Positions 1-64,000 of a stretch of 64,000 nucleotides of DNA are shown one piece after another (positions within the stretch are counted from its first letter, which is position 1; every line of letters starts with the position of its first letter). A program made the translations under genes and the position numbers. Where the stretch lies: positions 186,001 through 250,000 of the forward strand of contig JAQQAL010000011.1 in the NCBI GenBank assembly GCA_028532855.1. Reading direction: 5' to 3'. The stretch comes from Candidatus Thalassospirochaeta sargassi (GTDB lineage Bacteria > Spirochaetota > Spirochaetia > UBA9216). Below the pieces are notes generated by a model. The model saw only the letters and a program-made list of their open reading frames with translations, ran no database searches and was not told the origin of the DNA.

Positions 1-2
1 AG

Positions 3-488
3 ATCCTTAACAACATTAACGACTATCCCGAGTATCTAAGCCAGCGTGAACTGGCCAGCAGGTCAGGTATGTCCCTTGGCATGACGAATGCTGTGCTTAA
101 ACGCCTTGTTCAGAAGGGCTGGCTGATGATGAGAAAGGTTAACAACCGCAATATCCGTTACGTTATTACCCCCGCGGGAATGGAGGAGATAACCCGTAGA
201 AGTTACCGTTACTTCAAGCGGACTCTTAAGAATGTAGCTGAGTACAAGGATAAAATTGAAACCCTCATTCTGAAAATACAGGCTGACGGTTACGATGGTC
301 TGGTTCTTGTCGGTTCAAGCGATGTCGATTTTATAGTTGAATACCTCTGTATGCAGCACAGCATCAAGCTGGTTCGCCGCGACAGTGAAATAACCGACAG
401 TACATTCATGCTTTACGCTGAATCATATATTCCGGACAAAACGGAAAAGAAAGACGGAGTCCTCTTCCTGCAGGATGTGTTTGTCTAA
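3..488 (+). CDS. Winged-helix (MarR-like) transcriptional regulator, 5' end outside window
   Basis: The reading frame is open from base 3, so the true start lies before the window. At least 161 residues are present. The first 50 or so visible residues read as a winged helix-turn-helix (SQRELASRSG, MTNAVLKRLVQKGW, then a wing ending in YVITPAG). The C-terminal half contains a short alpha/beta stretch (GLVLVGSSDVDFIVEYL) that I do not recognise. MarR-type proteins like this are often the first gene of polysaccharide loci, and a glycan locus begins 2 kb downstream, so a role in its control is an inference. Its last 63 bases plus 7 bases beyond the stop are repeated at 1299-1368, after the toxin-antitoxin module. 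Confidence 0.75.
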   Translation: MLNNINDYPEYLSQRELASRSGMSLGMTNAVLKRLVQKGWLMMRKVNNRNIRYVITPAGMEEITRRSYRYFKRTLKNVAEYKDKIETLILKIQADGYDGLVLVGSSDVDFIVEYLCMQHSIKLVRRDSEITDSTFMLYAESYIPDKTEKKDGVLFLQDVFV

Positions 489-495
489 GCACAAT
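426..495. repeat. 70-bp direct repeat, copy 1 (end of the regulator gene)
   Basis: This stretch encodes the last 20 residues and the stop of the winged-helix regulator. It is repeated at 1299-1368 with 69 of 70 bases identical; the only difference is A at 440 versus G at 1313. The two copies bracket the HepT/MntA module exactly. Confidence 0.95.
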
Positions 496-509
496 AAGGG
501 TTGTATAAT
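481..509 (+). promoter_or_regulatory. Candidate promoter of the hepT/mntA module
   Basis: TTGTCT (481-486), a 17-base spacer, then TATAAT (504-509). The -35 box lies inside the last codons of the upstream regulator gene. The ATG of hepT follows at 516, only six bases after the -10 box, with no clear Shine-Dalgarno, so the transcript would be leaderless or nearly so. Confidence 0.5.
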
Positions 510-515
510 TAGAGT

Positions 516-1012
516 ATGGTTGATACAAAAACGATTTTATCAAACCGTTTTATAAAACTCGAAAGACATATTGCGGCATTAAAGGATTATTATCATTTAA
601 TAAAGAATAAAGAAGATATAAAAAATATCTATAATCCTGATGTTTATAACAATCTAAGTACAGAGGAAAAAGCAGTTTTAGATGCATACCTGAAAAGATT
701 TTTTCAGTTCAGGAATATCTTGGAGCAAAAATATTCCCGATTATTGCAGATTTAATCGGAACCAAATCGTCTAAAATGGCTGATATTCTTCTTCAATTAG
801 AGAAAGAAGAGATTATTGATAGTTTTGAATCCTGGATAGAGTTGAGGGAACTTCGTAATGCACTTGAGCATGATTACCCTGAAGAACTTGAACAGGCTTT
901 GAATGATTTAAAAAGCTGTGTCGACAGTTTTATAATTTTAGAGAACACTTATAAAAAGTCGCTTGCCATAACAAAGAGGTTTTTCAAGGATTTCAACTAT
1001 GAGATTAAATAA
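516..1012 (+). pseudogene. hepT: Frameshifted HEPN-domain toxin (HepT-like)
   Basis: Two adjacent frames together make one HEPN protein. Frame 1 runs from ATG 516 to a stop at 753-755. The natural continuation is in the +1 frame from about base 722 (GAKIFPIIADLIG) and runs to 1012. Restoring one G in the GG at 722-723 joins them into the usual 'LGAKxFP' wording of this family, so a one-base deletion is the simplest explanation. The downstream half keeps the HepT signature RX4HXY (RNALEHDY), the RNase active site and the tyrosine that the partner adenylylates in the characterised Shewanella system. The toxin is therefore probably inactive unless frameshifting or internal initiation at 776 occurs. 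A sequencing error is the main alternative. Its end overlaps mntA by 14 bases. Confidence 0.75.
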
Positions 1013-1295
1013 TACGCTTAGAAAAGAAATTATCTCCTCAGCAAAAGACTCTTTTGGTGATGTTTCTGTTTATCTATTCGGCAGTAGAACGGATGACACA
1101 AAAAAAGGCGGCGATATTGATCTTGCGATAATGTTATCTGAAGAAAAGGCTGTTTTTAGACAAAAGAAAATTAAGTTTTTGACGGCCATGATGAGACGAG
1201 GATTCGATTATCCTTTTGATATTGTCCAATACAATTCGGAAACCACTCCCTTGCTAAGAAAGGAAATTGACAGGTCGGGAATTCTGTTGAAATAG
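999..1295 (+). CDS. mntA: Minimal nucleotidyltransferase antitoxin (MntA-like)
   Basis: A 98-residue protein with the nucleotidyltransferase signature FGSR at residues 27-30 followed by GGDIDL (GS-x9-DxD). In HepT/MntA systems this enzyme adenylylates the HEPN toxin on a tyrosine and silences it. The length and the position directly behind a HEPN gene, overlapping it by 14 bases, match that arrangement. The antitoxin looks intact although the toxin frame is broken. The stop is followed within three bases by the second copy of the 70-bp repeat. Confidence 0.8.
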   Translation: MRLNNTLRKEIISSAKDSFGDVSVYLFGSRTDDTKKGGDIDLAIMLSEEKAVFRQKKIKFLTAMMRRGFDYPFDIVQYNSETTPLLRKEIDRSGILLK

Positions 1296-1298
1296 CAG

Positions 1299-1368
1299 TA
1301 TATTCCGGACAAGACGGAAAAGAAAGACGGAGTCCTCTTCCTGCAGGATGTGTTTGTCTAAGCACAAT
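1299..1368. repeat. 70-bp direct repeat, copy 2
   Basis: Second copy of 426-495, placed immediately after the mntA stop. It would encode the same last residues and stop of the upstream regulator but has no start and is a genetic scar. The insertion bounded by the repeats is 803 bases (496-1298). Confidence 0.95.
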
Positions 1369-1433
1369 GTAATAATAACAAATAGGAGTAAATAACCATC
1401 ACATTTATGATAATGCAGCAGCTGTAGATAGCC

Positions 1434-1462
1434 TTTACCATTATTAATGTGAAGTTTAAAAT
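1434..1462 (+). promoter_or_regulatory. Candidate promoter of metF
   Basis: TTTACC (1434-1439), a 17-base spacer, TAAAAT (1457-1462), then ATG at 1469 after six bases and no clear ribosome binding site. An imperfect hairpin covers the region just upstream and across the spacer (TCACATT 1399-1405 with AATGTGA 1446-1452). No SAM riboswitch fits in this space. Confidence 0.4.
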
Positions 1463-1468
1463 GCATCC

Positions 1469-2329
1469 ATGAAACCTACAATCAGTTTTGAATTCTTTCC
1501 CCCTAAAACACAGAAGGGGGCTGATAACCTTATAGCCAGGATTAAGAACGACTTTATGCCGCTTAATCCTTCCTATGTCAGCATGACCTTCGGTGCAGGA
1601 GGCTCAACACAGAACCTTACCAAGGACACCATCCTTCGGATGAAGGCTGAAACTCCATTAAAAGTAGTAAGTCACCTTACCTGTGTCGGAATGGATAAAG
1701 ATCAGATAAAGACCCTGCTTGATGAGTACAATGAGCTGGGTATTCACGATATTCTGGCCCTGCGCGGTGATCCGCCCAATGGCGGTATTGATTTTACTCC
1801 TCCTGAAAATGGGTTTACCTATGCTGCGGAGCTGGTTTGTTTTATAAAGACAAACTACCCTCATATGAATGTAGGTGTGGCGGGTTTTCCCGAGGGCCAT
1901 CCGGCCACTCCGAACCGCCTTGTTGAGCTTGATAATCTTAAAAAGAAGGTGGACTGCGGGGCTGATTATATCTGTACCCAGTTGTTTTTTGATAACCGCG
2001 ACTTCTACGACTTTCGAGAAAGATGCGAGCTTGCAGGTATAAAAGTACCAATTAAGGCAGGAATTATGCCTGTTGTCTCAAAGTCAAATATGGAGCGTAT
2101 AGCCGAGTTGTCGCTGGGCGCACGAATTCCTGCAGGACTTATAAGGGCAATGAACAGAGCCGCAACAGATGATGCAGCCGAGCGTGTTGGTATTCACTGG
2201 GCAACCCACCAGAGCCTTGACCTGCTTGAGAACAATGTCTCAGGTATTCATTTTTATACTCTGAATAAATCCCGTGCCACCCTTGAGATATTCAGGTTTC
2301 TGGGCATTGAAGAGGCCGGGGGGATTTAA
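1469..2329 (+). CDS. metF: Methylenetetrahydrofolate reductase
   Basis: A 286-residue protein of normal MetF length. It begins with the family hallmark SFEFFPPKT (residues 5-13) and continues with VSMTFGAGGS, the TIM-barrel segments LTCVG and ILALRGDPP, and the FPEGHP loop. The enzyme uses reduced flavin or NAD(P)H to convert 5,10-methylene- to 5-methyl-tetrahydrofolate, the methyl donor for methionine synthesis. It is cytoplasmic. It stands alone between the toxin-antitoxin insertion and the glycan locus. The start at 1469 is preferred because the alternative ATG at 1461 runs into a stop after three codons. Confidence 0.96.
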   Translation: MKPTISFEFFPPKTQKGADNLIARIKNDFMPLNPSYVSMTFGAGGSTQNLTKDTILRMKAETPLKVVSHLTCVGMDKDQIKTLLDEYNELGIHDILALRGDPPNGGIDFTPPENGFTYAAELVCFIKTNYPHMNVGVAGFPEGHPATPNRLVELDNLKKKVDCGADYICTQLFFDNRDFYDFRERCELAGIKVPIKAGIMPVVSKSNMERIAELSLGARIPAGLIRAMNRAATDDAAERVGIHWATHQSLDLLENNVSGIHFYTLNKSRATLEIFRFLGIEEAGGI

Positions 2330-2361
2330 AAACCGGTATTTCTTGATCTAATAAGCCTGTT

Positions 2362-2457
2362 ATGGGGACAGATGTATATATTATCATTATTACCATTTCC
2401 ATTGTGTCGCTTATTCTGGGCTACAGAATAGATAAATTGTTCAGCAGGAAAAAGTAA
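2362..2457 (+). CDS. Possible 31-residue single-span membrane peptide
   Basis: A short frame starting at ATG 2362 encodes one hydrophobic segment (about residues 5-20, rich in Ile, Leu and Val) followed by a basic tail RIDKLFSRKK. This composition is typical of small membrane proteins with a cytoplasmic positive end. There is no convincing ribosome binding site. It lies in the gap between metF and the glycan locus, and conservation in relatives would decide whether it is real. Confidence 0.3.
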   Translation: MGTDVYIIIITISIVSLILGYRIDKLFSRKK

Positions 2458-2589
2458 TAATACGGGCTTTTCTTAGTATTACTTGCGTATTAGAAAAATC
2501 CGATAAATATAATTCTCAAAAGACTTCGGTTTTCCTTCGTGGGTATTATAATTATATTATCCTTTAGTCAATCAAATAGAGGAACAACA

Positions 2590-3669
2590 ATGACTCCAGT
2601 AACAAAACCATATTTACCTGATAGGGCAAAATTTATTAAATATGTTAATGATATTTTTGATAGAGAATATTTAACAAACAATGGGCCAAATGTCAGAGAG
2701 CTTGAGAATAAGCTCCAGGATTTTCTTGGTGTAAAAAATGTAATTCTAGTAGCGAATGGAACTCTTGCCCTGCAGATAGCCTATAAAGCTTTAGACCTCA
2801 GGGGCGAAGTTATTACAACTCCTTTCAGCTTTGCTGCAACAACAAGTTCATTGGTCTGGGAAAATTTAAAACCTGTTTTTTCTGATATTGATGAGAATAC
2901 ATTCAATCTCGATCCCGACAAAATTGAAGAAAAGATAACACCTGAGACTTCAGCAATTTTGCCTGTTCATGTTTATGGTAATCCTTGTGAGGTTGAGCAA
3001 ATTGAGGCTATTGCTGAAAGGCATAATCTAAAATTAATTTATGATGGAGCACATGCTTTTGGAGTAAAATATAAGGGTAAAAGTGTGCTTAATTACGGAA
3101 ATCTGAGCACTTTAAGTTTTCATGCAACAAAGTTGTTTCATACAATTGAAGGTGGAGCTGTAATTACGGAAGATGATGACTTGGCCCATCGTATACGGGC
3201 AATGATCAATTTTGGGTTAAATAATCAGGGGTCTTTTTCCAATATTGGAATTAATGCAAAAATGAATGAATTTGAAGCAGCTATGGGGCTTTGTGTGTTT
3301 GATGATATAGATAGTATTTTAGATCGACGAAAGGAGATTTGGCAAAGATATTATAAATCTTTAAATGATATTGTAACTTTTCAAACATTGCCTAATGAAG
3401 TGACTTATAATTACAGCTACGTACCTATCCTTTTTAAGGATGAAGAAACTCTTTATAAAGTTGTGGATAAGTTAAAAAAGCTCGAAATTTTTCCTCGCCG
3501 ATATTTTCATCCGAGCCTTGATAAGGTAGCTGTCTTTGGTGAGAACGGACAGTGTGAAAACTCTAGGGATATTTCAAAAAGAGTGCTTTGTTTGCCAACA
3601 TATTATACGATTAAAAACGAAGAGCAAAAAATGACTATAGATATGGTGAGGAACATTGATGAAACATAA
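2590..3669 (+). CDS. DegT/DnrJ/EryC1/StrS-family sugar aminotransferase
   Basis: 359 residues from ATG 2590, which has AGAGGA seven bases upstream; an in-frame ATG at 2539 would add 17 poorly fitting residues. It is a PLP enzyme of the nucleotide-sugar aminotransferase family: ANGTLAL (residues 55-61), YDGAHAFG (151-158) with the cofactor Asp152, and the Schiff-base Lys181 in FHATKLFHTIEGG. Members transfer an amino group to keto-deoxy sugars attached to dTDP or UDP. RfbA and RfbB at 18-20 kb supply dTDP-4-keto-6-deoxyglucose and no rhamnose genes follow them, so the product is plausibly a dTDP-amino-dideoxyhexose (inference). It heads the AT-rich run and overlaps the next gene by 11 bases. 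Confidence 0.88.
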   Translation: MTPVTKPYLPDRAKFIKYVNDIFDREYLTNNGPNVRELENKLQDFLGVKNVILVANGTLALQIAYKALDLRGEVITTPFSFAATTSSLVWENLKPVFSDIDENTFNLDPDKIEEKITPETSAILPVHVYGNPCEVEQIEAIAERHNLKLIYDGAHAFGVKYKGKSVLNYGNLSTLSFHATKLFHTIEGGAVITEDDDLAHRIRAMINFGLNNQGSFSNIGINAKMNEFEAAMGLCVFDDIDSILDRRKEIWQRYYKSLNDIVTFQTLPNEVTYNYSYVPILFKDEETLYKVVDKLKKLEIFPRRYFHPSLDKVAVFGENGQCENSRDISKRVLCLPTYYTIKNEEQKMTIDMVRNIDET

Positions 3670-4798
3670 TATTATTAATCCAAATTTTAATTTTATAAAT
3701 GAACCTATTGAATTTAACAAATTTTCTGATAGAAAAATATTACAGTATTGTTTGGGTGCTACCTTATATATGCCCGGTACAAAGCATGTTATTGACAAAA
3801 TTTTAAATAAAAAGCTTCTAGGTTTAACGTCAATGGTAATGTGTTTTGAGGATGCAATAAAAGAAGAAGATCTTAAAGCTGCTGAAAAAAATGTAATAAA
3901 GCATCTAGACACTTTATCTACTGCGATTGAAGCTGGCAATATCACACATAATGATATTCCTTTAACATTTTTGAGAGTTAGAAATACAGAACAATTCTGG
4001 CAATTTTCAAAAAAATTAAAAAAGGAGCATTGTGAAATTTTATCAGGATTTGTTTTTCCCAAATTCTATAGTAGTAATGGTAATGAATACTTTAGTTGTC
4101 TTTCTGAATTAATTTCAAAATTCAATATACAGTTATATGGAATGCCTATTTTAGAGGGGCGAGATGTTGCATTTAAAGAGACGAGATTAGAGGAATTAAT
4201 TAAATTAAGAGTTCTCATGTTACCGTTTAAAGAGCTTGTTCTTAATATTAGGGTCGGTGGGACTGATCTCTCTTCACTCTTCGGTGTTAGAAGAGGAATT
4301 AATTATTCTATATATGATATTTTAACTGTTAGAGATTGTCTATCGGATATTCTTAATGTTTTTAATCGAGTAAATGGTTATGTTGTATCTGCGCCGGTTT
4401 GGGAATACTTTTTAGCATATAAAAATGAAGATCTGGATCATTTGCTAAAAGATGATATACACAATTCATTGTTAAAAAGAAATCCCATTTTAAATGATGC
4501 CATTGATGGACTTTTACGTGAAGTTGTTCTTGATAAGGCAAATGGATTTATCGGCAAAACAATAATTCACCCTTCGCATGTAAAATATGTAAATGCTATG
4601 CAAGCTGTAACAAAAGAAGAGTGGGATGATGCTCAACAAATTATTAATACAAATGGTGGTGTGGTTAAAGGAACAAATAAAATGAATGAGATAAATCCGC
4701 ATAAAAATTGGGCAAAAAAAATTATAAATAGAGGAAAAGCCTTTGGAGTGATTGAAAATCAATCATCATACTTTAAATTGTTTTTTGAATCAAAATAA
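3659..4798 (+). CDS. CitE-like lyase/aldolase (HpcH/HpaI superfamily, TIM barrel)
   Basis: 379 residues. ATG 3659 is preferred over the TTG at 3656; GTGAGGA precedes it. The sequence matches the C-C bond lyase branch of the HpcH/HpaI-citrate lyase superfamily: LGATLYMPGTK near the N terminus, a conserved FEDAIK with acidic metal ligands, PILEGRD in the middle, LNIRVGGTDLSS, and the closing KTIIHPSHV. Relatives cleave or form beta-hydroxy acids, often as CoA esters. The substrate here is unknown. It lies in a tight run with hydratase, dehydratase and oxidoreductase genes, which suggests a dedicated small organic acid pathway inside the glycan locus. Confidence 0.8.
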   Translation: MKHNIINPNFNFINEPIEFNKFSDRKILQYCLGATLYMPGTKHVIDKILNKKLLGLTSMVMCFEDAIKEEDLKAAEKNVIKHLDTLSTAIEAGNITHNDIPLTFLRVRNTEQFWQFSKKLKKEHCEILSGFVFPKFYSSNGNEYFSCLSELISKFNIQLYGMPILEGRDVAFKETRLEELIKLRVLMLPFKELVLNIRVGGTDLSSLFGVRRGINYSIYDILTVRDCLSDILNVFNRVNGYVVSAPVWEYFLAYKNEDLDHLLKDDIHNSLLKRNPILNDAIDGLLREVVLDKANGFIGKTIIHPSHVKYVNAMQAVTKEEWDDAQQIINTNGGVVKGTNKMNEINPHKNWAKKIINRGKAFGVIENQSSYFKLFFESK

Positions 4799-4816
4799 TA
4801 TTTTTGGGAGTTAATA

Positions 4817-5326
4817 ATGCTGTATAATATTTCAACACCGATAAATAAAAAAATTAATGGAATTACTATTGGTGATAGAGTTGAAATTAGTGGAATCATA
4901 TATACGGCACGAGATGCCGTGATGCCGAAACTTGTTGAATTTATAAACGCTGAAAGGCTGGAAGAATTGTCGGTAAATTTATCCGGCTCTGCCATTATGC
5001 ATACGGCATTCAGTCCTGCTGGTTATGGTCCTACATCAAGTAATAAAGAAGAAATTGAAAGCACAATGGGAATATTGTCTAAAGCAGGCGTTAGATTCCA
5101 TTTAGGTAAGGGCGAAATCAAGCAGAATACAATTGATGAAATTTCAGAATTTGGATCTGTATTTATTGTTGTTCCTCCTGCATCTGCACTGTTGCAGAAT
5201 AGGTTAGTTTCAAAAAGGGTTGTTGCTTTTGAAGAAGAAGGGATGGAGGCACTTCATGAGTTAATTGTCAATCGTTTGCCGGGTGTTGTTGCCGCAGCAA
5301 ATGGCATGTCAATTTTTAATAGGTAA
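4817..5326 (+). CDS. Class I fumarase/L(+)-tartrate dehydratase-type hydro-lyase, beta subunit
   Basis: 169 residues, slightly shorter than the usual 185-200. It matches the C-terminal half of class I fumarases (TtdB-type): GDRVEISGIIYTARDAV (residues 19-35), TAFSPAGYGPTSS, LGKGEI and a GVVAAANGMS end. It pairs with the alpha subunit encoded next, and together they reversibly hydrate or dehydrate a dicarboxylic acid such as fumarate/malate, mesaconate/citramalate or tartrate. Here beta precedes alpha. GGGAG lies a few bases before the ATG. Confidence 0.87.
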   Translation: MLYNISTPINKKINGITIGDRVEISGIIYTARDAVMPKLVEFINAERLEELSVNLSGSAIMHTAFSPAGYGPTSSNKEEIESTMGILSKAGVRFHLGKGEIKQNTIDEISEFGSVFIVVPPASALLQNRLVSKRVVAFEEEGMEALHELIVNRLPGVVAAANGMSIFNR

Positions 5327-5342
5327 AAGCTAAGGATAATTT

Positions 5343-6209
5343 ATGATAGATATTACCAGAATAGAAGCAGCCTGCTCAGAAGCTGTATTGGCTGCAAGTA
5401 TTGGTTACGAACCGGCAAAAATAAAAGTTTGGGAAAAAGCAATAGAGACTGAGAGTGAAGAAAATTCCAGATGGATTTTAGAAATGCTACTTGAAAATGC
5501 TTATACAGCTAGGGAAAAGAGACTTCCTATGTGTGATGATACAGGTATTCCCTATGTACTTATTGAAATAGGTAGGGATGCTAAGATTAACGGAAATCCA
5601 GCAAAAATAATTGACGCTGCTGAAGCGGGGATTGCTGAAGGGTTGAGAAGATTGCCGGGACGACCGATGGCTGTGAAAGGCGATAGTTTTGATCGAATTA
5701 CTCAAGAAAAGGGCCTTTATGAAGATTCGGGAATGGTTTTCCCTTCTCCTGTAAGAATGAAATCTGTTTCTGGAAGTAAAATAAAAATTACTGTTTTATT
5801 GCAAGGAGGGGGTCCTGAGATAAGAGGTCGAACATATAGGGTTTTCCATCATCATAATCTTGATACTTTTAGAACTGAAATTGCTGGTTGGGCTGTTGAG
5901 ATGGCTCGCTTACTGGGTTGTACACCGTGTGTTCCTGCAATCGGTGTTGGAAGAACACACTATGAAGCGAATTGTCTCATGATGGATGCCATGGCATATG
6001 GTGTATTTGGTGAGCAGAATGATTTAGAAAAATTTATAACTGAAAAAGTGAATGAGAGTAATACCGGGCCGCTTGGTATCGGCGGTAAAATTACAGCTTT
6101 ACAAACCTTTTCAAGAATAGGTTATCAACGCGCCAGTGGTATCAGAGTTGTTAGTATGAGAGTTGGCTGTATAGTAGATCCCCGTAGACATTCTCTTATT
6201 CTGGAATAA
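5343..6209 (+). CDS. Class I fumarase/L(+)-tartrate dehydratase-type hydro-lyase, alpha subunit
   Basis: 288 residues, normal for a separate alpha subunit. Three cysteines sit where the [4Fe-4S] ligands are expected: Cys64 in MCDDTG, Cys193 or Cys196 in CTPC, and Cys277 near the end. QGGGPEIRG and the IGVGRTHYEA segment complete the family pattern. The cluster would bind and activate the hydroxyl group of a 2-hydroxy acid. Iron-sulphur hydro-lyases of this type are oxygen-labile, which fits an anaerobe or microaerophile. The gene follows the beta subunit by 16 bases. The true substrate cannot be read from sequence. Confidence 0.9.
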   Translation: MIDITRIEAACSEAVLAASIGYEPAKIKVWEKAIETESEENSRWILEMLLENAYTAREKRLPMCDDTGIPYVLIEIGRDAKINGNPAKIIDAAEAGIAEGLRRLPGRPMAVKGDSFDRITQEKGLYEDSGMVFPSPVRMKSVSGSKIKITVLLQGGGPEIRGRTYRVFHHHNLDTFRTEIAGWAVEMARLLGCTPCVPAIGVGRTHYEANCLMMDAMAYGVFGEQNDLEKFITEKVNESNTGPLGIGGKITALQTFSRIGYQRASGIRVVSMRVGCIVDPRRHSLILE

Positions 6210-6212
6210 TTA

Positions 6213-7562
6213 ATGAGTAATAACATTACCGATATTTTTATTGAAGATTTATTTGCTTTATCTAATTCGAATATCCCCACTGCAGTTTTACAAAAAGCAA
6301 AAAATTGTGTTTTAGATTATCTGGGCGTAACATTTGCAGGTGCAAAAATTCTACAGGAGAAAGGTAATAAGTATTTAGAGTTTCAGAATGATAATTCATC
6401 TATAGCTACAGTTATAGGCTTTAATAGAAAAGCAAGCATATTTAACAGCATCATTGTTAATGGTTTAAGTTCTCATGTCTTAGAACTCGATGACGGTGAT
6501 CGATATGCAATGTTACACCCAGGTGTTCCTGTGATATCAGCGCTTTTAGCCGTTGCCGAAGCAGAAAGAGTTGACAGCGATCTATTTTTAAAAGCTGTGG
6601 TTATTGGATATGAAGCCACTATTCGTATTGCTAGAGTCATGCAGCCTTCTTTGAAGTTGAATGGCTACCATGGTACCGGTGTCTGCGGTACTATTGGTGT
6701 GGCTATAGCTTGTGCCGCAGTTTTAGGTTTTACAATCGAAGAAATGAAAAATGCTTTATCAGCGGCAGCTACTGGCTCTGGAGGTTTACTCAAAGTTCTT
6801 GATAACGGTTCTGAATTAAAACCATTAAATGTGGCAAGAGCTGCTTTAAACGGATACATAGCTGCAAGTATAGCAAAAGCTAATATAAATGGACCAGATG
6901 ATGTCCTAGGCGGTAGCCGCGGCTTTTTATCTGTTTTTTCCAACAGAAATGACATCACTAAGCTGAAAAGAAATAATGATAGGTTTGCAATCGAGGATAT
7001 CTATATAAAACCCTATGCAGCCTGTCGTCATAGTCATTCAGCAGTTGAAGCTGTATTGAATATTAGAAAAGAACATCAACTGAACCTGAATGATATTAAA
7101 AATATTTTTGTTAGAACCTATAAGTTAGGTGTTGAAGGTCATGATCATATAGAAATTACTGATTCATCATCTGCAAAAATGAGCACGCCCTATAGTGTAG
7201 CTGCAGCTTTGGTTACCGGGAAATCTGGGATTTCTGAATTTCTTCCGGAACAGATAGAAAATCAAGAGATATTAAAATTGCTAAATATCATAGAAATAAA
7301 AACTGATGCTGAATTATCGCAATTGGTACCGAGGAAACGGCCAGCTATAGTAGAGATTCATCTACAGGATGGTTCGATATATTCAAACAGAGTTGATTTG
7401 CCAAAAGGCGAGCCAGAAAATCCAGTATTTCAAAATGAACTAATAGAAAAATTCTGCTCTTTAGCTTTATATGGCGGAAAAACCCAAGATGAAGCAGATA
7501 AAACAATTAAGATATTAATGGGACCAAAATTCATCCTTGAAGATTTATTTCTAGTATTATAA
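6213..7562 (+). CDS. MmgE/PrpD-family protein (2-methylcitrate dehydratase-like)
   Basis: 449 residues, the normal length for the family. The pattern is clear: VLDYLGVTFAG near the N terminus, SHVLELDDGDRYAMLHPG (about residues 89-106), a Gly-rich YHGTGVCGTIG and KPYAACRHSHSAVEA. Family members include 2-methylcitrate dehydratase and cis-aconitate decarboxylase, which act on tricarboxylic or substituted dicarboxylic acids. It starts three bases after the alpha subunit, so the two are almost certainly co-translated. It therefore probably acts on the same carbon skeleton, but no specific reaction is assigned. Confidence 0.85.
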   Translation: MSNNITDIFIEDLFALSNSNIPTAVLQKAKNCVLDYLGVTFAGAKILQEKGNKYLEFQNDNSSIATVIGFNRKASIFNSIIVNGLSSHVLELDDGDRYAMLHPGVPVISALLAVAEAERVDSDLFLKAVVIGYEATIRIARVMQPSLKLNGYHGTGVCGTIGVAIACAAVLGFTIEEMKNALSAAATGSGGLLKVLDNGSELKPLNVARAALNGYIAASIAKANINGPDDVLGGSRGFLSVFSNRNDITKLKRNNDRFAIEDIYIKPYAACRHSHSAVEAVLNIRKEHQLNLNDIKNIFVRTYKLGVEGHDHIEITDSSSAKMSTPYSVAAALVTGKSGISEFLPEQIENQEILKLLNIIEIKTDAELSQLVPRKRPAIVEIHLQDGSIYSNRVDLPKGEPENPVFQNELIEKFCSLALYGGKTQDEADKTIKILMGPKFILEDLFLVL

Positions 7563-7595
7563 ATATCAGTTTTTTTAAGCGGAGGTTATAGATTT

Positions 7596-8489
7596 ATGGA
7601 GAAGACAAGAGAATTTCTAAAAAAGATAGGTATGCCCGCAGGTGATGCTTATGATTTGCCTTCATCAGAAAAAAGGTTTCCTGATGGAGGTCAATACAGA
7701 TTTGAGGTTCCAGGGATTCAGGGCCCGGGGCCAATGAAGGCATTATTAGAAGAATTGGATTCATACAATATTACAATACATCGTGTTACTCAAACAAGGG
7801 GTATTATGATGCTGACTGATGAAGAAATATCTGAGATGGTAGCATTGGCAAAGAAATGGAATGTAGAGCTGGTGCTTGCTATTGGCCCACGTGCTACGAC
7901 TGATACCAGTGCTTCTGTTCAAACTCCTGAAGGCCAGCGGATGGGATACCGTCTTAGAGGACAGGAACAGGTTGTAAGGGCAGTAGAAGAAGTTAAAAGA
8001 GGGCTCTCGTTCGAATGTACCTCATTTCTAGTTTATGATGAAGGCTGTCTTTGGCTGTTAAATGAGATGATTAAAAACAATGAGTTGCCTGAAGAATGTA
8101 AATTTAAAGTTTCTGCTCATGCTGGGCATGGAAATCCCTGCTCTGCAAAATTGCTTGAATCAATAGGCGCAGGTTCATTCAATCCTGTAAGAGATATACA
8201 ATTACAGATGATGGCTGCAATACGACAGGCGGTTGATATTCCTCTGGATCTCCACACAGAAAATCCAGCCTCATCAGGAGGATTTATAAGGCATTATGAA
8301 GTTCCTGAAATGATACGAACCAGTGCTCCAATTTATCTAAAGACGGGCGGGTCGGTTGCAAAAAATCATAGTTGGGACTCAACTGCTAATGATGCCAAAG
8401 CAAGAGCAAAACAGGTGAAACTGGTTAAACGGGTTATTGATGCTTATTATCCTGACGCAGTGAGCTCTCCTAAACTCACTATCAAATAA
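7596..8489 (+). CDS. Uncharacterised TIM-barrel-like protein
   Basis: 297 residues that I do not recognise securely. GGAGG ends 12 bases before the ATG. The sequence has the rhythm of an alpha/beta barrel: ITIHRVTQTRG, VELVLAIGPRATTD, KFKVSAHAGHGNP, DIPLDLHTENPASSGG and APIYLKTGGS, with His, Asp and Glu at strand ends as in metal- or phosphate-binding barrels. Similar proteins are sometimes labelled U32 peptidase, but the U32 signature is not visible. Its position between a PrpD-type and an Ldh-type enzyme implies a step in the same acid pathway. It is the least explained member of the block. Confidence 0.6.
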   Translation: MEKTREFLKKIGMPAGDAYDLPSSEKRFPDGGQYRFEVPGIQGPGPMKALLEELDSYNITIHRVTQTRGIMMLTDEEISEMVALAKKWNVELVLAIGPRATTDTSASVQTPEGQRMGYRLRGQEQVVRAVEEVKRGLSFECTSFLVYDEGCLWLLNEMIKNNELPEECKFKVSAHAGHGNPCSAKLLESIGAGSFNPVRDIQLQMMAAIRQAVDIPLDLHTENPASSGGFIRHYEVPEMIRTSAPIYLKTGGSVAKNHSWDSTANDAKARAKQVKLVKRVIDAYYPDAVSSPKLTIK

Positions 8490-8497
8490 TTTCAAAA

Positions 8498-9550
8498 ATG
8501 GTTTTTGTTAAAGTCTCAGACGTAAAAAAAATCTCAGCACAAATCCTTATTAATAAAGGTGTTCCGGAGGATGATGCAATAATTATTGCAAACTCGATTA
8601 TTTTTGCACATCAGCGGGGAAAAGGAACCCATGGTCTGATCAGGCTGGCAAAGTATCTAAAAAAAATAGATGATAGATTGATGTCGCCAGCTCCTGAATA
8701 TAAAATAGTCAAGGACACACCTGCTGTTTGTCTGATTGATGCTGAGCATGGTTTTGGCCAGGTAGCTGCATCCAAAGGGATGATGCTTGGGATAGAAAAG
8801 GCAAAAAAACTCGGAATTAGCCTGGTTGGAATTAAGGATAGTAATAATTTCGGCACAGCCGGATTTTTTGCAGAGATGGCGGTAAAAGAAAATAAAATTG
8901 GAATAATTATGGGCAATTCCGGTCCTGCAATTGCACCATGGGGTGGCAGTAAGCCGTTATTGGGAACAAATCCAATAGGTTATGGTTTACCAGGCGGCTC
9001 AGCCGGTATTCCAATAATTATGGATATGGCTACTTCTGTTGCCGCCAGAGGCAAGATTCGTCTTGCTGCTAGAAATAATGAAACAATACCAGAGGGGTGG
9101 GCATTAGATCTTAATGGTAACCCGACTACAGACCCGACTGCCGCAATACTTGGTTCAATGATTCCGATAGGTGGACATAAAGGAGCAGGGTTATCTCTTG
9201 TTGTTGATATTCTGGCTGGAATGCTTACTGGTTCTGCTTTTGGTGGTGATGTAAAACCTCTTGCTGCAACGGATGGATTTTCTAAATATGGAAATATGAT
9301 AATAGTAATCAACCCTGAATTTTTTCTAACTCGTCAGGAGTACACTGAAAAGATTGATTATCTAATTAAGAATTTAAAAGAATGCGGAGAATCTGTATAT
9401 CTACCCGGTGAAAAATCATATTTGACAGCTATCGAAAATACGGAAGTGTTTGAAATTAGACAGGATTTGTTTGATGAAGTTAATGGGCTTGCTGAATCGT
9501 TGAAGATCAACATTAAACTTACACAAAAAACAAGAGAAGATTCGAGATAA
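8498..9550 (+). CDS. Ldh-family malate/L-lactate/ureidoglycolate-type dehydrogenase
   Basis: 350 residues, as usual for this NAD(P)-dependent family, which is unrelated to the classical Rossmann lactate dehydrogenases. Landmarks are the N-terminal helical domain ending in GKGTHGLIRLAKYL (normally SHG in the family, here THG), GFGQVAASKGM, NFGTAGFFAEMA and the cofactor-binding NPIGYGLPG. Members reduce 2-oxo acids or imino acids to 2-hydroxy or amino acids. Together with the hydro-lyase it could interconvert a 2-oxo and a 2-hydroxy acid used to decorate the glycan. It is eight bases after the previous gene and two before the next. Confidence 0.85.
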   Translation: MVFVKVSDVKKISAQILINKGVPEDDAIIIANSIIFAHQRGKGTHGLIRLAKYLKKIDDRLMSPAPEYKIVKDTPAVCLIDAEHGFGQVAASKGMMLGIEKAKKLGISLVGIKDSNNFGTAGFFAEMAVKENKIGIIMGNSGPAIAPWGGSKPLLGTNPIGYGLPGGSAGIPIIMDMATSVAARGKIRLAARNNETIPEGWALDLNGNPTTDPTAAILGSMIPIGGHKGAGLSLVVDILAGMLTGSAFGGDVKPLAATDGFSKYGNMIIVINPEFFLTRQEYTEKIDYLIKNLKECGESVYLPGEKSYLTAIENTEVFEIRQDLFDEVNGLAESLKINIKLTQKTREDSR

Positions 9551-9552
9551 AT

Positions 9553-10797
9553 ATGGAAAATAAACGTGTTGCTATAGTACTTGGTGGAACAAACCCCCAT
9601 ATAACGTTAATAGAAAATTTACAAGATAGAGGTTTTTATACTGTCCTTGTCGATTATTATGAAAATCCACCGGCAAAAAAAGTTGCTGATGAACATGTGC
9701 AAGACAGCACTCTTGATATGGATATCGTTCTTAAAATTGCTAGAGAATATAAAGCTGAACTAGTTATCAGCACATGTATCGATCAGGCAAATGTAACTGC
9801 ATGTTATGTTGCTGAAAAATTGGGATTGCCTGCACCTTACTCTTTCCAAACTTCACTGAATGTTTCAGATAAAGTATTAATGAAACAAATTATGTGGGAT
9901 AATAATTTACCTACTTCAAAATTCATTTGCATTGATGATGAGATAGAGCTGAATAATACTGATTTGGTATTTCCCGTTGTAGTAAAACCGGCGGATGCAA
10001 CTGGCTCAAAGGGTGTAAAAAGAGCAGATACACAGAGTGAACTCTCAAAATATATCAAATATGCACTTGAACTGAGTAGAAATAATAAAGTAGTTGTTGA
10101 AGAATTTTATACTGGGTATGAAGTTAGTGTTGATTGTTTTATTCAAGATTCAGTAGCACATGTAATAATGACGAGGCAAAAACTAAATTTTATTGATCAT
10201 AAAGGAGCTGCCATTCAGTGTTATGTATCAATCGCTCCGGCAAAGTTGTCTGAAATAGCTAAAAATAAAATAAAAAAAATTGCCCAGGGCATTGCTGATG
10301 CTTTTCACCTTGATACAACCTCTCTTTTACTACAGGTAATGGTCGATGGAGACAATGTAAATATAATTGAATTTGCTCCACGGGTTGGCGGGGGATTAAG
10401 CTATCAAACTGTAAAAAGAAATACAGGTTTTGATATTTTGAATGCAACAATTAATTCCTTTCTAAAGGTCAAAACCAAATTAGATTTTCAGCCGCCTAAA
10501 TATTTTTTAACAGCAAATAACATATATGCTGAACCTTGCGTCTATGGCTCTGTATCCGGCCATGAAGAATTAAAGCAAGATAACATTATAGAGGATTTTT
10601 ATTTTTATAAAACAAAAGGTATGAATATCAGTAGTGAAATGGCAAGTCGTGATAGAGCAGGATCATTTATTGTTAAAGCTGAAGATTACTCTAAATTGCT
10701 TGATAAAACTAAAACAGCTATTGAACGGCTGGAGGTTTATGATATTTATGGCGAAAGAAAGATGAGAAGAGATATCTTTTTGAAAGAGGAATTATAA
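9553..10797 (+). CDS. ATP-grasp carboxylate-amine ligase
   Basis: 414 residues with the ATP-grasp layout: an N-terminal alpha/beta domain (VAIVLGGTNPHITLI), the lysine-bearing FPVVVKPADATGSKGVK segment (about residues 139-155), VVVEEFYTGYEVSVD, and the metal-binding NIIEFAPRVGGG near residue 285. ATP-grasp enzymes activate a carboxylate as acyl phosphate and join it to an amine, hydroxyl or thiol. After five organic-acid genes and one amino-sugar aminotransferase, the natural guess is amide bonding of the acid to the amino sugar or to an amino acid. That is inference from context. It starts two bases after the Ldh gene. Confidence 0.82.
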   Translation: MENKRVAIVLGGTNPHITLIENLQDRGFYTVLVDYYENPPAKKVADEHVQDSTLDMDIVLKIAREYKAELVISTCIDQANVTACYVAEKLGLPAPYSFQTSLNVSDKVLMKQIMWDNNLPTSKFICIDDEIELNNTDLVFPVVVKPADATGSKGVKRADTQSELSKYIKYALELSRNNKVVVEEFYTGYEVSVDCFIQDSVAHVIMTRQKLNFIDHKGAAIQCYVSIAPAKLSEIAKNKIKKIAQGIADAFHLDTTSLLLQVMVDGDNVNIIEFAPRVGGGLSYQTVKRNTGFDILNATINSFLKVKTKLDFQPPKYFLTANNIYAEPCVYGSVSGHEELKQDNIIEDFYFYKTKGMNISSEMASRDRAGSFIVKAEDYSKLLDKTKTAIERLEVYDIYGERKMRRDIFLKEEL

Positions 10798-10803
10798 TTT
10801 ATT

Positions 10804-11520
10804 ATGGGAAATAATCATATTTCTGATAGTGCAAAAATAATTAATAGTAATATTGGTGAGTATAACAAAATATTTCATGATGTAGAGGTGAGGAATTCTA
10901 AAATTGGGGATTATGTCTCTTTGGGTGATCAAACAATTCTGTTGAACTGTGAATTTGACAGTAATATTGCGATTAATAGAAGGAATTTTATTCAACAGTC
11001 ACATATTGGTAAATTTACTTATACCGGTGTTGGCACTCAAATTCGCGGTGTAGAGATTGGTAATTTCTGTTCAATAAGCTGGTATGTTTCAATCGGTGGA
11101 AAAAATCATAATTATAACTATGTAACAAACAGTACAAGATGGGCATTTAAAAATATGTACGGTGGCCCCAAGGATACGAAGTTTATTTATGGAGAAGGTC
11201 ACGCTCCCTGCATTTTAGAAAATGATGTATGGATTGCTGCTAATGCAGTAATAATGCGTGGTGTTAAGTTAGGAAATGGTTGCGTTATTGGTGCAGGAGC
11301 AGTTGTCACTAAAGATGTTGAACCATACTCAATTGTCGCCGGATCACCAGCAAAAAAAATAAATCAAAGATTCGATGATAAAATAATTGATTCTCTGGAA
11401 AAAATCCAATGGTGGAACTGGGATAAAGATGTTATAAAAAACAATCTTGATTTAATATATTCATCTCAAGTGGATGGCTCCGTTATTGGAAAATTAGCAG
11501 AACTGTCGAAATCAATTTAA
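10804..11520 (+). CDS. Left-handed beta-helix acyltransferase (hexapeptide repeat, CatB/XAT-like)
   Basis: 238 residues dominated by hexapeptide repeats from residue 10 to about 190 (for example IGEYNKI, IGKFTYTGVG, IGNFCSI). The ending VWIAANAVIMRGVKLGNGCVIGAGAVVTKDVEPYS with the AGSPAK loop is typical of xenobiotic- and sugar-acetyltransferases using acetyl-CoA. The insertion SIGGKNHNYNYVTN carries the probable catalytic His. It probably O- or N-acylates a sugar of the glycan repeat. It is six bases after the ATP-grasp gene. Confidence 0.85.
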   Translation: MGNNHISDSAKIINSNIGEYNKIFHDVEVRNSKIGDYVSLGDQTILLNCEFDSNIAINRRNFIQQSHIGKFTYTGVGTQIRGVEIGNFCSISWYVSIGGKNHNYNYVTNSTRWAFKNMYGGPKDTKFIYGEGHAPCILENDVWIAANAVIMRGVKLGNGCVIGAGAVVTKDVEPYSIVAGSPAKKINQRFDDKIIDSLEKIQWWNWDKDVIKNNLDLIYSSQVDGSVIGKLAELSKSI

Positions 11521-11528
11521 TTATTTTT

Positions 11529-12971
11529 ATGAACGATTCTTTAAAGAAAAAAACTATGCGCGCTTTAATATGGAGCGGGCTAGAAAGATTTGGGTATCAG
11601 GGAATTAGAGCTCTAATTACTCTTGTTCTGGCTCGATTGTTAACACCAGATGATTTTGGAATAATCGGGATTTTACTAGTATTTATAATAATTGCTGAAG
11701 CAATTATCAATAACGGATTTGGACAGGCTGTAATCCAAAAAAAAGATATCTCAGAGGACGATTTAACAACTGCATTTTTGCTTTCTCTTGTGATGTCTAT
11801 TATATTATATTTTGTAATATATCTCGCATCTCCAACAATAGCTTTATTTTATGAAAGAACTGAACTTATTTCTTTTAATCGTGTTTTAGCATTAGTAATT
11901 GTTTTCGATTCTCTTGTTGTTATTCAACAAGCAAAATTTCAAAGAGAAATGGACTTTAAATCTTTATCATTGATAACAATTGTTTCATCTTTAATAAGTG
12001 GAATAATTGGAGTCATTCTCGCTTTTTTTGAGTTCGGAGTTTGGGCTCTTATTGCACAAATGCTGGGTCAAAAAATGATTATGGCTGCTTATTTATGGAT
12101 AAAATCTAACTGGGTTCCTAAGGGAAAATTAACGAAAGAATCACTACGGCATATGTTTAGTTATGGTTGGAAGTTACAAGTTTCAGGGGTATTATCTCAG
12201 TCATTTAGACATATTAACTCGTTAATAATCGGTAAAACTTTTTCTGTTGATCTGGTAGGATATTATACACAGGCAAAAAATTTAAAAGACTTACCGATGG
12301 TTACCTTATCAAGCATTATAAACAAAGTAGCTTTTCCGGTTTTTTCAAGTATTCAGGATGATAAAGACAGATTAAAAAAAGGATATAAAACAAGTATCAA
12401 AATGCTTGTTTTTATTTCATTTCCATTAATGATAGGTCTGGCGGCAACTGCTGAAAACCTCATTCCTGTTTTACTGGGGGAACAATGGGAACCATCAATT
12501 AAATTTTTTCAACTGCTTTGTTTTGCCGGAATGATTTATCCAATGCAAACATCGAATATAAATATTCTGAAGGTTACCGGTAGAACAGATCTTTATCTGA
12601 AATTGGAGCTTTTTAAGAAACTTGTCACAATTAGTGCCATCATCATCTCAATCAGATGGGGGATTTATGCATTAATCATAGCACAGGTTATTTCATCATA
12701 TATTAATTTAGGTATAAATGCCTCTTTCTCTGGAAAGCTGATAAATTATAGCCTAAGGGAACAGGTTGCTGATTGTATTCCATTTTTTGTAATGTCTTTG
12801 TTGATGGGGATAGTTGTATCTATTCTTGAAATGTTGTTAACCGATCTAGCACAAGTAATAGTATTACTTGTTCAGATTATTTCCGGAATGACTTTTTATT
12901 TTGTTTTATGCAAGATGTTCAGGGTTAAAGAAATAAGTATTTTATTAAACCTAATTAATAAAAAGGAGTAA
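11529..12971 (+). CDS. Polysaccharide flippase (MOP superfamily, WzxC-like)
   Basis: 480 residues with about 12-14 hydrophobic segments and the family opening KKKTMRALIWSGLERFGYQGIRALITLVLARLLTP. The VIQKKDISEDDLTTAF and FQREMDFKSLSLI segments are typical of the lipopolysaccharide-biosynthesis flippase branch. It would move lipid-linked repeat units across the inner membrane. It lies eight bases downstream of the acyltransferase and five before a glycosyltransferase. Its presence beside an EpsG/Wzy-like protein points to a Wzx/Wzy-dependent assembly route. Confidence 0.9.
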   Translation: MNDSLKKKTMRALIWSGLERFGYQGIRALITLVLARLLTPDDFGIIGILLVFIIIAEAIINNGFGQAVIQKKDISEDDLTTAFLLSLVMSIILYFVIYLASPTIALFYERTELISFNRVLALVIVFDSLVVIQQAKFQREMDFKSLSLITIVSSLISGIIGVILAFFEFGVWALIAQMLGQKMIMAAYLWIKSNWVPKGKLTKESLRHMFSYGWKLQVSGVLSQSFRHINSLIIGKTFSVDLVGYYTQAKNLKDLPMVTLSSIINKVAFPVFSSIQDDKDRLKKGYKTSIKMLVFISFPLMIGLAATAENLIPVLLGEQWEPSIKFFQLLCFAGMIYPMQTSNINILKVTGRTDLYLKLELFKKLVTISAIIISIRWGIYALIIAQVISSYINLGINASFSGKLINYSLREQVADCIPFFVMSLLMGIVVSILEMLLTDLAQVIVLLVQIISGMTFYFVLCKMFRVKEISILLNLINKKE

Positions 12972-12976
12972 ACTGA

Positions 12977-13993
12977 TTGAACACATTAAGATCAGAAGAA
13001 GAGATTGTCGATCATTGGAAAGGGGAAACCAGTAAGCCTTTAGTTTCTATTTCTTGTATAACTTATAATCATGAAGCATATATTGAAGATGCACTAATTG
13101 GATTTTTAAAACAGGAAACAGATTTTCCTTTTGAAATAATAATTCATGATGATGCGTCCACTGATCAAACAGCCGAAATAATCCGTAACTATGAAAAAAA
13201 ATATCCTAAAATAGTAAAGCCTGTATACCAAAAAGAAAATCAATATTCACAAGGGAATAGACCAACCCAATTTATTAAGCATTTAAGAACTGGTAAATAT
13301 ATAGCCTATTGTGAAGGTGATGATTACTGGATTAGCTCAAAGAAACTTCAATTGCAAATAGAATATATGGAGAATAATCCAGAGTGCAGCATGTGTTGCC
13401 ATTCAGCTTACAAAGTAAATAGTGAAAAAAAAATAATTGGAAGTATCAGACCTGCAAAGCAAAATAGCGTATTTCGAATAGAAGATGTAATAAACGGAGG
13501 TGGTGGCTTTATTGCTACTAATTCTAGAGTGGTTCGGAAAGAATATACAGAATCTTTGCCTGCATATTATTTTACTGCTCCTGTTGGAGATTTTCCATCT
13601 CAAATTCATATGGCTCTACGTGGAAAGATTTATTATTTTGATGAGTGTTTTTCTGCTTATCGTATTATGGTAAAAGGATCCTGGACAGAGAGATTCAATT
13701 TTGATTTAAATTATAAGCGAGATTACTACAAAAAAATTGTTAAAACTTTAGAAGAAGTAAATAAATATACTAATTTTAAATATAGCGATGTGATTACTAA
13801 AGCAATTAATTATCGATCATTAAATCTATTTCTTCTCGAAAATGGATATAATAACCGAAAAAAAAATAGTGTTTATCGTTCATTAAAATTAAAAAAGAAA
13901 GTTGTTTTATTTCTAAAATATGGATTAAATAAAAAATTGCTTAAATTTTTATTAAAACTGAAATCAAACGGAATTTTTTATCTATCAAAATAA
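12977..13993 (+). CDS. Glycosyltransferase family 2
   Basis: 338 residues starting at TTG 12977, with AAGGAG centred about ten bases upstream. The GT-A core is clear: VSISCITYNHEAYIEDALIGFL, IIIHDDASTDQT and YCEGDDYW, where the acidic residues bind metal and nucleotide sugar. The C-terminal 80 residues are very Lys-rich and may contact membrane. The donor cannot be predicted. It overlaps the next gene by one base, so translation is probably coupled. Confidence 0.87.
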   Translation: MNTLRSEEEIVDHWKGETSKPLVSISCITYNHEAYIEDALIGFLKQETDFPFEIIIHDDASTDQTAEIIRNYEKKYPKIVKPVYQKENQYSQGNRPTQFIKHLRTGKYIAYCEGDDYWISSKKLQLQIEYMENNPECSMCCHSAYKVNSEKKIIGSIRPAKQNSVFRIEDVINGGGGFIATNSRVVRKEYTESLPAYYFTAPVGDFPSQIHMALRGKIYYFDECFSAYRIMVKGSWTERFNFDLNYKRDYYKKIVKTLEEVNKYTNFKYSDVITKAINYRSLNLFLLENGYNNRKKNSVYRSLKLKKKVVLFLKYGLNKKLLKFLLKLKSNGIFYLSK

Positions 13994-15021
13994 TGCAATA
14001 TTTATTTTATTTTTTATATGCAGGAATATTACCTCTTTCATTAATCAAACGTGATCGAAATGCCAGAGAACTTTACATTGTTTCTGCATGGATATTTATT
14101 GTTTTTTCAATTTTTTTATTCAGTACTAACACTACAGGTACTGACTACCTAAATTACAAATATATTTTTAATAGCATACCTATAATAACTTCATTTTCTA
14201 TGAAAGGTCACACTGAATTAGGGTTTCAACTATTAATCTCAATTGTAAAAACTTTTGGTCTTGGATATACACAATTCTTATTTATATTTCAAAGTATTCT
14301 AGCTTTTTTAATAATTAAATCATATAAACAGGTGACTCCGTATTGGATTCTTGCCCTATGGTTATATTTCCCTAAATATGTAATGCAGGGGCACCTTAAT
14401 CAAATAAGAATTGTAGTTGTATATGCTACAATGATATTTGCAATCCCTTTGATTAAAAACAATAAACTATTTTTATATATTAGAAATGCAATAGTATCTG
14501 CTTTTTTCCATATTAGTGGAGTTATAATAATTCCTGTATATCTATATTTCAAATCTAAATCAGATAGAAAAATAAGTATTCTACTTGTTTTAATTTCAAT
14601 GGTTTTAGGACAATTAATATTTATTGTGTTATTTCGCATTGCGTCCTCATATAGTATCAGAGGAGCGAAATATATTTTGGATGGTGCTGGAGAAACCAGT
14701 TCATTTAGTTTAACTGTAATTAGGCGTATGATTTTATTCTGTTATGGATTACTAATTTATCCATATGCAAAAAGAAATCAACCTTATTTTAATGTTATTT
14801 GGAACATTTTTGTTGCCTCGGTTTGTTTTTATTTTATGTTTATGAAGATGCCGATTTTAGCTGAAAGAATCGGGGCAATCTTTTCAGTTGTAGAACCTTT
14901 AATAATAATTAGTGTGATTTATGTCTTGAAACCAGAAAGTAGAATTTGGGGTTATTTATTTATTTTGTTTTATGGTTTATCAGATGTAATTCTAAGAGGG
15001 TTATTACCATATAGCTTATAA
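13993..15021 (+). CDS. EpsG/Wzy-like polysaccharide polymerase
   Basis: 342 residues with about ten hydrophobic segments. The N-terminal FSTNTTGTDYLNYKYIF (about residues 38-54) and the following HTELGFQLL correspond to the GxDxxxY and E-x-G-F/Y pattern of the EpsG family, which polymerises repeat units at the outer face of the inner membrane. FPKYVMQGHLNQIRIVV also matches the family. A Wzy role fits the flippase two genes upstream. Confidence 0.8.
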   Translation: MQYLFYFLYAGILPLSLIKRDRNARELYIVSAWIFIVFSIFLFSTNTTGTDYLNYKYIFNSIPIITSFSMKGHTELGFQLLISIVKTFGLGYTQFLFIFQSILAFLIIKSYKQVTPYWILALWLYFPKYVMQGHLNQIRIVVVYATMIFAIPLIKNNKLFLYIRNAIVSAFFHISGVIIIPVYLYFKSKSDRKISILLVLISMVLGQLIFIVLFRIASSYSIRGAKYILDGAGETSSFSLTVIRRMILFCYGLLIYPYAKRNQPYFNVIWNIFVASVCFYFMFMKMPILAERIGAIFSVVEPLIIISVIYVLKPESRIWGYLFILFYGLSDVILRGLLPYSL

Positions 15022-15045
15022 AGCATTTTTTTTCAGGGAGTAAAT

Positions 15046-15489
15046 ATGAGTAAAAAATTGAAAATAGGTTATACCACAGGTGTATTTGATATGTTCCATA
15101 TCGGGCATCTAAATATTTTAAGGAATGCAAAATTAGAATGTGATTATCTTATTGTGGGAATAACTTCTGATGAGTTAAGTAAATCAGAAAAAAATGTCGA
15201 GCCAATAATTCCATTTAATGAACGAATGGCAATTGTTGAAAGTATTAAATATGTGGATATGGTTGTTCCTCAAACCTCATATGACAAAATAGCCGCCTGG
15301 AATGATTTAAGATTTAATATTATGTTTGTCGGTGACGACTGGAAAGGAACGCCAAAGTGGAAAAAGCTTGAAAAAGAGTTTTCAGAATTAGGTGTAAGAA
15401 TCCATTATTTCCAATATACAAAACATACATCTAGTACTAAATTACGAAAAGTTGTTGATGACATTTTATCAGTAAAGTCCAAGGAGTAA
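15046..15489 (+). CDS. Cytidylyltransferase-like nucleotidyltransferase (TagD type)
   Basis: 147 residues, the size of glycerol-3-phosphate cytidylyltransferase. It has GVFDMFHIGHLN (residues 12-23) with the HxGH nucleotide-binding motif, FVGDDWKGTP, and HTSSTKLR, the counterpart of the RTxGISTT motif. It would activate a phosphorylated alcohol as a CDP derivative. The next gene, two bases later, encodes a CDP-alcohol transferase, so the pair probably makes and transfers a phospho-alcohol. The alcohol (glycerol, ethanolamine or another polyol) is not resolved. AGGGAG lies eight bases before the ATG. Confidence 0.85.
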   Translation: MSKKLKIGYTTGVFDMFHIGHLNILRNAKLECDYLIVGITSDELSKSEKNVEPIIPFNERMAIVESIKYVDMVVPQTSYDKIAAWNDLRFNIMFVGDDWKGTPKWKKLEKEFSELGVRIHYFQYTKHTSSTKLRKVVDDILSVKSKE

Positions 15490-15491
15490 TC

Positions 15492-16202
15492 ATGGCTGAA
15501 AAAAAGAAAAGCACCGGCCTTCCATATACTATGTATATTAATAGGAATTTAGCTAGATTCGTAACCAAGCGTAGTATCCATTTAACACCTAATCAGATTA
15601 CGGTAATAGGATTTATAATTTTATTAATTGGATTAATATTATTGCCGTTTACAGCAAATACCTTATTAGTTTTAATTTCATATTTATTATTGGCATTTAG
15701 TTATGTTTTAGATTCTGTTGACGGGCAGCTTGCGAGAGTTAGAAATATGTGTTCCCCGTTTGGTGAGTGGCTTGATCATTCTTTAGACGGACTTAGGATG
15801 ATCTTACTTCAACTCACATTCTTAATAGTTTTACTGAAAACTTCACCGAATGATAATATAATATTAATAATACTTGGATTCAGTCTAAACATAATTGCAA
15901 TTACATCAAATTATTTTTTTTCAATTTTAAAACAATTAATTTTAAAACAGAAATCAGGAGATCTAATTAAAGGAAATAGCCTGAAAAGTATTCTAAGCAA
16001 GATTCTTTTAACTCCTGCTGATTATGGAATTTATATAATGTCTGTACTTTTTCTTATTAATACAAATAATTTTCTTAAATTATACATTTTATACGGAATC
16101 TACTATAGTTTAATTTTTATATCCAATTTTATTGTAACAGTGTCACAGAACTTAAAATTATTGAGATTAAACACCACAGACGAGAGCAGAGATGCAGAAT
16201 AA
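15492..16202 (+). CDS. CDP-alcohol phosphatidyltransferase family protein
   Basis: 236 residues with about six membrane segments. The diagnostic motif DG-x2-AR-x8-G-x3-D-x3-D is complete: SVDGQLARVRNMCSPFGEWLDHSLDG (about residues 77-102, split here by function: metal-binding Asp residues and the final catalytic Asp). These enzymes displace CMP from a CDP-alcohol. Inside a glycan locus and behind a cytidylyltransferase, it probably makes a polar-lipid or sugar acceptor carrying a phospho-alcohol rather than an ordinary phospholipid. It overlaps the next gene by 11 bases. Confidence 0.87.
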   Translation: MAEKKKSTGLPYTMYINRNLARFVTKRSIHLTPNQITVIGFIILLIGLILLPFTANTLLVLISYLLLAFSYVLDSVDGQLARVRNMCSPFGEWLDHSLDGLRMILLQLTFLIVLLKTSPNDNIILIILGFSLNIIAITSNYFFSILKQLILKQKSGDLIKGNSLKSILSKILLTPADYGIYIMSVLFLINTNNFLKLYILYGIYYSLIFISNFIVTVSQNLKLLRLNTTDESRDAE

Positions 16203-17007
16203 TTATTCTATTTTAATGAGCGTTTATAATAAAGAAAACTGTGAGTACTTTCGAGACTCACTCAATAGTCTTTTTAACCAGACCCTCCTGCCGTCAGAAA
16301 TTGTATTGGTACATGATGGACCGCTGACTGAAAAATTATATGAAGTAATAGAATCTTTTAAAAATAAAAAAATACCAATTGTTGAGTTAAAATTCAAAGA
16401 GAATAAGGGATTAGGAAAGGCTTTATCCGAAGGTTTGAAGAAGTGTAGTTTTGATCTTGTGGGAAGAATGGATACCGATGATATAGCGAAATATAACCGG
16501 TTTGAAAAACAAGTCAACTTTTTAAATAATAATATTAATATTGATCTGGTCAGTTCCTGGGTTGGGGAATTCAGAAATAGTATTGAGGATGTTATTTCTA
16601 TACGTAAAGTGCCTGAGACTATGACTGATATTATAAATTTTGTAAAAATTCGAAGTCCGGTTAACCATCCGGCAGTTATGTTTAAAAAAACCAGTGTGCT
16701 TAAAGCCGGCAACTATCAGGATTTCTCTTTCAACGAAGATTATTATCTCTGGATGAGAATGCTTGCCGGTGGTGCGCAGTTTTATAACATTCAGGAAAAT
16801 CTGTTATATTTTCGAATTTCTGAAGATGTTTATAAAAGACGCGGTGGATTACAGTACTGTAAAAAAGATATTGCCTTGCAGAAAGAGATGCTTAAACTTG
16901 GATTAGTTAACACGTTTGAGATGTATAAGAATATATTATTAAGAGTGCCGGTGCGGCTTATTCCAAATAGAATGAGAAAATTTATTTATAATAAATTTTT
17001 ACGATAA
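16192..17007 (+). CDS. Glycosyltransferase family 2 (AmsE-like)
   Basis: 271 residues beginning at ATG 16192, inside the end of the previous gene. The GT-A landmarks are YSILMSVYNKE, LVHDGPLTE, LGKALSEGLKKC and GRMDTDD, with a following PVNHPAVMFKK that is typical of the AmsE branch of amylovoran-type enzymes. It is soluble or loosely membrane bound. The donor and linkage are unknown. It belongs to the single + strand run of glycan genes. Confidence 0.87.
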   Translation: MQNNYSILMSVYNKENCEYFRDSLNSLFNQTLLPSEIVLVHDGPLTEKLYEVIESFKNKKIPIVELKFKENKGLGKALSEGLKKCSFDLVGRMDTDDIAKYNRFEKQVNFLNNNINIDLVSSWVGEFRNSIEDVISIRKVPETMTDIINFVKIRSPVNHPAVMFKKTSVLKAGNYQDFSFNEDYYLWMRMLAGGAQFYNIQENLLYFRISEDVYKRRGGLQYCKKDIALQKEMLKLGLVNTFEMYKNILLRVPVRLIPNRMRKFIYNKFLR

Positions 17008-17018
17008 GGATAGTTATT

Positions 17019-18011
17019 ATGGTAACAGTCATTGGCGGATCAGGTTTTATAGGATCCAGATTGACAAATAGGTTGAATGATAATGGTGACAGCTTTAGAA
17101 TAGTGGATAAAGTTCAATCACCGTTTTTTATTAAGGAATGTTTAACTGCCGATGTTCGAGATATTGAAGAACTAAGAAGAAAATTAGAAAATTCAGATGT
17201 TGTAATTAATCTTGCTGCAGAGCATCGAGATGATGTAAGCCCAAAAAGTTTATACGATGAAGTTAATATTGATGGTGCCAGAAACGTCTGCAAGGCTTGT
17301 GAAGATTTAAATATAAATAAAATCATATTTACAAGTTCGGTTGCAGTTTATGGTTTTGCACCAATCTGTACTGATGAGACAGGCAAAATTAATTACTTTA
17401 ATGATTACGGACGCACTAAGTGGGAAGCCGAAGAAGTATATCGAGAATGGTATAACAAAGATCCAAAGAACAGATCGCTTATCATTATCAGACCTACTGT
17501 TGTTTTTGGTGAAAGAAATCGTGGAAATGTTTATAATCTGTTGAAACAAATTTCATCCGGGTTGTTCCCAATGATAGGAAACGGTAAAAACTATAAATCG
17601 ATGGCCTACGTTGAAAACGTTGCTGCATTCATTCAATTCTGCGTTGAATCACAGAGCGGTTATAAAGTTTTTAACTACATTGATAAACCTGATTTTGATA
17701 TGAATAGGCTTGTTGCACATGTGAAAAAGTCCCTTGGAAAAAATCCAAATACAGGATTTCATTGGCCATATTTTCTTGGTCTTTTCGGCGGGTACTGCTT
17801 TGATTTACTTGCAAAAATCAGTGGAAAAAAATTACCTATTAGCAGTATTCGGATAAAGAAATTCTGTGCTAATACAATGTTTGAACCAAACAATATTAAA
17901 AGTACTGAATTTCAGCCTCCGGTTTCTATTGAAGAAGGTATTGCAAGAACTGTAAAATTTGAATTTTTAGAAGATCGAGATCCTGATGAAGTTCTATTTT
18001 ACTCTGAATAA
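17019..18011 (+). CDS. NAD-dependent epimerase/dehydratase (extended SDR)
   Basis: 330 residues. The N-terminal GGSGFIGSRL (residues 6-15) binds NAD(P); LAAEHRDDV, FTSSVAVYG and the active-site YGRTK (Tyr-x3-Lys) complete the extended short-chain dehydrogenase pattern. The family contains UDP-glucose 4-epimerase-like and sugar dehydratase enzymes acting on nucleotide sugars. The exact sugar is unclear. It follows a glycosyltransferase by 11 bases and precedes rfbA. Confidence 0.85.
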   Translation: MVTVIGGSGFIGSRLTNRLNDNGDSFRIVDKVQSPFFIKECLTADVRDIEELRRKLENSDVVINLAAEHRDDVSPKSLYDEVNIDGARNVCKACEDLNINKIIFTSSVAVYGFAPICTDETGKINYFNDYGRTKWEAEEVYREWYNKDPKNRSLIIIRPTVVFGERNRGNVYNLLKQISSGLFPMIGNGKNYKSMAYVENVAAFIQFCVESQSGYKVFNYIDKPDFDMNRLVAHVKKSLGKNPNTGFHWPYFLGLFGGYCFDLLAKISGKKLPISSIRIKKFCANTMFEPNNIKSTEFQPPVSIEEGIARTVKFEFLEDRDPDEVLFYSE

Positions 18012-18034
18012 ATAAGTATTTTTAGGAGTTTTCT

Positions 18035-18901
18035 ATGAAAGGAATAATTTTAGCCGGTGGTGCCGGAACAAGACTTTACCCGGCAACTGCCGTTGTTTGT
18101 AAACAGCTTCTACCTGTCTATGATAAGCCGATGATTTATTATCCGCTTTCGACCCTGATGCTTGCAGGTATTAAAGATATCCTTATTATATCTACTCCGC
18201 AGGATACTCCGAGGTTTGACGATTTGTTGGGAACCGGACAGGATCTAGGTATAAATATCAACTATAAAGTTCAGGAGGCTCCAAACGGCCTTGCTGAAGC
18301 CTTTATTATAGGTGAAGAGTTTATTGGAGATGATTCAGTTTGCCTTATACTTGGAGATAATATCTTCTATGGCGAACACCTGTCAAAACTCTTATGGAAA
18401 GCAATGGCCCAGGAGAGTGGTGCAACAATATTCGGATATTTAGTGAATGATCCGGAAAGATACGGTATTGTTAAATTTGATGAAAATGGAAAGGCAATCT
18501 CAATAGAAGAAAAACCTGAAAATCCAAAATCTAATTATGCCATTGTTGGGCTCTATTTCTATGACAACAGAGTTGTTGATATTGCGAAGAAGATTGAGCC
18601 TTCTGCGCGCGGAGAACTTGAGATTACGACAGTGAATAATGAGTATCTAAAATTAGATGATATAAAAGTCCAGTTGATGGGTCGCGGTTATGCCTGGTTG
18701 GATACAGGAACACATGATTCTCTTGTAGATGCCGCAAACTACGTTCGAACTATAGAAGAGCGACAAGGGTTAAAAATTGCCTGTATTGAAGAAATTGCGT
18801 ATCGACGAGGGTTCATTCCAAGAGAGCAATTGATTTCTCTTGCTGAGAGAATGAAAAACCCTAGCTATAAAGAATATTTATTAAGTGTTGGAGAAGAGTA
18901 A
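18035..18901 (+). CDS. rfbA: Glucose-1-phosphate thymidylyltransferase
   Basis: 288 residues, exactly the RfbA length. It opens with [16 protein letters not shown], the nucleotide-binding loop, followed by [28 protein letters not shown] and [10 protein letters not shown]. It makes dTDP-glucose from glucose-1-phosphate and dTTP, the entry to dTDP-deoxysugars. GGAG precedes the ATG. The rhamnose genes rfbC and rfbD are absent from the window, so the product pathway is probably directed to another deoxysugar. Confidence 0.97.
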
Positions 18902-18903
18902 GA

Positions 18904-19974
18904 ATGAGAAACCTCACAAACATACTAATCACCGGTGGAGCCGGATTCATCGGTTCAAACCTTGTACGTTACATCTTTGAAAAGACTGATTTCAGCGGTA
19001 AAATCGTAAATCTTGATGTGCTTACCTATGCCGGCAACCCTTATAGTCTTGATGATATAGATAAAGAGTTTGGAGAAAGCAGGTATTTTTTTGAAAAAGC
19101 AGATATTCGCGACAGGGTAGCTGTCGACGGGTTTCTGACTAAATATAATATCGATACAGTAATCCATCTTGCTGCTGAAAGCCATGTTGATCGTTCTATT
19201 ACTGGTCCTGAAGAGTTTATTACGACTAATATAAATGGTACTTTTACTCTTCTTGAAGCTGTACGTGCATTCTGGACAGATTTTGAGGGAAAGCTATTTC
19301 ATCATGTTTCTACTGATGAGGTTTACGGTAGCCTTGGAGATGAGGGCTTCTTCACCGAAGAGACCCCTTATGATCCTCGAAGTCCATATTCAGCAGCCAA
19401 GTCAGCGTCTGATCACCTTGTTCGTGCATATTTTCATACTTATGGAATGCCGATCACCCTTTCAAACTGTTCAAATAACTACGGCCCCTATCAGTTTCCT
19501 GAAAAGCTTATTCCTGTCATGATTGAGAACATGCTTGAGGAAAAACCGCTTCCGATCTACGGCGACGGTAAAAACATCCGCGACTGGCTCTATGTCGAAG
19601 ATCATAATTCAGCAGTATGGACTATCGTTAACGATGGGGAAACCGGCCGTTCATACAACATCGGTGGTGAAAATGAATGGGAAAATATTAAACTTGTTCA
19701 TAACCTTTGTGAAATAGTTGCTGACGAAACAGGTAAAGAAAAAAACTATTATAAAAAGCTAATAACCTATGTAAAAGATAGACCGGGCCATGATAGGCGT
19801 TATGCAATTGATTGTGACAGGTTGAAAAGAGAACTTGGTTGGAAGCAGTCGGTCACTTTTAATGAGGGTTTAAGGCAAACGGTCAAATGGTATCTTACAA
19901 ATCGAACATGGATAGAACAAGTAAAATCCGGTGAATATCTAAAGTGGATAGAAAAGAATTATAATGATAGATGA
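18904..19974 (+). CDS. rfbB: dTDP-glucose 4,6-dehydratase
   Basis: 356 residues, normal length. NAD-binding GGAGFIGSN (residues 10-18), HLAAESHVDRSI, HVSTDEVYG and the catalytic YSAAK (Tyr-x3-Lys), with NNYGPYQFPEKLIP and DWLYVEDH, are all characteristic of RfbB. It converts dTDP-glucose to dTDP-4-keto-6-deoxyglucose. It starts two bases after rfbA. The keto sugar is the expected substrate of the aminotransferase at 2590 (inference). It is the last gene of the tight + strand glycan run. Confidence 0.97.
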   Translation: MRNLTNILITGGAGFIGSNLVRYIFEKTDFSGKIVNLDVLTYAGNPYSLDDIDKEFGESRYFFEKADIRDRVAVDGFLTKYNIDTVIHLAAESHVDRSITGPEEFITTNINGTFTLLEAVRAFWTDFEGKLFHHVSTDEVYGSLGDEGFFTEETPYDPRSPYSAAKSASDHLVRAYFHTYGMPITLSNCSNNYGPYQFPEKLIPVMIENMLEEKPLPIYGDGKNIRDWLYVEDHNSAVWTIVNDGETGRSYNIGGENEWENIKLVHNLCEIVADETGKEKNYYKKLITYVKDRPGHDRRYAIDCDRLKRELGWKQSVTFNEGLRQTVKWYLTNRTWIEQVKSGEYLKWIEKNYNDR

Positions 19975-20100
19975 ATTGTTTCATTTATAAAAAGGGACAT
20001 ATAAAGGGGTTATGAAGTAGAAATCAGATAATATGCTACTTGACGTTTCAGTGACCATCTATTTTCATTCGCGTAAATCTCTTTTATTCGATCTAATCAA

Positions 20101-21243
20101 ATGCTAATATTCATATCACTAGTCTCTATATTTTTAATTGTACTCACTCTTGCCGTGTCTATCGGGCTTTGTATAGAGCGAAGGCGGGCATCCCGTCCTG
20201 CCTTTGCAAATATAGACTACAGCCCGCTTGTGTCAGTTGTTATACCCGGACGCAATGAGGCCTCCAACCTTACCGCCCTTCTTGAATCCTTTGAAAAACA
20301 GAGTTACCGAAACTTCGAGCTTATTCTCATAGACGACAGATCAGAAGACGAAAGTCTTTCTATAATGAAAGCCTTTGCGGAGAAAAGTACGCTTAAGGTC
20401 AAAGTCCTTTCCAATACCGAGGCCCCCGGAGAGAATAACCCGAAGGTAAATGTACTGCTTAAAGGTCTTGCACAGGCTGAGGGTGAACTTTACTTTTTTA
20501 CCGATGCTGACTGTGTTGCGGGTCCTCAGTGGGTTCAGCTTGTTGTTAACGCCTTTGCTGATGCCAATACAGGTATTGTCTGCGGACTTCTTACTCTTAC
20601 AGGAAATGATAACCTCGTATGCGGGTTTCAGAACTTTGATCATTTCTATCGTATGCTGTACGCATTCGGAGCCATCGGTCTTAACATGCCCATTGGCTGC
20701 TTCGGCAACAACCTGGCAATAAGGCGCGCCGCCTATGATGAGACCGGCGGTTATGAATCTTTAAAACATTCGGCTACCGAAGACGCCGAGCTTATCTCCA
20801 TGGTTAAAGACGGCGGAAAATACAGTATAAGAGCTCTTTTTAATGAAGAGACCTTCATTGAAACAGTGCATAAACCCACATGGCCGGAGCATGCTAACCA
20901 GGCTGCACGCTGGGCAGCCGGCGCTGTCTTTTCTACAAACCGCTTTGCCCAGCTTGGCTTTATAGCCCTGATGCTTGTAGCAGCATTCTGCCTTATAAGC
21001 ATAATACCTGCAATCTTTATCAGCTCGATGTTCTGGGTGTTTCCGCTTGTAATGTATGCATACCTCTTTATATCAGCAGTTGTTCTTGGGCTTACAGGCG
21101 CTGTAAACCAGGCATACTGGCGTTACCTTGTCCCGTCGGTTCTACTATATCCCATAGTCTATGTGCAGAGCTTTTTTAGAACAGTAATTACCAGAACCAT
21201 TAACTGGAAGGGTACTATAATCACCTGGAAAAAGAGAAAATAA
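20101..21243 (+). CDS. Membrane-anchored family 2 glycosyltransferase (cellulose synthase-like)
   Basis: 380 residues: one N-terminal membrane segment (residues 2-25), a GT-A core with VVIPGRNEASNL, LIDDRSED and FFTDADCV, the QxxRW-type motif QAARW, and about four C-terminal membrane segments. This is the layout of processive or lipid-acceptor GT2 enzymes. No ribosome binding site is evident at ATG 20101, which lies 126 bases after rfbB. Base composition is less AT-rich than the glycan run. The last codons and stop are repeated at 21888-21921, and the stop abuts an ATG, which was the ancestral junction with the gene now at 21915. Confidence 0.87.
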   Translation: MLIFISLVSIFLIVLTLAVSIGLCIERRRASRPAFANIDYSPLVSVVIPGRNEASNLTALLESFEKQSYRNFELILIDDRSEDESLSIMKAFAEKSTLKVKVLSNTEAPGENNPKVNVLLKGLAQAEGELYFFTDADCVAGPQWVQLVVNAFADANTGIVCGLLTLTGNDNLVCGFQNFDHFYRMLYAFGAIGLNMPIGCFGNNLAIRRAAYDETGGYESLKHSATEDAELISMVKDGGKYSIRALFNEETFIETVHKPTWPEHANQAARWAAGAVFSTNRFAQLGFIALMLVAAFCLISIIPAIFISSMFWVFPLVMYAYLFISAVVLGLTGAVNQAYWRYLVPSVLLYPIVYVQSFFRTVITRTINWKGTIITWKKRK

Positions 21244-21250
21244 ATGAAAA
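21217..21250. repeat. 34-bp direct repeat, copy 1
   Basis: Perfect copy of 21888-21921. It covers the last codons and stop of the membrane glycosyltransferase and the start codon context ATGAAAA. The two copies flank the ParE-type toxin-antitoxin pair. Confidence 0.95.
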
Positions 21251-21342
21251 GGACTTATATTCACAACTGAAAGTTGTTAGGTGGATGTCTGAGTCAAAAT
21301 AATAGATTTTAAACTAATTTCATTGTATATTATTTATACGAG

Positions 21343-21570
21343 GTGTTTATGGTAATTTCTAAAGATGATATTTTTAAGGAAGCTGTTAACTTATCTCCTA
21401 TGGATAAAGCGCAGTTAGTAGAAACAATTCTTTCCAGTTTTAATTTTCAGGACCGTTTAGAAATAGATCTCGCTTGGGCTAAGGAAGCAGAAAATCGATT
21501 GAAAGCTATAGAAAATGGTGAGATGGAAACTGTTTCTATGGAAGAAGTTTTTTCATCAATAAACAACTAA
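21343..21570 (+). CDS. Addiction-module antitoxin (unstable antitoxin family)
   Basis: 75 residues. The pattern ALSLSPEERAELVE-like 'LSPMDKAQLVETILSSF', then WAKEAENRLKAIENGEMETVSMEEVFSSI, is the hallmark of the short antitoxins paired with ParE/RelE toxins (the 'addiction module component' family). It would bind and neutralise the toxin encoded one base later and probably represses the pair. A clear GAGGTG ribosome binding site lies before the ATG. The pair sits within a 34-bp repeat-bounded insertion. Confidence 0.87.
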   Translation: MFMVISKDDIFKEAVNLSPMDKAQLVETILSSFNFQDRLEIDLAWAKEAENRLKAIENGEMETVSMEEVFSSINN

Positions 21571-21571
21571 G

Positions 21572-21865
21572 ATGAACGTCGAATTTTCGAAAGCAGCAGA
21601 ATTAGAATTTAAAGAAGTCATTGATTACTATAATAATCAAAGCGAAGGGCTTGGATTTGAATTTGCTAACGAAGTTAGAAAAACAATAGAGAGAATTACC
21701 GGTTATGTGAATTCCTGGCCCAAAATATCCGATAACACCAGAAGGGCTCGAACCAACAGGTTCCCATACGGCATTATTTATTCAAATAATGAAGAGAAAA
21801 TCACAATAATAGCTGTTATGCATTTACATCGAAAACCAGATTACTGGAAATCACACTTGAATTAA
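21572..21865 (+). CDS. RelE/ParE-family toxin
   Basis: 97 residues with the RelE/ParE fold pattern: FSKAAELEFKEVIDYYNNQS, GLGFEFANEVRKTIERI, RRARTNRFPYGIIYS and the closing HLHRKPDYWK. This C-terminal wording is typical of ParE-like plasmid stabilisation toxins. Toxins of this group poison gyrase or cleave ribosome-bound mRNA, and the target cannot be told here. It starts one base after the antitoxin. The second repeat copy begins 22 bases after its stop. Confidence 0.9.
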   Translation: MNVEFSKAAELEFKEVIDYYNNQSEGLGFEFANEVRKTIERITGYVNSWPKISDNTRRARTNRFPYGIIYSNNEEKITIIAVMHLHRKPDYWKSHLN

Positions 21866-21887
21866 TATACAAAGCTCCTTAAGAAAA

Positions 21888-21921
21888 ATAATCACCTGGA
21901 AAAAGAGAAAATAAATGAAAA
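21888..21921. repeat. 34-bp direct repeat, copy 2
   Basis: Perfect copy of 21217-21250. It ends seven bases into the outer-membrane protein gene at 21915 and supplies that gene's start codon, so both host genes remain whole after the insertion. Confidence 0.95.
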
Positions 21922-23384
21922 AACTATATCTTCTAACCCTGCTCATCCTGCTGTCGGTAAACGTCTATGCCTTTGATGCCTCGGCCGAGGTTGAGCTAAG
22001 CTACGACATTGATGCGCAGAATCCGTTTTATCAGACCGGAATAATAGATGTAGGTCATACAACCGATTACATTGATTTCTTCTGGAGCTTTTCTGTCTGC
22101 AACGACGACAAGTACGCACCATCACACAGCGATGATCTGTTCTTCGGATACTATTTTTTTCTTGAAGAGGGCGGTTTTACAGTAGATTATGAAGATCTTT
22201 CATTAACACTGGGGCGTACAACCTCCTCAGACGATGTTGACTCGCCCTACAGCCTATTTGTTTCCTCGAAGATTATCCCGGCCCTGCAGGCTGATTTTAA
22301 CTACGACGACGGCAGGTTCTTCTTTACATCACGCTGGACCGAGCTTAACCGCGATTCGAGTTTATATACTGTTGATAGTACGTTAAGTGTTGTAATCGAA
22401 GATGAAGATGAAGATGAAGATGAAGAATCTGTTTCAGTTACCGTTAAAGATGCAGATTCACTTGACCGCGGTTGGCAGTACAACAGCTACGGCGTCTACA
22501 TCGGCGACTGGAGGCTTGGTTTTCAGGACTCAATGGTTTATACAGATTCAAGCTTTGATCCGGAATACTTCTTCAACCCGCTGCCGGGCTTCTTCAAACA
22601 GTATGTGCGTATATCATCGGGAAAGCCGTGGACTTCCAGCAGTAATGCAAACTCTATTATGGGCTTCTTTGTAGAGTGGACCCCTGAGGACGTATACTCC
22701 TACGGACAGCTCTTGATTGACGACTTCAACGCAAACGCAATCTTCAATCCGGACAGTTACCAAAACCCCAATAAAATAGCCTGGTCCCTGGGCGGTCGTT
22801 ATGATTTTGACTGGGGAACCCTGGGCTTCTACCACGCCGGGGCTACAAAATATACCTTTCAATCATATGGCTCAAGCAGTAATGATGAACAGTACGGATA
22901 CAGCTTCTACCCTGCTGTTACCTATACAGCCAACGGGGTGCTTATGCCCATTGAGCTTGAAGACAACTACATTGGCTACTACAACGGCGAAAACAACATC
23001 TCGCTGCTTGCCGACTATGAGGCAACCTGGTTTGATATAGCAGTTTATTCTTCATTAGAGTTCTCAATATCCGGTGATAAATCGCCTGCAAACCCGTGGG
23101 GAGAATACAACTGGTATACCGATGAAGGTACCCTGCTGCTTGATTCTGATCCTTTAGAAAAGAAACTTGTGCTCACAGCCGGTGCCGGCAGAACAATGGA
23201 TGAGCTTGGTCTTCCCAGTCTGATGCTTTCGCTTGCGCTAGAGGTAGGTTACATCTGGAATGTACTAGAGCTTGTAGATACATCGGTAACCGATTACACC
23301 AAAATACAATACTGGTCGCCCTCGGATGAAAACGCGGCTGTATTTTCTGTCACCCTTGGCGGCAAATACAGCATACATTATTAG
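21915..23384 (+). CDS. Secreted, probable outer-membrane beta-barrel protein
   Basis: 489 residues with a signal peptide (residues 1-19, ending VYA). The rest alternates polar and aromatic residues with many Tyr, Trp, Phe and Gly and ends in KYSIHY, as expected for an outer-membrane barrel. I do not recognise a family. Residues about 162-171 are an acidic run (EDEDEDEDEE) encoded by four GATGAA units. It starts inside the second 34-bp repeat. The next gene follows 11 bases later and is of similar type. Confidence 0.7.
   Translation: MKKLYLLTLLILLSVNVYAFDASAEVELSYDIDAQNPFYQTGIIDVGHTTDYIDFFWSFSVCNDDKYAPSHSDDLFFGYYFFLEEGGFTVDYEDLSLTLGRTTSSDDVDSPYSLFVSSKIIPALQADFNYDDGRFFFTSRWTELNRDSSLYTVDSTLSVVIEDEDEDEDEESVSVTVKDADSLDRGWQYNSYGVYIGDWRLGFQDSMVYTDSSFDPEYFFNPLPGFFKQYVRISSGKPWTSSSNANSIMGFFVEWTPEDVYSYGQLLIDDFNANAIFNPDSYQNPNKIAWSLGGRYDFDWGTLGFYHAGATKYTFQSYGSSSNDEQYGYSFYPAVTYTANGVLMPIELEDNYIGYYNGENNISLLADYEATWFDIAVYSSLEFSISGDKSPANPWGEYNWYTDEGTLLLDSDPLEKKLVLTAGAGRTMDELGLPSLMLSLALEVGYIWNVLELVDTSVTDYTKIQYWSPSDENAAVFSVTLGGKYSIHY
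22398..22427. repeat. In-frame GATGAA microsatellite
   Basis: Four tandem GATGAA units flanked by GAA inside the outer-membrane protein gene, encoding alternating Asp and Glu. Gain or loss of a unit keeps the frame and changes the length of an acidic loop only. Confidence 0.9.
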
Positions 23385-23395
23385 AGAGTTTTGAT

Positions 23396-25030
23396 ATGAA
23401 AAGAACATTGGTTTTTCTGATTATCCTTCTTATTCCTTTATCGCTGCATGCCAATGAGCAGCGGATAATCCCTATCGACTCAGAAGTCTATGATCTGCTT
23501 GAATTGCTGTCTGCTGAAGCGGGTTATGCCATGCTTTCAGATGTTATGCCTTATTCAGAGGCACAGGTTTTCGGCATTCTTGATCAGCTTGATAAATCTA
23601 AGCTTTCTGAGGCCGGTAATAATGCAATAGACAGGATATATGAGCTTACTGAAATTACACCTGTATACAGTGAGGATAATTTTGCTGCCGATATATCGGT
23701 AACAGCCGCCCTGGAGGGCTATCTGCACAGCTCTGATGATGAATCACAGTGGCAGTACGGATATGAAGAGCGACAGCCGTTTTTCACCCTGAGTGTAGAA
23801 ACCTGGTTTAACGAGGGGTTTTATGCCGTAATGGAGCCGGATTTAGGTGAAAGCCGCTTTGTTCTAACCAATACTGACAGTGATGGAAATTACATCGGCA
23901 ACTACACCAACATTCCCTCCGAGTTCGGCGAGCTTAATTATCATTTTCCCTCCAGGGGGTTCTTTTCCTTCGGCGGGGATAACTGGAACCTGCAGATAGG
24001 CCGTGACCAGCTTGAATACGGAAACGGAGAAACAGGCAATCTCATAATCTCGTCCTATCCGGATTTTTATGATTTTGCAAAGATTAAGGGTTTTGCAGAT
24101 AACTTTGCATATACCTGGACATATATTAACTTCGAAAGCTGGGATGATGAAGATCCAGCACAGCGCTTCATGGTCGATCATGCCCTTGAAGCACGCCTGT
24201 TTGATATTCTGACCCTGGGGGTTAATGAATCAGCCCTGTTTTATGGTGAAGATACTGAGCTTCAGTTTATCAGTCCGCTGATTGTCTACCACAATCTGTT
24301 CAGGAATCATTCGCTTTATGAAATTATTTATGATACGGATGGCACTGAAAACGATATAACCCAACCGACTATAGCCAACATCTGTATGACTGTCGGGTTT
24401 GAACTTGCGCCCCTGCCCGGGTTTTCGCTTTACGGCGAGTACCTGCTGGATGAAATACAGACTGGCGTTGAGGCATCGGAATATGGCGAGGGGGTTATGT
24501 CAACACCTGATTCAAACGCTCATATGCTGGGTATAAAGGGCTCATATCCTCTGGGCCCTGGATATTTTTCAGGTTTCTTTGAATATATCTATACAAGCCC
24601 CTGGTGTTACCTTGTTGGAATTGAAGAGGCCGATATGGCCTGGACCCATCGCGAACTCTCAGATGTTACCAATTCGCGTGAAAATGTGATAAAAGCTATC
24701 GGGCTCGAATACGGACCCGACACAATAGTGTTTGCGGCCGAAGCCGGCTATATAATGCCCTCAGTGTTTGAAGCAGCCCTTACTGCCGATTATGTATTAA
24801 AGGGTGAAAACTATATCACCACAGAATATGACGATGATAACACAGTCACCACACCGACCGGTACGCCGGAGCATATCCTTGTTATCGGACTCTCTGGCAG
24901 TTATGAGATCTTCTCATTTCTAAGCGCCGCACTTGATCTTGCCTGGGTTCGCATAGGAAATTATGAGCATGTTCAGGATGATGTCTTCATGGACTTTCAG
25001 GCTGCCGCATCAATAGTCTTTAATATATAG
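23396..25030 (+). CDS. Secreted outer-membrane protein, possibly Wzi-like
   Basis: 544 residues with a signal peptide (1-19, ending LHA). The mature part begins with IPIDSEVYDLLELLSAEAG, a helical start that resembles capsule-assembly Wzi-type porins (VPxDxxVYDxLExL), and continues with many short beta segments rich in Tyr, Phe and Gly (for example FSFGGDNWNLQIGRDQLEYGNG). It ends in VFNI, a barrel-type terminus. Location beside glycan genes supports a surface role. The Wzi assignment is tentative. Confidence 0.6.
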   Translation: MKRTLVFLIILLIPLSLHANEQRIIPIDSEVYDLLELLSAEAGYAMLSDVMPYSEAQVFGILDQLDKSKLSEAGNNAIDRIYELTEITPVYSEDNFAADISVTAALEGYLHSSDDESQWQYGYEERQPFFTLSVETWFNEGFYAVMEPDLGESRFVLTNTDSDGNYIGNYTNIPSEFGELNYHFPSRGFFSFGGDNWNLQIGRDQLEYGNGETGNLIISSYPDFYDFAKIKGFADNFAYTWTYINFESWDDEDPAQRFMVDHALEARLFDILTLGVNESALFYGEDTELQFISPLIVYHNLFRNHSLYEIIYDTDGTENDITQPTIANICMTVGFELAPLPGFSLYGEYLLDEIQTGVEASEYGEGVMSTPDSNAHMLGIKGSYPLGPGYFSGFFEYIYTSPWCYLVGIEEADMAWTHRELSDVTNSRENVIKAIGLEYGPDTIVFAAEAGYIMPSVFEAALTADYVLKGENYITTEYDDDNTVTTPTGTPEHILVIGLSGSYEIFSFLSAALDLAWVRIGNYEHVQDDVFMDFQAAASIVFNI

Positions 25031-25036
25031 AAAATT

Positions 25037-25693
25037 ATGAAATTAAAAGCTCTACTTTTTTTATTGGTCATCCTTCCCGCGTCCTTTCTTTTCTCTCTTG
25101 ATAATTATCCGGGTATTGTTTCAGGAAGTGATCTAAAACGTCTTGAAAACCGGGTTGTCGAGGTCGATTTCAGGCTGCAGCGATTTAAAGATGGCAGCGA
25201 AACCCTGCTTTATGCATGGTCGGACTTCCACGGTGTAATTGACATTGATATAGATTCACTTGCTGAGGTGATAGCTGATCATGATAACGGTGAAAAGGTC
25301 TTCAGCCGCATGATTGAAACCATCGATCTTGATCCGGACCTCCCCTTAAGCGCGCCGCATAGACAATGGGTGCACAACAGCGCCAGGTTTATGGGAATTG
25401 GGCAGGATTATAAATATACGACTATTCTTAATATAGAACATCCGTCAGAAAACGAGTTTGTAATGTATTGGACAATGACCGACATCGAAGAAGGAAACTT
25501 CCGTGAGTATGCAGGTTTCTGGTATCTTAATAAACTCGAGCCCTCCGACGCCCCCCCCCGAACCTACATCCGGCTATATGCCGAGACCGTATTCGACAAC
25601 ATCATTCCCATGCAAATGACAGTAATGAATATGTTTACAGCCGGTGAAACCCGCGACGTATTCCGTTCAATTTATAAAGCCGCCAGAAAATAA
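25037..25693 (+). CDS. Secreted protein of unknown function (possible START/SRPBCC fold)
   Basis: 218 residues with a signal peptide (1-20). The mature part has a pattern of long beta strands (VVEVDFRLQRFKDG, YKYTTILNIEHPSENEFVMYWTM, TYIRLYAETVFDNIIP) and a final helix, which recalls the START/SRPBCC ligand-binding fold. This is a guess from rhythm only. It is six bases after the previous secreted protein, so the three form an envelope operon. Confidence 0.5.
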   Translation: MKLKALLFLLVILPASFLFSLDNYPGIVSGSDLKRLENRVVEVDFRLQRFKDGSETLLYAWSDFHGVIDIDIDSLAEVIADHDNGEKVFSRMIETIDLDPDLPLSAPHRQWVHNSARFMGIGQDYKYTTILNIEHPSENEFVMYWTMTDIEEGNFREYAGFWYLNKLEPSDAPPRTYIRLYAETVFDNIIPMQMTVMNMFTAGETRDVFRSIYKAARK

Positions 25694-25706
25694 ACTCGCG
25701 TCTCAG

Positions 25707-25741
25707 CTCCAGTAAGTGTATAATATCTTCAGTTGCTGGAG
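25707..25741 (+). promoter_or_regulatory. Inverted repeat around the abiE -10 box and ribosome binding site
   Basis: CTCCAG (25707-25712) and CTGGAG (25736-25741) bracket a TATAAT box at 25719-25724. The right arm contains the GGAG ribosome binding site for ATG 25747. AbiEi antitoxins repress their own promoter through inverted repeats; this could be the operator or an RNA hairpin that hides the ribosome binding site. Confidence 0.35.
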
Positions 25742-25746
25742 GAAAT

Positions 25747-26358
25747 ATGCAGAAACGGCTGGTTTCTATTCCTAATTCAATATGGCTGCAGGATTATTTT
25801 AAAGGTTACTCAAATCCAAATAGTAAAATAAAACAGCAAATAAACACTGGAAACCTGATTAAACTCAAGAGAGGCCTTTATCTGCGTGCTGATCAGCTGC
25901 ATGATTCATCGGTACTTGCCTCTGCGGCTAATGTTCTTTACGGCCCCTCATATATCTCTTTTGATTATGCATTGAGGTTTTATGGTCTTATACCTGAGGC
26001 TGTAAGAAATATTACATCCGCTACATTTAAAAAAAACCGCAGTAAGTTTTTCAATAATGCAGCCGGTACTTTCTTTTATAGAGATATTCCTTCTATCGTG
26101 TACCCAAAAGGCATTTACCGGAATACTGAGGGCAGCAGCGCGTTTCTGATCGCTTCACCCGAAAAAGCGTTATGTGATAAATTGTTTACAATAAAAAGCG
26201 TGAGATCAATAGCCGGAATTGAAGCTTTATTATTTGAGGATCTGAGATTGGATGAAGATCGATTTAATGAACTTGATTTTTTGGAAATGAAAGAGCTGTC
26301 GTTACTTTATAAAACGGAAACAACTGCAGGGTTTTATCGGTATTTAGGAAGGCTGTAG
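25747..26358 (+). CDS. abiEi: AbiEi-family antitoxin/transcriptional regulator
   Basis: 203 residues. An N-terminal winged-helix part (residues 1-60, KIKQQINTGNLIKLKRGLYLRADQL) is followed by the typical AbiEi core GPSYISFDYALRFYGLIPEAV and SPEKALCDKLF. In AbiE systems (type IV toxin-antitoxin, phage abortive infection) this protein represses the operon and counters the AbiEii toxin without binding it. GGAGG is six bases before the ATG. The stop is adjacent to the start of abiEii. Confidence 0.87.
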   Translation: MQKRLVSIPNSIWLQDYFKGYSNPNSKIKQQINTGNLIKLKRGLYLRADQLHDSSVLASAANVLYGPSYISFDYALRFYGLIPEAVRNITSATFKKNRSKFFNNAAGTFFYRDIPSIVYPKGIYRNTEGSSAFLIASPEKALCDKLFTIKSVRSIAGIEALLFEDLRLDEDRFNELDFLEMKELSLLYKTETTAGFYRYLGRL

Positions 26359-27228
26359 ATGAAAGATGCCGCAAAACAATTATTCGATGATTATCTTTCA
26401 AAAAATAACGGATCAGCCGATATGGCACTGGCTGAAACAATTCAGGCAATCACGCTTCTTGGGCTGTCCAGGACCGATTTCTTTTCCAGGGCCGCATTTT
26501 ACGGCGGAACAGCTTTGAGAATACTTCATAATCTGAACAGGTTTTCGGAAGATTTGGATTTTTCACTTTTACAGCCGGAAAAAGGGGAGTTTAGGCTTGA
26601 TTCTTATTTTGGGCCGCTTGTGGAAGAATTGGAGAGTTTTGGATTCAAAGTTGATGTAAGTTTAAAAAATAAAAAAATAATTACACCGATAGAATCGGCC
26701 TTTATCAAAGCCGATACAAGGGTACATGTAATAAATGCCGGAGCTCCCGAATCCATTTCGTCTGTAATTCATAGAAATGCCGTCTCTAAAATTGAGCTTG
26801 AAATAGATACTAATCCTGCGGAAGGGGCTGATTATGACGTTGTTTTCATTGACGAGCCAATTCCGTTTTCAGTTAGAACATACTCAATGCCGGCTTTATT
26901 TGCCGGGGAAATGGATGCCGTACTTTCGAGGGGGTGGAGCAAGAGAGTAAAGGGTCGTGATTGGTATGATTTTGCCTTTTTCGTCCGGAAAAAAACACCG
27001 TTGCTGCTGCCCCATTTGGAAGCCCGTCTCAGACAGAAAAATTTTTATACTGCTGACGAACCTCTGAGAGAAACAGTCTTTCTTGAACTGCTTAAAGAAA
27101 GAATTAATACTGTAGATTTTGAAGCTGCAAAACAGGATGTTCGCCCATTTATAAATGATCCCCGGGAGATTGAGATTTGGTCGCCGGAATATTTTCTTCA
27201 TGTTATGAATAATATTATTTACGCTTAG
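26359..27228 (+). CDS. abiEii: AbiEii/AbiGii-family nucleotidyltransferase toxin
   Basis: 289 residues. The nucleotidyltransferase signature is complete: FYGGTALRIL (about residues 49-58) and FSEDLDFSL (about 64-72), followed by IELEIDTNP and the closing GRDWYDFAFFV motif. AbiEii toxins transfer nucleotides, reportedly to tRNA acceptor stems, and stop growth during infection. It begins directly after the abiEi stop. No repeat like those around the other two toxin modules was found at its ends. Confidence 0.9.
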   Translation: MKDAAKQLFDDYLSKNNGSADMALAETIQAITLLGLSRTDFFSRAAFYGGTALRILHNLNRFSEDLDFSLLQPEKGEFRLDSYFGPLVEELESFGFKVDVSLKNKKIITPIESAFIKADTRVHVINAGAPESISSVIHRNAVSKIELEIDTNPAEGADYDVVFIDEPIPFSVRTYSMPALFAGEMDAVLSRGWSKRVKGRDWYDFAFFVRKKTPLLLPHLEARLRQKNFYTADEPLRETVFLELLKERINTVDFEAAKQDVRPFINDPREIEIWSPEYFLHVMNNIIYA

Positions 27229-27326
27229 CAGCAATCTGGATTTTTTCCCGAAATTCTGTTAAATTCTAAAGCAAGGCTGAAAATTCCGGTTATTAGTAGA
27301 TAGAGACTAATACAAGGAGTTAAAGT

Positions 27327-27734
27327 ATGGGAGAAGCATCCATGGAACTCGGCGAACGCGAGTTGGAAAAAATAGGAAAATATGTCCAGAATCATCTCGA
27401 AGAGTGGAACCGAAATACAATCCTGAGCTTCCAAAGCAGCAGAGATATCGAACTGATAGAGAGAACCGTACGTCTTGAAGAAGGTTTGAAATCTTCTATC
27501 GATTTAATGCGTCAGGGCTTTGACATGATGGACAAGCGCTTTGAGCAGGTCGACAAGCGCTTTGAGCAGGTCGACAAGCGGTTCGAGCAGGTCGACAAAC
27601 GGTTCGAGGACATGCAGCATAACATGGATAAACGATTTGAAGAAGTGAACAGGCGGTTCAATGTTCTTCAGTGGGCTATCGGTATCGGCTTTACAACCGT
27701 GACTGCACTGATGGCCGTTTTCAAGTTTCTTTGA
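27327..27734 (+). CDS. Coiled-coil protein with DKRFEQV heptad repeats and C-terminal membrane anchor
   Basis: 135 residues. Residues 1-60 are mostly helical. From about residue 69 a seven-residue unit DKRFEQV is repeated four times, followed by two weaker copies, giving a coiled coil. The last 17 residues (FTTVTALMAVFKFL) form one membrane segment. The architecture recalls Borrelia Bdr proteins and the DUF1640-like group. A tail-anchored oligomer facing the cytoplasm is likely. AAGGAG precedes the ATG. Function unknown. Confidence 0.75.
   Translation: MGEASMELGERELEKIGKYVQNHLEEWNRNTILSFQSSRDIELIERTVRLEEGLKSSIDLMRQGFDMMDKRFEQVDKRFEQVDKRFEQVDKRFEDMQHNMDKRFEEVNRRFNVLQWAIGIGFTTVTALMAVFKFL
27531..27614. 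repeat. 21-bp tandem repeat, four units, within a coding region
   Basis: Units at 27531-27551, 27552-27572, 27573-27593 and 27594-27614. The first two are identical, the third differs at two bases, and the fourth has diverged more. Each encodes one heptad (DKRFEQV). The near identity suggests recent expansion and possible length variation between strains. Confidence 0.95.
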
Positions 27735-27774
27735 TTTAATAAAGGAGTGAAGGCGCAGGTCGCCGCAATACATC

Positions 27775-28863
27775 ATGCAGCTGTCTGCACCCCATTATCT
27801 TCATTCCTTATCCTCACTTGCCCGTTACTACCGTAAAAATCTGCCCGGTTATTCATTTGAGCTTGTTGAAGGCTCAATTGTCGATATTGCAAAGGCCTAT
27901 GAAAATATCGGGTATCCGGGCGTAGACGGTATAGATGCTGTTGTTTTTGACGGTGATCTGGAAGCTTTCTTCAGCTGTGCTGATTCTGTTTCCTCAATGC
28001 CGCTTCACCCGCTTTCCGCAATGAACCTGCTGTATGATAAGTCCAGGAATGTTTATATCGATCGAACGGACAGCTATAAAAGCCTGCGGACACTGCAGCT
28101 GGGGCTTGAGCCGTCCGCTGCGGGTCGGTTTACAGTCGTAAACGCGCTTGAGGCTGCCGCCCTTATATCATGTTTCGGGTTTAAACCGTCTAATGAATTG
28201 CTTGAAAAACTTTCAACCCTGCGTTTTGATTATCCACCGGAACCAATGATTCAGCGGATTTACTTGACAGCCGCTGTAGCCGGGGATAATCCGGGCGATG
28301 GATTGAAGCTGCTGCGTACCTGCGGGGCAGTAGAAGCTCTCTGGCCCGAGCTCAATGCCCTGATTGGTCTGGATCAGGCAAAGGAGTTTCATCCTGAGGG
28401 CGATGTCTGGGAACACTCGCTTGAGACCCTGTCTCATCGTAAGACACGCGACCCGGAACTCTCGCTTGCGCTTCTGCTGCATGATCTGGGCAAGCCGCTG
28501 TCAGAAAGTGAAGAGGGCAACCGTTTTCATAATCATGCCCAGATAGGCCGCAGGGCTGCTGAAAGGTTTCTGCAGCGCCTTGAGTTTTCCAATGAAAAAA
28601 TAACCAAGATATCCTTTCTCGTTGAAAATCATATGCTGCCCGCCGCTATAAAAACACTTCCGACATTCAGAACCGAAAAAGCTATGCAGAACCCCCTGTT
28701 TCCGCTCCTGCTTGAGGTCTACCGCTGCGACCTGATGTCGTCCTTTAACGGACCAGAAGGCTATTATGATGCCTGTAAGGTCTACCGATCCTTCATTAAA
28801 AATACAAAAAACCCGTTCCGTGGTTCAGACGGAAAAAAGCTTTACAGGCTCTATGTTGATTAG
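27775..28863 (+). CDS. HD-domain protein related to tRNA CCA-adding enzyme, without the catalytic head
   Basis: 362 residues. The C-terminal half matches the HD branch of CCA-adding enzymes: EFHPEGDVWEHSLETL (about residues 205-220), LLLHDLGKPLSE and FHNHAQIGRRAA supply the His and Asp ligands of the HD site. The N-terminal half lacks the GSxxRD and DxD nucleotidyltransferase motifs, so it probably cannot add nucleotides and may act as a phosphohydrolase or be a degenerate paralogue. No good ribosome binding site is seen at ATG 27775. Its stop overlaps the convergent thrC stop by four bases. Confidence 0.75.
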   Translation: MQLSAPHYLHSLSSLARYYRKNLPGYSFELVEGSIVDIAKAYENIGYPGVDGIDAVVFDGDLEAFFSCADSVSSMPLHPLSAMNLLYDKSRNVYIDRTDSYKSLRTLQLGLEPSAAGRFTVVNALEAAALISCFGFKPSNELLEKLSTLRFDYPPEPMIQRIYLTAAVAGDNPGDGLKLLRTCGAVEALWPELNALIGLDQAKEFHPEGDVWEHSLETLSHRKTRDPELSLALLLHDLGKPLSESEEGNRFHNHAQIGRRAAERFLQRLEFSNEKITKISFLVENHMLPAAIKTLPTFRTEKAMQNPLFPLLLEVYRCDLMSSFNGPEGYYDACKVYRSFIKNTKNPFRGSDGKKLYRLYVD

Positions 28864-30188
28864 CTGATTACAGCCTTCATTTCCTCGAGCGTATTACCTA
28901 CAACAGTTGAAACCTTCTCAAGTTTAAGAACCTTCTCAAGCCTTGCGGGCAGTTCGGGCTTTTTACCTGTCGCCTCGTCAAAAACCTCGGTAAACTTGCC
29001 GGGGTGGGCGGTGGAGAGGCTGATAATCCGGGGAGCTTTTCCATCAATCTCTACAGCGTCGGCAGATTCAAGAAATCTCTTCGATGCAAGATAACCTACT
29101 GCCGTATGCGGATCGCACTCGTAGTTTTTATCAGAAAGCAATTCACGTATCGTTTCAGCAGTTTCAGAATCGGTTATTACCTTTTCCTTGATAAGATCAC
29201 TCATTTTTTCATGTGATTCTTCAAATAATTCAAGCATCCGCTCAAAGTTGCTCGGGTTACCTACATCCATTGCGTTCGAAAGGGTAAGCTTAGACGCACG
29301 CGGGTTGTACTCGCCGCTTTTCAGATATTCGGGAACAACATCGTTTATATTTGTTGCTGCAATAAACCCTCTGTTGCCCATGCCCCAGCTGTGGGCCATG
29401 ATCCCGGCTGTCAGGTTTCCGAAGTTACCGCTCGGGACGCAGAACCAGAGGTTGGAACGATCTGCGTTGTCGCTATCAGCTGCAGCCTGGGCCCATGCCC
29501 AGATGTAATAGAAGCTCTGGGGTATAAGCCTTCCGAGGCTGATTGAGTTTGCAGATGTGAGGTTCAGTTTATCCGATAGTTCGCGGTCAAGGAATGCTTC
29601 CTTTACCATTCGCTGACAGTCGTCGAACGAGCCTTCCACCTCAAGCGCCCTGATGTTCTTTCCCAGGGTTGTAAGCTGTTTTTCCTGCAGCGGGCTTACG
29701 CGTCCCGAGGGGTAAAGGATGATTACATCTATGTTTTCTTTCTCATAAAATGCGCGTGCTACAGCGCTGCCGGTGTCTCCGCTGGTTGCTGTCAGTATTG
29801 TAGCCTTACGCGAATCAGTTCTAAGAAACTCTTCCATGCTTGACGCGAGAAATGACGCGCCGAAGTCTTTGAACGCGCAGGACGGCCCGTGAAACAGTTC
29901 CATTATGCTGATATTATCGTCTACGCCCACAAGTTCGGGGATAAAGTCGAAGGCTCTGTCGCAGATGCGTTTGGCGGCGGCTTCATCAAGCTCTTCAGAA
30001 AGCAGTGCCTGTGTTATCGATGCAGCAATTTCGTTGAAGGGTGTATCAGGGGTAAATGAGTTGATAAGCTCACTCAGGTCGGGCGCATTTTCGGGCATAT
30101 ATAGCCCTCCGTCGGGTGCAAGTCCGCGGAAAATAGCATCCTTGAATGATACTGCTTCGGTTTTGTTTCTGGTGCTGTAGAATTTCAT
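28860..30188 (-). CDS. thrC: Threonine synthase
   Basis: 442 residues, normal for the long ThrC type. It opens with MKFYSTRNK, has the PLP lysine Lys107 in SCAFKDFG, TATSGDTGSAVARA, the phosphate loop, and CVPSGNFGNLTAG. It converts O-phosphohomoserine to threonine in the cytoplasm. It lies 12 bases downstream of the aspartokinase gene on the same strand, so the first and last steps of threonine synthesis are co-expressed. Homoserine dehydrogenase and kinase are not in the window. Confidence 0.97.
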   Translation of the reverse strand: MKFYSTRNKTEAVSFKDAIFRGLAPDGGLYMPENAPDLSELINSFTPDTPFNEIAASITQALLSEELDEAAAKRICDRAFDFIPELVGVDDNISIMELFHGPSCAFKDFGASFLASSMEEFLRTDSRKATILTATSGDTGSAVARAFYEKENIDVIILYPSGRVSPLQEKQLTTLGKNIRALEVEGSFDDCQRMVKEAFLDRELSDKLNLTSANSISLGRLIPQSFYYIWAWAQAAADSDNADRSNLWFCVPSGNFGNLTAGIMAHSWGMGNRGFIAATNINDVVPEYLKSGEYNPRASKLTLSNAMDVGNPSNFERMLELFEESHEKMSDLIKEKVITDSETAETIRELLSDKNYECDPHTAVGYLASKRFLESADAVEIDGKAPRIISLSTAHPGKFTEVFDEATGKKPELPARLEKVLKLEKVSTVVGNTLEEMKAVIS

Positions 30189-30200
30189 TGTCGTCCTCTT

Positions 30201-31580
30201 TTATGATAAAAAGGCGTCGTGAACAGTGTTCAATGCCTTGTCTCTGTGTTTCTTTTCTATCACGAACGAGACACTCCGCTCGCTTGAGCCCTGTGCAATG
30301 GACAGAATGCTAATTCCGGCATCTCCGAGGGCGCTGAATATCCTCCCTGCAATACCCGGGGTCCCTACCATATTGTCGCCTATCGCCGATATAATCTCAA
30401 GATCTTCCCTGATTACAAACTTTTCAATTCGTTTTGATTCAACCTCGCCGCCAAGCTCCCGGTTCAGTGCGTCAAGTGCTCTTTCTGCCTGAATCTTGCG
30501 GAACACAAAGCTGATACTGTGCTCACTGGAGGCCTGAGATATCATAATTACATTTATCCCGGATTCGGCAAGCGCGCCGAAAACCTTTGAGGCAATACCG
30601 GGAGTGCCTATCATTCCGCTGCCTTCAACATTTATCAGTGCCACGTCTTTGATTGAGGCAATACCCGTAATAGGGTTGTCATGGCCTTTTATATTGCGGG
30701 CTATAATAGTTCCGGGTGCTGACGGGTTCAGGGTGTTTTTGATAAGTATGGGTATGTCACGATCGACTGCCGGAATCATTGTGTACGGATGAATAACCTC
30801 GGCGCCGAAGTATGACAGCTCCATGGCTTCCTGGTAGCTGATTTCTGGGATAACATAGGCCTTGTTTACGCAGCGGGGATCAGCGGACAGGACGCCGTCT
30901 ACATCCGTCCATATCTCGACAACGCTGCTGTCGGTTGCGGCTGCAATAATCGAGGCGGTAAAATCTGAACCGTTTCGGCCAAGCGTTGTTGTAACGCCCT
31001 CTTTGTTGGCTCCGATAAATCCGGTAATCATCGCTATACCCTTAATTGAATCAATACGCTCCTTAATTCTTTTATAGCTTTCCTTGTAATTAACCTTGGC
31101 CGCCCCGTATGTGCTGTCTGTGAGCACAAGCTCCCGGGCGTCGACATATTCTGCGTCAACGCCGATACTTCTCATGTAGGCGGCTGCAACTGTGTTGTTC
31201 ATTCTCTCGCCGAAGCTGGAAATCAGGTCAAGGCTCCGTGTTGAACATTCCTTGACCATTTTTACGCCAAGCAGAATCTCTCCCAGGTCATGAAGCATAG
31301 ATTCAAGGCTTTCAAAGGCCTCTTTCTCGTTATCAGAGCCGATGAGTTCAATAAATGTTGTTTTTTCTCGTTTGGAAATCCCGGCAAGGGCCTTTTTGTA
31401 GTCATCATCGCCCTTCTCGGCCAGCTTGGCGCAGTTTATTAAATCGTCTGTTATGCCCTTCATTGCTGAGAGAACAACAGCTACGTCTGTTTTGCCGGCT
31501 TCGGTTTTAATTATAGATACAACATTTCTTATTTTTTCGGCATCCATGACTGAACTTCCGCCGAATTTCATTACTTTCAT
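30201..31580 (-). CDS. lysC: Aspartate kinase
   Basis: 459 residues, a monofunctional aspartokinase. The N-terminal MKVMKFGGSSV loop, FGERMN, GRNGSDFTASIIAAA and the two C-terminal ACT domains (each with the pattern MxGTPGIA at about residues 318-325 and 394-401) are clear. It phosphorylates aspartate at the start of lysine, threonine and methionine synthesis; the ACT pair is the usual feedback site. GGAG lies upstream of the ATG. It is divergent from the lipoprotein gene at 31715 and heads lysC-thrC. Confidence 0.96.
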   Translation of the reverse strand: MKVMKFGGSSVMDAEKIRNVVSIIKTEAGKTDVAVVLSAMKGITDDLINCAKLAEKGDDDYKKALAGISKREKTTFIELIGSDNEKEAFESLESMLHDLGEILLGVKMVKECSTRSLDLISSFGERMNNTVAAAYMRSIGVDAEYVDARELVLTDSTYGAAKVNYKESYKRIKERIDSIKGIAMITGFIGANKEGVTTTLGRNGSDFTASIIAAATDSSVVEIWTDVDGVLSADPRCVNKAYVIPEISYQEAMELSYFGAEVIHPYTMIPAVDRDIPILIKNTLNPSAPGTIIARNIKGHDNPITGIASIKDVALINVEGSGMIGTPGIASKVFGALAESGINVIMISQASSEHSISFVFRKIQAERALDALNRELGGEVESKRIEKFVIREDLEIISAIGDNMVGTPGIAGRIFSALGDAGISILSIAQGSSERSVSFVIEKKHRDKALNTVHDAFLS

Positions 31581-31678
31581 CGTGCACTCCGAATTGTTTC
31601 GTATGTCTGTATCTAATCATTTTTTTTATATAGTGTAAAGACTTAGCCCATTGCCTGAATCATGCCGTATTTCCTCCC

Positions 31679-31707
31679 TTGCTGATAAAAGCCAATATTG
31701 GTATTAT
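31679..31707 (+). promoter_or_regulatory. Candidate promoter of the lipoprotein-murA operon
   Basis: TTGCTG (31679-31684), a 17-base spacer and TATTAT (31702-31707). The ATG at 31715 follows after seven bases and no ribosome binding site is seen, suggesting a leaderless transcript. Confidence 0.45.
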
Positions 31708-31714
31708 AAATCAG

Positions 31715-32959
31715 ATGAAAGTCCGTTTCCTTCCGCTGATTATTCCTCTGCTTTTCTCACTCTCCTGCGTTACGCCCAAGCCCGAAAATTCTGTATCAAA
31801 TCAGGCGGCCGATGTCGACACCGCGGCATCGGAGAATATGCCTGCGACTGAGACTCCGGAGGTTTCACCAGACCCGCGTAGCGGCGACCAGATATCCGGA
31901 AATGAGGTTGATAAGCCTGAGGTATCTGCGGGGTCAGAAGCTGTGCAGACACTGCCGCCGCTGACTGAACCCGAACTGTTTTCGAAGATTTACAGCATGA
32001 TGCCATGGAATGTAAATGCTGTAATGGACGGGGGCCGGCCGATAGTTATACTGCATGATCTGGATAAAAACGGATACGAGGATGCCCTTGTCGTGGCGGT
32101 TGAGGGACGCGGTGAGATTGTAGACCTCGAAGATTTTTCAAAATCGGCAAGACTTTTCCAGTCGGGGCAGGAGTACGCGATATTTCTACTGCTGATTTTC
32201 TATCAGTCACCTGATGGGGTGGTATTGCGTTATACCGTTCCTGTGTCGAAGCAGCTGGTTTTCAACGGTGTTGAGCCTATTGAGATTAAGAGGGGGTCTG
32301 ATTTTCCCTATGCTCTCAAGTTTTCTTTTCGAACCAGATCAGGGATTGAGCAGGAGCTGATAATCCTCAGCGGATACGGTATTACCCGTTTTACCATCAA
32401 GGAAAACCTTTCTGAGATTTCACTCATGGAGGATATCGATGAAGACGGATATGAAGACATCATTGTTCATGAACAGGGCTTTGAAGAAGGGACGGGATTT
32501 GAAACCTTTATTACCTGGTATAAATGGAACCTGCGTGAATATACAGAGTATAAAACAACAAATATAGTTAGAAACCTTCGTGATTTTTTTCTTATATGTT
32601 CGGAATATCTCAGGGCCGGTCAGATTAGTTCATTTCTTGACTATGCTCTTGACTCTGAAGCCTTAACAAAGCTAAAAACACAGGGATACAGTGATACTGC
32701 AATCCTTGAAATGATCTTCAGATCTTCCGGGGATCCTGAAAGTGTAAGCGGATTTTTTGACAGCGGCGGGTTTACCACCGTTGTTTTCCCTGAAATTATG
32801 GAAACGCCTTTTTCATACGCAAACCGTATGGATTTCAGGCATCAGGTCTCAGTTCGTCTTGGAAGAATGGGACATCAGAGTGAGATCTTTCTTGCTGATT
32901 TGAGTATGAAAAAAAATCCGTTTCAGAATAAACAGTTCTGTTTCATTATTGAAGAATAG
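31715..32959 (+). CDS. Lipoprotein of unknown function with two FG-GAP-like repeats
   Basis: 414 residues. The start at 31715 is chosen because it gives a clean lipoprotein signal (MKVRFLPLIIPLLFSLSC), with the lipid-bearing Cys at residue 18; an upstream in-frame start would bury it. Residues 19-75 are Pro/Ser/Glu-rich linker. Two segments, LHDLDKNGYEDALVV and MEDIDEDGYEDIIVH, resemble the Asp-rich turns of FG-GAP/VCBS repeats that bind calcium. Lgt, encoded at 49.9 kb, would modify it. It is 14 bases upstream of murA, so it may act in the envelope. Confidence 0.7.
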   Translation: MKVRFLPLIIPLLFSLSCVTPKPENSVSNQAADVDTAASENMPATETPEVSPDPRSGDQISGNEVDKPEVSAGSEAVQTLPPLTEPELFSKIYSMMPWNVNAVMDGGRPIVILHDLDKNGYEDALVVAVEGRGEIVDLEDFSKSARLFQSGQEYAIFLLLIFYQSPDGVVLRYTVPVSKQLVFNGVEPIEIKRGSDFPYALKFSFRTRSGIEQELIILSGYGITRFTIKENLSEISLMEDIDEDGYEDIIVHEQGFEEGTGFETFITWYKWNLREYTEYKTTNIVRNLRDFFLICSEYLRAGQISSFLDYALDSEALTKLKTQGYSDTAILEMIFRSSGDPESVSGFFDSGGFTTVVFPEIMETPFSYANRMDFRHQVSVRLGRMGHQSEIFLADLSMKKNPFQNKQFCFIIEE

Positions 32960-32973
32960 ATTAGGAGACCGAT

Positions 32974-34254
32974 TTGAGTAAATATATAATTGACGGAAGT
33001 TTTCCGATTAACGGAACGGTAACAGCAAGCGGCAATAAAAACGCGGCCCTGCCATGTATAGCTGCATGCCTGCTTACCGACGAGGAGATTGTTATTGGAA
33101 ACCTCCCGGATATTGAAGATGTAAGGGTAATGTTCGAGGTTCTGCAGGAGCTGGGCGCCAATGTTAAGAACGAGGGCGGCGGTGTCTACCGAGTAAAAAC
33201 CCTCGATATAAAAACAAGTGAAATCCCTTCGGGACAGGCACGCGCCATCAGAGCATCAATCCTTTTCGCGGGGCCGCTTCTAGCCCGCACCGGAAAGGTT
33301 ATTCTGCCTCCGCCCGGCGGAGATGTAATAGGGCGCAGGCGGCTTGATACCCACTTTATGGCATTTACCGAGCTGGGTGCGCGGGTTGAGATGGACGGCG
33401 TTTACAAACTTGTAGCCAACAAGCTCGTGGGTGTCGACATTTTCCTTGACGAGGCCTCCGTTACGGCAACTGAAAACGCCATCATGGCGGCAGTTCTTGC
33501 GTCAGGGAAGACTGTAATCAGAAACGCCGCCTCCGAACCCCACGTTCAGGACCTCTGCAGCATGCTCAACGCGATGGGAGCAAATATTTCAGGTATAGGC
33601 TCAAACATCCTTTACATTGACGGTGTTAAAAAGCTCACCGGCGCAGAGTTCGATATAGGCAGCGATTTCATGGAAGTCGGTTCATACATAGGCCTGGCTG
33701 CGGTTACCCGCGGCGAGCTTACTATAAAAAAAGCTGCTCCCGAGCACCTGCGTATGGTTAAGCTCGGCTTCGGCCGCCTCGGAATCCACTGGGAAACCAG
33801 CGGCGGAGACATCCACATTCCATCCGGACTCGAAATGAAGGTTAATCCGGATCTCGGCGGGATGATTCCCAAGATTGATGACGCACCCTGGCCCGGGTTT
33901 CCGGCTGATCTCACAAGTATAATGCTCACAGTTGCGACTCAGGTTGAAGGCACCGTTCTGATACATGAGAAGATGTTCGAGTCCAGGATGTTTTTCGTCG
34001 ATAAGCTCATTGGTATGGGCGCCCGAATAATTCTCTGCGATCCGCACAGGGCTGTCGTCAGCGGGCCTGCCAGGCTGCGTGCGTCATATCTGATTTCACC
34101 TGATGTCCGCGCCGGAATGGCAATGGTAATCGCGGCTCTATGTGCTGAAGGCCAGTCTGTGATTGCCAATGTTTATCAGATTGAGCGGGGTTACGAGGAT
34201 CTCAGCGGCAGACTGCAGTCTCTGGGCGCGCGAATTCAGCGGGTTGACGATTAA
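32974..34254 (+). CDS. murA: UDP-N-acetylglucosamine 1-carboxyvinyltransferase
   Basis: 426 residues from TTG 32974 with TTAGGAGA upstream. It catalyses the first committed step of peptidoglycan synthesis, joining phosphoenolpyruvate to UDP-GlcNAc. The N-terminal GNKNAALP (Lys22) and the [16 protein letters not shown] segment fit. The active-site loop reads [15 protein letters not shown]: Asp117 replaces the Cys (Cys115 in E. coli) that fosfomycin alkylates. The same exchange is known in Borrelia, Treponema, Chlamydia and mycobacteria, where the enzyme works and is fosfomycin-insensitive. The 3' end overlaps the convergent J-domain gene by four bases. Confidence 0.97.
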
Positions 34255-34964
34255 AGTCTCCTCAGACGCTCGTAGGCGGCCTGTATACGCTTGAAGGCGT
34301 CTTCTGTTATCGCTCGCTGCTCTTCGCTTAATTCGGCTGCTGTATCGGGATGGAAGGCGGCGGCCAGTATGTGATACTGCCTTTTAATCTCTTCAGCCCC
34401 CGCTCCGGGTGTCAGTCCAAGGATAGTAAAATCGTTTTCACTATAGCCGACGGAGGCTTCCTTATCAGTTTTTGAGCTGCTGCCGGGAGCTGCGTGGCCC
34501 TCCGGGTCAATTCCTGTATAAAGCAGCATTTTTAAGAGGGCTTCTCTCTGCTCAGCTTCCGCGTTTTCATTAAAAAACCTCGCGGCTGCGGTATAATCCG
34601 GGCCCTCGCATTCCATGAGCGCTTCGGCGCAGGATCGGGGTGCTTCCGGGAAAAAGAGCGGCACCGCGGCTTCTGCAAGCTCAAGCCGGGCCTGATCTTT
34701 GCGGCAGGTTTTCCAGGCTATTGAAACACCCGCAGCTGCGGTGAAGGCTTTTCGGTTGCTTTGGAGAAGTTCAGAGTAAGATTGTGAGTCCGGTTTTTTA
34801 AAGAATCTAATCAGCTGTCTTTTTTCCCTTATTCCGGCGGTAAGCTGATCGATCAGGGCTCCGCCTGTAAAGCCGAACAGAACCCCGAAAGGACCCGCTG
34901 CCAGACCGGTCAGCGCGCCGGCGGCCTTGAAGATATGGTTTCGAGGGTTAAAGGGCAGCTTCAT
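34251..34964 (-). CDS. J-domain protein (DjlA-like)
   Basis: 237 residues. The N terminus has a Gly-rich hydrophobic stretch ([28 protein letters not shown], about residues 12-39 in all) that could dip into the membrane. The middle resembles a TerB-like helical domain. The C-terminal 65 residues are a J domain with the HPD motif (AAAFHPDT) that stimulates DnaK ATPase. The arrangement matches DjlA-type co-chaperones. It overlaps the upstream membrane protein gene by one base and is the last of three genes on this strand. Confidence 0.8.
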
Positions 34965-36712
34965 CAGGCCGCGGAACCACTCTCCCGGCTGTTATCCATG
35001 CTTCCTGAACTCAGGCCTGCAATCAACAGAAAGGCTGACAGAAGCAGAATAATCTGGCTCGCGGCAAGCAGAGAAATAGCGGCCGGTTTACCGAAGCTGA
35101 GGAATATCCACGAACAGAGCAGGCGCATCGCGTACAGGTAGGTTTCGCAGAAGAGGGCGGTAATGTAAACGACCACCGGCAGCAGTATAAAGCCTGCAAC
35201 AGGGACTCTTCCGGAAAAGCGCCGGTATTTCCATCCCAGGGCGATAGCTGCAAGGCTCAGGATAATAAATCCGCAGGGGTTAAGTATTCTTGTGATTATT
35301 TCAATATAAAGGGGTTCAACCATCCATCCGTAGCCGGATATTACCGGCTCGTATTCAATCAGGTCGATTAGACTCATTTTATGGTATATATCCGAGCCGC
35401 CGAGCCCGCTCAGGTGGGTCCATTCAACATTCAGTTTCAATGTATTATATAGTTCGGGCATACTGTCGGTCTGCAGATATTCGGGATATATCTTCAGGTT
35501 GCTGTTTTCCCTGTCGATGCCGTTTAAGACTATGTGATCACCGCTCAGCTTTCCGTATTCTGCAATTATATGGCGGTTTACACCGGTTCCGTCAAATCTT
35601 ATTGCTTCAATGTTCCTGAAGTAGGTACCGGAAGGAATGGTAACCATCTTGCCGAAATATACAAGCTCACGTTCAAATTCATCCGTACTGTTCAGAAAGG
35701 CTATATCGTTAATGCCCGGGAAGTTTAGAGCTTCTTCAGCTTCGCCGGTAAAATAAGTGAGTTCTCTTGTTTTGCGACGGCTTTCATCCAGATATTTTAA
35801 AACATCAGGGTCTTCAGGATGATCAACATTCAGCTGATTGAAGAGGTAGTAGGCATCAATAGGTTTGCCGGCAAGAAGCAGTTCAGTTCCCCTCTTTTTC
35901 TCGGAGAACAGCCTGAACTCCTCCTCATCCTCTTTTGAGGGTTCTGTTCTGGAAAGGGCTGTCCACGCCCTGGTGCTGATGCTGCCTGATTCGGCCGAGC
36001 TTCCTGAGAGTCCTGAAGCAATCTGTGCGTAGTAATAGGCTGAATAATAGTCTTCAATGTCCAGATAGTGCCTGGCCAGCCTCAGCGCATCGTCATAGCT
36101 TAGATCAAGATTATCGGCGTAGTCTGCTGATTCCTCATCCTCAATGCTTTTTGCTGAATACTGATTTTCTATTCTTGCTTCAACCGCTCGTAGCAGCGTA
36201 AGCCCGTCGGCATCATCCTCTTTTATTGCCAGATACCGCCTTACTGCTTCTTCCGCGTCAAACAATCTTCCATCATCGGCAGCGGCCCGGGCCTGTTCAA
36301 GATAAGCCCTTGAGGTCTTCGTCAGATGAGTATAGTTGTCGATATTCCTGTGCAGCCGGGGTTTGAATATTTCATTCCCGACAAAAAAGAGGGCCGTCAG
36401 ACTCAGGAGAATGATGATTATAATGGTGACGAATTTACTGAAAACCCTGGTAGTCAGCATATCGAAACCGGATGCTGAACGGGCTTCAGGGTAAAAAACG
36501 GAAAAGGTAAAAATAATGGCGACAGCCTGTACCGGGATCAGATAGTTAAAAAACTGAAGCATGGTATTATAAATAATCCACCCGCTTCTGAAGTAAATGT
36601 CAATATCCCGCGGGGCAAACTTAAAGTTGTTTAATATCAGAAAAAAAAGAAATGCGATAATATATGAGGCTGCAGTGATTATCAGAAATCTTGCCGGTAT
36701 TTTAAGGTTCAT
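34964..36712 (-). CDS. Membrane protein with LptF/G-like topology and a TPR-like insertion
   Basis: 582 residues. Three hydrophobic segments at about 8-28, 58-75 and 93-112, a large soluble part at 113-470, then three more at 473-495, 503-525 and 543-567. This 3+3 topology with a periplasmic domain is that of LptF/LptG, the inner-membrane subunits of the lipopolysaccharide exporter. Residues 340-440 look like the beta jellyroll (VTIPSGTYFRNIEAIRF, HIIAEYGKLSGDHIVLNG). Residues 130-310 are extra and helical with TPR rhythm (ARAAADDGRLFDAEEAVRRYL). The family call is a hypothesis. It overlaps both neighbours. Confidence 0.55.
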   Translation of the reverse strand: MNLKIPARFLIITAASYIIAFLFFLILNNFKFAPRDIDIYFRSGWIIYNTMLQFFNYLIPVQAVAIIFTFSVFYPEARSASGFDMLTTRVFSKFVTIIIIILLSLTALFFVGNEIFKPRLHRNIDNYTHLTKTSRAYLEQARAAADDGRLFDAEEAVRRYLAIKEDDADGLTLLRAVEARIENQYSAKSIEDEESADYADNLDLSYDDALRLARHYLDIEDYYSAYYYAQIASGLSGSSAESGSISTRAWTALSRTEPSKEDEEEFRLFSEKKRGTELLLAGKPIDAYYLFNQLNVDHPEDPDVLKYLDESRRKTRELTYFTGEAEEALNFPGINDIAFLNSTDEFERELVYFGKMVTIPSGTYFRNIEAIRFDGTGVNRHIIAEYGKLSGDHIVLNGIDRENSNLKIYPEYLQTDSMPELYNTLKLNVEWTHLSGLGGSDIYHKMSLIDLIEYEPVISGYGWMVEPLYIEIITRILNPCGFIILSLAAIALGWKYRRFSGRVPVAGFILLPVVVYITALFCETYLYAMRLLCSWIFLSFGKPAAISLLAASQIILLLSAFLLIAGLSSGSMDNSRESGSAA

Positions 36713-37674
36713 GCCGTCCTCCTGCTGCGCGCGTTGGGGCCCAGAGCCTTAGAGAGCATGCCGAAAAGGACTATCAATACTGTGCAGGCTGCAAGACTGA
36801 GCATGGGAATATTTCCGGGAGCAGTGCCGCCGAAGAGGGTCTCCGATATAAAGTCAGTCTCGTTCGAGACAAAGGCAAAAAGATAGAAAACAAGCCGGTG
36901 GAGAGCAAGGATTATCATAAAATCAAGCAGGGGCCAGACTGTGGCGCCTCGAAACAGTAGACATGCCATCAGGAAAGAGGTAAGAACCGCTGTTAAAACT
37001 AAATACTGAATCTCGTCTGACACCGCCGATTTTTTCATAACAATGTTAAGCAGCTCGATGTCGGCTGTAAATCCGCTAAGCAGACTTTCTGCGCTGAAGG
37101 TGGAATTGAAAACAGGATTAGAGGGCCTGACGTCGATTGTTCTGCCGTCTCCGAGGTTCAGTGCAGGCTCTGCACCGCCTGTCAGCCTGCCTTCTTCATA
37201 ATATTTGAACCCCGGCAGATCACTGTCGGTTTTTCGTACTATTATTCCATCAATAGCGCTGCTGTCTTCAGCATCAATCCTGTCGGTATAAATAATTCCA
37301 GTGTCGGTCGAATGAAGTTTTCGCTCGTTAAAGGGCTGAAAGGCAACCGCATCCTGATTATACGTCATGGCCGCGGTAAATCTGTAACCGAAGAACAGCA
37401 CAGCGAAGGCCGCTCCGGCTGTAAGGATGACTGCTGCCGGGTTCATGCGATTATTCCGGTAACTGAAATATGTGAACAGCAGGCCTGATGTTACCGAAGG
37501 CAGGATAATCCGGCCTGCGGCCGCAGGAAGGAACAGCAGAAGACTGTTTGCAGTTTCAATCGAAGGAGAAATCCATCGGCCCCAGCTGAAAATGAGAGCG
37601 AAAGCAAGGAAAATAAAAGCGCTCAGAAGCCCCAATAAAATAAATTTCAGGAGCGGCATGAAGATTTTTCTCAT
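36709..37674 (-). CDS. Membrane protein, possible second LptF/G-like subunit
   Basis: 321 residues with hydrophobic segments near residues 10-30, 45-65 and 80-103, a soluble region of about 120 residues containing beta segments (GIIYTDRIDAEDSSAIDGIIVRK-type), and further segments near 226-245, 250-268 and 293-312. The 3+3 layout mirrors the next gene and both are translationally coupled (overlap of four bases), as expected for a heterodimer. It has no sequence motif that I recognise. It is divergent from the ECF sigma gene. Confidence 0.5.
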   Translation of the reverse strand: MRKIFMPLLKFILLGLLSAFIFLAFALIFSWGRWISPSIETANSLLLFLPAAAGRIILPSVTSGLLFTYFSYRNNRMNPAAVILTAGAAFAVLFFGYRFTAAMTYNQDAVAFQPFNERKLHSTDTGIIYTDRIDAEDSSAIDGIIVRKTDSDLPGFKYYEEGRLTGGAEPALNLGDGRTIDVRPSNPVFNSTFSAESLLSGFTADIELLNIVMKKSAVSDEIQYLVLTAVLTSFLMACLLFRGATVWPLLDFMIILALHRLVFYLFAFVSNETDFISETLFGGTAPGNIPMLSLAACTVLIVLFGMLSKALGPNARSRRTA

Positions 37675-37683
37675 AATATCAGA

Positions 37684-37712
37684 ATTCTATCATGTCGATA
37701 TTCATAATGCAA
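37684..37712 (-). promoter_or_regulatory. Candidate promoter of the membrane-protein/J-domain operon
   Basis: On the minus strand TTGCAT (37707-37712), 17 bases, TAGAAT (37684-37689), then the ATG at 37674 after nine bases with no Shine-Dalgarno. Confidence 0.35.
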
Positions 37713-37777
37713 CAAGGGTATTAAAAAATCAGATTTTTTTAAAAATTTTTGAATAAATACGGGGAGCAACTGTATTA

Positions 37778-38290
37778 ATGGGCAGTATGAAAGAGAATGA
37801 AGCATTTTCCGCGATGTTTAGAGCCTATGATCGCAGGATTTACTATACAGCTTACCGTTATATAGGCAGCAGAGAAGAGGCTTCTGATATAACGCAGGAG
37901 GTATTTCTCCGGGCATGGAGAAACTACTCAAGCCTGGATCTGAACCGACCAGTCTATCCCTGGCTTTTCAGAATCACGAAGAATCTCTGTATTAACAGGG
38001 CCCGGAGAAAATCCGGTTCGGAGGCGGGGCTTGAGTTTCCCGAACTTCAGCCGGGGACTGAGTCAGTTGAAAAAGAGGTTACTCAGCGTGAGTCGAGGAA
38101 GGAAATCCGGGAGGCTGTTATGGCTCTTCCTGATAAATTCAGGGAAATCATTATTCTAAAACACTATGATGAGTGTTCGTATGATGAGATGTCCGAGATT
38201 CTCGATATTCCAAAGGGGACTGTAATGTCGCGGCTGTTCAATGCACGTAAAATGCTTAAAAAGAATTTGGAGGAAAAGCATGAATTGTGA
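37778..38290 (+). CDS. ECF-type RNA polymerase sigma factor
   Basis: 170 residues. Region 2 (MFRAYDRRIYYTAYRYIGSREEASDITQEVFLRAWRN) and region 4 (ALPDKFREIIILKHYDECSYDEMSEILDIPKGTVMSRLFNARKML) are the two domains of group 4 sigma factors; region 3 is absent. GGGGAG lies before the ATG. It overlaps a zinc-finger anti-sigma gene by 11 bases, the usual arrangement in which the antisigma holds the sigma until an envelope or redox signal. The operon ends with a YbjQ protein and a terminator. Confidence 0.93.
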   Translation: MGSMKENEAFSAMFRAYDRRIYYTAYRYIGSREEASDITQEVFLRAWRNYSSLDLNRPVYPWLFRITKNLCINRARRKSGSEAGLEFPELQPGTESVEKEVTQRESRKEIREAVMALPDKFREIIILKHYDECSYDEMSEILDIPKGTVMSRLFNARKMLKKNLEEKHEL

Positions 38291-38714
38291 AGATGCAAAA
38301 TACAAATGCCAGCTGCTTATAGACGACGAGCTCAATGAGGAAGAAATTGCCCCTCTAATGGGACATCTTGAATCCTGCTATAAATGCAGGGATGAATATA
38401 TTGGGCTCTTGAAGCTCAGGCGGAAATTAAACGGAATAAAGGGTCCGGCTCCTGATGAAGAATGGTTTGAGAACCTGAGCCGAAACAAGGGCCGGCGCTT
38501 TGCGGGCGGTGCGGGATTTATTCTTATGGTTGTATCCTGGCTGCTGTTGGCCGGCTATGCACTATACTCCCTTTTCTCCGATTCCGGTGAGGGGTTGTTT
38601 ATAAAAATTGTAGTTGCCGCGGCGGTTGTATCTGTTATAGTTCTATTCATAACGGCACTGACCGATCGCATAAAAGAAAGTAAAACGGACAAATACAAGG
38701 GGGTAATTAAATGA
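38280..38714 (+). CDS. Zinc-finger anti-sigma factor
   Basis: 144 residues from ATG 38280, inside the end of the sigma gene; an upstream in-frame start would duplicate sigma coding sequence and is rejected. The N terminus has the ZAS domain: Cys2 and the HLESCYKC (His-x3-Cys-x2-Cys) motif near residue 29. Two hydrophobic segments (about residues 80-100 and 107-127) anchor it in the inner membrane, with a short basic tail. It should bind the ECF sigma factor and release it on signal. Confidence 0.88.
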   Translation: MNCEDAKYKCQLLIDDELNEEEIAPLMGHLESCYKCRDEYIGLLKLRRKLNGIKGPAPDEEWFENLSRNKGRRFAGGAGFILMVVSWLLLAGYALYSLFSDSGEGLFIKIVVAAAVVSVIVLFITALTDRIKESKTDKYKGVIK

Positions 38715-39040
38715 GTGATAACGGAATCATTCTTGTAACCACGGACAATATTCCGGGAAGGAGTATTACGAAGGTAATGGGGATGGCCCGCGGAAATACA
38801 ATCCGTGCAAGGCATATGGGTAAGGATATTATGGCCGGGTTTAAAAACATGGTCGGCGGAGAGATTGCAGATTACACAAAGATGATGGCTGAATCACGCG
38901 AGCAGGCCCTCGACCGGCTTATCGAAGACGCCGAATCGCTTGGGGCGGATGCTGTAATAGGGATCAGGTTTACAACCACAAGTCTTATGCAGGGTGCAGC
39001 GGAATTCCTGGTTTACGGTACGGCGGTCAAATTGGACTAA
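38711..39040 (+). CDS. YbjQ-family (UPF0145) protein
   Basis: 109 residues of the heavy-metal-binding-domain-like YbjQ family: VTTDNIPGRSITKVMGMARGNTIRA, then ALDRLIEDAESLGADAVIGIRF and a closing YGTAVKLD. These small proteins form pentamers of unknown function. It overlaps the anti-sigma gene by four bases, so it is part of the ECF operon and may be linked to the stress it senses. A terminator follows at 39077-39113. Confidence 0.9.
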   Translation: MSDNGIILVTTDNIPGRSITKVMGMARGNTIRARHMGKDIMAGFKNMVGGEIADYTKMMAESREQALDRLIEDAESLGADAVIGIRFTTTSLMQGAAEFLVYGTAVKLD

Positions 39041-39076
39041 TTCTTTATATTGTAAAACGTTGTAACACCATAAAAG

Positions 39077-39113
39077 GCGGACGGGGAAGTTTTTTTCCTT
39101 GCCCGCTTTTTTT
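39077..39113 (+). terminator. Rho-independent terminator after the ECF operon
   Basis: GCGGACGGGG (39077-39086) pairs with CCTTGCCCGC (39097-39106) with one mismatch and two G-U pairs, followed by seven T. It separates ybjQ from the sigma-54 activator gene. Confidence 0.8.
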
Positions 39114-39156
39114 AAATTTGGTAGGATAATTGCAGATATTAAACGGAATTTAAAAA

Positions 39157-40305
39157 ATGATAAAAGTGCTTTTTGTCGAAAATAACCTCCCGGATCGTAT
39201 TTTAATCAGCAGTCGTATCCCTGATTACTGTATAGTTATTAATGTCGACAGCATCACAGATGTCCTTCCTTTGATTGCAAATACAGAAACAGACATTCTC
39301 ATTCTCGGGCCGTCAATTGATGAAGACTGCAGGCGCCTCTTAACCGAGGCCAGAGCTGCGGGAAAGCCTGAGCGGATAATTATTTTCTCAAGAGAGACAG
39401 TTTCTGCGGTCGCAGACTGTGAGTCGGGTACTTGTTCAGATGTGGAATATATAAACCTGCCGCATGGGTTTGATCTTTTTCAGAAAATCTTTTATGAAAT
39501 TTTTAAGAACAGGCTGAATGAGATTATGACCAGCTCAACCTATCGTCTGAATAAAAAAATGTCGGCTCTTATCGGTTCTTCGCATCAGATAAGTGATGTA
39601 AAAGACCGGATTATAAAATTTGCCCCGGCGCCGGGACCTGTGCTGATTACCGGTGAAAGCGGAACCGGGAAGGATATTGTAGCACGGCTGCTGCATGAGC
39701 TTTCCGACAGGTCTGATTCGGTGTTTCACCCGCTTAACGCGGCTACAATAGCAAAGGAGCTGGCGGCAGTTGAATTATTCGGCAGTGATCCCGGTGCGTA
39801 TACCGGAGCCCGCAGTAGACACGGCTGTTTTGAATATAGCGACGGCGGAACCCTCTTTCTGGATGAGATTGCGGAACTGGATATGCAGATTCAGGCTGAG
39901 CTGCTTCGAACACTGGAAAGCGGGTTGGTGCAGCGGGTAGGCGGTAATAAAAAAATAGCAGTCGATGTAAGACTGATAGCAGCGACAAACTGCAATCTCG
40001 CAACAGCCGTGAATGAGGGGCGTTTCCGGTCGGACCTGCTGTATCGAATAGATATGTTCAGAATTCATCTTGCTCCCCTTCGGGCGCGAAAAGAAGACAT
40101 CCCCGACCTTCTCATGCATTTCAGCGAGCAGCTCAGGCTTGAGCGGCCCAACAGGCATTGGGAGTTTTCAGATTCATTTCTGGATAAGCTGTTCGACTAT
40201 GACTGGCCGGGCAATATTCGTGAATTGAGAAACGTATTCAGACGGGCTGTATATACAGCCGACAGTACAATTCTGACTGCTGAATCGGTGAGATTTGATT
40301 ACTGA
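39157..40305 (+). CDS. Sigma-54-dependent activator (AAA+) with degenerate receiver and no DNA-binding domain
   Basis: 382 residues. Residues 1-120 look like a receiver-type domain without a clear phospho-acceptor Asp set. The AAA+ domain follows: Walker A GESGTGKD (166-173), the sigma-54 contact loop GAYTGA (213-218, a Tyr variant of GAFTGA), Walker B TLFLDE (232-237), and DWPGNIRELRN. The protein ends at 382 with no Fis-type helix-turn-helix. Activators without that domain are known (for example FlgR and CtcC) and act from solution. It may control flagellar or envelope genes, which is speculation. Confidence 0.87.
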   Translation: MIKVLFVENNLPDRILISSRIPDYCIVINVDSITDVLPLIANTETDILILGPSIDEDCRRLLTEARAAGKPERIIIFSRETVSAVADCESGTCSDVEYINLPHGFDLFQKIFYEIFKNRLNEIMTSSTYRLNKKMSALIGSSHQISDVKDRIIKFAPAPGPVLITGESGTGKDIVARLLHELSDRSDSVFHPLNAATIAKELAAVELFGSDPGAYTGARSRHGCFEYSDGGTLFLDEIAELDMQIQAELLRTLESGLVQRVGGNKKIAVDVRLIAATNCNLATAVNEGRFRSDLLYRIDMFRIHLAPLRARKEDIPDLLMHFSEQLRLERPNRHWEFSDSFLDKLFDYDWPGNIRELRNVFRRAVYTADSTILTAESVRFDY

Positions 40306-40322
40306 TGGAAATTCGAACCGGG

Positions 40323-40790
40323 CTAGAGCTTTCTTACTCCGCCGGCTTCAACTACTGCAATAACACCTTCTGAAGTCTCGGCCCAGCCGAGGAAAACTCC
40401 GTATACAAGCAGTTCGGAATTCAGAATAATTTCCTTCGGGTTGACGGTTCGTGAACGGCGAGCTGGGACCATTTCCGAGTATTCGGGCCCGTTGAGAAGG
40501 ATGATGCATTTGGAAACGGTAACCTCGGCGTCGGTTATCCATTCTCCGCTCGCCATCATTAATTCAGCTGAGTAGGCATCCTTGTCCGGGTTTGTAACCG
40601 TACGCTCAATTACGGTTCCGTTAAGAATTACTGCGGTTCCGGCCTCGGGGCTGCTTCCTGTTAAAGCTGAATCAGCCAGGCTGCGTATGGTGATTGACAG
40701 ATCTACAGGTTGAATTCCGTCGTCAGCCCAGGCTGAAAAAGCCGTGAGCATTATTAAAACAACGAATATTTTTTTAATTACCGTCTTCAT
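40323..40790 (-). CDS. Secreted protein of unknown function
   Basis: 155 residues starting at the ATG whose first base is 40790. This gives a signal peptide (MKTVIKKIFVVLIMLTAFSAWA); an in-frame start 12 codons upstream would spoil it and would cover the promoter at 40798-40826. The mature part has many short beta segments (GTAVILNGTVIERTV, VTVSKCIILLNG, LLVYGVFLGWAE) but no known motif. It is convergent with the sigma-54 activator gene. Confidence 0.6.
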   Translation of the reverse strand: MKTVIKKIFVVLIMLTAFSAWADDGIQPVDLSITIRSLADSALTGSSPEAGTAVILNGTVIERTVTNPDKDAYSAELMMASGEWITDAEVTVSKCIILLNGPEYSEMVPARRSRTVNPKEIILNSELLVYGVFLGWAETSEGVIAVVEAGGVRKL

Positions 40791-40797
40791 ATATGCA

Positions 40798-40826
40798 ATT
40801 TTATGATTTAAACCAGTATAGGTCAA
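40798..40826 (-). promoter_or_regulatory. Strong candidate promoter of the secreted protein gene
   Basis: On the minus strand TTGACC (40821-40826), 17 bases, TAAAAT (40798-40803), then ATG after seven bases. Both boxes match consensus in five of six positions. No ribosome binding site is present, so the transcript would be leaderless. Confidence 0.55.
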
Positions 40827-40945
40827 GAAATATAAAATATAATATAAATATATAGCGTTTTTATTCCGATCATTTTAATATAAATTTATAATGCATATTG
40901 AAAAACTGCTATTTGGCTGTTAAACTTAAAGCAGGTTGAGGTACA

Positions 40946-41497
40946 ATGAGTAATAACGATATAGTAACAGGATTTGATGAGGAAAAAGACGACAGTCTGA
41001 AGATCAAACTCCAGGCGGTAGACGGTGTCGAGGGTTGTCTCGTTTTGTTTTTAACGGGATATATCGATACCTATAATTCAAACTTTTTCCAGAAGAGAGT
41101 AACGAAGGCCATCGAGGCCGGATACATTAAACTTATATTTAATTGCAGCGGATTGAATTACGTATCGAGTACCGGTATCGGTTCTTTCACTGCTTTTCTT
41201 AAAGCTGTCAGACCGAGGGGTGGAGATCTTGTACTTCTTGAAATACAGCCCAAGGTATATGAGGTATTCCAGCTTCTGGGATTTTCGCAGTTTTTCAACA
41301 TCAAGGATAATCTTACCGAGGCCGTTGAGTTTTTCGGCGCCGGAGGCGGAACAAAAAGTTCTGATGTTTTTCCGAAAATCTTCCAGTGTCCAATTTGTTC
41401 GAAGAAATTGAAAGCTACCAAATCGGGACGGTTCAGATGTTCCGAATGCAAGACTATTCTTGCAATAGATAATTCGGGTCAGGTTTTTCTAGGATAG
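40946..41497 (+). CDS. STAS-domain anti-anti-sigma protein fused to a zinc ribbon
   Basis: 183 residues. Residues 15-130 form a STAS domain: LVLFLTGYIDTYNS, then NYVSSTGIGSF with Ser74 or Ser75 at the phosphorylation site, and LGFSQFFNI. Residues 145-183 form a zinc ribbon with Cys148, Cys151, Cys165 and Cys168. STAS proteins bind anti-sigma kinases; the zinc ribbon is an uncommon extra. GAGGT lies before the ATG. The gene is seven bases upstream of a response regulator and so may be part of a partner-switch module whose kinase is elsewhere. Confidence 0.87.
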   Translation: MSNNDIVTGFDEEKDDSLKIKLQAVDGVEGCLVLFLTGYIDTYNSNFFQKRVTKAIEAGYIKLIFNCSGLNYVSSTGIGSFTAFLKAVRPRGGDLVLLEIQPKVYEVFQLLGFSQFFNIKDNLTEAVEFFGAGGGTKSSDVFPKIFQCPICSKKLKATKSGRFRCSECKTILAIDNSGQVFLG

Positions 41498-41503
41498 ATA
41501 AAG

Positions 41504-42184
41504 ATGTACAGCAGCGGATTTAGATTATCAGTTTCCGGCTGCGACAGTATCATAAAAAAGAAATTACAGCTGTACGGGGATAAGTATCCTTCCGTACAGC
41601 TTTTTTTTACTCCCCGGCCGTCTAGAGACTTTGATGTCTGTGTAATTTCCGGCTTTGAAGTTATAGAGGTCTTTGAAAACAGAAAAACAAAAATGGAATA
41701 TTTTCCTCCTATTATCGCTTTCGGCCCGGTTGAGGTTATGCCGGCTGCAATTGCGGCAGGCTGTTCCGATTTTCTCTGTGAGCCATGGTCTACTGTCGAG
41801 CTGTTTGAACGGGCGAGACGCTGCCTGGGCGACTCTGCTGTTTATGCGGGTAATCTGTGTATTGTGAGCGGAGTAGAAGGTCAGCTGAGTGTTTATGATG
41901 CTGACGGCGGTCTGCATAAAATGAGGCTGCCGATGCGGGAGTATGAGATTTACAGGCTCTTTGCCGGAAACAGGGGAGAGTATTTTGATCGAGAAAGCAT
42001 TATCCGGCTGCTGACTCCGCCGGATTCGACAGTAGAACTGCAGGGGTCAAGAGCCGCCGACATGCATATTTCCAGGCTTCGCAGAAGAATCAACCGGCTC
42101 CTGGTAGAGGCCGGCGGCAATGCGGCTGACAACCCTGTAATTACGGTTTCCGGACACGGGTGGGGTATCGTTTCGCAGGCCTGA
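41504..42184 (+). CDS. Response-regulator-like protein with OmpR/PhoB-type winged helix
   Basis: 226 residues. Residues 1-115 resemble a receiver domain but the usual acidic pocket is not obvious (VCVISGFEVIEVFE, PPIIAFGPVEVMPAAIAAGCSDFLCEPWS). The C-terminal 95 residues match the trans-reg-C winged helix: LPMREYEIYRLFAGNRGEYFDRESI, DMHISRLRRRINR and ISVSGHGWG-type ending VITVSGHGWGIV. It probably binds DNA without classical phosphorylation. It follows the STAS gene by six bases. Confidence 0.8.
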   Translation: MYSSGFRLSVSGCDSIIKKKLQLYGDKYPSVQLFFTPRPSRDFDVCVISGFEVIEVFENRKTKMEYFPPIIAFGPVEVMPAAIAAGCSDFLCEPWSTVELFERARRCLGDSAVYAGNLCIVSGVEGQLSVYDADGGLHKMRLPMREYEIYRLFAGNRGEYFDRESIIRLLTPPDSTVELQGSRAADMHISRLRRRINRLLVEAGGNAADNPVITVSGHGWGIVSQA

Positions 42185-42197
42185 GGTCCATGTTCAC

Positions 42198-42226
42198 TTG
42201 CTCATTGAATGTCTCTGTGATATCTT
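42198..42226 (+). promoter_or_regulatory. Candidate promoter of fxsA
   Basis: TTGCTC (42198-42203), 17 bases, TATCTT (42221-42226), then ATG at 42234 after seven bases with no Shine-Dalgarno. Confidence 0.35.
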
Positions 42227-42233
42227 ATCGACG

Positions 42234-42677
42234 ATGAATACCAGATTTTTATTGAAACTGCTTGATACGGGTTTTATTTTCAGATTATGCATGATTCTGC
42301 TGGCTCTATCGCTTGTGGTCCTTGGAGAGTTTTTCCTCATGGACTTCATCAGCGGATTCTGGGGTATATATTTCACCCTTGCACTGGCGGCCTCTACCGG
42401 TCTTGCGGGGGTGTTTCTGAGTTATCGCGAAATTACCGCAAGAATCACACTGATAAAAGAGAGTGTTTCAGAGGGTGTTTATTCCGAGAAGGATATGATT
42501 CAGCTTATCGGATCTATCGCTGCGGCCCTTCTTCTACTGCTCCCTGGTTTTATAACCGATTTTTTCGGGATAATAGGCTTCTTTCCCGTTATCAGAATGA
42601 TATACGGAAAGGGCGCTACGCTCGGGATGAGAGCAAAACTTCGAGAAACATACGAGTATCTTAGATTATATGATTAA
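42234..42677 (+). CDS. fxsA: FxsA-family membrane protein
   Basis: 147 residues from ATG 42234; a TTG at 42198 would add 12 residues but overlaps the promoter. Three or four hydrophobic segments are present. The LLLLPGFITDFFGIIGFFPVIR stretch in the second half is the family's clearest mark (two parts: PGFxTDxxG and PxxR). FxsA is a cytoplasmic-membrane protein of unclear role, named for suppressing F-exclusion of phage T7. It is convergent with the tagA-like gene, two bases between stops. Confidence 0.8.
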   Translation: MNTRFLLKLLDTGFIFRLCMILLALSLVVLGEFFLMDFISGFWGIYFTLALAASTGLAGVFLSYREITARITLIKESVSEGVYSEKDMIQLIGSIAAALLLLLPGFITDFFGIIGFFPVIRMIYGKGATLGMRAKLRETYEYLRLYD

Positions 42678-42678
42678 A

Positions 42679-43431
42679 CTATTTCCCTGATATCCGGTAA
42701 ATGATTAGAATCAGAAAATAATAAAGTCTTATGAAAACCCTGAAAAGTTTCAGCGGATTCTTCAGCACTTCGGAAACTACTTCCGTGCCGTTTTCCCAGT
42801 TTTTTCTTGATCCCTTCTTTTTCTTTCCGCTGAAAATTGCATAGCATTCGCTGCAGTAAAGATAGATTCCGGGATTCAGTGATTCCTTTTTTGCTTTAAT
42901 CCACTTATCTCCGCCCTTGAGGCCGTCACCTGCAAGAAGGAAGGTCGGTGAGGCTTTCTTGATTGCCAGCAGGATGTTTTCTTCCATTTTCGGGGAGTAA
43001 TAGCCGGTGTAGCGCCCGACTACATTAAGACCGGGGAAGGATATACGCATGTTGTTGAAGACTGTCTGGAGTGATGACTGTTTGCCGCCCATCAGATAAA
43101 GGGTCTTCTGGTATTTTTCCATCAGGCCGAGGATTCTGATTACGAAATCAAAGGGGCGGTACCGGAAGGCCGGACCCTTTTTGAGAAATTTTATTCCGCG
43201 CCAGATGCTTACCGCGGTGGGTATAACGAGACTGGACTGCTGCAGGGTTTCCATATATTCACTGCTGCGGCGCGCCCGCATAAGGTCAAAAAAATTGATC
43301 AGAACTATCTGGTGCTGTTTCCCGTCTTCGGCAAAGCTGCGAAATACATCTTCTATTTCATTTTCAGGCAGGATATCGATGGGAACCTTAAGAAAATCAA
43401 TTCTTTTTATTCCCGGATGTCTGTTTTCCAC
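42679..43431 (-). CDS. WecB/TagA/CpsF-family glycosyltransferase
   Basis: 250 residues. The family core is complete: FLKVPIDILPENEI, VLINFFDLMRARRSSEY, IPTAVSIWRGIKFL, LYLMGGKQ, FPGLNVVGRYTGYY and LLAGDGLKGGDKW. These enzymes add N-acetylmannosamine or related sugars to lipid-linked acceptors for wall or envelope glycans. The last 25 residues are hydrophobic and basic and may sit on the membrane. It starts 25 bases before the end of rsmE, so the two are coupled. Confidence 0.88.
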   Translation of the reverse strand: MENRHPGIKRIDFLKVPIDILPENEIEDVFRSFAEDGKQHQIVLINFFDLMRARRSSEYMETLQQSSLVIPTAVSIWRGIKFLKKGPAFRYRPFDFVIRILGLMEKYQKTLYLMGGKQSSLQTVFNNMRISFPGLNVVGRYTGYYSPKMEENILLAIKKASPTFLLAGDGLKGGDKWIKAKKESLNPGIYLYCSECYAIFSGKKKKGSRKNWENGTEVVSEVLKNPLKLFRVFIRLYYFLILIIYRISGK

Positions 43432-44195
43432 TCGTCTTTCTCCAACAGAATTGTTTTGACCGCACCTAGAGCATAGATTGCCGCGGTCTCCGTTCGCAGT
43501 ACATTTTCTCCAAGATAAACCGGATGAAACCCGGTTGCAAGCAGAAAATCCGTTTCTTCGTTAGAAAGTCCGCCCTCCGGGCCGATTAGAATGCATACTG
43601 TGTCGAGGTCGCTGTTAAGATATCTGTGCAGGGATTCTTTTGCAAGTCTTTCCTGATGAAAAAACAGCTTAAGACCGTCCGCTTCCTCATTTTTGAGTAC
43701 CTTAGGCAGCAGAGGCATTTTAACTGCCGGCAGGATTTCCGGAACCCCCGCATTGCCGCTCTGCTGTGCGGCTTCTTCCGCTATTTTACGAAGTCTATCG
43801 GTCTTTCTGCTTGCTCGCTCCTCTTTTATAAGGGCAACTGAATGCTCGCTCTCGACAGGTATTATCAAATCAACCCCCGCTTCAACAGCCTGCCTGATTA
43901 TTATTTCAAGTTTCTTTCCCTTAGGAAGGCATTGCAGGAGGATCAGTCTTGTTTTGTGATTCTGGGTTCCGGCAAGATTCCCGGTGGACACTGTGACCGG
44001 ACTGCAGTTTGCAGTAAAGTAGTCGGATCCGCTTGCGGTAATCTCCAGGCTGTAACGCAGCCCCCGGTGGTCGACAGCCGGGAAGCTGTCGCCGGGGCCG
44101 AGCCGCAGCACCTTGAGAATGTATTTGCTGTCTGCGCCTTCAATTCTGACGCTGCCTTCCCCGCTGTAGCCGGAAGGTAGAACAAACTGTCTCAC
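43407..44195 (-). CDS. rsmE: 16S rRNA (uracil(1498)-N(3))-methyltransferase
   Basis: 262 residues, the RsmE length. A PUA-like N-terminal part is followed by the SPOUT domain: LLQCLPKGKKLEIIIRQAVEAGV, EHSVAL, and the SAM-binding knot ILIGPEGGLSNEE and LGENVLRTETAA. It methylates U1498 of 16S rRNA. It follows the S41 protease gene by three bases and overlaps the downstream tagA-like gene. Confidence 0.95.
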   Translation of the reverse strand: MRQFVLPSGYSGEGSVRIEGADSKYILKVLRLGPGDSFPAVDHRGLRYSLEITASGSDYFTANCSPVTVSTGNLAGTQNHKTRLILLQCLPKGKKLEIIIRQAVEAGVDLIIPVESEHSVALIKEERASRKTDRLRKIAEEAAQQSGNAGVPEILPAVKMPLLPKVLKNEEADGLKLFFHQERLAKESLHRYLNSDLDTVCILIGPEGGLSNEETDFLLATGFHPVYLGENVLRTETAAIYALGAVKTILLEKDEWKTDIRE

Positions 44196-44198
44196 CGC

Positions 44199-45641
44199 CT
44201 ATTTAACCGCTTTGAAAGCCGCGTCAAACCCTTCGCTCTGAAACAGTTCAAGCGCGTATTTCAGTACCGTATCGTATTCCAGATCGTAGATAGGCGGATC
44301 ATTAAGGCTGCGGTTATATTCTTCACGAATCAGTTTTCGTATCAGACGCTCCTCAAGTGTAATTCCCTCCGCCTTGAGCTCGGCTACAAAGGCATCTGTT
44401 TTCTCGTCGTTTTCAACGGGATTGTCGTTCACGAAAAGCGGTATATCATTGTTTTCAACAAGTTCTGCAAGGCTTTCCAGCTCCTCATCGCTGAGCTCGT
44501 CGTCGGTCATAAGCAGATGTGGCTCAATGCCTATCTTGTCGATGTTGTAATCGTCAGGGGTGTAGTAGCGTGAGGTTGTCAGCTTGAAGCCGCTGTCCCC
44601 GAAGCCGCGGATCTGCTGAACTGAGCCCTTGCCGAAGGTTGTGTCACCGATGAGATAGGCTCTGCCCGTATCTTTCAATGCGCCTGCCAGTATCTCGGAT
44701 GCGGAGGCCGAACCCTTGTCGGTCAGCAGAATGATGGGTATCGTTTTGGGGATGATTATCTTTCGATCTGCCTTGAAGTCTTCAAGGGTGTTCATGTATC
44801 GGTCTTTAGTGCTGACGATAGTACCCTTGTCGAGAATCAGGTCCGTAGTGTCTACAACGCTACTGAGCAGTCCGCCGGGGTTGCCCCTGACGTCGATTAT
44901 CAGTGATTTATACCGGTTTTTCCGGAAAAAGTCAGCTGCTTCTATGACGCTTTCTTCGGTGTACGGCGTCCAGCGGATTATCTTCAGGTAGGCGGTCTCG
45001 TCGTCGAGCATGGCATATTTGGCTGTCGGCACCTCAATTACCGCCCTGGTGAGGGTGTAGGTCTTGCTAATGCCGCCGTGCCTGATAATTGTCAGGTCTA
45101 CCTCGGTGCCGGGAACACCGCGCAGCACGTCGGCCGCCTCATCACTTGAAAAGCCTTCGGCTGATTCTCCGTCTATCGAGATGATGAAATCACCGGCTGA
45201 TATACCTGCCTTGTAAGCCGGGGTTCCCTCGATTGGGGCTATAACCTCGACGTAGTCGAAGTATCTTTCTCTGAAGGTCATATCGGGTGAATATTCGGGG
45301 CGTTCACCGCCCTGTTTGGAAATGAACATTCCGACTCCTCCGAAGCTTCCGGTTGTAGTATCCGAAAAGTCTTCCATGTCGTCCGGCGTCAGGTAAACCG
45401 AGTATGGATCGTTAAGGGCTTCAAAAATGCCCTGGGCGGCTCCTTCATAGAGCTGCTGAGGGCTGACTTCGTCGACATAATTATTAAGTACGAAATCGAA
45501 TAAAACGGAAATGTTGTCAATATATTTTTCGTTCCCCGAATTTGATGAGGAAGCCCGCATGGGGCTGGCTGCAGTGAAGATAAAGGCTGCTGCAAGTGCA
45601 ACCGTCACACCTAGCCATATAATTCGTTCTTTGTTTTTCAT
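44199..45641 (-). CDS. S41-family C-terminal processing peptidase
   Basis: 480 residues starting at the ATG with first base 45641, which has GAGGT four bases upstream and yields a signal-type hydrophobic segment at 6-24. The order is a helical prodomain, a PDZ domain (GTPAYKAGISAGDFIISIDG, about residues 135-154) and the S41 protease domain with SASE (catalytic Ser) and FGKG (catalytic Lys). Such Ctp proteases trim the C termini of periplasmic proteins. It heads the ctp-rsmE-tagA run and is divergent from the MinD-like gene. Confidence 0.92.
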   Translation of the reverse strand: MKNKERIIWLGVTVALAAAFIFTAASPMRASSSNSGNEKYIDNISVLFDFVLNNYVDEVSPQQLYEGAAQGIFEALNDPYSVYLTPDDMEDFSDTTTGSFGGVGMFISKQGGERPEYSPDMTFRERYFDYVEVIAPIEGTPAYKAGISAGDFIISIDGESAEGFSSDEAADVLRGVPGTEVDLTIIRHGGISKTYTLTRAVIEVPTAKYAMLDDETAYLKIIRWTPYTEESVIEAADFFRKNRYKSLIIDVRGNPGGLLSSVVDTTDLILDKGTIVSTKDRYMNTLEDFKADRKIIIPKTIPIILLTDKGSASASEILAGALKDTGRAYLIGDTTFGKGSVQQIRGFGDSGFKLTTSRYYTPDDYNIDKIGIEPHLLMTDDELSDEELESLAELVENNDIPLFVNDNPVENDEKTDAFVAELKAEGITLEERLIRKLIREEYNRSLNDPPIYDLEYDTVLKYALELFQSEGFDAAFKAVK

Positions 45642-45694
45642 GAGTACCTCTGTATATAGTGTAATAATAGAGGCGTGAATCATCAAGTGCACCT

Positions 45695-45723
45695 TTGCTC
45701 ACATACGGGCTTCATGATATAAT
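45695..45723 (+). promoter_or_regulatory. Candidate promoter of the MinD-like/fapA/lgt operon
   Basis: TTGCTC (45695-45700), 17 bases, TATAAT (45718-45723). The predicted start of transcription lies about 13 bases before ATG 45743, leaving room for the CCGGAGG ribosome binding site. It argues against starting the protein at 45695. Confidence 0.5.
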
Positions 45724-45742
45724 TTTTTACCCGGAGGTTTTG

Positions 45743-46885
45743 ATGCAGATAATTCCAGTTGCAGGCGGCAAGGGCGGAGTCGGAAAGTCTCTGCTGGCAG
45801 TAAATCTTTCAATAGCACTTTCACAGGCCGGCAAACGAACTGTGCTTGCGGATCTCGACCTCGGCGGGTCGAATCTGCATATGATGCTCGGAAGCGGCAG
45901 AAATCAGGCCGGAATAGGCACCTGGCTTACCAGATCCGATGTGGAATTCGACGGGATTGTTCTCGATTCCGAATATGATAATCTCCGCTTCATCCCGGGT
46001 GACGCTGAGATCCCCGGACTTGCCAATATCTCCTCAAATCAGAAAAGATCGCTGATAAGAAATCTGAGTAAACTTGATGCTGATTTCGTAGTTCTTGATC
46101 TTGGTGCCGGTACATCATTCAATACCCTCGATTTTTTTCTGATGTCCGGTTCGGGCATTATTGTGACCGCCCCGGCATTGACGGCTACCCTGAACGCCTA
46201 TCTTTTTCTTAAAAATGTGGTTTTCAGAATGATCACATCAAGCTTCAGCGGTAAAAGTCCTGCTAAGGGGTATCTTGATCAGGTTGCATCAGACGGTGAC
46301 GGCCTTCAGAGAATTTATATTCCCGGCCTGCTTGAAAAACTTGAATCACTCGATCCGGGTAAATTTGCAGGGTTTATGAAGAAGATGGAAGCCTTTTCTC
46401 CGATGATAGTGATGAATATGATCGAAGATCCGAAGGATTCGGTGAAGGCTGAAAAGATTAAACGTTCATGTGAGCAGTATCTGGGTGTAGATATGGAATA
46501 CCTTGGCGTCATTTACAGGGATCACCTCCAGGATATTGCACTTAACTCCCGTCTGCCCATAATTAAGTATAAGCCTGAATCCGTTATTGCCATGGCGATA
46601 TACAGGATTGCCGACAGGATAATTCAGAAGAGTTCTGAAGACCATTCGCTTCTTGACATACAGACCCTTGATGAGAGTTATCAGAATGCTGAAATGGAGG
46701 CGGAGCTTGATTTTGATTATAAACAGCAGGATCTTGAAAGCCTGCTGCACAGCGGTGCGCTGACTAAGGGAGAGCTTATAGAAACTGTGAAGAGCCAGCA
46801 GTACGAGATTTCAGTTCTTCGAAAAGAGAACAATCTTCTGAAAAAGAAACTGCTGAATGCCTCTGAGCAGGGATTTAAAATTTAA
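45743..46885 (+). CDS. MinD/ParA/FlhG-like P-loop ATPase
   Basis: 380 residues from ATG 45743 (CCGGAGG upstream). The deviant Walker A GGKGGVGKS (residues 8-16), the DLDLGGSNLHMML segment and VVLDLGAGTS identify the MinD/FlhG branch, which forms dimers on ATP binding and positions membrane or polar structures. The C-terminal 60 residues are a predicted coiled coil (ESLLHSGALTKGELIETVKSQQYEISVLRKENNLL). It is two bases upstream of a FapA homologue, so flagellar placement is plausible but unproven. Confidence 0.88.
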   Translation: MQIIPVAGGKGGVGKSLLAVNLSIALSQAGKRTVLADLDLGGSNLHMMLGSGRNQAGIGTWLTRSDVEFDGIVLDSEYDNLRFIPGDAEIPGLANISSNQKRSLIRNLSKLDADFVVLDLGAGTSFNTLDFFLMSGSGIIVTAPALTATLNAYLFLKNVVFRMITSSFSGKSPAKGYLDQVASDGDGLQRIYIPGLLEKLESLDPGKFAGFMKKMEAFSPMIVMNMIEDPKDSVKAEKIKRSCEQYLGVDMEYLGVIYRDHLQDIALNSRLPIIKYKPESVIAMAIYRIADRIIQKSSEDHSLLDIQTLDESYQNAEMEAELDFDYKQQDLESLLHSGALTKGELIETVKSQQYEISVLRKENNLLKKKLLNASEQGFKI

Positions 46886-46887
46886 TT

Positions 46888-49839
46888 ATGGCAGATGAAA
46901 ACAAAGTAAAAGGCCGGGTAGAAATAAACACTGACGATGAAGGCCTGCTTGCAGTACTCCATTTCATTCCCGATGACAATGCGGATGAATGGGATCTTCA
47001 GAAGATTAACCGGTATATTGCGGAAAAACAGATAACATTCGGAATAAAAAAGGACGAACTTTCATTGAAGCTGGAAGGCCTTTTTGCTTCGCCCGAAGAA
47101 ATCACAATAACAGTAGCCGAGGGTGAGCCTCCCGAGGCTCCGGTTGCGGCCGAGCGGGAATGGGCGGCGGTTGAAATCCCTGAGAAGGTGAAGGAAGATG
47201 TGGAGCGTTTCCTGAAAAACGCTCCCCCGCCTGAAATATTCAAAACCGAAGTTGAAAAGATCACCAAAGAAAAAACCGTTAAAAAGAAAGGTTTTCTGCC
47301 CTTCGGTAAGGAAAAAGAAGAAAAGGTCAGCGAGATTGTAAAACGCGAGAAGAAACTTCGTGTGGACGTAATTCCCGAAGTAATAGAAGCCGGCTGGGTA
47401 GAGGCTGGTTTGAAAATAGCTGATGTTAAAGCCGGGAAACCGGGCAAACCGGGCAAGGATGTCAGCGGGAGACCCATACAGCCGGCCGCGGTTGATGATG
47501 AATTCTATTTCGGACGGGGTATTGAAAGTAAGGGCAAGGCCCTGCTTGCTGCCGAAACCGGCGTCCTGCGCCGCGGATGGAACTGGGTTGAGGTTCTTCC
47601 GTTTAAGGTGCATGACTGGTCGCTTGAGTTGTCAAAGGATAAAAACACCTGCTATCTGAACTTCAATCCCGGCGGAACCGAATCAAGTGCGCCGGACCCC
47701 GCGGAGATTCTGAAACGGGCTCAGATGCTCGGCTGCAGTGAAGACAGTCTGATAGATGAGGCCCGGCTGCTTGAGATAATAAATACCTCGGTTCATAGCG
47801 GCCGTGAGTTGAAACAGGCAGTATTAAGCAACGACGACGACGGCTTTTTCGAGATTAAGGTAAGCGAAGACAAGCTGAAGGCCGAGATGGTTATGCACAA
47901 GGGCAGGGGGGAGGGAAAACCCCTGGTGCTTAAGCAGGCAGGGGCGGCTATAAAGGCAAGCGGGCTTAAATCACTTGATTTGAAAAAGATTCAGGATATA
48001 ATCCTCGAGTTTTACCGCGGCCCTGAGTCCGACATCACCTTTGACTTATCTGAGGGTACGCCTGCTGAAAACGGCGAAACCGGCGACATTGTCTATGAAC
48101 TGGAGTTCATGAAGGAGCAGGCGGCTGAAGAGATAAAGAAACGTGCCCCGCATCTTGATGATGCCTACCTGTCTGCCTTTGAATCGGCAAAAACCTTTCC
48201 ACCCGCTGAGGCGTCTCATCTTGCAACAGTGCAGGCCGAGCAGAAGATTGCGCTCCTGCCAGCATCGGAGGGCAAAAAGGGGACAGATGTCTACGGCAAT
48301 GAGATTGCGTCGGTCGCAGCTGATCTGTCCTCGGTTAAGGCTCTTGAGAATATAAAAATAGAAGAAGGTGTTATTTCATCCGAGACAAAGGGGCTGCTGG
48401 AGCGTTTTGATCGTGAGGGTGTTACAGCGTTCAGAATCAGACCCCACATGGATTCGGAATTCCGCGTCAGCCTGTCATCCGACGGTATGACGGCCCTTCT
48501 TTCAGCCGAACCGGCTATCGGAACCGGTGCGCCGCCATCGATAGAAGAGGCAAACAGGGTTATCGCCGAAGCCGGCGTGACAAACGGCATAGATTCCGAA
48601 GCAATCCGGAGGGTTGTTGATAAATGCCGTGATGGTGAATCTGTGATTGGTGAAGAGATCGCTGCCGGAAAGGAGCCCGTCAACGCGGGTGATGCAGAGT
48701 TGAATTTTCTGATTTCACTTGCCTCCGGCGATGCGGTGACAATTGATGAAAAGGGCCGGGCCAACTACCGGAAGCAGAACAAGCTCACTAATGTCAAAGA
48801 AGGCGACCGCATAGCCGAGGTTAAGGTTGTGCAGGGCGAGTCCGAGGACGGCTGGGATGTCTGCGGAAGGGTTCTGCCGGCGAAAAAGACTTCCCCGGTC
48901 GACCTGGAAATCGGAGCCAACCTGAAAGAAGAAACTGTGGAAGACGGAACAACCGTTATAATCGCCGAGAAATCGGGCCGCGTAATATATGAAAACAACA
49001 GACTTGAGATTCAGGAGAACCTTTTTATAAAGGGCGATGTCGATTTTAACAGCGGCAATATTAAATTCGGCGGCGATGTGAATGTTAAGGGAAATGTCAA
49101 AAGCGGTTTTTTCGTAATGGCCGGCGGTAATATCAATGTCGGTATGAACTCCGAAATGTCGCTGCTGTCGGCTGAGAAGTCAATAATGGTTGCCCAGGGC
49201 ATTAAGGGCGGCGGCAAAGCGATTCTGCGTTCAAAAGAATCAATACAGCTGTCGTTTGCAGAGCGCGCAACCCTTCTTGCTGTTGAGGATATATCCGTTA
49301 AGAATGCTATTTTCGGCTGTAAGGTAAAATGTAACGGCAAACTCCGGTTGGTAACCGAGAAGGGCTACCTGGTCGGGGGGCGTATACAGGCCCGTGAAGG
49401 GATTGAAGCGGCCAATATCGGTTCGATTTCAGGCAACCGCACCGAGATATCATTCGGTCAGGACTATCTGATAGCTGATCGGATTGAGACGGAAGAACGC
49501 GAAATCAATAAAATAAAGGCCCGGCTTGTGAAAATTGATCCGGAGATGAAACTCCTGGAAAAAGACAGAAAGAAAAAAGAGCTGACCAAACTCCGTATGG
49601 AGAAGGTTAAGCTGATGAAGATAATGGAAAAGAGAAGCATGAGGGTTTTTACCCTGAAAGAGCGCTTCGAACAGCATTTTCCGGGCGAGGTATTAGTCAG
49701 AGGAGAGGTTTTTCCGGGGACTGTATTTGAGAGCCACGGCCGAACCCTTGAGATTACGAAGGTTGAAAAATCCGTCAGGATCGTTTTCAACCAGGAGACC
49801 GGTATGCTGCAGATAGTTCCAGTAACAAGCGGCGGCTGA
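46888..49839 (+). CDS. fapA: FapA/DUF342-family protein with triplicated N-terminal module
   Basis: 983 residues, much longer than the usual 450-650. The C-terminal part (about 700-880) is the beta-helix typical of FapA (GDVDFNSGNIKFGGDVNVKG and following GN-rich strands), and residues 880-960 include a charged coiled coil. The N-terminal part seems to contain three copies of the DUF342 unit: a WDLQKINRYIAEKQITFGI-type motif near 36-54, 269-298 and 549-577, each followed by a 'GxxGxDVxGxxxx' turn near 186-197, 462-474 and 653-664. FapA proteins are linked to flagellar assembly and cell division. It lies between a MinD-like gene and lgt. Confidence 0.85.
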   Translation: MADENKVKGRVEINTDDEGLLAVLHFIPDDNADEWDLQKINRYIAEKQITFGIKKDELSLKLEGLFASPEEITITVAEGEPPEAPVAAEREWAAVEIPEKVKEDVERFLKNAPPPEIFKTEVEKITKEKTVKKKGFLPFGKEKEEKVSEIVKREKKLRVDVIPEVIEAGWVEAGLKIADVKAGKPGKPGKDVSGRPIQPAAVDDEFYFGRGIESKGKALLAAETGVLRRGWNWVEVLPFKVHDWSLELSKDKNTCYLNFNPGGTESSAPDPAEILKRAQMLGCSEDSLIDEARLLEIINTSVHSGRELKQAVLSNDDDGFFEIKVSEDKLKAEMVMHKGRGEGKPLVLKQAGAAIKASGLKSLDLKKIQDIILEFYRGPESDITFDLSEGTPAENGETGDIVYELEFMKEQAAEEIKKRAPHLDDAYLSAFESAKTFPPAEASHLATVQAEQKIALLPASEGKKGTDVYGNEIASVAADLSSVKALENIKIEEGVISSETKGLLERFDREGVTAFRIRPHMDSEFRVSLSSDGMTALLSAEPAIGTGAPPSIEEANRVIAEAGVTNGIDSEAIRRVVDKCRDGESVIGEEIAAGKEPVNAGDAELNFLISLASGDAVTIDEKGRANYRKQNKLTNVKEGDRIAEVKVVQGESEDGWDVCGRVLPAKKTSPVDLEIGANLKEETVEDGTTVIIAEKSGRVIYENNRLEIQENLFIKGDVDFNSGNIKFGGDVNVKGNVKSGFFVMAGGNINVGMNSEMSLLSAEKSIMVAQGIKGGGKAILRSKESIQLSFAERATLLAVEDISVKNAIFGCKVKCNGKLRLVTEKGYLVGGRIQAREGIEAANIGSISGNRTEISFGQDYLIADRIETEEREINKIKARLVKIDPEMKLLEKDRKKKELTKLRMEKVKLMKIMEKRSMRVFTLKERFEQHFPGEVLVRGEVFPGTVFESHGRTLEITKVEKSVRIVFNQETGMLQIVPVTSGG

Positions 49840-49853
49840 AACAAGGAGTAAAG

Positions 49854-50888
49854 ATGCTTGCATATTTAAATTTTCCCCAGTGGCTTAAGCCCGAAATCAT
49901 TCCCGGTCTGCCGGTACGTTGGTACGGCCTGATGTATCTGGTCGCATTCGGAATTGCATATTTCCTGATGATGAGACAGATAAAAGAGAATAATATCAGT
50001 TTTACCGAAGACGAGACCCTGAATATTTTCTTCTGGAGTATTATCGGCCTTCTGATTGGCGCGCGCGTGCTTGCCACAACAGTATATGATCCTTCCCATT
50101 ATTATCTCACAAGGCCCTGGCTTATCTTCTGGCCGTTTCGCAACGGCCAGTTCACAGGTTTGCAGGGCATGAGCTATCATGGCGGCGTAATAGGCGCAGT
50201 CCTGGGTTCGGTAATCTACTGCCGCGTCAAAAAACTCCAGTGGTTTCAGTTTGCCGACGTTCTCTCGGCGGGGATCCCCCTGGGGTATACCTTCGGGAGA
50301 CTCGGCAACTTTATCAATGGCGAACTCTGGGGCCGTGTAACAGCCAAACCCTGGGGAATGATATTCCCCCATGCCCAGAAGTTTCCCGTAAGCGCCGACT
50401 GGGTCCAGGATATTGCCGCCGAAATCGGTATGCAGCTGCCGCAGAGCGGGCTTGTCAACCTGCCGAGGCATCCATCTCAGCTGTATGAGGCCCTTTTTGA
50501 GGGAATCATCCTGTGGGTTTTTCTCTGGTTTGTAATACGACGAAGGAAAAAGTTTCACGGTTCGGTATTCAGCTTCTATCTGATAGGTTACGGTGTTGTA
50601 AGATTCTTCATTGAATATCTGCGTGAGCCTGACCGTGATCTTGGCTTTGTCCTTCAGTTCGGTGATGCCGGCCCCACGCCCGCGCTGTTTAACTCCTTCC
50701 TGAATTTTTCCACAGGGCAGATCCTCTGTGCTCTGATGATTATCGGCGGCGTGATCCTTTATACAGTCAGAAAAAAACAGACCGGGAACAGTTTTGAGCC
50801 GGTTGAAGATAACAGTAAGGGCGACGCAAGTGCCGGCAGCCGGAGTACAAAGAACGCTATCAGAAAAAAACGAAAATCAATTAAATAA
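49854..50888 (+). CDS. lgt: Prolipoprotein diacylglyceryl transferase
   Basis: 344 residues, seven membrane segments. The family landmarks are WYGLMYLVAFGIAY near the start, GLQGMSYHGGVIGA, the strongly conserved GRLGNFINGELWGR, and HPSQLYEALFEG. It transfers diacylglycerol to the lipobox cysteine of prolipoproteins at the periplasmic face. The C-terminal 40 residues are basic and not conserved. A 9-bp hairpin follows at 50901-50923. Confidence 0.96.
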   Translation: MLAYLNFPQWLKPEIIPGLPVRWYGLMYLVAFGIAYFLMMRQIKENNISFTEDETLNIFFWSIIGLLIGARVLATTVYDPSHYYLTRPWLIFWPFRNGQFTGLQGMSYHGGVIGAVLGSVIYCRVKKLQWFQFADVLSAGIPLGYTFGRLGNFINGELWGRVTAKPWGMIFPHAQKFPVSADWVQDIAAEIGMQLPQSGLVNLPRHPSQLYEALFEGIILWVFLWFVIRRRKKFHGSVFSFYLIGYGVVRFFIEYLREPDRDLGFVLQFGDAGPTPALFNSFLNFSTGQILCALMIIGGVILYTVRKKQTGNSFEPVEDNSKGDASAGSRSTKNAIRKKRKSIK

Positions 50889-50900
50889 AAGTCCGGGTCT

Positions 50901-50923
50901 GCTATAGGGTATTCCCCTATAGC
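50901..50923. promoter_or_regulatory. Perfect 9-bp inverted repeat between lgt and the sigma factor
   Basis: GCTATAGGG (50901-50909), loop TATTC, CCCTATAGC (50915-50923). It lacks a T-run, so it is not a standard terminator. It lies about 80 bases before the sigma gene start and could be a dyad operator or an RNA processing site. Confidence 0.6.
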
Positions 50924-51002
50924 CAGGCTGGGGTTACCTCCTATATAAACTCTCAAAAATGCCTGATTTGCCGTAAGGCCTTTTCCTGTAATTATAATAG
51001 CC

Positions 51003-51971
51003 ATGGAAGAGTCCTTGAAGAAAGAAAAAGCAGTAGACCATGAAGCATTGGGCGGAGAAGTCGATTCTCTGTCTTTATACCTGAAGCAGATTGCGGCTTA
51101 TCCGCTTTTATCGCGGGAAAATGAGCATGAAACAGCACTCGCAATTAATTCATACAAAAAACGGCTTGATGATCTTGAACAGAAATTACAGTTCGGTGAA
51201 ATCGATCATGATGCATACTCCGAAAAAGCAAAGGCATGTAAGGACGAGCTGTCCTTCTGCCGCGACAAACTTGTCACAAGTAATCTCAGGCTTGTTGTTT
51301 CTATCGCCAAAAAGTATCAGCATCGGGGCTTAAGCCTGATCGATCTGATAAACGAAGGCAATATTGGTCTTATTGAGGCTGTAGAACGTTTTGATTACCG
51401 CAAGGGCTGCAGATTTTCTACATACGGTACCTGGTGGATTCAGCAGGCCATTATTAAATCAATAGCCGACAAGGGTAAAACAATCCGTATCCCGGTGCAT
51501 GTTCTTAATTCCGCAAGAAAATGCTTCTCTGCTTCACGTGAACTTGCTCAGGAAATGGGCAGGGAACCGCGGGCATTAGATATTGCAAACTATATGGATA
51601 TGAGCGAGGAGAAGGTCGAGACGATTCTTTCAAGTACAGGGGACACAACATCGCTCGACACATCCGTTGATGATGAGAATTCAACGAATTTGTCAGATCT
51701 TATTGCAAGCGATGAATCTTATGAGCCGTTCGAAGAGTTCTTCAGGGTGAATATTAAAGAAATACTTGAATACTCACTTAATGAATTAACAGCCCGCGAG
51801 CGGGATATTATTAAACTCCGGTTCGGTCTTACTAAAGAAGGTCCTAAAACCCTAGAAGATATTGGAAAGATGTTTGATATAACCCGTGAAAGAGTCAGGC
51901 AGATTCAGAACAAGGCTATTGCACGTCTAGGTGAATCCTCCCAGCTAAAAGAACTCAGGAGGGTGATTTAA
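51003..51971 (+). CDS. Sigma-70 family RNA polymerase sigma factor (RpoD/RpoS-like, group 2)
   Basis: 322 residues. Region 1.2 (SLYLKQIAAYPLLSRENEHETALAI), region 2 (SNLRLVVSIAKKYQHRGLSLIDLINEGNIGLIEAVERFDYRKG, RFSTYGTWWIQQAI), region 3 and region 4.2 (LEDIGKMFDITRERVRQIQNKAIARL) are all present, while the long region 1.1 of housekeeping RpoD is missing. It is therefore an alternative group 2 factor. No Shine-Dalgarno precedes ATG 51003; a TATAAT box ends only four bases upstream. It is one base from a receiver-like gene and upstream of the fur operon. Confidence 0.9.
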   Translation: MEESLKKEKAVDHEALGGEVDSLSLYLKQIAAYPLLSRENEHETALAINSYKKRLDDLEQKLQFGEIDHDAYSEKAKACKDELSFCRDKLVTSNLRLVVSIAKKYQHRGLSLIDLINEGNIGLIEAVERFDYRKGCRFSTYGTWWIQQAIIKSIADKGKTIRIPVHVLNSARKCFSASRELAQEMGREPRALDIANYMDMSEEKVETILSSTGDTTSLDTSVDDENSTNLSDLIASDESYEPFEEFFRVNIKEILEYSLNELTARERDIIKLRFGLTKEGPKTLEDIGKMFDITRERVRQIQNKAIARLGESSQLKELRRVI

Positions 51972-51972
51972 A

Positions 51973-52350
51973 TTGGACAGTAAACTGTCGGTGATCTTGT
52001 CCGACTCGGGCGCACTGATAGGAGATATCGAGTATGTACTTGGAGACCAGCGTGAATTCGTCAGCTCGGACTCGCTGAAATGGGTTCAGGACTTTCTCCG
52101 GTATCATGATGTTGATCTGTTTATCGCAGACATGGATATCAAAATAGACGAACAGACAGAGGTGCTGAATCGTCTCAGGGAACTTACGCCGGAGGAGACT
52201 TCATTACTCCTGCTGGTATCAGAGAGGAAGAAGCTTGAACTCGAGAAGGAATTCGGGGGTTTAGGCAAATTTGAGGTTTCTGCTGACTGGCTGATTAAGC
52301 CCTTCAGCAGGAACGCCCTGATTTCTTCAATTGATAATCTTTGCGAATGA
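51973..52350 (+). CDS. Receiver-like protein
   Basis: 125 residues from TTG 51973, one base after the sigma stop; AGGAGGG lies about eight bases upstream. It has the size of a stand-alone receiver: VILSDSGALIGDI, DLFIADMDIKIDEQTE, SLLLLVSERKK and WLIKPFSRNALI, where Asp and Lys-Pro occupy receiver-like positions. Phosphorylation is uncertain. Being fused to the sigma factor operon, it may control that factor or its target. Its name beyond that cannot be given. Confidence 0.65.
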   Translation: MDSKLSVILSDSGALIGDIEYVLGDQREFVSSDSLKWVQDFLRYHDVDLFIADMDIKIDEQTEVLNRLRELTPEETSLLLLVSERKKLELEKEFGGLGKFEVSADWLIKPFSRNALISSIDNLCE

Positions 52351-52391
52351 CGGTTCCGGGCTTGACCCGGAGCTCTTTTTTTGTTATTTTA

Positions 52392-52408
52392 TTGATAATG
52401 ATTATCAA
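52392..52408. promoter_or_regulatory. Fur box, perfect 7-1-7 dyad, upstream of fur
   Basis: TTGATAATGATTATCAA is a perfect inverted repeat around G52400. The inner TGATAAT-N-ATTATCA is the classic 7-1-7 core of Fur, PerR and Zur sites. It lies 31 bases before ATG 52439, so the gene is probably autoregulated by its own metal-bound product. Confidence 0.85.
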
Positions 52409-52438
52409 TATCAATCACAACATAGGGATAACTCCTCA

Positions 52439-52951
52439 ATGAGTAACTCAAGGCCCAGGCAGAGGATGAAACCCTGCTGTATGGAGCTTGAGGGCGGCAT
52501 TCGGAACCGCGGGCTTCGCATGACCCTGCCGAGGCAGTTGGTGGCACAGGTCCTTGAGAGCGCCGACGGCTATCTCAGCGCTGAGGATATTTATTCTATT
52601 ATTAGAGAGGAGTATCCTGCAATCGGTCTCGCAACTGTTTACCGGACGCTTGTCCTTCTCGATGAGATGGGTATTGTAAACAGGTATAATTTCGGAGAAG
52701 GCCGGGCAAGGTACATTGCCGCCGAAGATCAGACGGCCGAACATCATCACCAGCTTATATGTGAACGGTGTTACAAGGTTATAAAATACTCGGATTTCAG
52801 CGAAGATGAACGCGAGCTCTACAAAAAGGTTGAGTCAGTGCTTTCTGAAAAACACGGATTCGAGATTAAAAGACATATTGTGCAGTTTCACGGCATTTGC
52901 CCTGACTGCAGAAAGGAGAGCCAGAATGAAAGTAGCAATAGCGACGTTTGA
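52439..52951 (+). CDS. fur: Fur-family metalloregulator
   Basis: 170 residues from ATG 52439; an in-frame ATG at 52331 is rejected because it would put the Fur box inside the coding sequence. The N-terminal winged helix contains LTLPRQLVAQVLESADGYLSAEDIY-type wording and LATVYRTLVLLDEMG, the dimer domain has HHHQLIC with Cys108/Cys111, and Cys154/Cys157 complete the structural zinc site. Fur, PerR and Zur cannot be told apart with certainty. It overlaps the NifX-like gene by 26 bases, and an Mrp-type iron-sulphur carrier follows, so iron sensing is favoured. Confidence 0.92.
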   Translation: MSNSRPRQRMKPCCMELEGGIRNRGLRMTLPRQLVAQVLESADGYLSAEDIYSIIREEYPAIGLATVYRTLVLLDEMGIVNRYNFGEGRARYIAAEDQTAEHHHQLICERCYKVIKYSDFSEDERELYKKVESVLSEKHGFEIKRHIVQFHGICPDCRKESQNESSNSDV

Positions 52952-53261
52952 TGGAAAGGTTTCTGAACACTTCGGCAAATGTGAGGGTTTCACCTTCGCG
53001 AACATTGACGGCGGCGACGCTAAAGATGTTGAATATGCTGAGAATCCCGGTGGACATTGTGCGGTCCTGCCTGATTTTCTTGCATCAAGAAATGTAAAGA
53101 CAATGGTTGTAGGCGGTATCGGCACCGGGGCTATACAGAACCTTCAGAGTCGGGGTATATCTGTAATCGGATCAGTAAGCGGCACGGTTGAGGAAGTCCT
53201 GGAGGCTTTGAAAACAGATTCGCTGGAAGGCGGGGCTGTCGGTTGCGGTCACAATCATTAA
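52926..53261 (+). CDS. NifX/NifB-like dinitrogenase iron-molybdenum cofactor family protein
   Basis: 111 residues from ATG 52926 (AAGGAGAG upstream, inside the end of fur). It fits the Fe-Mo cofactor-binding fold: MKVAIATFDGKVSEHFGKCEGF, then HCAVLPDFLASRNVKTMVVGGIGTGAIQNLQSRGISV. Members bind metal clusters or small metal complexes and are common outside nitrogen fixers, often next to Mrp ATPases. A His/Cys-rich tail (GCGHNH) may bind metal. It is 12 bases upstream of the Mrp gene. Confidence 0.87.
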   Translation: MKVAIATFDGKVSEHFGKCEGFTFANIDGGDAKDVEYAENPGGHCAVLPDFLASRNVKTMVVGGIGTGAIQNLQSRGISVIGSVSGTVEEVLEALKTDSLEGGAVGCGHNH

Positions 53262-53273
53262 TCAGGTAGGAAT

Positions 53274-54092
53274 ATGAAAACAGATGAACAGATCGAGCAG
53301 GACAAACGTCTTGCCGAAAGAATGAAGCTTGTAAAACATAAAATTGTCGTTATGAGTGGAAAGGGCGGGGTCGGCAAATCAACCCTGTCTGTAAATATCG
53401 CCAGAGCGCTGGCGGAAAAGGGCTACAAGGTTGGTTTGATGGATACCGATATCCATGGACCGAATGTGGCAAAGATGCTCGGTATGGAAGATGAGCTGTT
53501 GTATCAGAATGATGACGGAATTGAAGCTCCTGTTGCAGGGGAGAACCTGAAGGTTGTCAGTCTTGCAATGGCCGGCAATGACGTCGATTCTCCCATAGTG
53601 TGGAGAGGCCCGCTTAAGATGGGTTTCATCAAACAGCTTCTGGCTGACGTCAACTGGGGTGAACTTGATTTTCTTGTCGTTGATTCACCTCCGGGAACAG
53701 GTGATGAACCTCTCTCGGTTTGTCAGCTTATTCCGGAGATTGACGGCAGCGTAATAGTGACTACCCCCCAGGACGTGGCTGTGCTTGATTCGAGAAAGAG
53801 CATAAACTTCTCCAAGCAGCTTAATGTGCCTGTTCTCGGTGTTGTTGAAAATATGAGCGGTTTTGTCTGTCCCGACTGCGGCGCGACTCATTATCTGTTC
53901 GGAAACGGTGGGGGCGAAAAGGCCGCTGCTGAACTGGAAGTTCCCTTCCTGGGCAGGGTTCCTATTGATCCGAAGATGATGGAAGCTCAGGACAAGGGTA
54001 TGGATGTTTTCAAGACACACCCAGAATCCGAAGCTGTGAAGGTTCTAGGCTCCATGGTTGATGCCATAGTTGAAAAAATTGACATTGCCTGA
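53274..54092 (+). CDS. mrp: Mrp/NBP35-family iron-sulphur carrier ATPase
   Basis: 272 residues. Walker A GKGGVGKST (about residues 28-36), VGLMDTDIHGPN, the conserved GPLKMGFIKQLL, LVVDSPPGTGDEP and the cluster-binding CPDC (about residues 200-203) identify the Mrp/ApbC group. It binds and transfers an Fe-S cluster with ATP and serves as an assembly carrier. It is the third gene after the Fur box, so Fur may control Fe-S assembly. A terminator follows. Confidence 0.94.
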   Translation: MKTDEQIEQDKRLAERMKLVKHKIVVMSGKGGVGKSTLSVNIARALAEKGYKVGLMDTDIHGPNVAKMLGMEDELLYQNDDGIEAPVAGENLKVVSLAMAGNDVDSPIVWRGPLKMGFIKQLLADVNWGELDFLVVDSPPGTGDEPLSVCQLIPEIDGSVIVTTPQDVAVLDSRKSINFSKQLNVPVLGVVENMSGFVCPDCGATHYLFGNGGGEKAAAELEVPFLGRVPIDPKMMEAQDKGMDVFKTHPESEAVKVLGSMVDAIVEKIDIA

Positions 54093-54108
54093 TCTTATGT
54101 TATAATTG

Positions 54109-54150
54109 AACCGGAGAAAGCGCTGATTTTTATCGCAATCTCCGGTTTTT
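54109..54150 (+). terminator. Rho-independent terminator after mrp
   Basis: AACCGGAGA (54109-54117) pairs perfectly with TCTCCGGTT (54139-54147), followed by a T-run. It ends the sigma/fur/mrp transcript or transcripts. Confidence 0.85.
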
Positions 54151-54182
54151 CTATGCCTACCCTTGCAAAATATGAAAGTTTA

Positions 54183-54200
54183 TGTATGAAAAATCATACA
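54183..54200. promoter_or_regulatory. Perfect 7-bp dyad TGTATGA-AAAA-TCATACA
   Basis: The inverted repeat lies in the 200-base AT-rich gap upstream of the polyprenol-kinase-like gene, about 150 bases before its ATG. It could be an operator. No matching regulator is identified. Confidence 0.45.
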
Positions 54201-54349
54201 AATTCCAATTTTATTTTTTTTAACGAGACTCCCATAAAATAAATCACTATCCTGTAAGGTTTTATTTACCGAAAAATAATAAAAAAAGTTGGCCGGAAAT
54301 TTGCTTAATATATGTACTGGGAAAATACTTATTAGGAGTTCTTCAGTTA

Positions 54350-54970
54350 ATGAGTGATAGCAGAACGATTGCAGCAAAACCTGGATTAGAGATTACATAC
54401 GGAGAAATCCGAACCGAATTATTCAGAAAATCAATACACATGATGGTCGCGCTTGTTCCAGCGGCGGCTTCAATTAATTTACTTGTGACCCTGCTTATGC
54501 TCGGCACGGCAATAATAGCGTACTCTGTTTGTGAAACATACAGAGTTAACGGTCGAACGGTTGCTGTTGTCTCGGGTATTACTGCTATGGCGGCACGGAA
54601 ACGGGATGAAGGCGGTTTTGTCTTCGGTCCAGTAACGCTTGCAGTCGGGTCAATGCTTGCTCTGATGCTTTACCCGTCCGCTGCAGCGGCCGTAGCAATC
54701 TACGCCCTGGCATTCGGCGACAGCGCTGCAAGCATAATAGGCAGGTTCTTCGGCAGATTGAACATGCCGGCCTTCGGCAGTAAAACCCTTGAGGGAACCC
54801 TTGCCTGTGCCGTAGCAGTTTTTCTCAGCACCTTTGCTGTTACATCCAATCCCTCTGCGGCCGTATCTGTAGCGGTTGCCGCCTCAATGATAGAACTTAT
54901 TCCTGTTAAGGATCTTGATAATCTTCTTATTCCGGTCGGTACCGGCATGGTTGCTCTTCTGTTTATATAG
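54350..54970 (+). CDS. Diacylglycerol/polyprenol (dolichol) kinase-like membrane protein
   Basis: 206 residues, about six membrane segments, with TAGGAG ribosome binding site. The family marks are the RKSIHM start of the first segment, ALAFGDSAASIIGR and GSKTLEGTLAC, then IPVKDLDNLLIPVG. These resemble the CTP-dependent dolichol/phytol kinase family. It probably phosphorylates a polyprenol or related lipid, which would feed undecaprenyl-type carriers used for the glycan and peptidoglycan. Substrate is inferred. Confidence 0.82.
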   Translation: MSDSRTIAAKPGLEITYGEIRTELFRKSIHMMVALVPAAASINLLVTLLMLGTAIIAYSVCETYRVNGRTVAVVSGITAMAARKRDEGGFVFGPVTLAVGSMLALMLYPSAAAAVAIYALAFGDSAASIIGRFFGRLNMPAFGSKTLEGTLACAVAVFLSTFAVTSNPSAAVSVAVAASMIELIPVKDLDNLLIPVGTGMVALLFI

Positions 54971-54993
54971 GGTTTGCTGGTTAAATCCCTGCG

Positions 54994-55752
54994 TTAATCC
55001 CAGAGATACAGTCTGTGAAGTCTCAGTCCGAATGATATCGTTCCGGCAAGCATAAGAACCATTCCGATAATTGGAAATATTCCGTTAAAGTAGAATATCA
55101 TCTCACGACCGCAGATTGCCGCAAAAAGGCTTATGGCAATAATTGAATAGTCTCCGCTCTCGTTTTTCATCGCTGCAATCAGGAAATTTAAAACCGCAAT
55201 AATATGCAGTATGGACAGAGATATTGTTATTTCATGGAATTTCCCAATCTCCCAGGTTCCGCCCGCGACATGAGATGTTACATCGACAGGCAGTACCAGC
55301 ACGAGTGCTGCGGGCAGAATAACTGTAAGAATCAGGGTAATTCGCATCCTGCCGTATTCAAGGCCGGTTGTGAATAAGCCGGCGCTGAAAAGAGCCAGTG
55401 CTCCAACAAAGCGGCCGTAGTAAACGAGCCTTGTTGCCGCCATCGCATAGGTAGTAAAAACAGGAAAGATCTCGGTGAGCAGATCGGAATACCGGAAAAT
55501 GTCGAACATAAATGAAAAAATATATATGTAAAAAAAGAAAATCTCTGATGAAGATGTGTTTCTGAATGAGAAGAAGATTATAATACATGCGACAGAAGTA
55601 AAAATGTTCATAATAATGAGTGGAAGCTGATCGATGATATAATCAAGACTTAAGCCTTCATGAAGCATTATCAGTCTGGCTGAAAAAAGCAGACCTATTA
55701 CTGCAACTGCTGCAAGCGATATCAGAAATGTATTTCTCAGACGTAAAGTCAT
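54994..55752 (-). CDS. Multi-span membrane protein of unknown function
   Basis: 252 residues from the ATG with first base 55752; longer in-frame starts would overlap the divergent gene at 55832. About seven hydrophobic segments are present, with many Phe and Tyr residues and few polar ones. I recognise no family. A TATAAT box on the minus strand (55759-55764) ends six bases before the ATG, with no Shine-Dalgarno. It is convergent with the polyprenol-kinase-like gene. Confidence 0.6.
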   Translation of the reverse strand: MTLRLRNTFLISLAAVAVIGLLFSARLIMLHEGLSLDYIIDQLPLIIMNIFTSVACIIIFFSFRNTSSSEIFFFYIYIFSFMFDIFRYSDLLTEIFPVFTTYAMAATRLVYYGRFVGALALFSAGLFTTGLEYGRMRITLILTVILPAALVLVLPVDVTSHVAGGTWEIGKFHEITISLSILHIIAVLNFLIAAMKNESGDYSIIAISLFAAICGREMIFYFNGIFPIIGMVLMLAGTISFGLRLHRLYLWD

Positions 55753-55831
55753 ACTATTATTATAAATATCAGTTGATATTTTTACTATAGAAATGTTGAA
55801 AAATGTTCGATAAACAAAATGGAGGCATGTA

Positions 55832-56521
55832 ATGAACAGAAAGACAATTCTTGTCCTAATTTTAATACTTTGCTCATTCTCTGTTTTTGCCGGAGATGTT
55901 GCCGAATATGTCAATCTCGGTTTTTCAGCTGATTCTGAATATTTCATGTTCGGACTTTATGGAATTGAATATAAAAGCTCAAAACCCTATGCGGAATTAT
56001 ATACGGTAAAGGTTGCCGAGAACCGCTTTGCTGCTGACGGACTATTCAGCAGGACTTATGATACTGACATACAGCCAGGCCAAGACGGCAGCGGAGCTCT
56101 GTATAATCTGATGAGTGAAAACCATGATGTAATAACCGGTTTTAATATAAACCATCTTGATAAGGGGCGAATTGTCTATCTGCTTATTAATGGAGCCGAA
56201 CCTAAAGATGTTCTTGAGTTCAGGGATTTTAAAAACAAGGGCAGTTACAAGGTTATTCTGGAGCAGGAGCGTTTCGGTACGGATAAAAACCCCAGCGCGT
56301 CATTTTATATTGACTTGACTGTAACCGACAATACTCTCACTAAGAGGACTTATAAAGTCGGTCTGCCTGATTACAAAAGAGAACATGTTCTGAAGTACCG
56401 GATTAAGCAGGTAATGTTTTCTCCGGATGAGGATTCTCTGGTTTTTGTAGTTGAAAAAGAGATCCTCGACGGTGCTGGGCCGAGTATCAGGTATATGGTG
56501 GAGACCGTAAATCTGAAATAA
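55832..56521 (+). CDS. Secreted protein, resembles the spirochaetal DUF2259 group
   Basis: 229 residues with a signal peptide (1-20, ending VFA) and a GGAGG ribosome binding site. The mature part repeatedly uses beta-strand wording with VNLGFSADSEYFMFGLYGIE at the start and FSPDEDSLVFVVEKE near the end. It reminds me of a family of predicted secreted proteins from spirochaetes (DUF2259), but the match is from memory. It is followed by another secreted-protein gene after 12 bases. Confidence 0.6.
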   Translation: MNRKTILVLILILCSFSVFAGDVAEYVNLGFSADSEYFMFGLYGIEYKSSKPYAELYTVKVAENRFAADGLFSRTYDTDIQPGQDGSGALYNLMSENHDVITGFNINHLDKGRIVYLLINGAEPKDVLEFRDFKNKGSYKVILEQERFGTDKNPSASFYIDLTVTDNTLTKRTYKVGLPDYKREHVLKYRIKQVMFSPDEDSLVFVVEKEILDGAGPSIRYMVETVNLK

Positions 56522-56533
56522 CGCAGGTTCGCA

Positions 56534-57733
56534 TTGAATAGAAAAACACTTACAATCCTTCTGCTTTTAACAATATTTTTCACAGCTGCAGCCGCGGCAC
56601 AGACTGAAGCCGCGGTTTTTTCCGAATGGGCGGCAAGCGCCCGATTAATAGTTTTTGACGCCGGGTATCCGGAATTAGTCGAGAGTGATCGTTTTTCGGG
56701 TTCAGGTCTTATAGACAATAGTCTTGCCGCTGCTATTGAGGCCTCTTCTGAAATGGATTTCAAACCGCAAACAAGGGCGTTGAGAACGGCAGGTTTTGCT
56801 CAGCTGCCGGATGGTATCCTTATCATCGTAAATTGCGGGTATCCGATCCTTCTTGATACGCAACATGATAATCAGACTGTTATTGTGCAGCCGGATGCAA
56901 ACACCGCGGAAGACTATCTGAAAAAATCCGCCGGAATGACGGTCGGAACCGTCTATGTAGAAGGCGGGACGGCAGGAATTCATCTGTATAAAGACAGGCT
57001 TTTTGTTTCAGATGACGATATGCAGGAATCTGGACGGTCAGACAACGATGTCAGGCCCGTTGTGATTGAGTGTACAGTCGGGCCGTCAGGGATGTTCAGT
57101 ATCGATATTCCTGAATACAGGTTTGCCGCTGAAAATCCCGGCTGGGAGGCTGTTGAGCTGATACACCGTGAAAATTACAGCCTGGTGGCATGGAAGTATT
57201 CAGATGATAAAAAATCCCGTTTCAGATATATAATTCATGACGAAAACGGCAATGCGATCGATGAGACGGATGAAAAACGTTTCAGGGATGAATATAATCT
57301 GAAACCTGCAGAACTCGGGCCCTTCGCACTGAGAGGTTTTGTTCAGGCTGCCCGTGAAGGAGCAGTTAAGGGCCTTCAGGACTATGGCGATCTTTACCTC
57401 CGGCAGTCGCTTGCATCAGAGTCCTCCGCCGGTACGGATGTTGATGTTTACTATTCAAAAGCCGGTTCCGCCGCGGCAGACAGGAACAGGGCCCCGGCGC
57501 AGCTTCAGGTTTGTTCAGATGGTGAGCTGTGGTACGTTCTTTCGGGGGAAAGCGTTTTCGTCTGCGGCCGGAATATCTCGAGGAATGAGCTGCCGTCGCT
57601 GCCGGATAACTTTCGCTATACTGATATCTGGGCGTCCGGCAGGACAATGCTTATCTGCTATGAGGAGCGGCGTTTCCCCTTTAACGGGCGCAGCGGCATG
57701 ATCCTTATCAAAATGCGTGATATACTGAATTGA
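56534..57733 (+). CDS. Secreted protein of unknown function
   Basis: 399 residues starting at TTG 56534, with CGCAGG upstream. A signal peptide (1-22, ending AAA) is followed by alternating beta segments (LPDGILIIVNCGYPILL, GTVYVEGGTAGIHLYKDRLFVSDDD) and a C-terminal region with GELWYVLSGESVFVCGRN, which hints at a beta-propeller. I do not recognise a family. It lies between two other secreted-protein genes on the same strand. Confidence 0.55.
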   Translation: MNRKTLTILLLLTIFFTAAAAAQTEAAVFSEWAASARLIVFDAGYPELVESDRFSGSGLIDNSLAAAIEASSEMDFKPQTRALRTAGFAQLPDGILIIVNCGYPILLDTQHDNQTVIVQPDANTAEDYLKKSAGMTVGTVYVEGGTAGIHLYKDRLFVSDDDMQESGRSDNDVRPVVIECTVGPSGMFSIDIPEYRFAAENPGWEAVELIHRENYSLVAWKYSDDKKSRFRYIIHDENGNAIDETDEKRFRDEYNLKPAELGPFALRGFVQAAREGAVKGLQDYGDLYLRQSLASESSAGTDVDVYYSKAGSAAADRNRAPAQLQVCSDGELWYVLSGESVFVCGRNISRNELPSLPDNFRYTDIWASGRTMLICYEERRFPFNGRSGMILIKMRDILN

Positions 57734-57760
57734 TAGACGCGCGGGGGATGGAGGTGCCAG

Positions 57761-58432
57761 TTGAGATTTAGAGTATTATTTTCATTTATCTTACTCGCGG
57801 CAATACCTTCTGCCGGGTTCTCCGCCGATTTTAATGCAGATCTCGAGGGTGTTGAGCTCATTGTCGGTAATGCGATAATCCTGAATGCGGAGGATGTTTC
57901 AGTAAGCGACGCGCCATCTCCGATTAAGGCGTTTTTCGGTGTCTCGGTTCCCATGACCTTCACAGACATATTTTATTTTGAGCCCGGGTTCAGGGTCTAC
58001 AGTACTTATGTAACACTGGAGACAGTCGACGGTGAATTCAAGGCTGTTCCTGCAGCAGTTGATACGGTAGACAGGATGTCTGTATTTAACTGTGAGATCC
58101 GGCCTGAGCTGGGGGCAATATTCCATCTGAATGAAAAAATATCCATGGGTATAACGGGTGCACCTGTTTTCACCCTGCGATTCCCGTTGACAGCCTATGA
58201 TGAGGCCGACAGTGATGATAAGGCCACAATAAGAGAATATTACTACAGCAATGCTCGATTCTTAGGGCTGTGGGCCGGAGGCTTCTTCTCATGGTCCTTC
58301 GGCGAGTCTACAACCCTGAGATTGAAGGCCGGCACAAACCTGCCTGTTTACCATCTCTGGGACGGCGATGATGCGGCTTTTTATGATCAGATGATTATAG
58401 AACCTGAAATTGGATTTGTTTTCAGGTTCTGA
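57761..58432 (+). CDS. Secreted, probable outer-membrane beta-barrel protein
   Basis: 223 residues from TTG 57761, with a very strong GGAGGTG five bases upstream, which makes the start convincing. A signal peptide (1-21) precedes a Phe- and Tyr-rich sequence that ends in GFVFRF, a typical outer-membrane insertion signal. Strand-like pieces include FYFEPGFRVYSTYVTLE and TTLRLKAGTNLPVYHL. It is the last of three secreted proteins and is convergent with gltP. Confidence 0.65.
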   Translation: MRFRVLFSFILLAAIPSAGFSADFNADLEGVELIVGNAIILNAEDVSVSDAPSPIKAFFGVSVPMTFTDIFYFEPGFRVYSTYVTLETVDGEFKAVPAAVDTVDRMSVFNCEIRPELGAIFHLNEKISMGITGAPVFTLRFPLTAYDEADSDDKATIREYYYSNARFLGLWAGGFFSWSFGESTTLRLKAGTNLPVYHLWDGDDAAFYDQMIIEPEIGFVFRF

Positions 58433-58445
58433 TAAAACTTATCTT

Positions 58446-59675
58446 CTATTTAAACTTTCCGAAGGGTATTTCCTCATGAAGTTCAGTATTCCTGGACACT
58501 ACCATTGAAATCAATGATGTTGTCAGGCTGTCCATCATCACACTTGCGCTGAAGAGAATAGGCAGAACCGGTTTGAGAATCAGATATCCCTCTTCGATAC
58601 CCCGGCCGTAGATTGAGCAGAGCAGTGAAACAGAAACAAAAACTCCTGTTCCGGGGAAGGGGCCAACGATGAAGGACGACAGGAAAGCAAAGGTTGAAAC
58701 CCAGATTACACCTGAGAGATTCAGTCCGAGGCTGGAATAGGATTTCAGTATTACAATAAAAGATATTCCTGTAATCATTGCCGTTCCGGCCTTACCGAAT
58801 ACAGCAAGCAGAGGAAGGCTCACTGAAGATGCCTCTGGTTTGCTGCCCATGTTCGCTGAGCTGTTTTTCATCTGCAGGCTGAGGCTGAACAGGCTGTCTC
58901 CCGATGCAAGGGCTGCCAGGGTTGGTGCGAGAGCTGCGTATATCCATTTATACGGATTGCGTCGACCGGTGACAAAGTACAGGATAATCGGGTAGATGAT
59001 GAAAACGAGTATCATAATATCTGCTAGAATTGCGAACAGCATCTGGCGGAAAACCTCAATCTCGGCTGTGGATATAATCTGCTCGGTTATAAACCATGCC
59101 ATTGGAAACATGAAGAATCCCATCAGTTCGATGATGAATGAATTAATATGTCTGAATACGCCAGCAAGCGATTCAAACAGCTGAACCGAGGGGCGGGTAA
59201 TCACCTTGTCGAAGTTCATGTTGAAACCGATTAGAACCGCCATCATAAAGAGCGGAAGTATCTGGTTTCCATCCTGAAAAATTACTGAAAAAAAGTTTTT
59301 CGGGAAAATTGTCTGAATGGTTTCATAGAAACCGGGCAGATCAATGTGTGAACTTTCCTGAATAAAGACAGGTATTCTCTCCGGAGAAAGCAGCAGCACC
59401 GATACAGTACCGAATACGGAAAGCAGAGCGCTGATAATTACCATATAAAGCACTGATCTGCCCAGAATGCCCCCAGCCTTTTTCTTTTGAATCAGGGTAT
59501 GGATTCCAGTTACAACCGAAAAGAATACAAGAGGAAATAGGATGTAACGTCCGATGTTGATGGCAACTGTAGACAGCTGCTCAATGATGAGTATGTTAGA
59601 CCATGCATCCGGAAGAAAAAACGCGGCAAGGATACCCGCTATTGTTCCAATAAGAAGCTTCAACCAAATTTTCAT
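58446..59675 (-). CDS. Dicarboxylate/amino acid:cation symporter (DAACS/SDF family)
   Basis: 409 residues from the ATG with first base 59675. It has eight hydrophobic segments and two hairpin regions as in GltP: the opening KIWLKLLIGTIAGILAA, GRYILFPLVFFSVVTGI, and the Ser-rich NSSANMGSKPEASSVSLPL that takes the place of the SSxTLP hairpin and precedes AVFGKAGTAMITGISF. It probably carries glutamate or a C4-dicarboxylate with Na+ or H+. The promoter is at 59682-59710. It is the last gene of a minus-strand set. Confidence 0.87.
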   Translation of the reverse strand: MKIWLKLLIGTIAGILAAFFLPDAWSNILIIEQLSTVAINIGRYILFPLVFFSVVTGIHTLIQKKKAGGILGRSVLYMVIISALLSVFGTVSVLLLSPERIPVFIQESSHIDLPGFYETIQTIFPKNFFSVIFQDGNQILPLFMMAVLIGFNMNFDKVITRPSVQLFESLAGVFRHINSFIIELMGFFMFPMAWFITEQIISTAEIEVFRQMLFAILADIMILVFIIYPIILYFVTGRRNPYKWIYAALAPTLAALASGDSLFSLSLQMKNSSANMGSKPEASSVSLPLLAVFGKAGTAMITGISFIVILKSYSSLGLNLSGVIWVSTFAFLSSFIVGPFPGTGVFVSVSLLCSIYGRGIEEGYLILKPVLPILFSASVMMDSLTTSLISMVVSRNTELHEEIPFGKFK

Positions 59676-59681
59676 AGGCCT

Positions 59682-59710
59682 ACAGTATCTCAAAAACAGG
59701 TAAAATTCAA
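59682..59710 (-). promoter_or_regulatory. Candidate promoter of the DAACS symporter gene
   Basis: On the minus strand TTGAAT (59705-59710), 17 bases, TACTGT (59682-59687), six bases, ATG. The -10 box is weak. There is no Shine-Dalgarno. Confidence 0.3.
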
Positions 59711-59720
59711 TGTTGAGCGT

Positions 59721-60389
59721 TTAATTTTTGCCAAAGTCGAAAAGGCTTTTTTTATCAGCGAACCGATGAATTCTGCCTGGAGAGTATTTTGAATCGCTTG
59801 AGTTTTTTATAAAGAAATCAATAAAATCATCTGGTCTGGATGTATCTGATTCAAAACAGTTGATCCTGAGAGGTTCATTCTGATAGAGAACCGACAAACT
59901 CTGAACCAGGTTTTTCAGGTAACTGTATACGGCTGATTCAAGCGGGGTCAAAACCGTCATGCCGTCGGAGTCAAGGATGAATGAAAGGTTCCCATTCTGC
60001 TGTTTAATGTATAGCTGGATAATTTCTTTAAGAAGGTATCCGTATCCCTTAATCCAGCGGTCAATCTGAAGATCGTATACGGCAGATGATGTTTCGTGAA
60101 AGGTTTTGTTATAATCGCCGGGTTGATATATAAGTATTGCGTTGTCTACTTTATTGTAGCTGTTTAAAGTTGAGAGCAGGGCGTTTCTGGCCGAAAGCGG
60201 AGAGCGCTTATTCCATACTATACTGTGATCTCGACTGTCCTGTTTTACGGGTTTATCGGAAACAGCGACAGCAGAATCGCCTGATGCGGCATCGGAAAGC
60301 AGGACTATTCTGTCTCCGTCGTTTTTAAGTTTTCTTTTCAGCAGGCTGCTGTATCTGGTTCCGTCTGTTAATAAGGTAATGCCGCTCAT
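59721..60389 (-). CDS. Cytoplasmic protein of unknown function
   Basis: 222 residues without signal or membrane segments. The N-terminal GITLLTDGTRYSSLLKRKLKNDGDRIVLLS and later LTPLESAVYSYLKNLVQSLSVLYQNE suggest an NAD-binding-like alpha/beta fold similar to a degenerate short-chain dehydrogenase, but the glycine motif and Tyr-x3-Lys are absent. No function is proposed. Promoter TTGACC-17-TAAACT is at 60399-60427, nine bases from the ATG. Confidence 0.6.
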   Translation of the reverse strand: MSGITLLTDGTRYSSLLKRKLKNDGDRIVLLSDAASGDSAVAVSDKPVKQDSRDHSIVWNKRSPLSARNALLSTLNSYNKVDNAILIYQPGDYNKTFHETSSAVYDLQIDRWIKGYGYLLKEIIQLYIKQQNGNLSFILDSDGMTVLTPLESAVYSYLKNLVQSLSVLYQNEPLRINCFESDTSRPDDFIDFFIKNSSDSKYSPGRIHRFADKKSLFDFGKN

Positions 60390-60398
60390 GTAAAACCA

Positions 60399-60427
60399 AG
60401 TTTACCTATAGCAAAGTCGGAGGTCAA
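60399..60427 (-). promoter_or_regulatory. Candidate promoter for the gene at 59721-60389
   Basis: On the minus strand TTGACC (60422-60427), 17 bases, TAAACT (60399-60404), nine bases, ATG. No Shine-Dalgarno. A leader of only two or three bases is predicted. Confidence 0.45.
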
Positions 60428-60432
60428 GGACT

Positions 60433-61014
60433 TTATTCCTCCCCGTCTTGACCCATGTCTTCCTCGAAATAGCTTTCATCTAGATCTTTTATCTGATCTC
60501 TGATCCTTGCAGCTTCTTCATAATCTTCCTCTTTTATTGCTCTATCGAGATTTTTCTCGTATTCAAGTCGCTTTTCTTCAAAGTCGGAGTTCATCTTTTC
60601 AGTTCGCTCAGATATGTAATTCAATGAGACAGCGGCTTCATCAATTACTTTTTCCGAGATATAAATAGGGCAATCCGTTCTTACCGCCAGCGCTATGCTG
60701 TCGGACGGTCTTGAATCAAGCTCGACTGTACCGCTTATATTGGCGATAGTAATTGTCGAATAGAATATTCCATCCCTGATTTCGGTTATTTCAACCTTGC
60801 TCAGCGTGCTCCCGGTTTTTGAAAGTCCGGTAATAAAGAGATCGTGGGTGTTCGGTCTGGGCATGGGTATATCACCCATGCCGATAATGATGGATTGCGC
60901 TTCAAGCTGTCCTACAAAGACAGGCACAGCCGCATTTATTCCCATGGGTTTTATCAGTACTGCGTATCCCTGATCTGTATGCGCGACGTTCCATATTTCT
61001 GCTTCAACAAACAT
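60433..61014 (-). CDS. Bifunctional nuclease (DUF151) with C-terminal UVR motif
   Basis: 193 residues. Residues 1-130 fit the bifunctional nuclease domain: VAHTDQGYAVLIKPM, VFVGQLEAQSIIIGMGDIPMPRPNTHDLF and SRPSDSIALAVRTDCPIYISEKV. Residues 150-183 form a UVR motif (EKNLDRAIKEEDYEEAARIRDQIKDL), as found in UvrB/UvrC. It may act in RNA or DNA turnover. GAGG lies seven bases before the ATG. It is 57 bases downstream of pth. Confidence 0.87.
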   Translation of the reverse strand: MFVEAEIWNVAHTDQGYAVLIKPMGINAAVPVFVGQLEAQSIIIGMGDIPMPRPNTHDLFITGLSKTGSTLSKVEITEIRDGIFYSTITIANISGTVELDSRPSDSIALAVRTDCPIYISEKVIDEAAVSLNYISERTEKMNSDFEEKRLEYEKNLDRAIKEEDYEEAARIRDQIKDLDESYFEEDMGQDGEE

Positions 61015-61071
61015 CAGTCAGCCTCATACTATAAGGGTAGGAGATTGATGAGTGATTTTCAATGCTGACAG

Positions 61072-61629
61072 CTATAAATTTAATAATTCAATCTTTTTTC
61101 CGGCTTTTAATCCTGTTTCAAGCGCAGTCTCAAAAAGGTCAGCGGCTGAGCTGCAGTAGTCATCAAGCCGGACTTCTTCATCCGGAGAAAAGCGGCCGAG
61201 AACCCAGGATGTTACATCCCGGTTTTTCGACGGTCTCGAAATTCCCATCCTGAATCGGTAAAAATCTGCGCCGCCGGTAAGTTTTATAATCGAACGGAGA
61301 CCGTTGTGTCCTCCGGCACCGCCGCCTTTTTTAAGCTGGACCGTTCCGAAGGGGAGTTCCATATCATCATGAACCACTATAAGCTGTCCATGGCCCAGTT
61401 TAAAAAAACTTAAAGCCGCGCTCAGGCTTTCTCCGCTGTTGTTCATCAGTGTCATGGGTTTCAGGTGAAGGCTCTCGGGGCTGCTTATTTTTGCATATTC
61501 GCCCTTGAATTTGGATATCCAGCTCAGCCTGTTGTAAAAACTGAGACGTTGAAGCATCATCCAGGCAAGATTATGACGAGTTTGCTCATATTTTCGGCCT
61601 GTATTTCCCAGATAGGTAGAAATTATCAT
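61072..61629 (-). CDS. pth: Peptidyl-tRNA hydrolase
   Basis: 185 residues. It releases peptides from drop-off peptidyl-tRNA. LGNTGRKYEQTRHNLAW (about residues 7-23) contains the catalytic His in TRHN; HDDMELPFG and GGGAGGHNGLRS follow. The first loop reads LGNTG instead of the common LGNPG. A leaderless start is likely: TAAAAT lies six bases before the ATG (61636-61641). It is divergent from the PilZ gene. Confidence 0.94.
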   Translation of the reverse strand: MIISTYLGNTGRKYEQTRHNLAWMMLQRLSFYNRLSWISKFKGEYAKISSPESLHLKPMTLMNNSGESLSAALSFFKLGHGQLIVVHDDMELPFGTVQLKKGGGAGGHNGLRSIIKLTGGADFYRFRMGISRPSKNRDVTSWVLGRFSPDEEVRLDDYCSSAADLFETALETGLKAGKKIELLNL

Positions 61630-61635
61630 GATTTC

Positions 61636-61663
61636 ATTTTATCATAATAAGCAGGAGTGTTAA
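61636..61663 (-). promoter_or_regulatory. Candidate promoter of pth
   Basis: On the minus strand TTAACA (61658-61663), 16 bases, TAAAAT (61636-61641), six bases, ATG. Both boxes differ from consensus at one position. No Shine-Dalgarno. Confidence 0.5.
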
Positions 61664-62427
61664 TGGAACGTAATACTTTTATGTCGAAAAAGGTCTTCTT
61701 TCTCTATCCTCATTCCGTTATTCAGCAGGGGCTTGTCAGAGAACTTGTCGCTAATGAGTATGCTGTATACCTCGTCTCGAATCATAAACGGTTCAGGGAG
61801 GTCCTCAGGGATTTTGACGAACCAATTGTTTTTATTAACATCGATGAAAATCTCGACCCTGATCAGTGGCGGGAATATATCTCTGAAATTAAGAGTTCCG
61901 ATGATAATAATGCCAAAATAGGCGTTCTTACCTACAATGAAGATAAAGATCTGGCTAAGACCTATCTGATGGATCTTGGTATCCAGTGCGGATTTATTAA
62001 ACTGAAACTCGGTCTGGATCAGAGCAGGAGCATTATTCTGAAAACCCTTGAGGCTAATGAGGCCAAGGGGCGGAGAAAATATCTTCGAATCGATTGCTGG
62101 CAGCTTCCTAATACCGAACTGAATATGAAATTCGGTGATGAGCTATGCAGCGGAAGAATTCGGGATATCAGCTCAGTTGGTCTGGCTTTCATGTTTGATA
62201 AGGAAAGGGTTCTGGAAAAACATACAATGCTGAAAGATATTCAGCTTAAATTACGCGGAAAGATTGCGAGAGTTTCGGGTCCTGTAATAGGAGAGCGGGA
62301 AACACCTGAGGGTACAATATATGTAATTCTGTTCAATCAGGATACAGACAGTGCTACAAGAAGCAGAATACACAGCTTCATGTATGAAACCCTTCAGGAA
62401 GAAATAAACAGAATAATGCTGCGCTGA
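61663..62427 (+). CDS. PilZ-domain protein with receiver-like N terminus
   Basis: 254 residues from ATG 61663, which has AGGAG seven bases upstream; ATG 61681 is an alternative that would begin MSKKVFFLYP. Residues 1-125 resemble a receiver fold without clear phosphorylation residues. The C-terminal PilZ domain has GRRKYLRID (the RxxxR c-di-GMP arginines) and RDISSVG (the D/NxSxxG motif), so cyclic di-GMP binding is expected. Such proteins adjust motility or surface behaviour. Its stop overlaps the ATG of the ABC exporter. Confidence 0.85.
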   Translation: MERNTFMSKKVFFLYPHSVIQQGLVRELVANEYAVYLVSNHKRFREVLRDFDEPIVFINIDENLDPDQWREYISEIKSSDDNNAKIGVLTYNEDKDLAKTYLMDLGIQCGFIKLKLGLDQSRSIILKTLEANEAKGRRKYLRIDCWQLPNTELNMKFGDELCSGRIRDISSVGLAFMFDKERVLEKHTMLKDIQLKLRGKIARVSGPVIGERETPEGTIYVILFNQDTDSATRSRIHSFMYETLQEEINRIMLR

Positions 62428-64000
62428 TGTTGAAAGAATACCGAAGACTCCTGCCCTGGTTCAGGAAATATCTGCCCATGTATATCCCCGGGATAATTTG
62501 TCTGCTTGTTACAGATGCAGGCCTGCTGTATATTCCACGTCTCACGAAAGAGGCTATCGATATTGTTGCGGCTGGCTCACCGGATCTGCAGCTTGTGCTG
62601 AGACTCTGCCTGTTGATGACGGGAATTGCCCTGCTGGTGACAATAGGACGTTTCGGATGGCGGTATTTTATTACCGGCAGTGCACGCAGGATAGAGAGCG
62701 GCCTGCGGAGTGCTCTTTTTCAGCATATTCTTGGATTGCAGCCAGATTTTTTTGAAAAACGCAAAACGGGCGATATAATGGCCCGCTTCACGAACGATAT
62801 GCGCGCGATACGTATGGCCTGCGGAATGGCCGTTGTGTCGCTTGTCGACGGCGTATTCATGGCCGCCTTCATTCTTGTTATTTTATTTGTAAACTATCCC
62901 GCCCTCGCGGGATGGATAATAATCCCTCTGCCGGTTCTTGCCGTTCTTGTCCTGGGTATGGGCCGGATGCTCGGCAGGCGGACAAAGCGCGTCCAGGAGA
63001 GCTTTGCCTCGCTGAGTTCGATTGTTCAGGAGACCTTTTCGGGTATCCGGGTCTTCAAGACGCTGTCCCGTGAAAGCTATGCGGTAGATAAATTCTCGGA
63101 GTCGAATGACGAATACATACGTCGTTCAATGTCGCTGGTCAGGATATGGGGTTTGTTTTTTCCTCTTATAAATTTTCTTGCTGGCTGTACAACCCTGCTC
63201 CTGCTCTGGTTCGGCGGACTTCAGGTTATTGACGGAGTGATAACCCCGGGCGATTTTGCAGCCGTCCTGAGCTATCTAAACCTCCTTGTCTGGCCGATGA
63301 TGGGTGCCGGATTCACGATCAACTGGCTTGAGCGGGGTGCCGCATCGCTGTCCCGTGTTGGAGAGCTCCTGGATGCTGAGTCGGATATAAAAACTGAAAA
63401 CACTTATGGTCAGCCTGATGAGGAGCCCAGGGGCGGACTTGAGGTTAGAAATCTGGAGTTCTGCTGGCCGGAATCTACGGAGCCTGTGCTTGAGGGTATA
63501 AGTTTCAGCCTGCCTCGAGGCTCCACCCTCGGCATTTTCGGCCGGACCGGATCGGGGAAAAGCAGTCTGGTGAACCTGATCCCGAGGCTCTATGATCCGC
63601 CTCCTGAGACGATTTTTATCGGCGGCCGCGATATCAGAAGCTTTGACCTGAAAAAACTGCGCGGCGCTGTAGGTCTTGTTCCGCAGGAGAGCTTCCTTTT
63701 TTCGGAAACGATAAAAGAGAATATCAGTTTTGCCGCGGATGGTGCCCCGGACGAAAAAATAATGGATGCGGCGGAGTTTTCAACTATAGCACGCGACCTT
63801 AATGAGTTCCCCTTCGGCTGGGATACGATGGTCGGCGAGCGCGGACACAGCCTCAGCGGGGGGCAAAAGCAGCGTATTGCTGTTTCAAGGGCCTATCTGA
63901 CGGACCCGGAGATCATTATCTTCGACGACTGTCTCTCCGCTGTGGATGCTGAAACCGAATCGAATATTCTGAATCAGTTTATAAAAAAGCGGGCAGGACG
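62427..64000 (+). CDS. ABC exporter half-transporter, 3' end outside window
   Basis: At least 524 residues; the frame runs off the window. It starts at ATG 62427 in TGATG, overlapping the PilZ stop. Six membrane segments (about residues 17-300) form a type IV exporter domain, followed by Walker A GRTGSGKS (about 372-379), Q-loop, and the signature LSGGQ (476-480). In Walker B (IIIFDD) Asp501 replaces the catalytic Glu. That exchange marks the inactive-site half of heterodimeric exporters such as TM287/288 and MdlAB, so a second half gene is expected just downstream. Confidence 0.92.
   Translation, partial: MLKEYRRLLPWFRKYLPMYIPGIICLLVTDAGLLYIPRLTKEAIDIVAAGSPDLQLVLRLCLLMTGIALLVTIGRFGWRYFITGSARRIESGLRSALFQHILGLQPDFFEKRKTGDIMARFTNDMRAIRMACGMAVVSLVDGVFMAAFILVILFVNYPALAGWIIIPLPVLAVLVLGMGRMLGRRTKRVQESFASLSSIVQETFSGIRVFKTLSRESYAVDKFSESNDEYIRRSMSLVRIWGLFFPLINFLAGCTTLLLLWFGGLQVIDGVITPGDFAAVLSYLNLLVWPMMGAGFTINWLERGAASLSRVGELLDAESDIKTENTYGQPDEEPRGGLEVRNLEFCWPESTEPVLEGISFSLPRGSTLGIFGRTGSGKSSLVNLIPRLYDPPPETIFIGGRDIRSFDLKKLRGAVGLVPQESFLFSETIKENISFAADGAPDEKIMDAAEFSTIARDLNEFPFGWDTMVGERGHSLSGGQKQRIAVSRAYLTDPEIIIFDDCLSAVDAETESNILNQFIKKRAG

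Follow-up and report, generated by a model that had tools for sequence, protein, structure and literature searches.

A packed block of genes in a glycan locus of Candidatus Thalassospirochaeta sargassi is probably (at roughly 60%) a cassette that moves horizontally between bacteria, supplies an organic acid and couples it to an amino sugar of the surface glycan. In this locus the genes lie together as a single packed unit, and their core recurs across phyla. The main new result is the modularity of the arrangement: the seven-gene set found here represents one form of a wider family, whose interchangeable branch enzymes seem, from the gene content of related loci, to alter which acid gets made. 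There is about an even chance that the fuller picture also holds, namely that this is an undescribed and widely shared glycan acid system centred on a novel TIM-barrel enzyme of U32-like type, with a conserved trunk, plug-in branches, and matching ligases that change, from strain to strain, the stereochemistry or the length of the acid attached. A literature search of openly licensed papers yielded no description of this gene set or pathway.

The gene block and its setting

The window is the whole stretch of DNA analysed, 64,000 nt of assembly GCA_028532855.1 (contig JAQQAL010000011.1, positions 186,001-250,000, forward strand). An earlier note on this DNA described eight packed open reading frames at 2590-10797. 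All eight are present on the + strand with the families given there, and the spacing is as tight as described, with gaps of 2-33 bases or short overlaps. The block runs unbroken into genes for an acyltransferase, a flippase, a glycosyltransferase and a polymerase, with RmlA and RmlB further on:

2590..3669, +, DegT-family sugar aminotransferase, DesI-like (ATG inside ORF 2539-3669; PF01041, 323 bits)
3656..4798, +, CitE/malyl-CoA-lyase-like C-C bond lyase (likely start ATG 3659; PF15617, 374 bits)
4817..5326, +, Fe-S hydro-lyase beta subunit, fumarase C-terminal type (PF05683, 72 bits)
5343..6209, +, Fe-S hydro-lyase alpha subunit (PF05681, 165 bits)
6213..7562, +, MmgE/PrpD protein (PF03972 and PF19305)
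7596..8489, +, U32-like TIM-barrel protein (no family match; AlphaFold2 model and fold search)
8498..9550, +, Ldh_2 NAD(P)-dependent 2-hydroxyacid dehydrogenase (PF02615, 349 bits)
9553..10797, +, ATP-grasp ligase, predicted amide-forming (PF13535, PF18603)
10804..11520, +, left-handed beta-helix (hexapeptide) acyltransferase (PF00132; nearest PDB entries the CatB/Vat xenobiotic acetyltransferases)
11529..12971, +, Wzx-like flippase (PF13440, 322 bits)
12977..13993, +, GT2 glycosyltransferase (PF00535)
13993..15021, +, EpsG-family polymerase, Wzy-like (PF14897)
18035..18901, +, RmlA nucleotidyltransferase, dTDP-glucose (PF00483, 249 bits)
18904..19974, +, RmlB dTDP-glucose 4,6-dehydratase (PF16363, 314 bits)

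A scan for promoters and terminators 5' of the block returned nothing exceeding chance.

Recurrence across genomes

Relatives were collected with the TIM-barrel protein as query, 405 in all, and the 80 best loci, from 80 genomes in several phyla, formed the comparison set. Among the carriers are the cultured strains Eubacterium ruminantium FB3002 (L020, Ldh type) and Desulfobacter latus AcRS2 (L048, decarboxylase type). This protein is the most conserved member of the cassette (73-80% identity in the 80 genomes) and serves as the marker of the family; no relatives were found in phages. Its partners in the 80 loci are the PrpD protein (74), the CitE-like lyase (73), and the beta (69) and alpha (68) subunits of the hydro-lyase, and these five proteins constitute the recurring core. 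Since the same partners accompany the TIM barrel in most of these loci, the block is not a chance assembly. The cassette appears to be horizontally shared among many unrelated gut and sediment bacteria. The glycan setting claimed for the window extends to its relatives: at least two glycan genes are present in 45 of the 56 loci longer than 15 kb, as against none of 20 control windows. The acyltransferase is an optional partner, with a homologue close to the cassette in 13 of the 80 loci.

Identities of the core enzymes

Several of the core proteins belong to recognizable families and yet do not qualify for the most obvious functional names. The CitE-like lyase is a clear member of PF15617 (C-C_Bond_Lyase; 374 bits against a gathering threshold of 28.4), and its AlphaFold2 model is nearest to CitE, CLYBL and malyl-CoA lyase. 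Though it resembles these CoA-dependent enzymes, the cassette holds no CoA-activating gene. The hydro-lyase has the two-subunit architecture of class I fumarases and tartrate dehydratases (PF05681 plus PF05683), and three candidate cluster cysteines of the alpha subunit, C64, C193 and C276, are invariant in the alignment. Neither fumarase nor tartrate dehydratase is accepted as its name, the best scores being 110 bits against a cut-off of 276 and 77 against 238. A profile ranking of PDB entries gives IRG1 and IDS-epimerase as the nearest solved relatives of the PrpD protein, which places it by sequence on the IRG1/IDS-epimerase/cis-aconitate decarboxylase side of the family; the name 2-methylcitrate dehydratase was rejected (41 bits, against an NCBIfam equivalog cut-off of 575). 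Likewise, the nearest NCBIfam family of the Ldh_2 protein is L-sulfolactate dehydrogenase, a name for which its 320 bits fall short of the equivalog cut-off of 500.

Neither Pfam nor NCBIfam has a family that matches the TIM-barrel protein, and sequence searches of the PDB gave nothing or chance hits. The earlier note had read it as TIM-barrel-like, and the AlphaFold2 model (pLDDT 88) is indeed a TIM barrel, with the U32 protein Mk0906 and 2-methylisocitrate lyase among its fold-search matches. Two plasmid records annotate members of this family only as U32 peptidase. The U32 peptidase family PF01136 does not match the window's protein and matches a 35% identical relative only weakly.

Branch modules and a probable shared trunk

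In almost all cassettes a single module is present out of three that exclude one another: the Ldh_2 of the window, a D-2-hydroxyacid dehydrogenase (D-HADH), or a phosphonopyruvate-decarboxylase-like enzyme together with an aldo/keto reductase (Ppd + AKR). Among 76 labelled rows there are 40 with Ppd, 26 with D-HADH, 8 with Ldh, and 2 with both dehydrogenases. The Ldh protein, which the earlier note listed as part of the set, is one alternative of three; the core of the proposed seven-gene set does recur in the 80 genomes, but the seven genes together are a single version of the larger family.

On the tree of the TIM-barrel protein the module changes at least 21 times; this tree is weakly resolved, and the hydro-lyase trees agree with it. 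When changes were counted on gene trees of the same 40 loci and compared with 200 shuffles of the labels (shuffled mean about 15.7), the TIM barrel and both hydro-lyase subunits each showed 13. The CitE-like lyase and the PrpD protein showed 5 and 6, where the shuffle minima were 13 and 12, respectively, and the ligase tree, covering 33 loci, showed 9 against a minimum of 10. Branch type thus goes together with the CitE-like lyase, the PrpD protein and the ligase, but not with the TIM barrel and the hydro-lyase, which are exchanged freely among types. Such co-segregation suggests that a common trunk feeds a branch that varies and has the ligase at its end, though two separate halves, one made by the trunk and one by the branch, could produce the pattern too.

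Individual loci illustrate the exchange. Loci L077 and L097 are closely alike in the TIM barrel (97%), the GT2 (93%) and the acyltransferase (92%), but differ in the type of reductase and in the ligase (35%). If the cassette reading is right, this pair, along with L067/L085, would be a natural swap for studying how joint exchange of reductase and ligase alters the glycan. Elsewhere, an HMGL-like (DRE-TIM) enzyme stands in place of the CitE-like lyase (L036), and a Lyase_1 protein with a cyclase-family hydrolase in place of the hydro-lyase (L059, L082 and L047).

A proposed pathway and its acceptor

The likely acceptor is suggested by the sugar genes. The best NCBIfam match of the aminotransferase is DesI (308 bits, under the cut-off of 650), and its nearest PDB entry is DesI, 2po3. 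No member of the RmlC family was found in the whole genome, and the combination of RmlA, RmlB and a DesI-like aminotransferase without RmlC predicts dTDP-4-amino-4,6-dideoxyglucose as the acceptor. Residues of Qui4N are known to bear N-linked hydroxy acids, as in the N-acyl decoration of Shewanella MR-4, and malyl amides, in both the L and the D form, are found on other amino sugars (PMC3210612).

In the proposed scheme, the trunk would consist of the Fe-S hydro-lyase together with the aldolase-like TIM barrel and would yield a single, shared 2-keto acid, with a di- or tricarboxylate as the probable starting material. At the window locus Ldh_2 would reduce this to one enantiomer of a 2-hydroxy acid, and in other genomes D-HADH would give the other; with Ppd + AKR, the keto acid would be decarboxylated and the aldehyde reduced to a primary alcohol. 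The branch-specific acid would be completed by the CitE-like lyase, through C-C bond chemistry that possibly involves an acyl-CoA, and by the PrpD protein, through dehydration, decarboxylation or epimerisation. The ligase would then activate the carboxylate as an acyl phosphate and join it to the 4-amino group of the nucleotide sugar, after which glycosyltransferases would incorporate the decorated sugar, Wzx would flip it and the EpsG-type protein would carry out the polymerisation.

The earlier interpretation is partly supported, by the glycan context, by the pairing of the ligase with a DesI-type aminotransferase, and by the presence of RmlA and RmlB without RmlC. Counting against the scheme, a DegT homologue is nearby in only 40 of the 80 loci and RmlA/B in a minority, and no CoA-activating gene accompanies the CitE-like lyase in the cassette. 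Should the scheme be correct, it would assign a role to the family that two plasmid records label only as U32 peptidase, and acid substituents in many gut and rumen bacteria could be predicted by a rule read from the genome. The acid may itself be one not previously seen in glycobiology.

Alternative explanations

One minor possibility is that the ligase couples the acid not to a nucleotide sugar but to an amino acid or some other amine. Its nearest PDB entries are 4dim and 3vot, the latter an L-amino acid ligase, and in many loci there is no sugar aminotransferase close by. Against this, window-type ligases co-occur with DesI-type aminotransferases (without phylogenetic correction, Fisher p = 0.0005-0.0007 at the two stricter of three ligase-similarity thresholds and 0.027 at the loosest).

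It is also doubtful that the enzymes form a linear, methylcitrate-like route, in which the CitE-like lyase condenses two acids, PrpD dehydrates, the hydro-lyase rehydrates, the TIM barrel cleaves, and the branch module reduces the 2-keto acid. Four of these activities mirror the methylcitrate cycle, with the TIM step resembling that of isocitrate lyase, in keeping with the 2-methylisocitrate lyase fold match. The substitutions noted above are congenial to such a route as well, both the HMGL-like enzyme and the Lyase_1/hydrolase pair, for which lactonisation followed by lactone opening amounts to hydration. Yet this order puts the CitE-like lyase and PrpD upstream of the shared steps, and it is these two that follow the branch type when the later steps do not; the co-segregation result therefore makes it less likely, and the PrpD protein is closer to IRG1 and IDS-epimerase than to 2-methylcitrate dehydratase.

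A catabolic organic-acid operon placed in a glycan locus by chance is less probable still. About seven ligase-free copies of the core have a TRAP or CitMHS transporter, LysR regulators also adjoin ligase-free copies, and a more distant TIM barrel and PrpD are accompanied by a TRAP system in L011. The core can therefore serve uptake or catabolism, and catabolic cousins of the cassette may exist. The earlier note held that a mainly catabolic distribution would count against it; most long loci are glycan-associated, but the core is not exclusively so. The window block itself has no transporter, the glycan association with ligase and aminotransferase is strong, and in L077/L097 ligase and reductase are swapped jointly.

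It is very improbable that the pathway centres on phosphonopyruvate or sulfopyruvate and adds a phosphonate or sulfonate decoration. The relatives' decarboxylases do score 401-421 bits, above the phosphonopyruvate decarboxylase equivalog cut-off of 312.5 (NCBIfam), and Ldh_2 is nearest to L-sulfolactate dehydrogenase, but Ldh_2 lies under that family's cut-off. The phosphonate pathway was rejected on two grounds: 18 of 22 cassette genomes, the window's included, lack PEP mutase (two more have only a sub-cut-off match), and the cassette decarboxylases form a separate group (TTGR-ATRE rather than TTGK-SRE) without the C-terminal LGRP motif of PEP-mutase-linked homologues.

Comparison with known systems

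The cassette reading has a close parallel in Vibrio cholerae O1, where perosamine is N-acylated with 3-deoxy-L-glycero-tetronate by the products of rfbKLMNO in the O-antigen locus. There, as proposed here, dedicated genes of the locus provide a small hydroxy acid amide-linked to a 4-amino sugar. The V. cholerae set consists of an acyl carrier, an acyl ligase and dehydrogenases, whereas the window has an Fe-S hydro-lyase, PrpD, a CitE-like lyase, a TIM barrel and an ATP-grasp ligase. In anthrose, as in the Qui4N decoration above, the N-4 of a 4-amino-4,6-dideoxy sugar bears a hydroxy acid, and the same arrangement is predicted here; the acyl groups of anthrose and Qui4N, however, are thought to derive from CoA thioesters of ordinary metabolism, in contrast to the dedicated multi-enzyme acid pathway and ATP-grasp ligase proposed for the cassette.

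Other likenesses concern single enzymes or parts of the set. The 2-methylcitrate cycle likewise combines a condensing or lyase enzyme, a PrpD-type protein, a hydratase and a TIM-barrel lyase, but the window has no clear orthologue of PrpC, PrpB or aconitase, and differs in its glycan surroundings and ligase. The Ter stress operon (PF15617 C-C bond lyase, PF15632 ATP-grasp) shares the Pfam family of the CitE-like lyase, which is 53% identical to a plasmid PF15617 copy adjoining a phosphoribosyltransferase gene; in the window there are no phosphoribosyltransferase or Ter proteins, and the ATP-grasp proteins are weakly related. Finally, one of the alternative modules includes a close homologue of the phosphonopyruvate decarboxylase used in 2-aminoethylphosphonate glycan decoration, but most cassette genomes lack PEP mutase and their decarboxylases form a distinct sequence group.

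Gene block and its setting

Eight ORFs, overlapping or 2-33 bases apart, lie on a single strand of the window, and the earlier note's gene reading of this block was borne out for ORFs, strand, gaps and families by an ORF check and Pfam. Downstream are a hexapeptide acyltransferase, Wzx, GT2, EpsG, RmlA and RmlB. The features of the region are as follows:

2590-10797 (+): the block, with Pfam matches to a DegT aminotransferase, a CitE-like lyase (PF15617), a two-subunit Fe-S hydro-lyase, MmgE/PrpD, Ldh_2 and ATP-grasp
7596-8489 (+): TIM, a U32-like TIM-barrel protein within the block
15046-16202, within the glycan locus: glycerol-3-phosphate-cytidylyltransferase-like protein adjoining a CDP-alcohol phosphatidyltransferase, a pair that suggests an additional phospho-alcohol substituent on the glycan
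21915-23384: 489-aa ORF without a Pfam match
25747-27228, immediately past the glycan genes: AbiEii protein of the type IV toxin-antitoxin kind with a small ORF ahead of it, possibly an AbiEi/AbiEii pair
31679-34254: two neighbouring 426-aa ORFs, the first without a Pfam match

The 297-aa TIM matched no family among Pfam and NCBIfam profiles. Its AlphaFold2 model is a confident TIM barrel (pLDDT 88), and the closest folds, at a TM of about 0.5, are class II fructose/tagatose-bisphosphate aldolases, a U32 protein and 2-methylisocitrate lyase. One relative, 35% identical, weakly matches PF01136, and two plasmid records label it as a U32 peptidase. TIM is the slowest evolving member of the cassette and the best marker of the family.

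Distribution and glycan context

A genome scan returned 405 TIM relatives. The best 80 of these are 73-80% identical, and their record titles name Clostridia and other Firmicutes, Bacteroidales, Spirochaetes, Fibrobacter, Verrucomicrobia, Victivallales, Desulfobacter, Omnitrophota and Coriobacteriia. Within 10 kb of TIM, these 80 loci carry PrpD (74), the CitE-like lyase (73) and hydro-lyase beta (69) and alpha (68). Within the window's own genus, one of four other genomes has a relative, at 51% identity, which fits horizontal spread.

The glycan setting extends beyond the window: 45 of the 56 loci over 15 kb have at least two glycan genes vs none of 20 control windows, a contrast that is indicative rather than exact because TIM similarity decided which 80 loci were chosen, those same loci supplied the glycan-gene profiles, and the controls come from a single genome, on the window's own contig. 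Some ligase-free copies of the decarboxylase type carry transporters. A TRAP permease (ORF cluster c24) occurs in six such loci, and CitMHS in another (L072); LysR genes accompany these transporter-bearing copies. A more distant locus (L011, 347-9776) combines TIM (49%) and PrpD (35%) with a class V aminotransferase, 5-oxoprolinase-type genes and a TRAP transporter, and is a probable catabolic cousin. Together, these copies show that cassette relatives may be catabolic.

Two further loci are of separate note. At L030 6625-13422, PrpD is flanked by two TIM copies, along with hydro-lyase and two dehydrogenases; CitE-like lyase, ligase and glycan context are absent. An Enterobacter plasmid (L103, 10901-22505) holds a 35% TIM relative, a kinase, a D-hydroxyacid dehydrogenase, an aminotransferase and two haem-oxygenase-like proteins, and looks like a natural-product cluster.

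A proposed shared trunk and variable branch

Across 76 labelled rows, the branch module is a phosphonopyruvate-decarboxylase-like enzyme in 40, nearly always alongside an aldo/keto reductase; a D-2-hydroxyacid dehydrogenase (D-HADH) in 26; and Ldh_2 in eight, the window among them. Both dehydrogenases occur together in two. Phosphonate chemistry is unlikely. L069 is a full glycan cassette that lacks all three known modules, and a fourth may exist.

On the TIM tree, at least 21 changes of module are required. Two nearly identical loci, L077 and L097 (TIM 97%, GT2 93%, acyltransferase 92%), differ in having Ldh_2 in one and D-HADH in the other, and their ligases are just 35% identical. L067 and L085 (TIM 97%, Wzx 88%) likewise differ in module, with ligases 30% and PrpD 28% identical.

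Module changes were also counted gene by gene on trees from one common set of 40 loci (33 for the ligase) against 200 shuffles. TIM and the two hydro-lyase subunits, alpha and beta, each required 13, vs a shuffled mean of about 15.6; the CitE-like lyase and PrpD trees required five and six, both under all 200 shuffles, and the ligase tree nine vs a shuffle minimum of 10. Where two loci have TIM proteins at least 85% identical, their CitE-like lyases share 82% identity if the module type is the same and 58% if it differs. Physical linkage is not enough to account for the co-segregation, since TIM sits between the CitE-like lyase and PrpD in many operons. We infer a shared trunk of TIM and hydro-lyase, and a variable branch of module, CitE-like lyase, PrpD and ligase.

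Some cassettes replace individual enzymes. In L036 the CitE-like lyase gives way to an HMGL-like enzyme, and in L059, L082 and L047 the hydro-lyase gives way to a Lyase_1 protein (nearest to carboxymuconate cycloisomerase) plus a PF04199 hydrolase. Such replacements are consistent with chemistry at C-C bonds and with a polycarboxylate undergoing net hydration or dehydration, but do not single out a substrate. Three loci (L083, L089, L091) lack the CitE-like lyase and any recognisable replacement. In five cassette loci (L040, L043, L075, L085, L089), an unannotated protein of about 320 aa (cluster c26) adjoins the ATP-grasp genes; its L040 member had no Pfam match.

The predicted decoration

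The nearest relative of the window aminotransferase is DesI. With RmlA and RmlB both in the glycan locus and no RmlC family member in the genome, the natural product would be a dTDP-4-amino-4,6-dideoxy sugar, the predicted acceptor. Window-type ligases and DesI-type aminotransferases co-occur, with p values, which ignore phylogeny, of 0.0005-0.0007 at stricter thresholds and 0.027 at the loosest. The earlier proposal that an acid is joined to an amino sugar is partly supported and extended, the acid, its reactions and the amide bond all being predictions. The block appears to be a widespread, modular acid-decoration cassette, apparently without a description in the openly licensed literature. 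Among known glycans, N-linked hydroxy acids are found on Qui4N residues, and L- or D-malyl amides on other sugars (PMC3210612).
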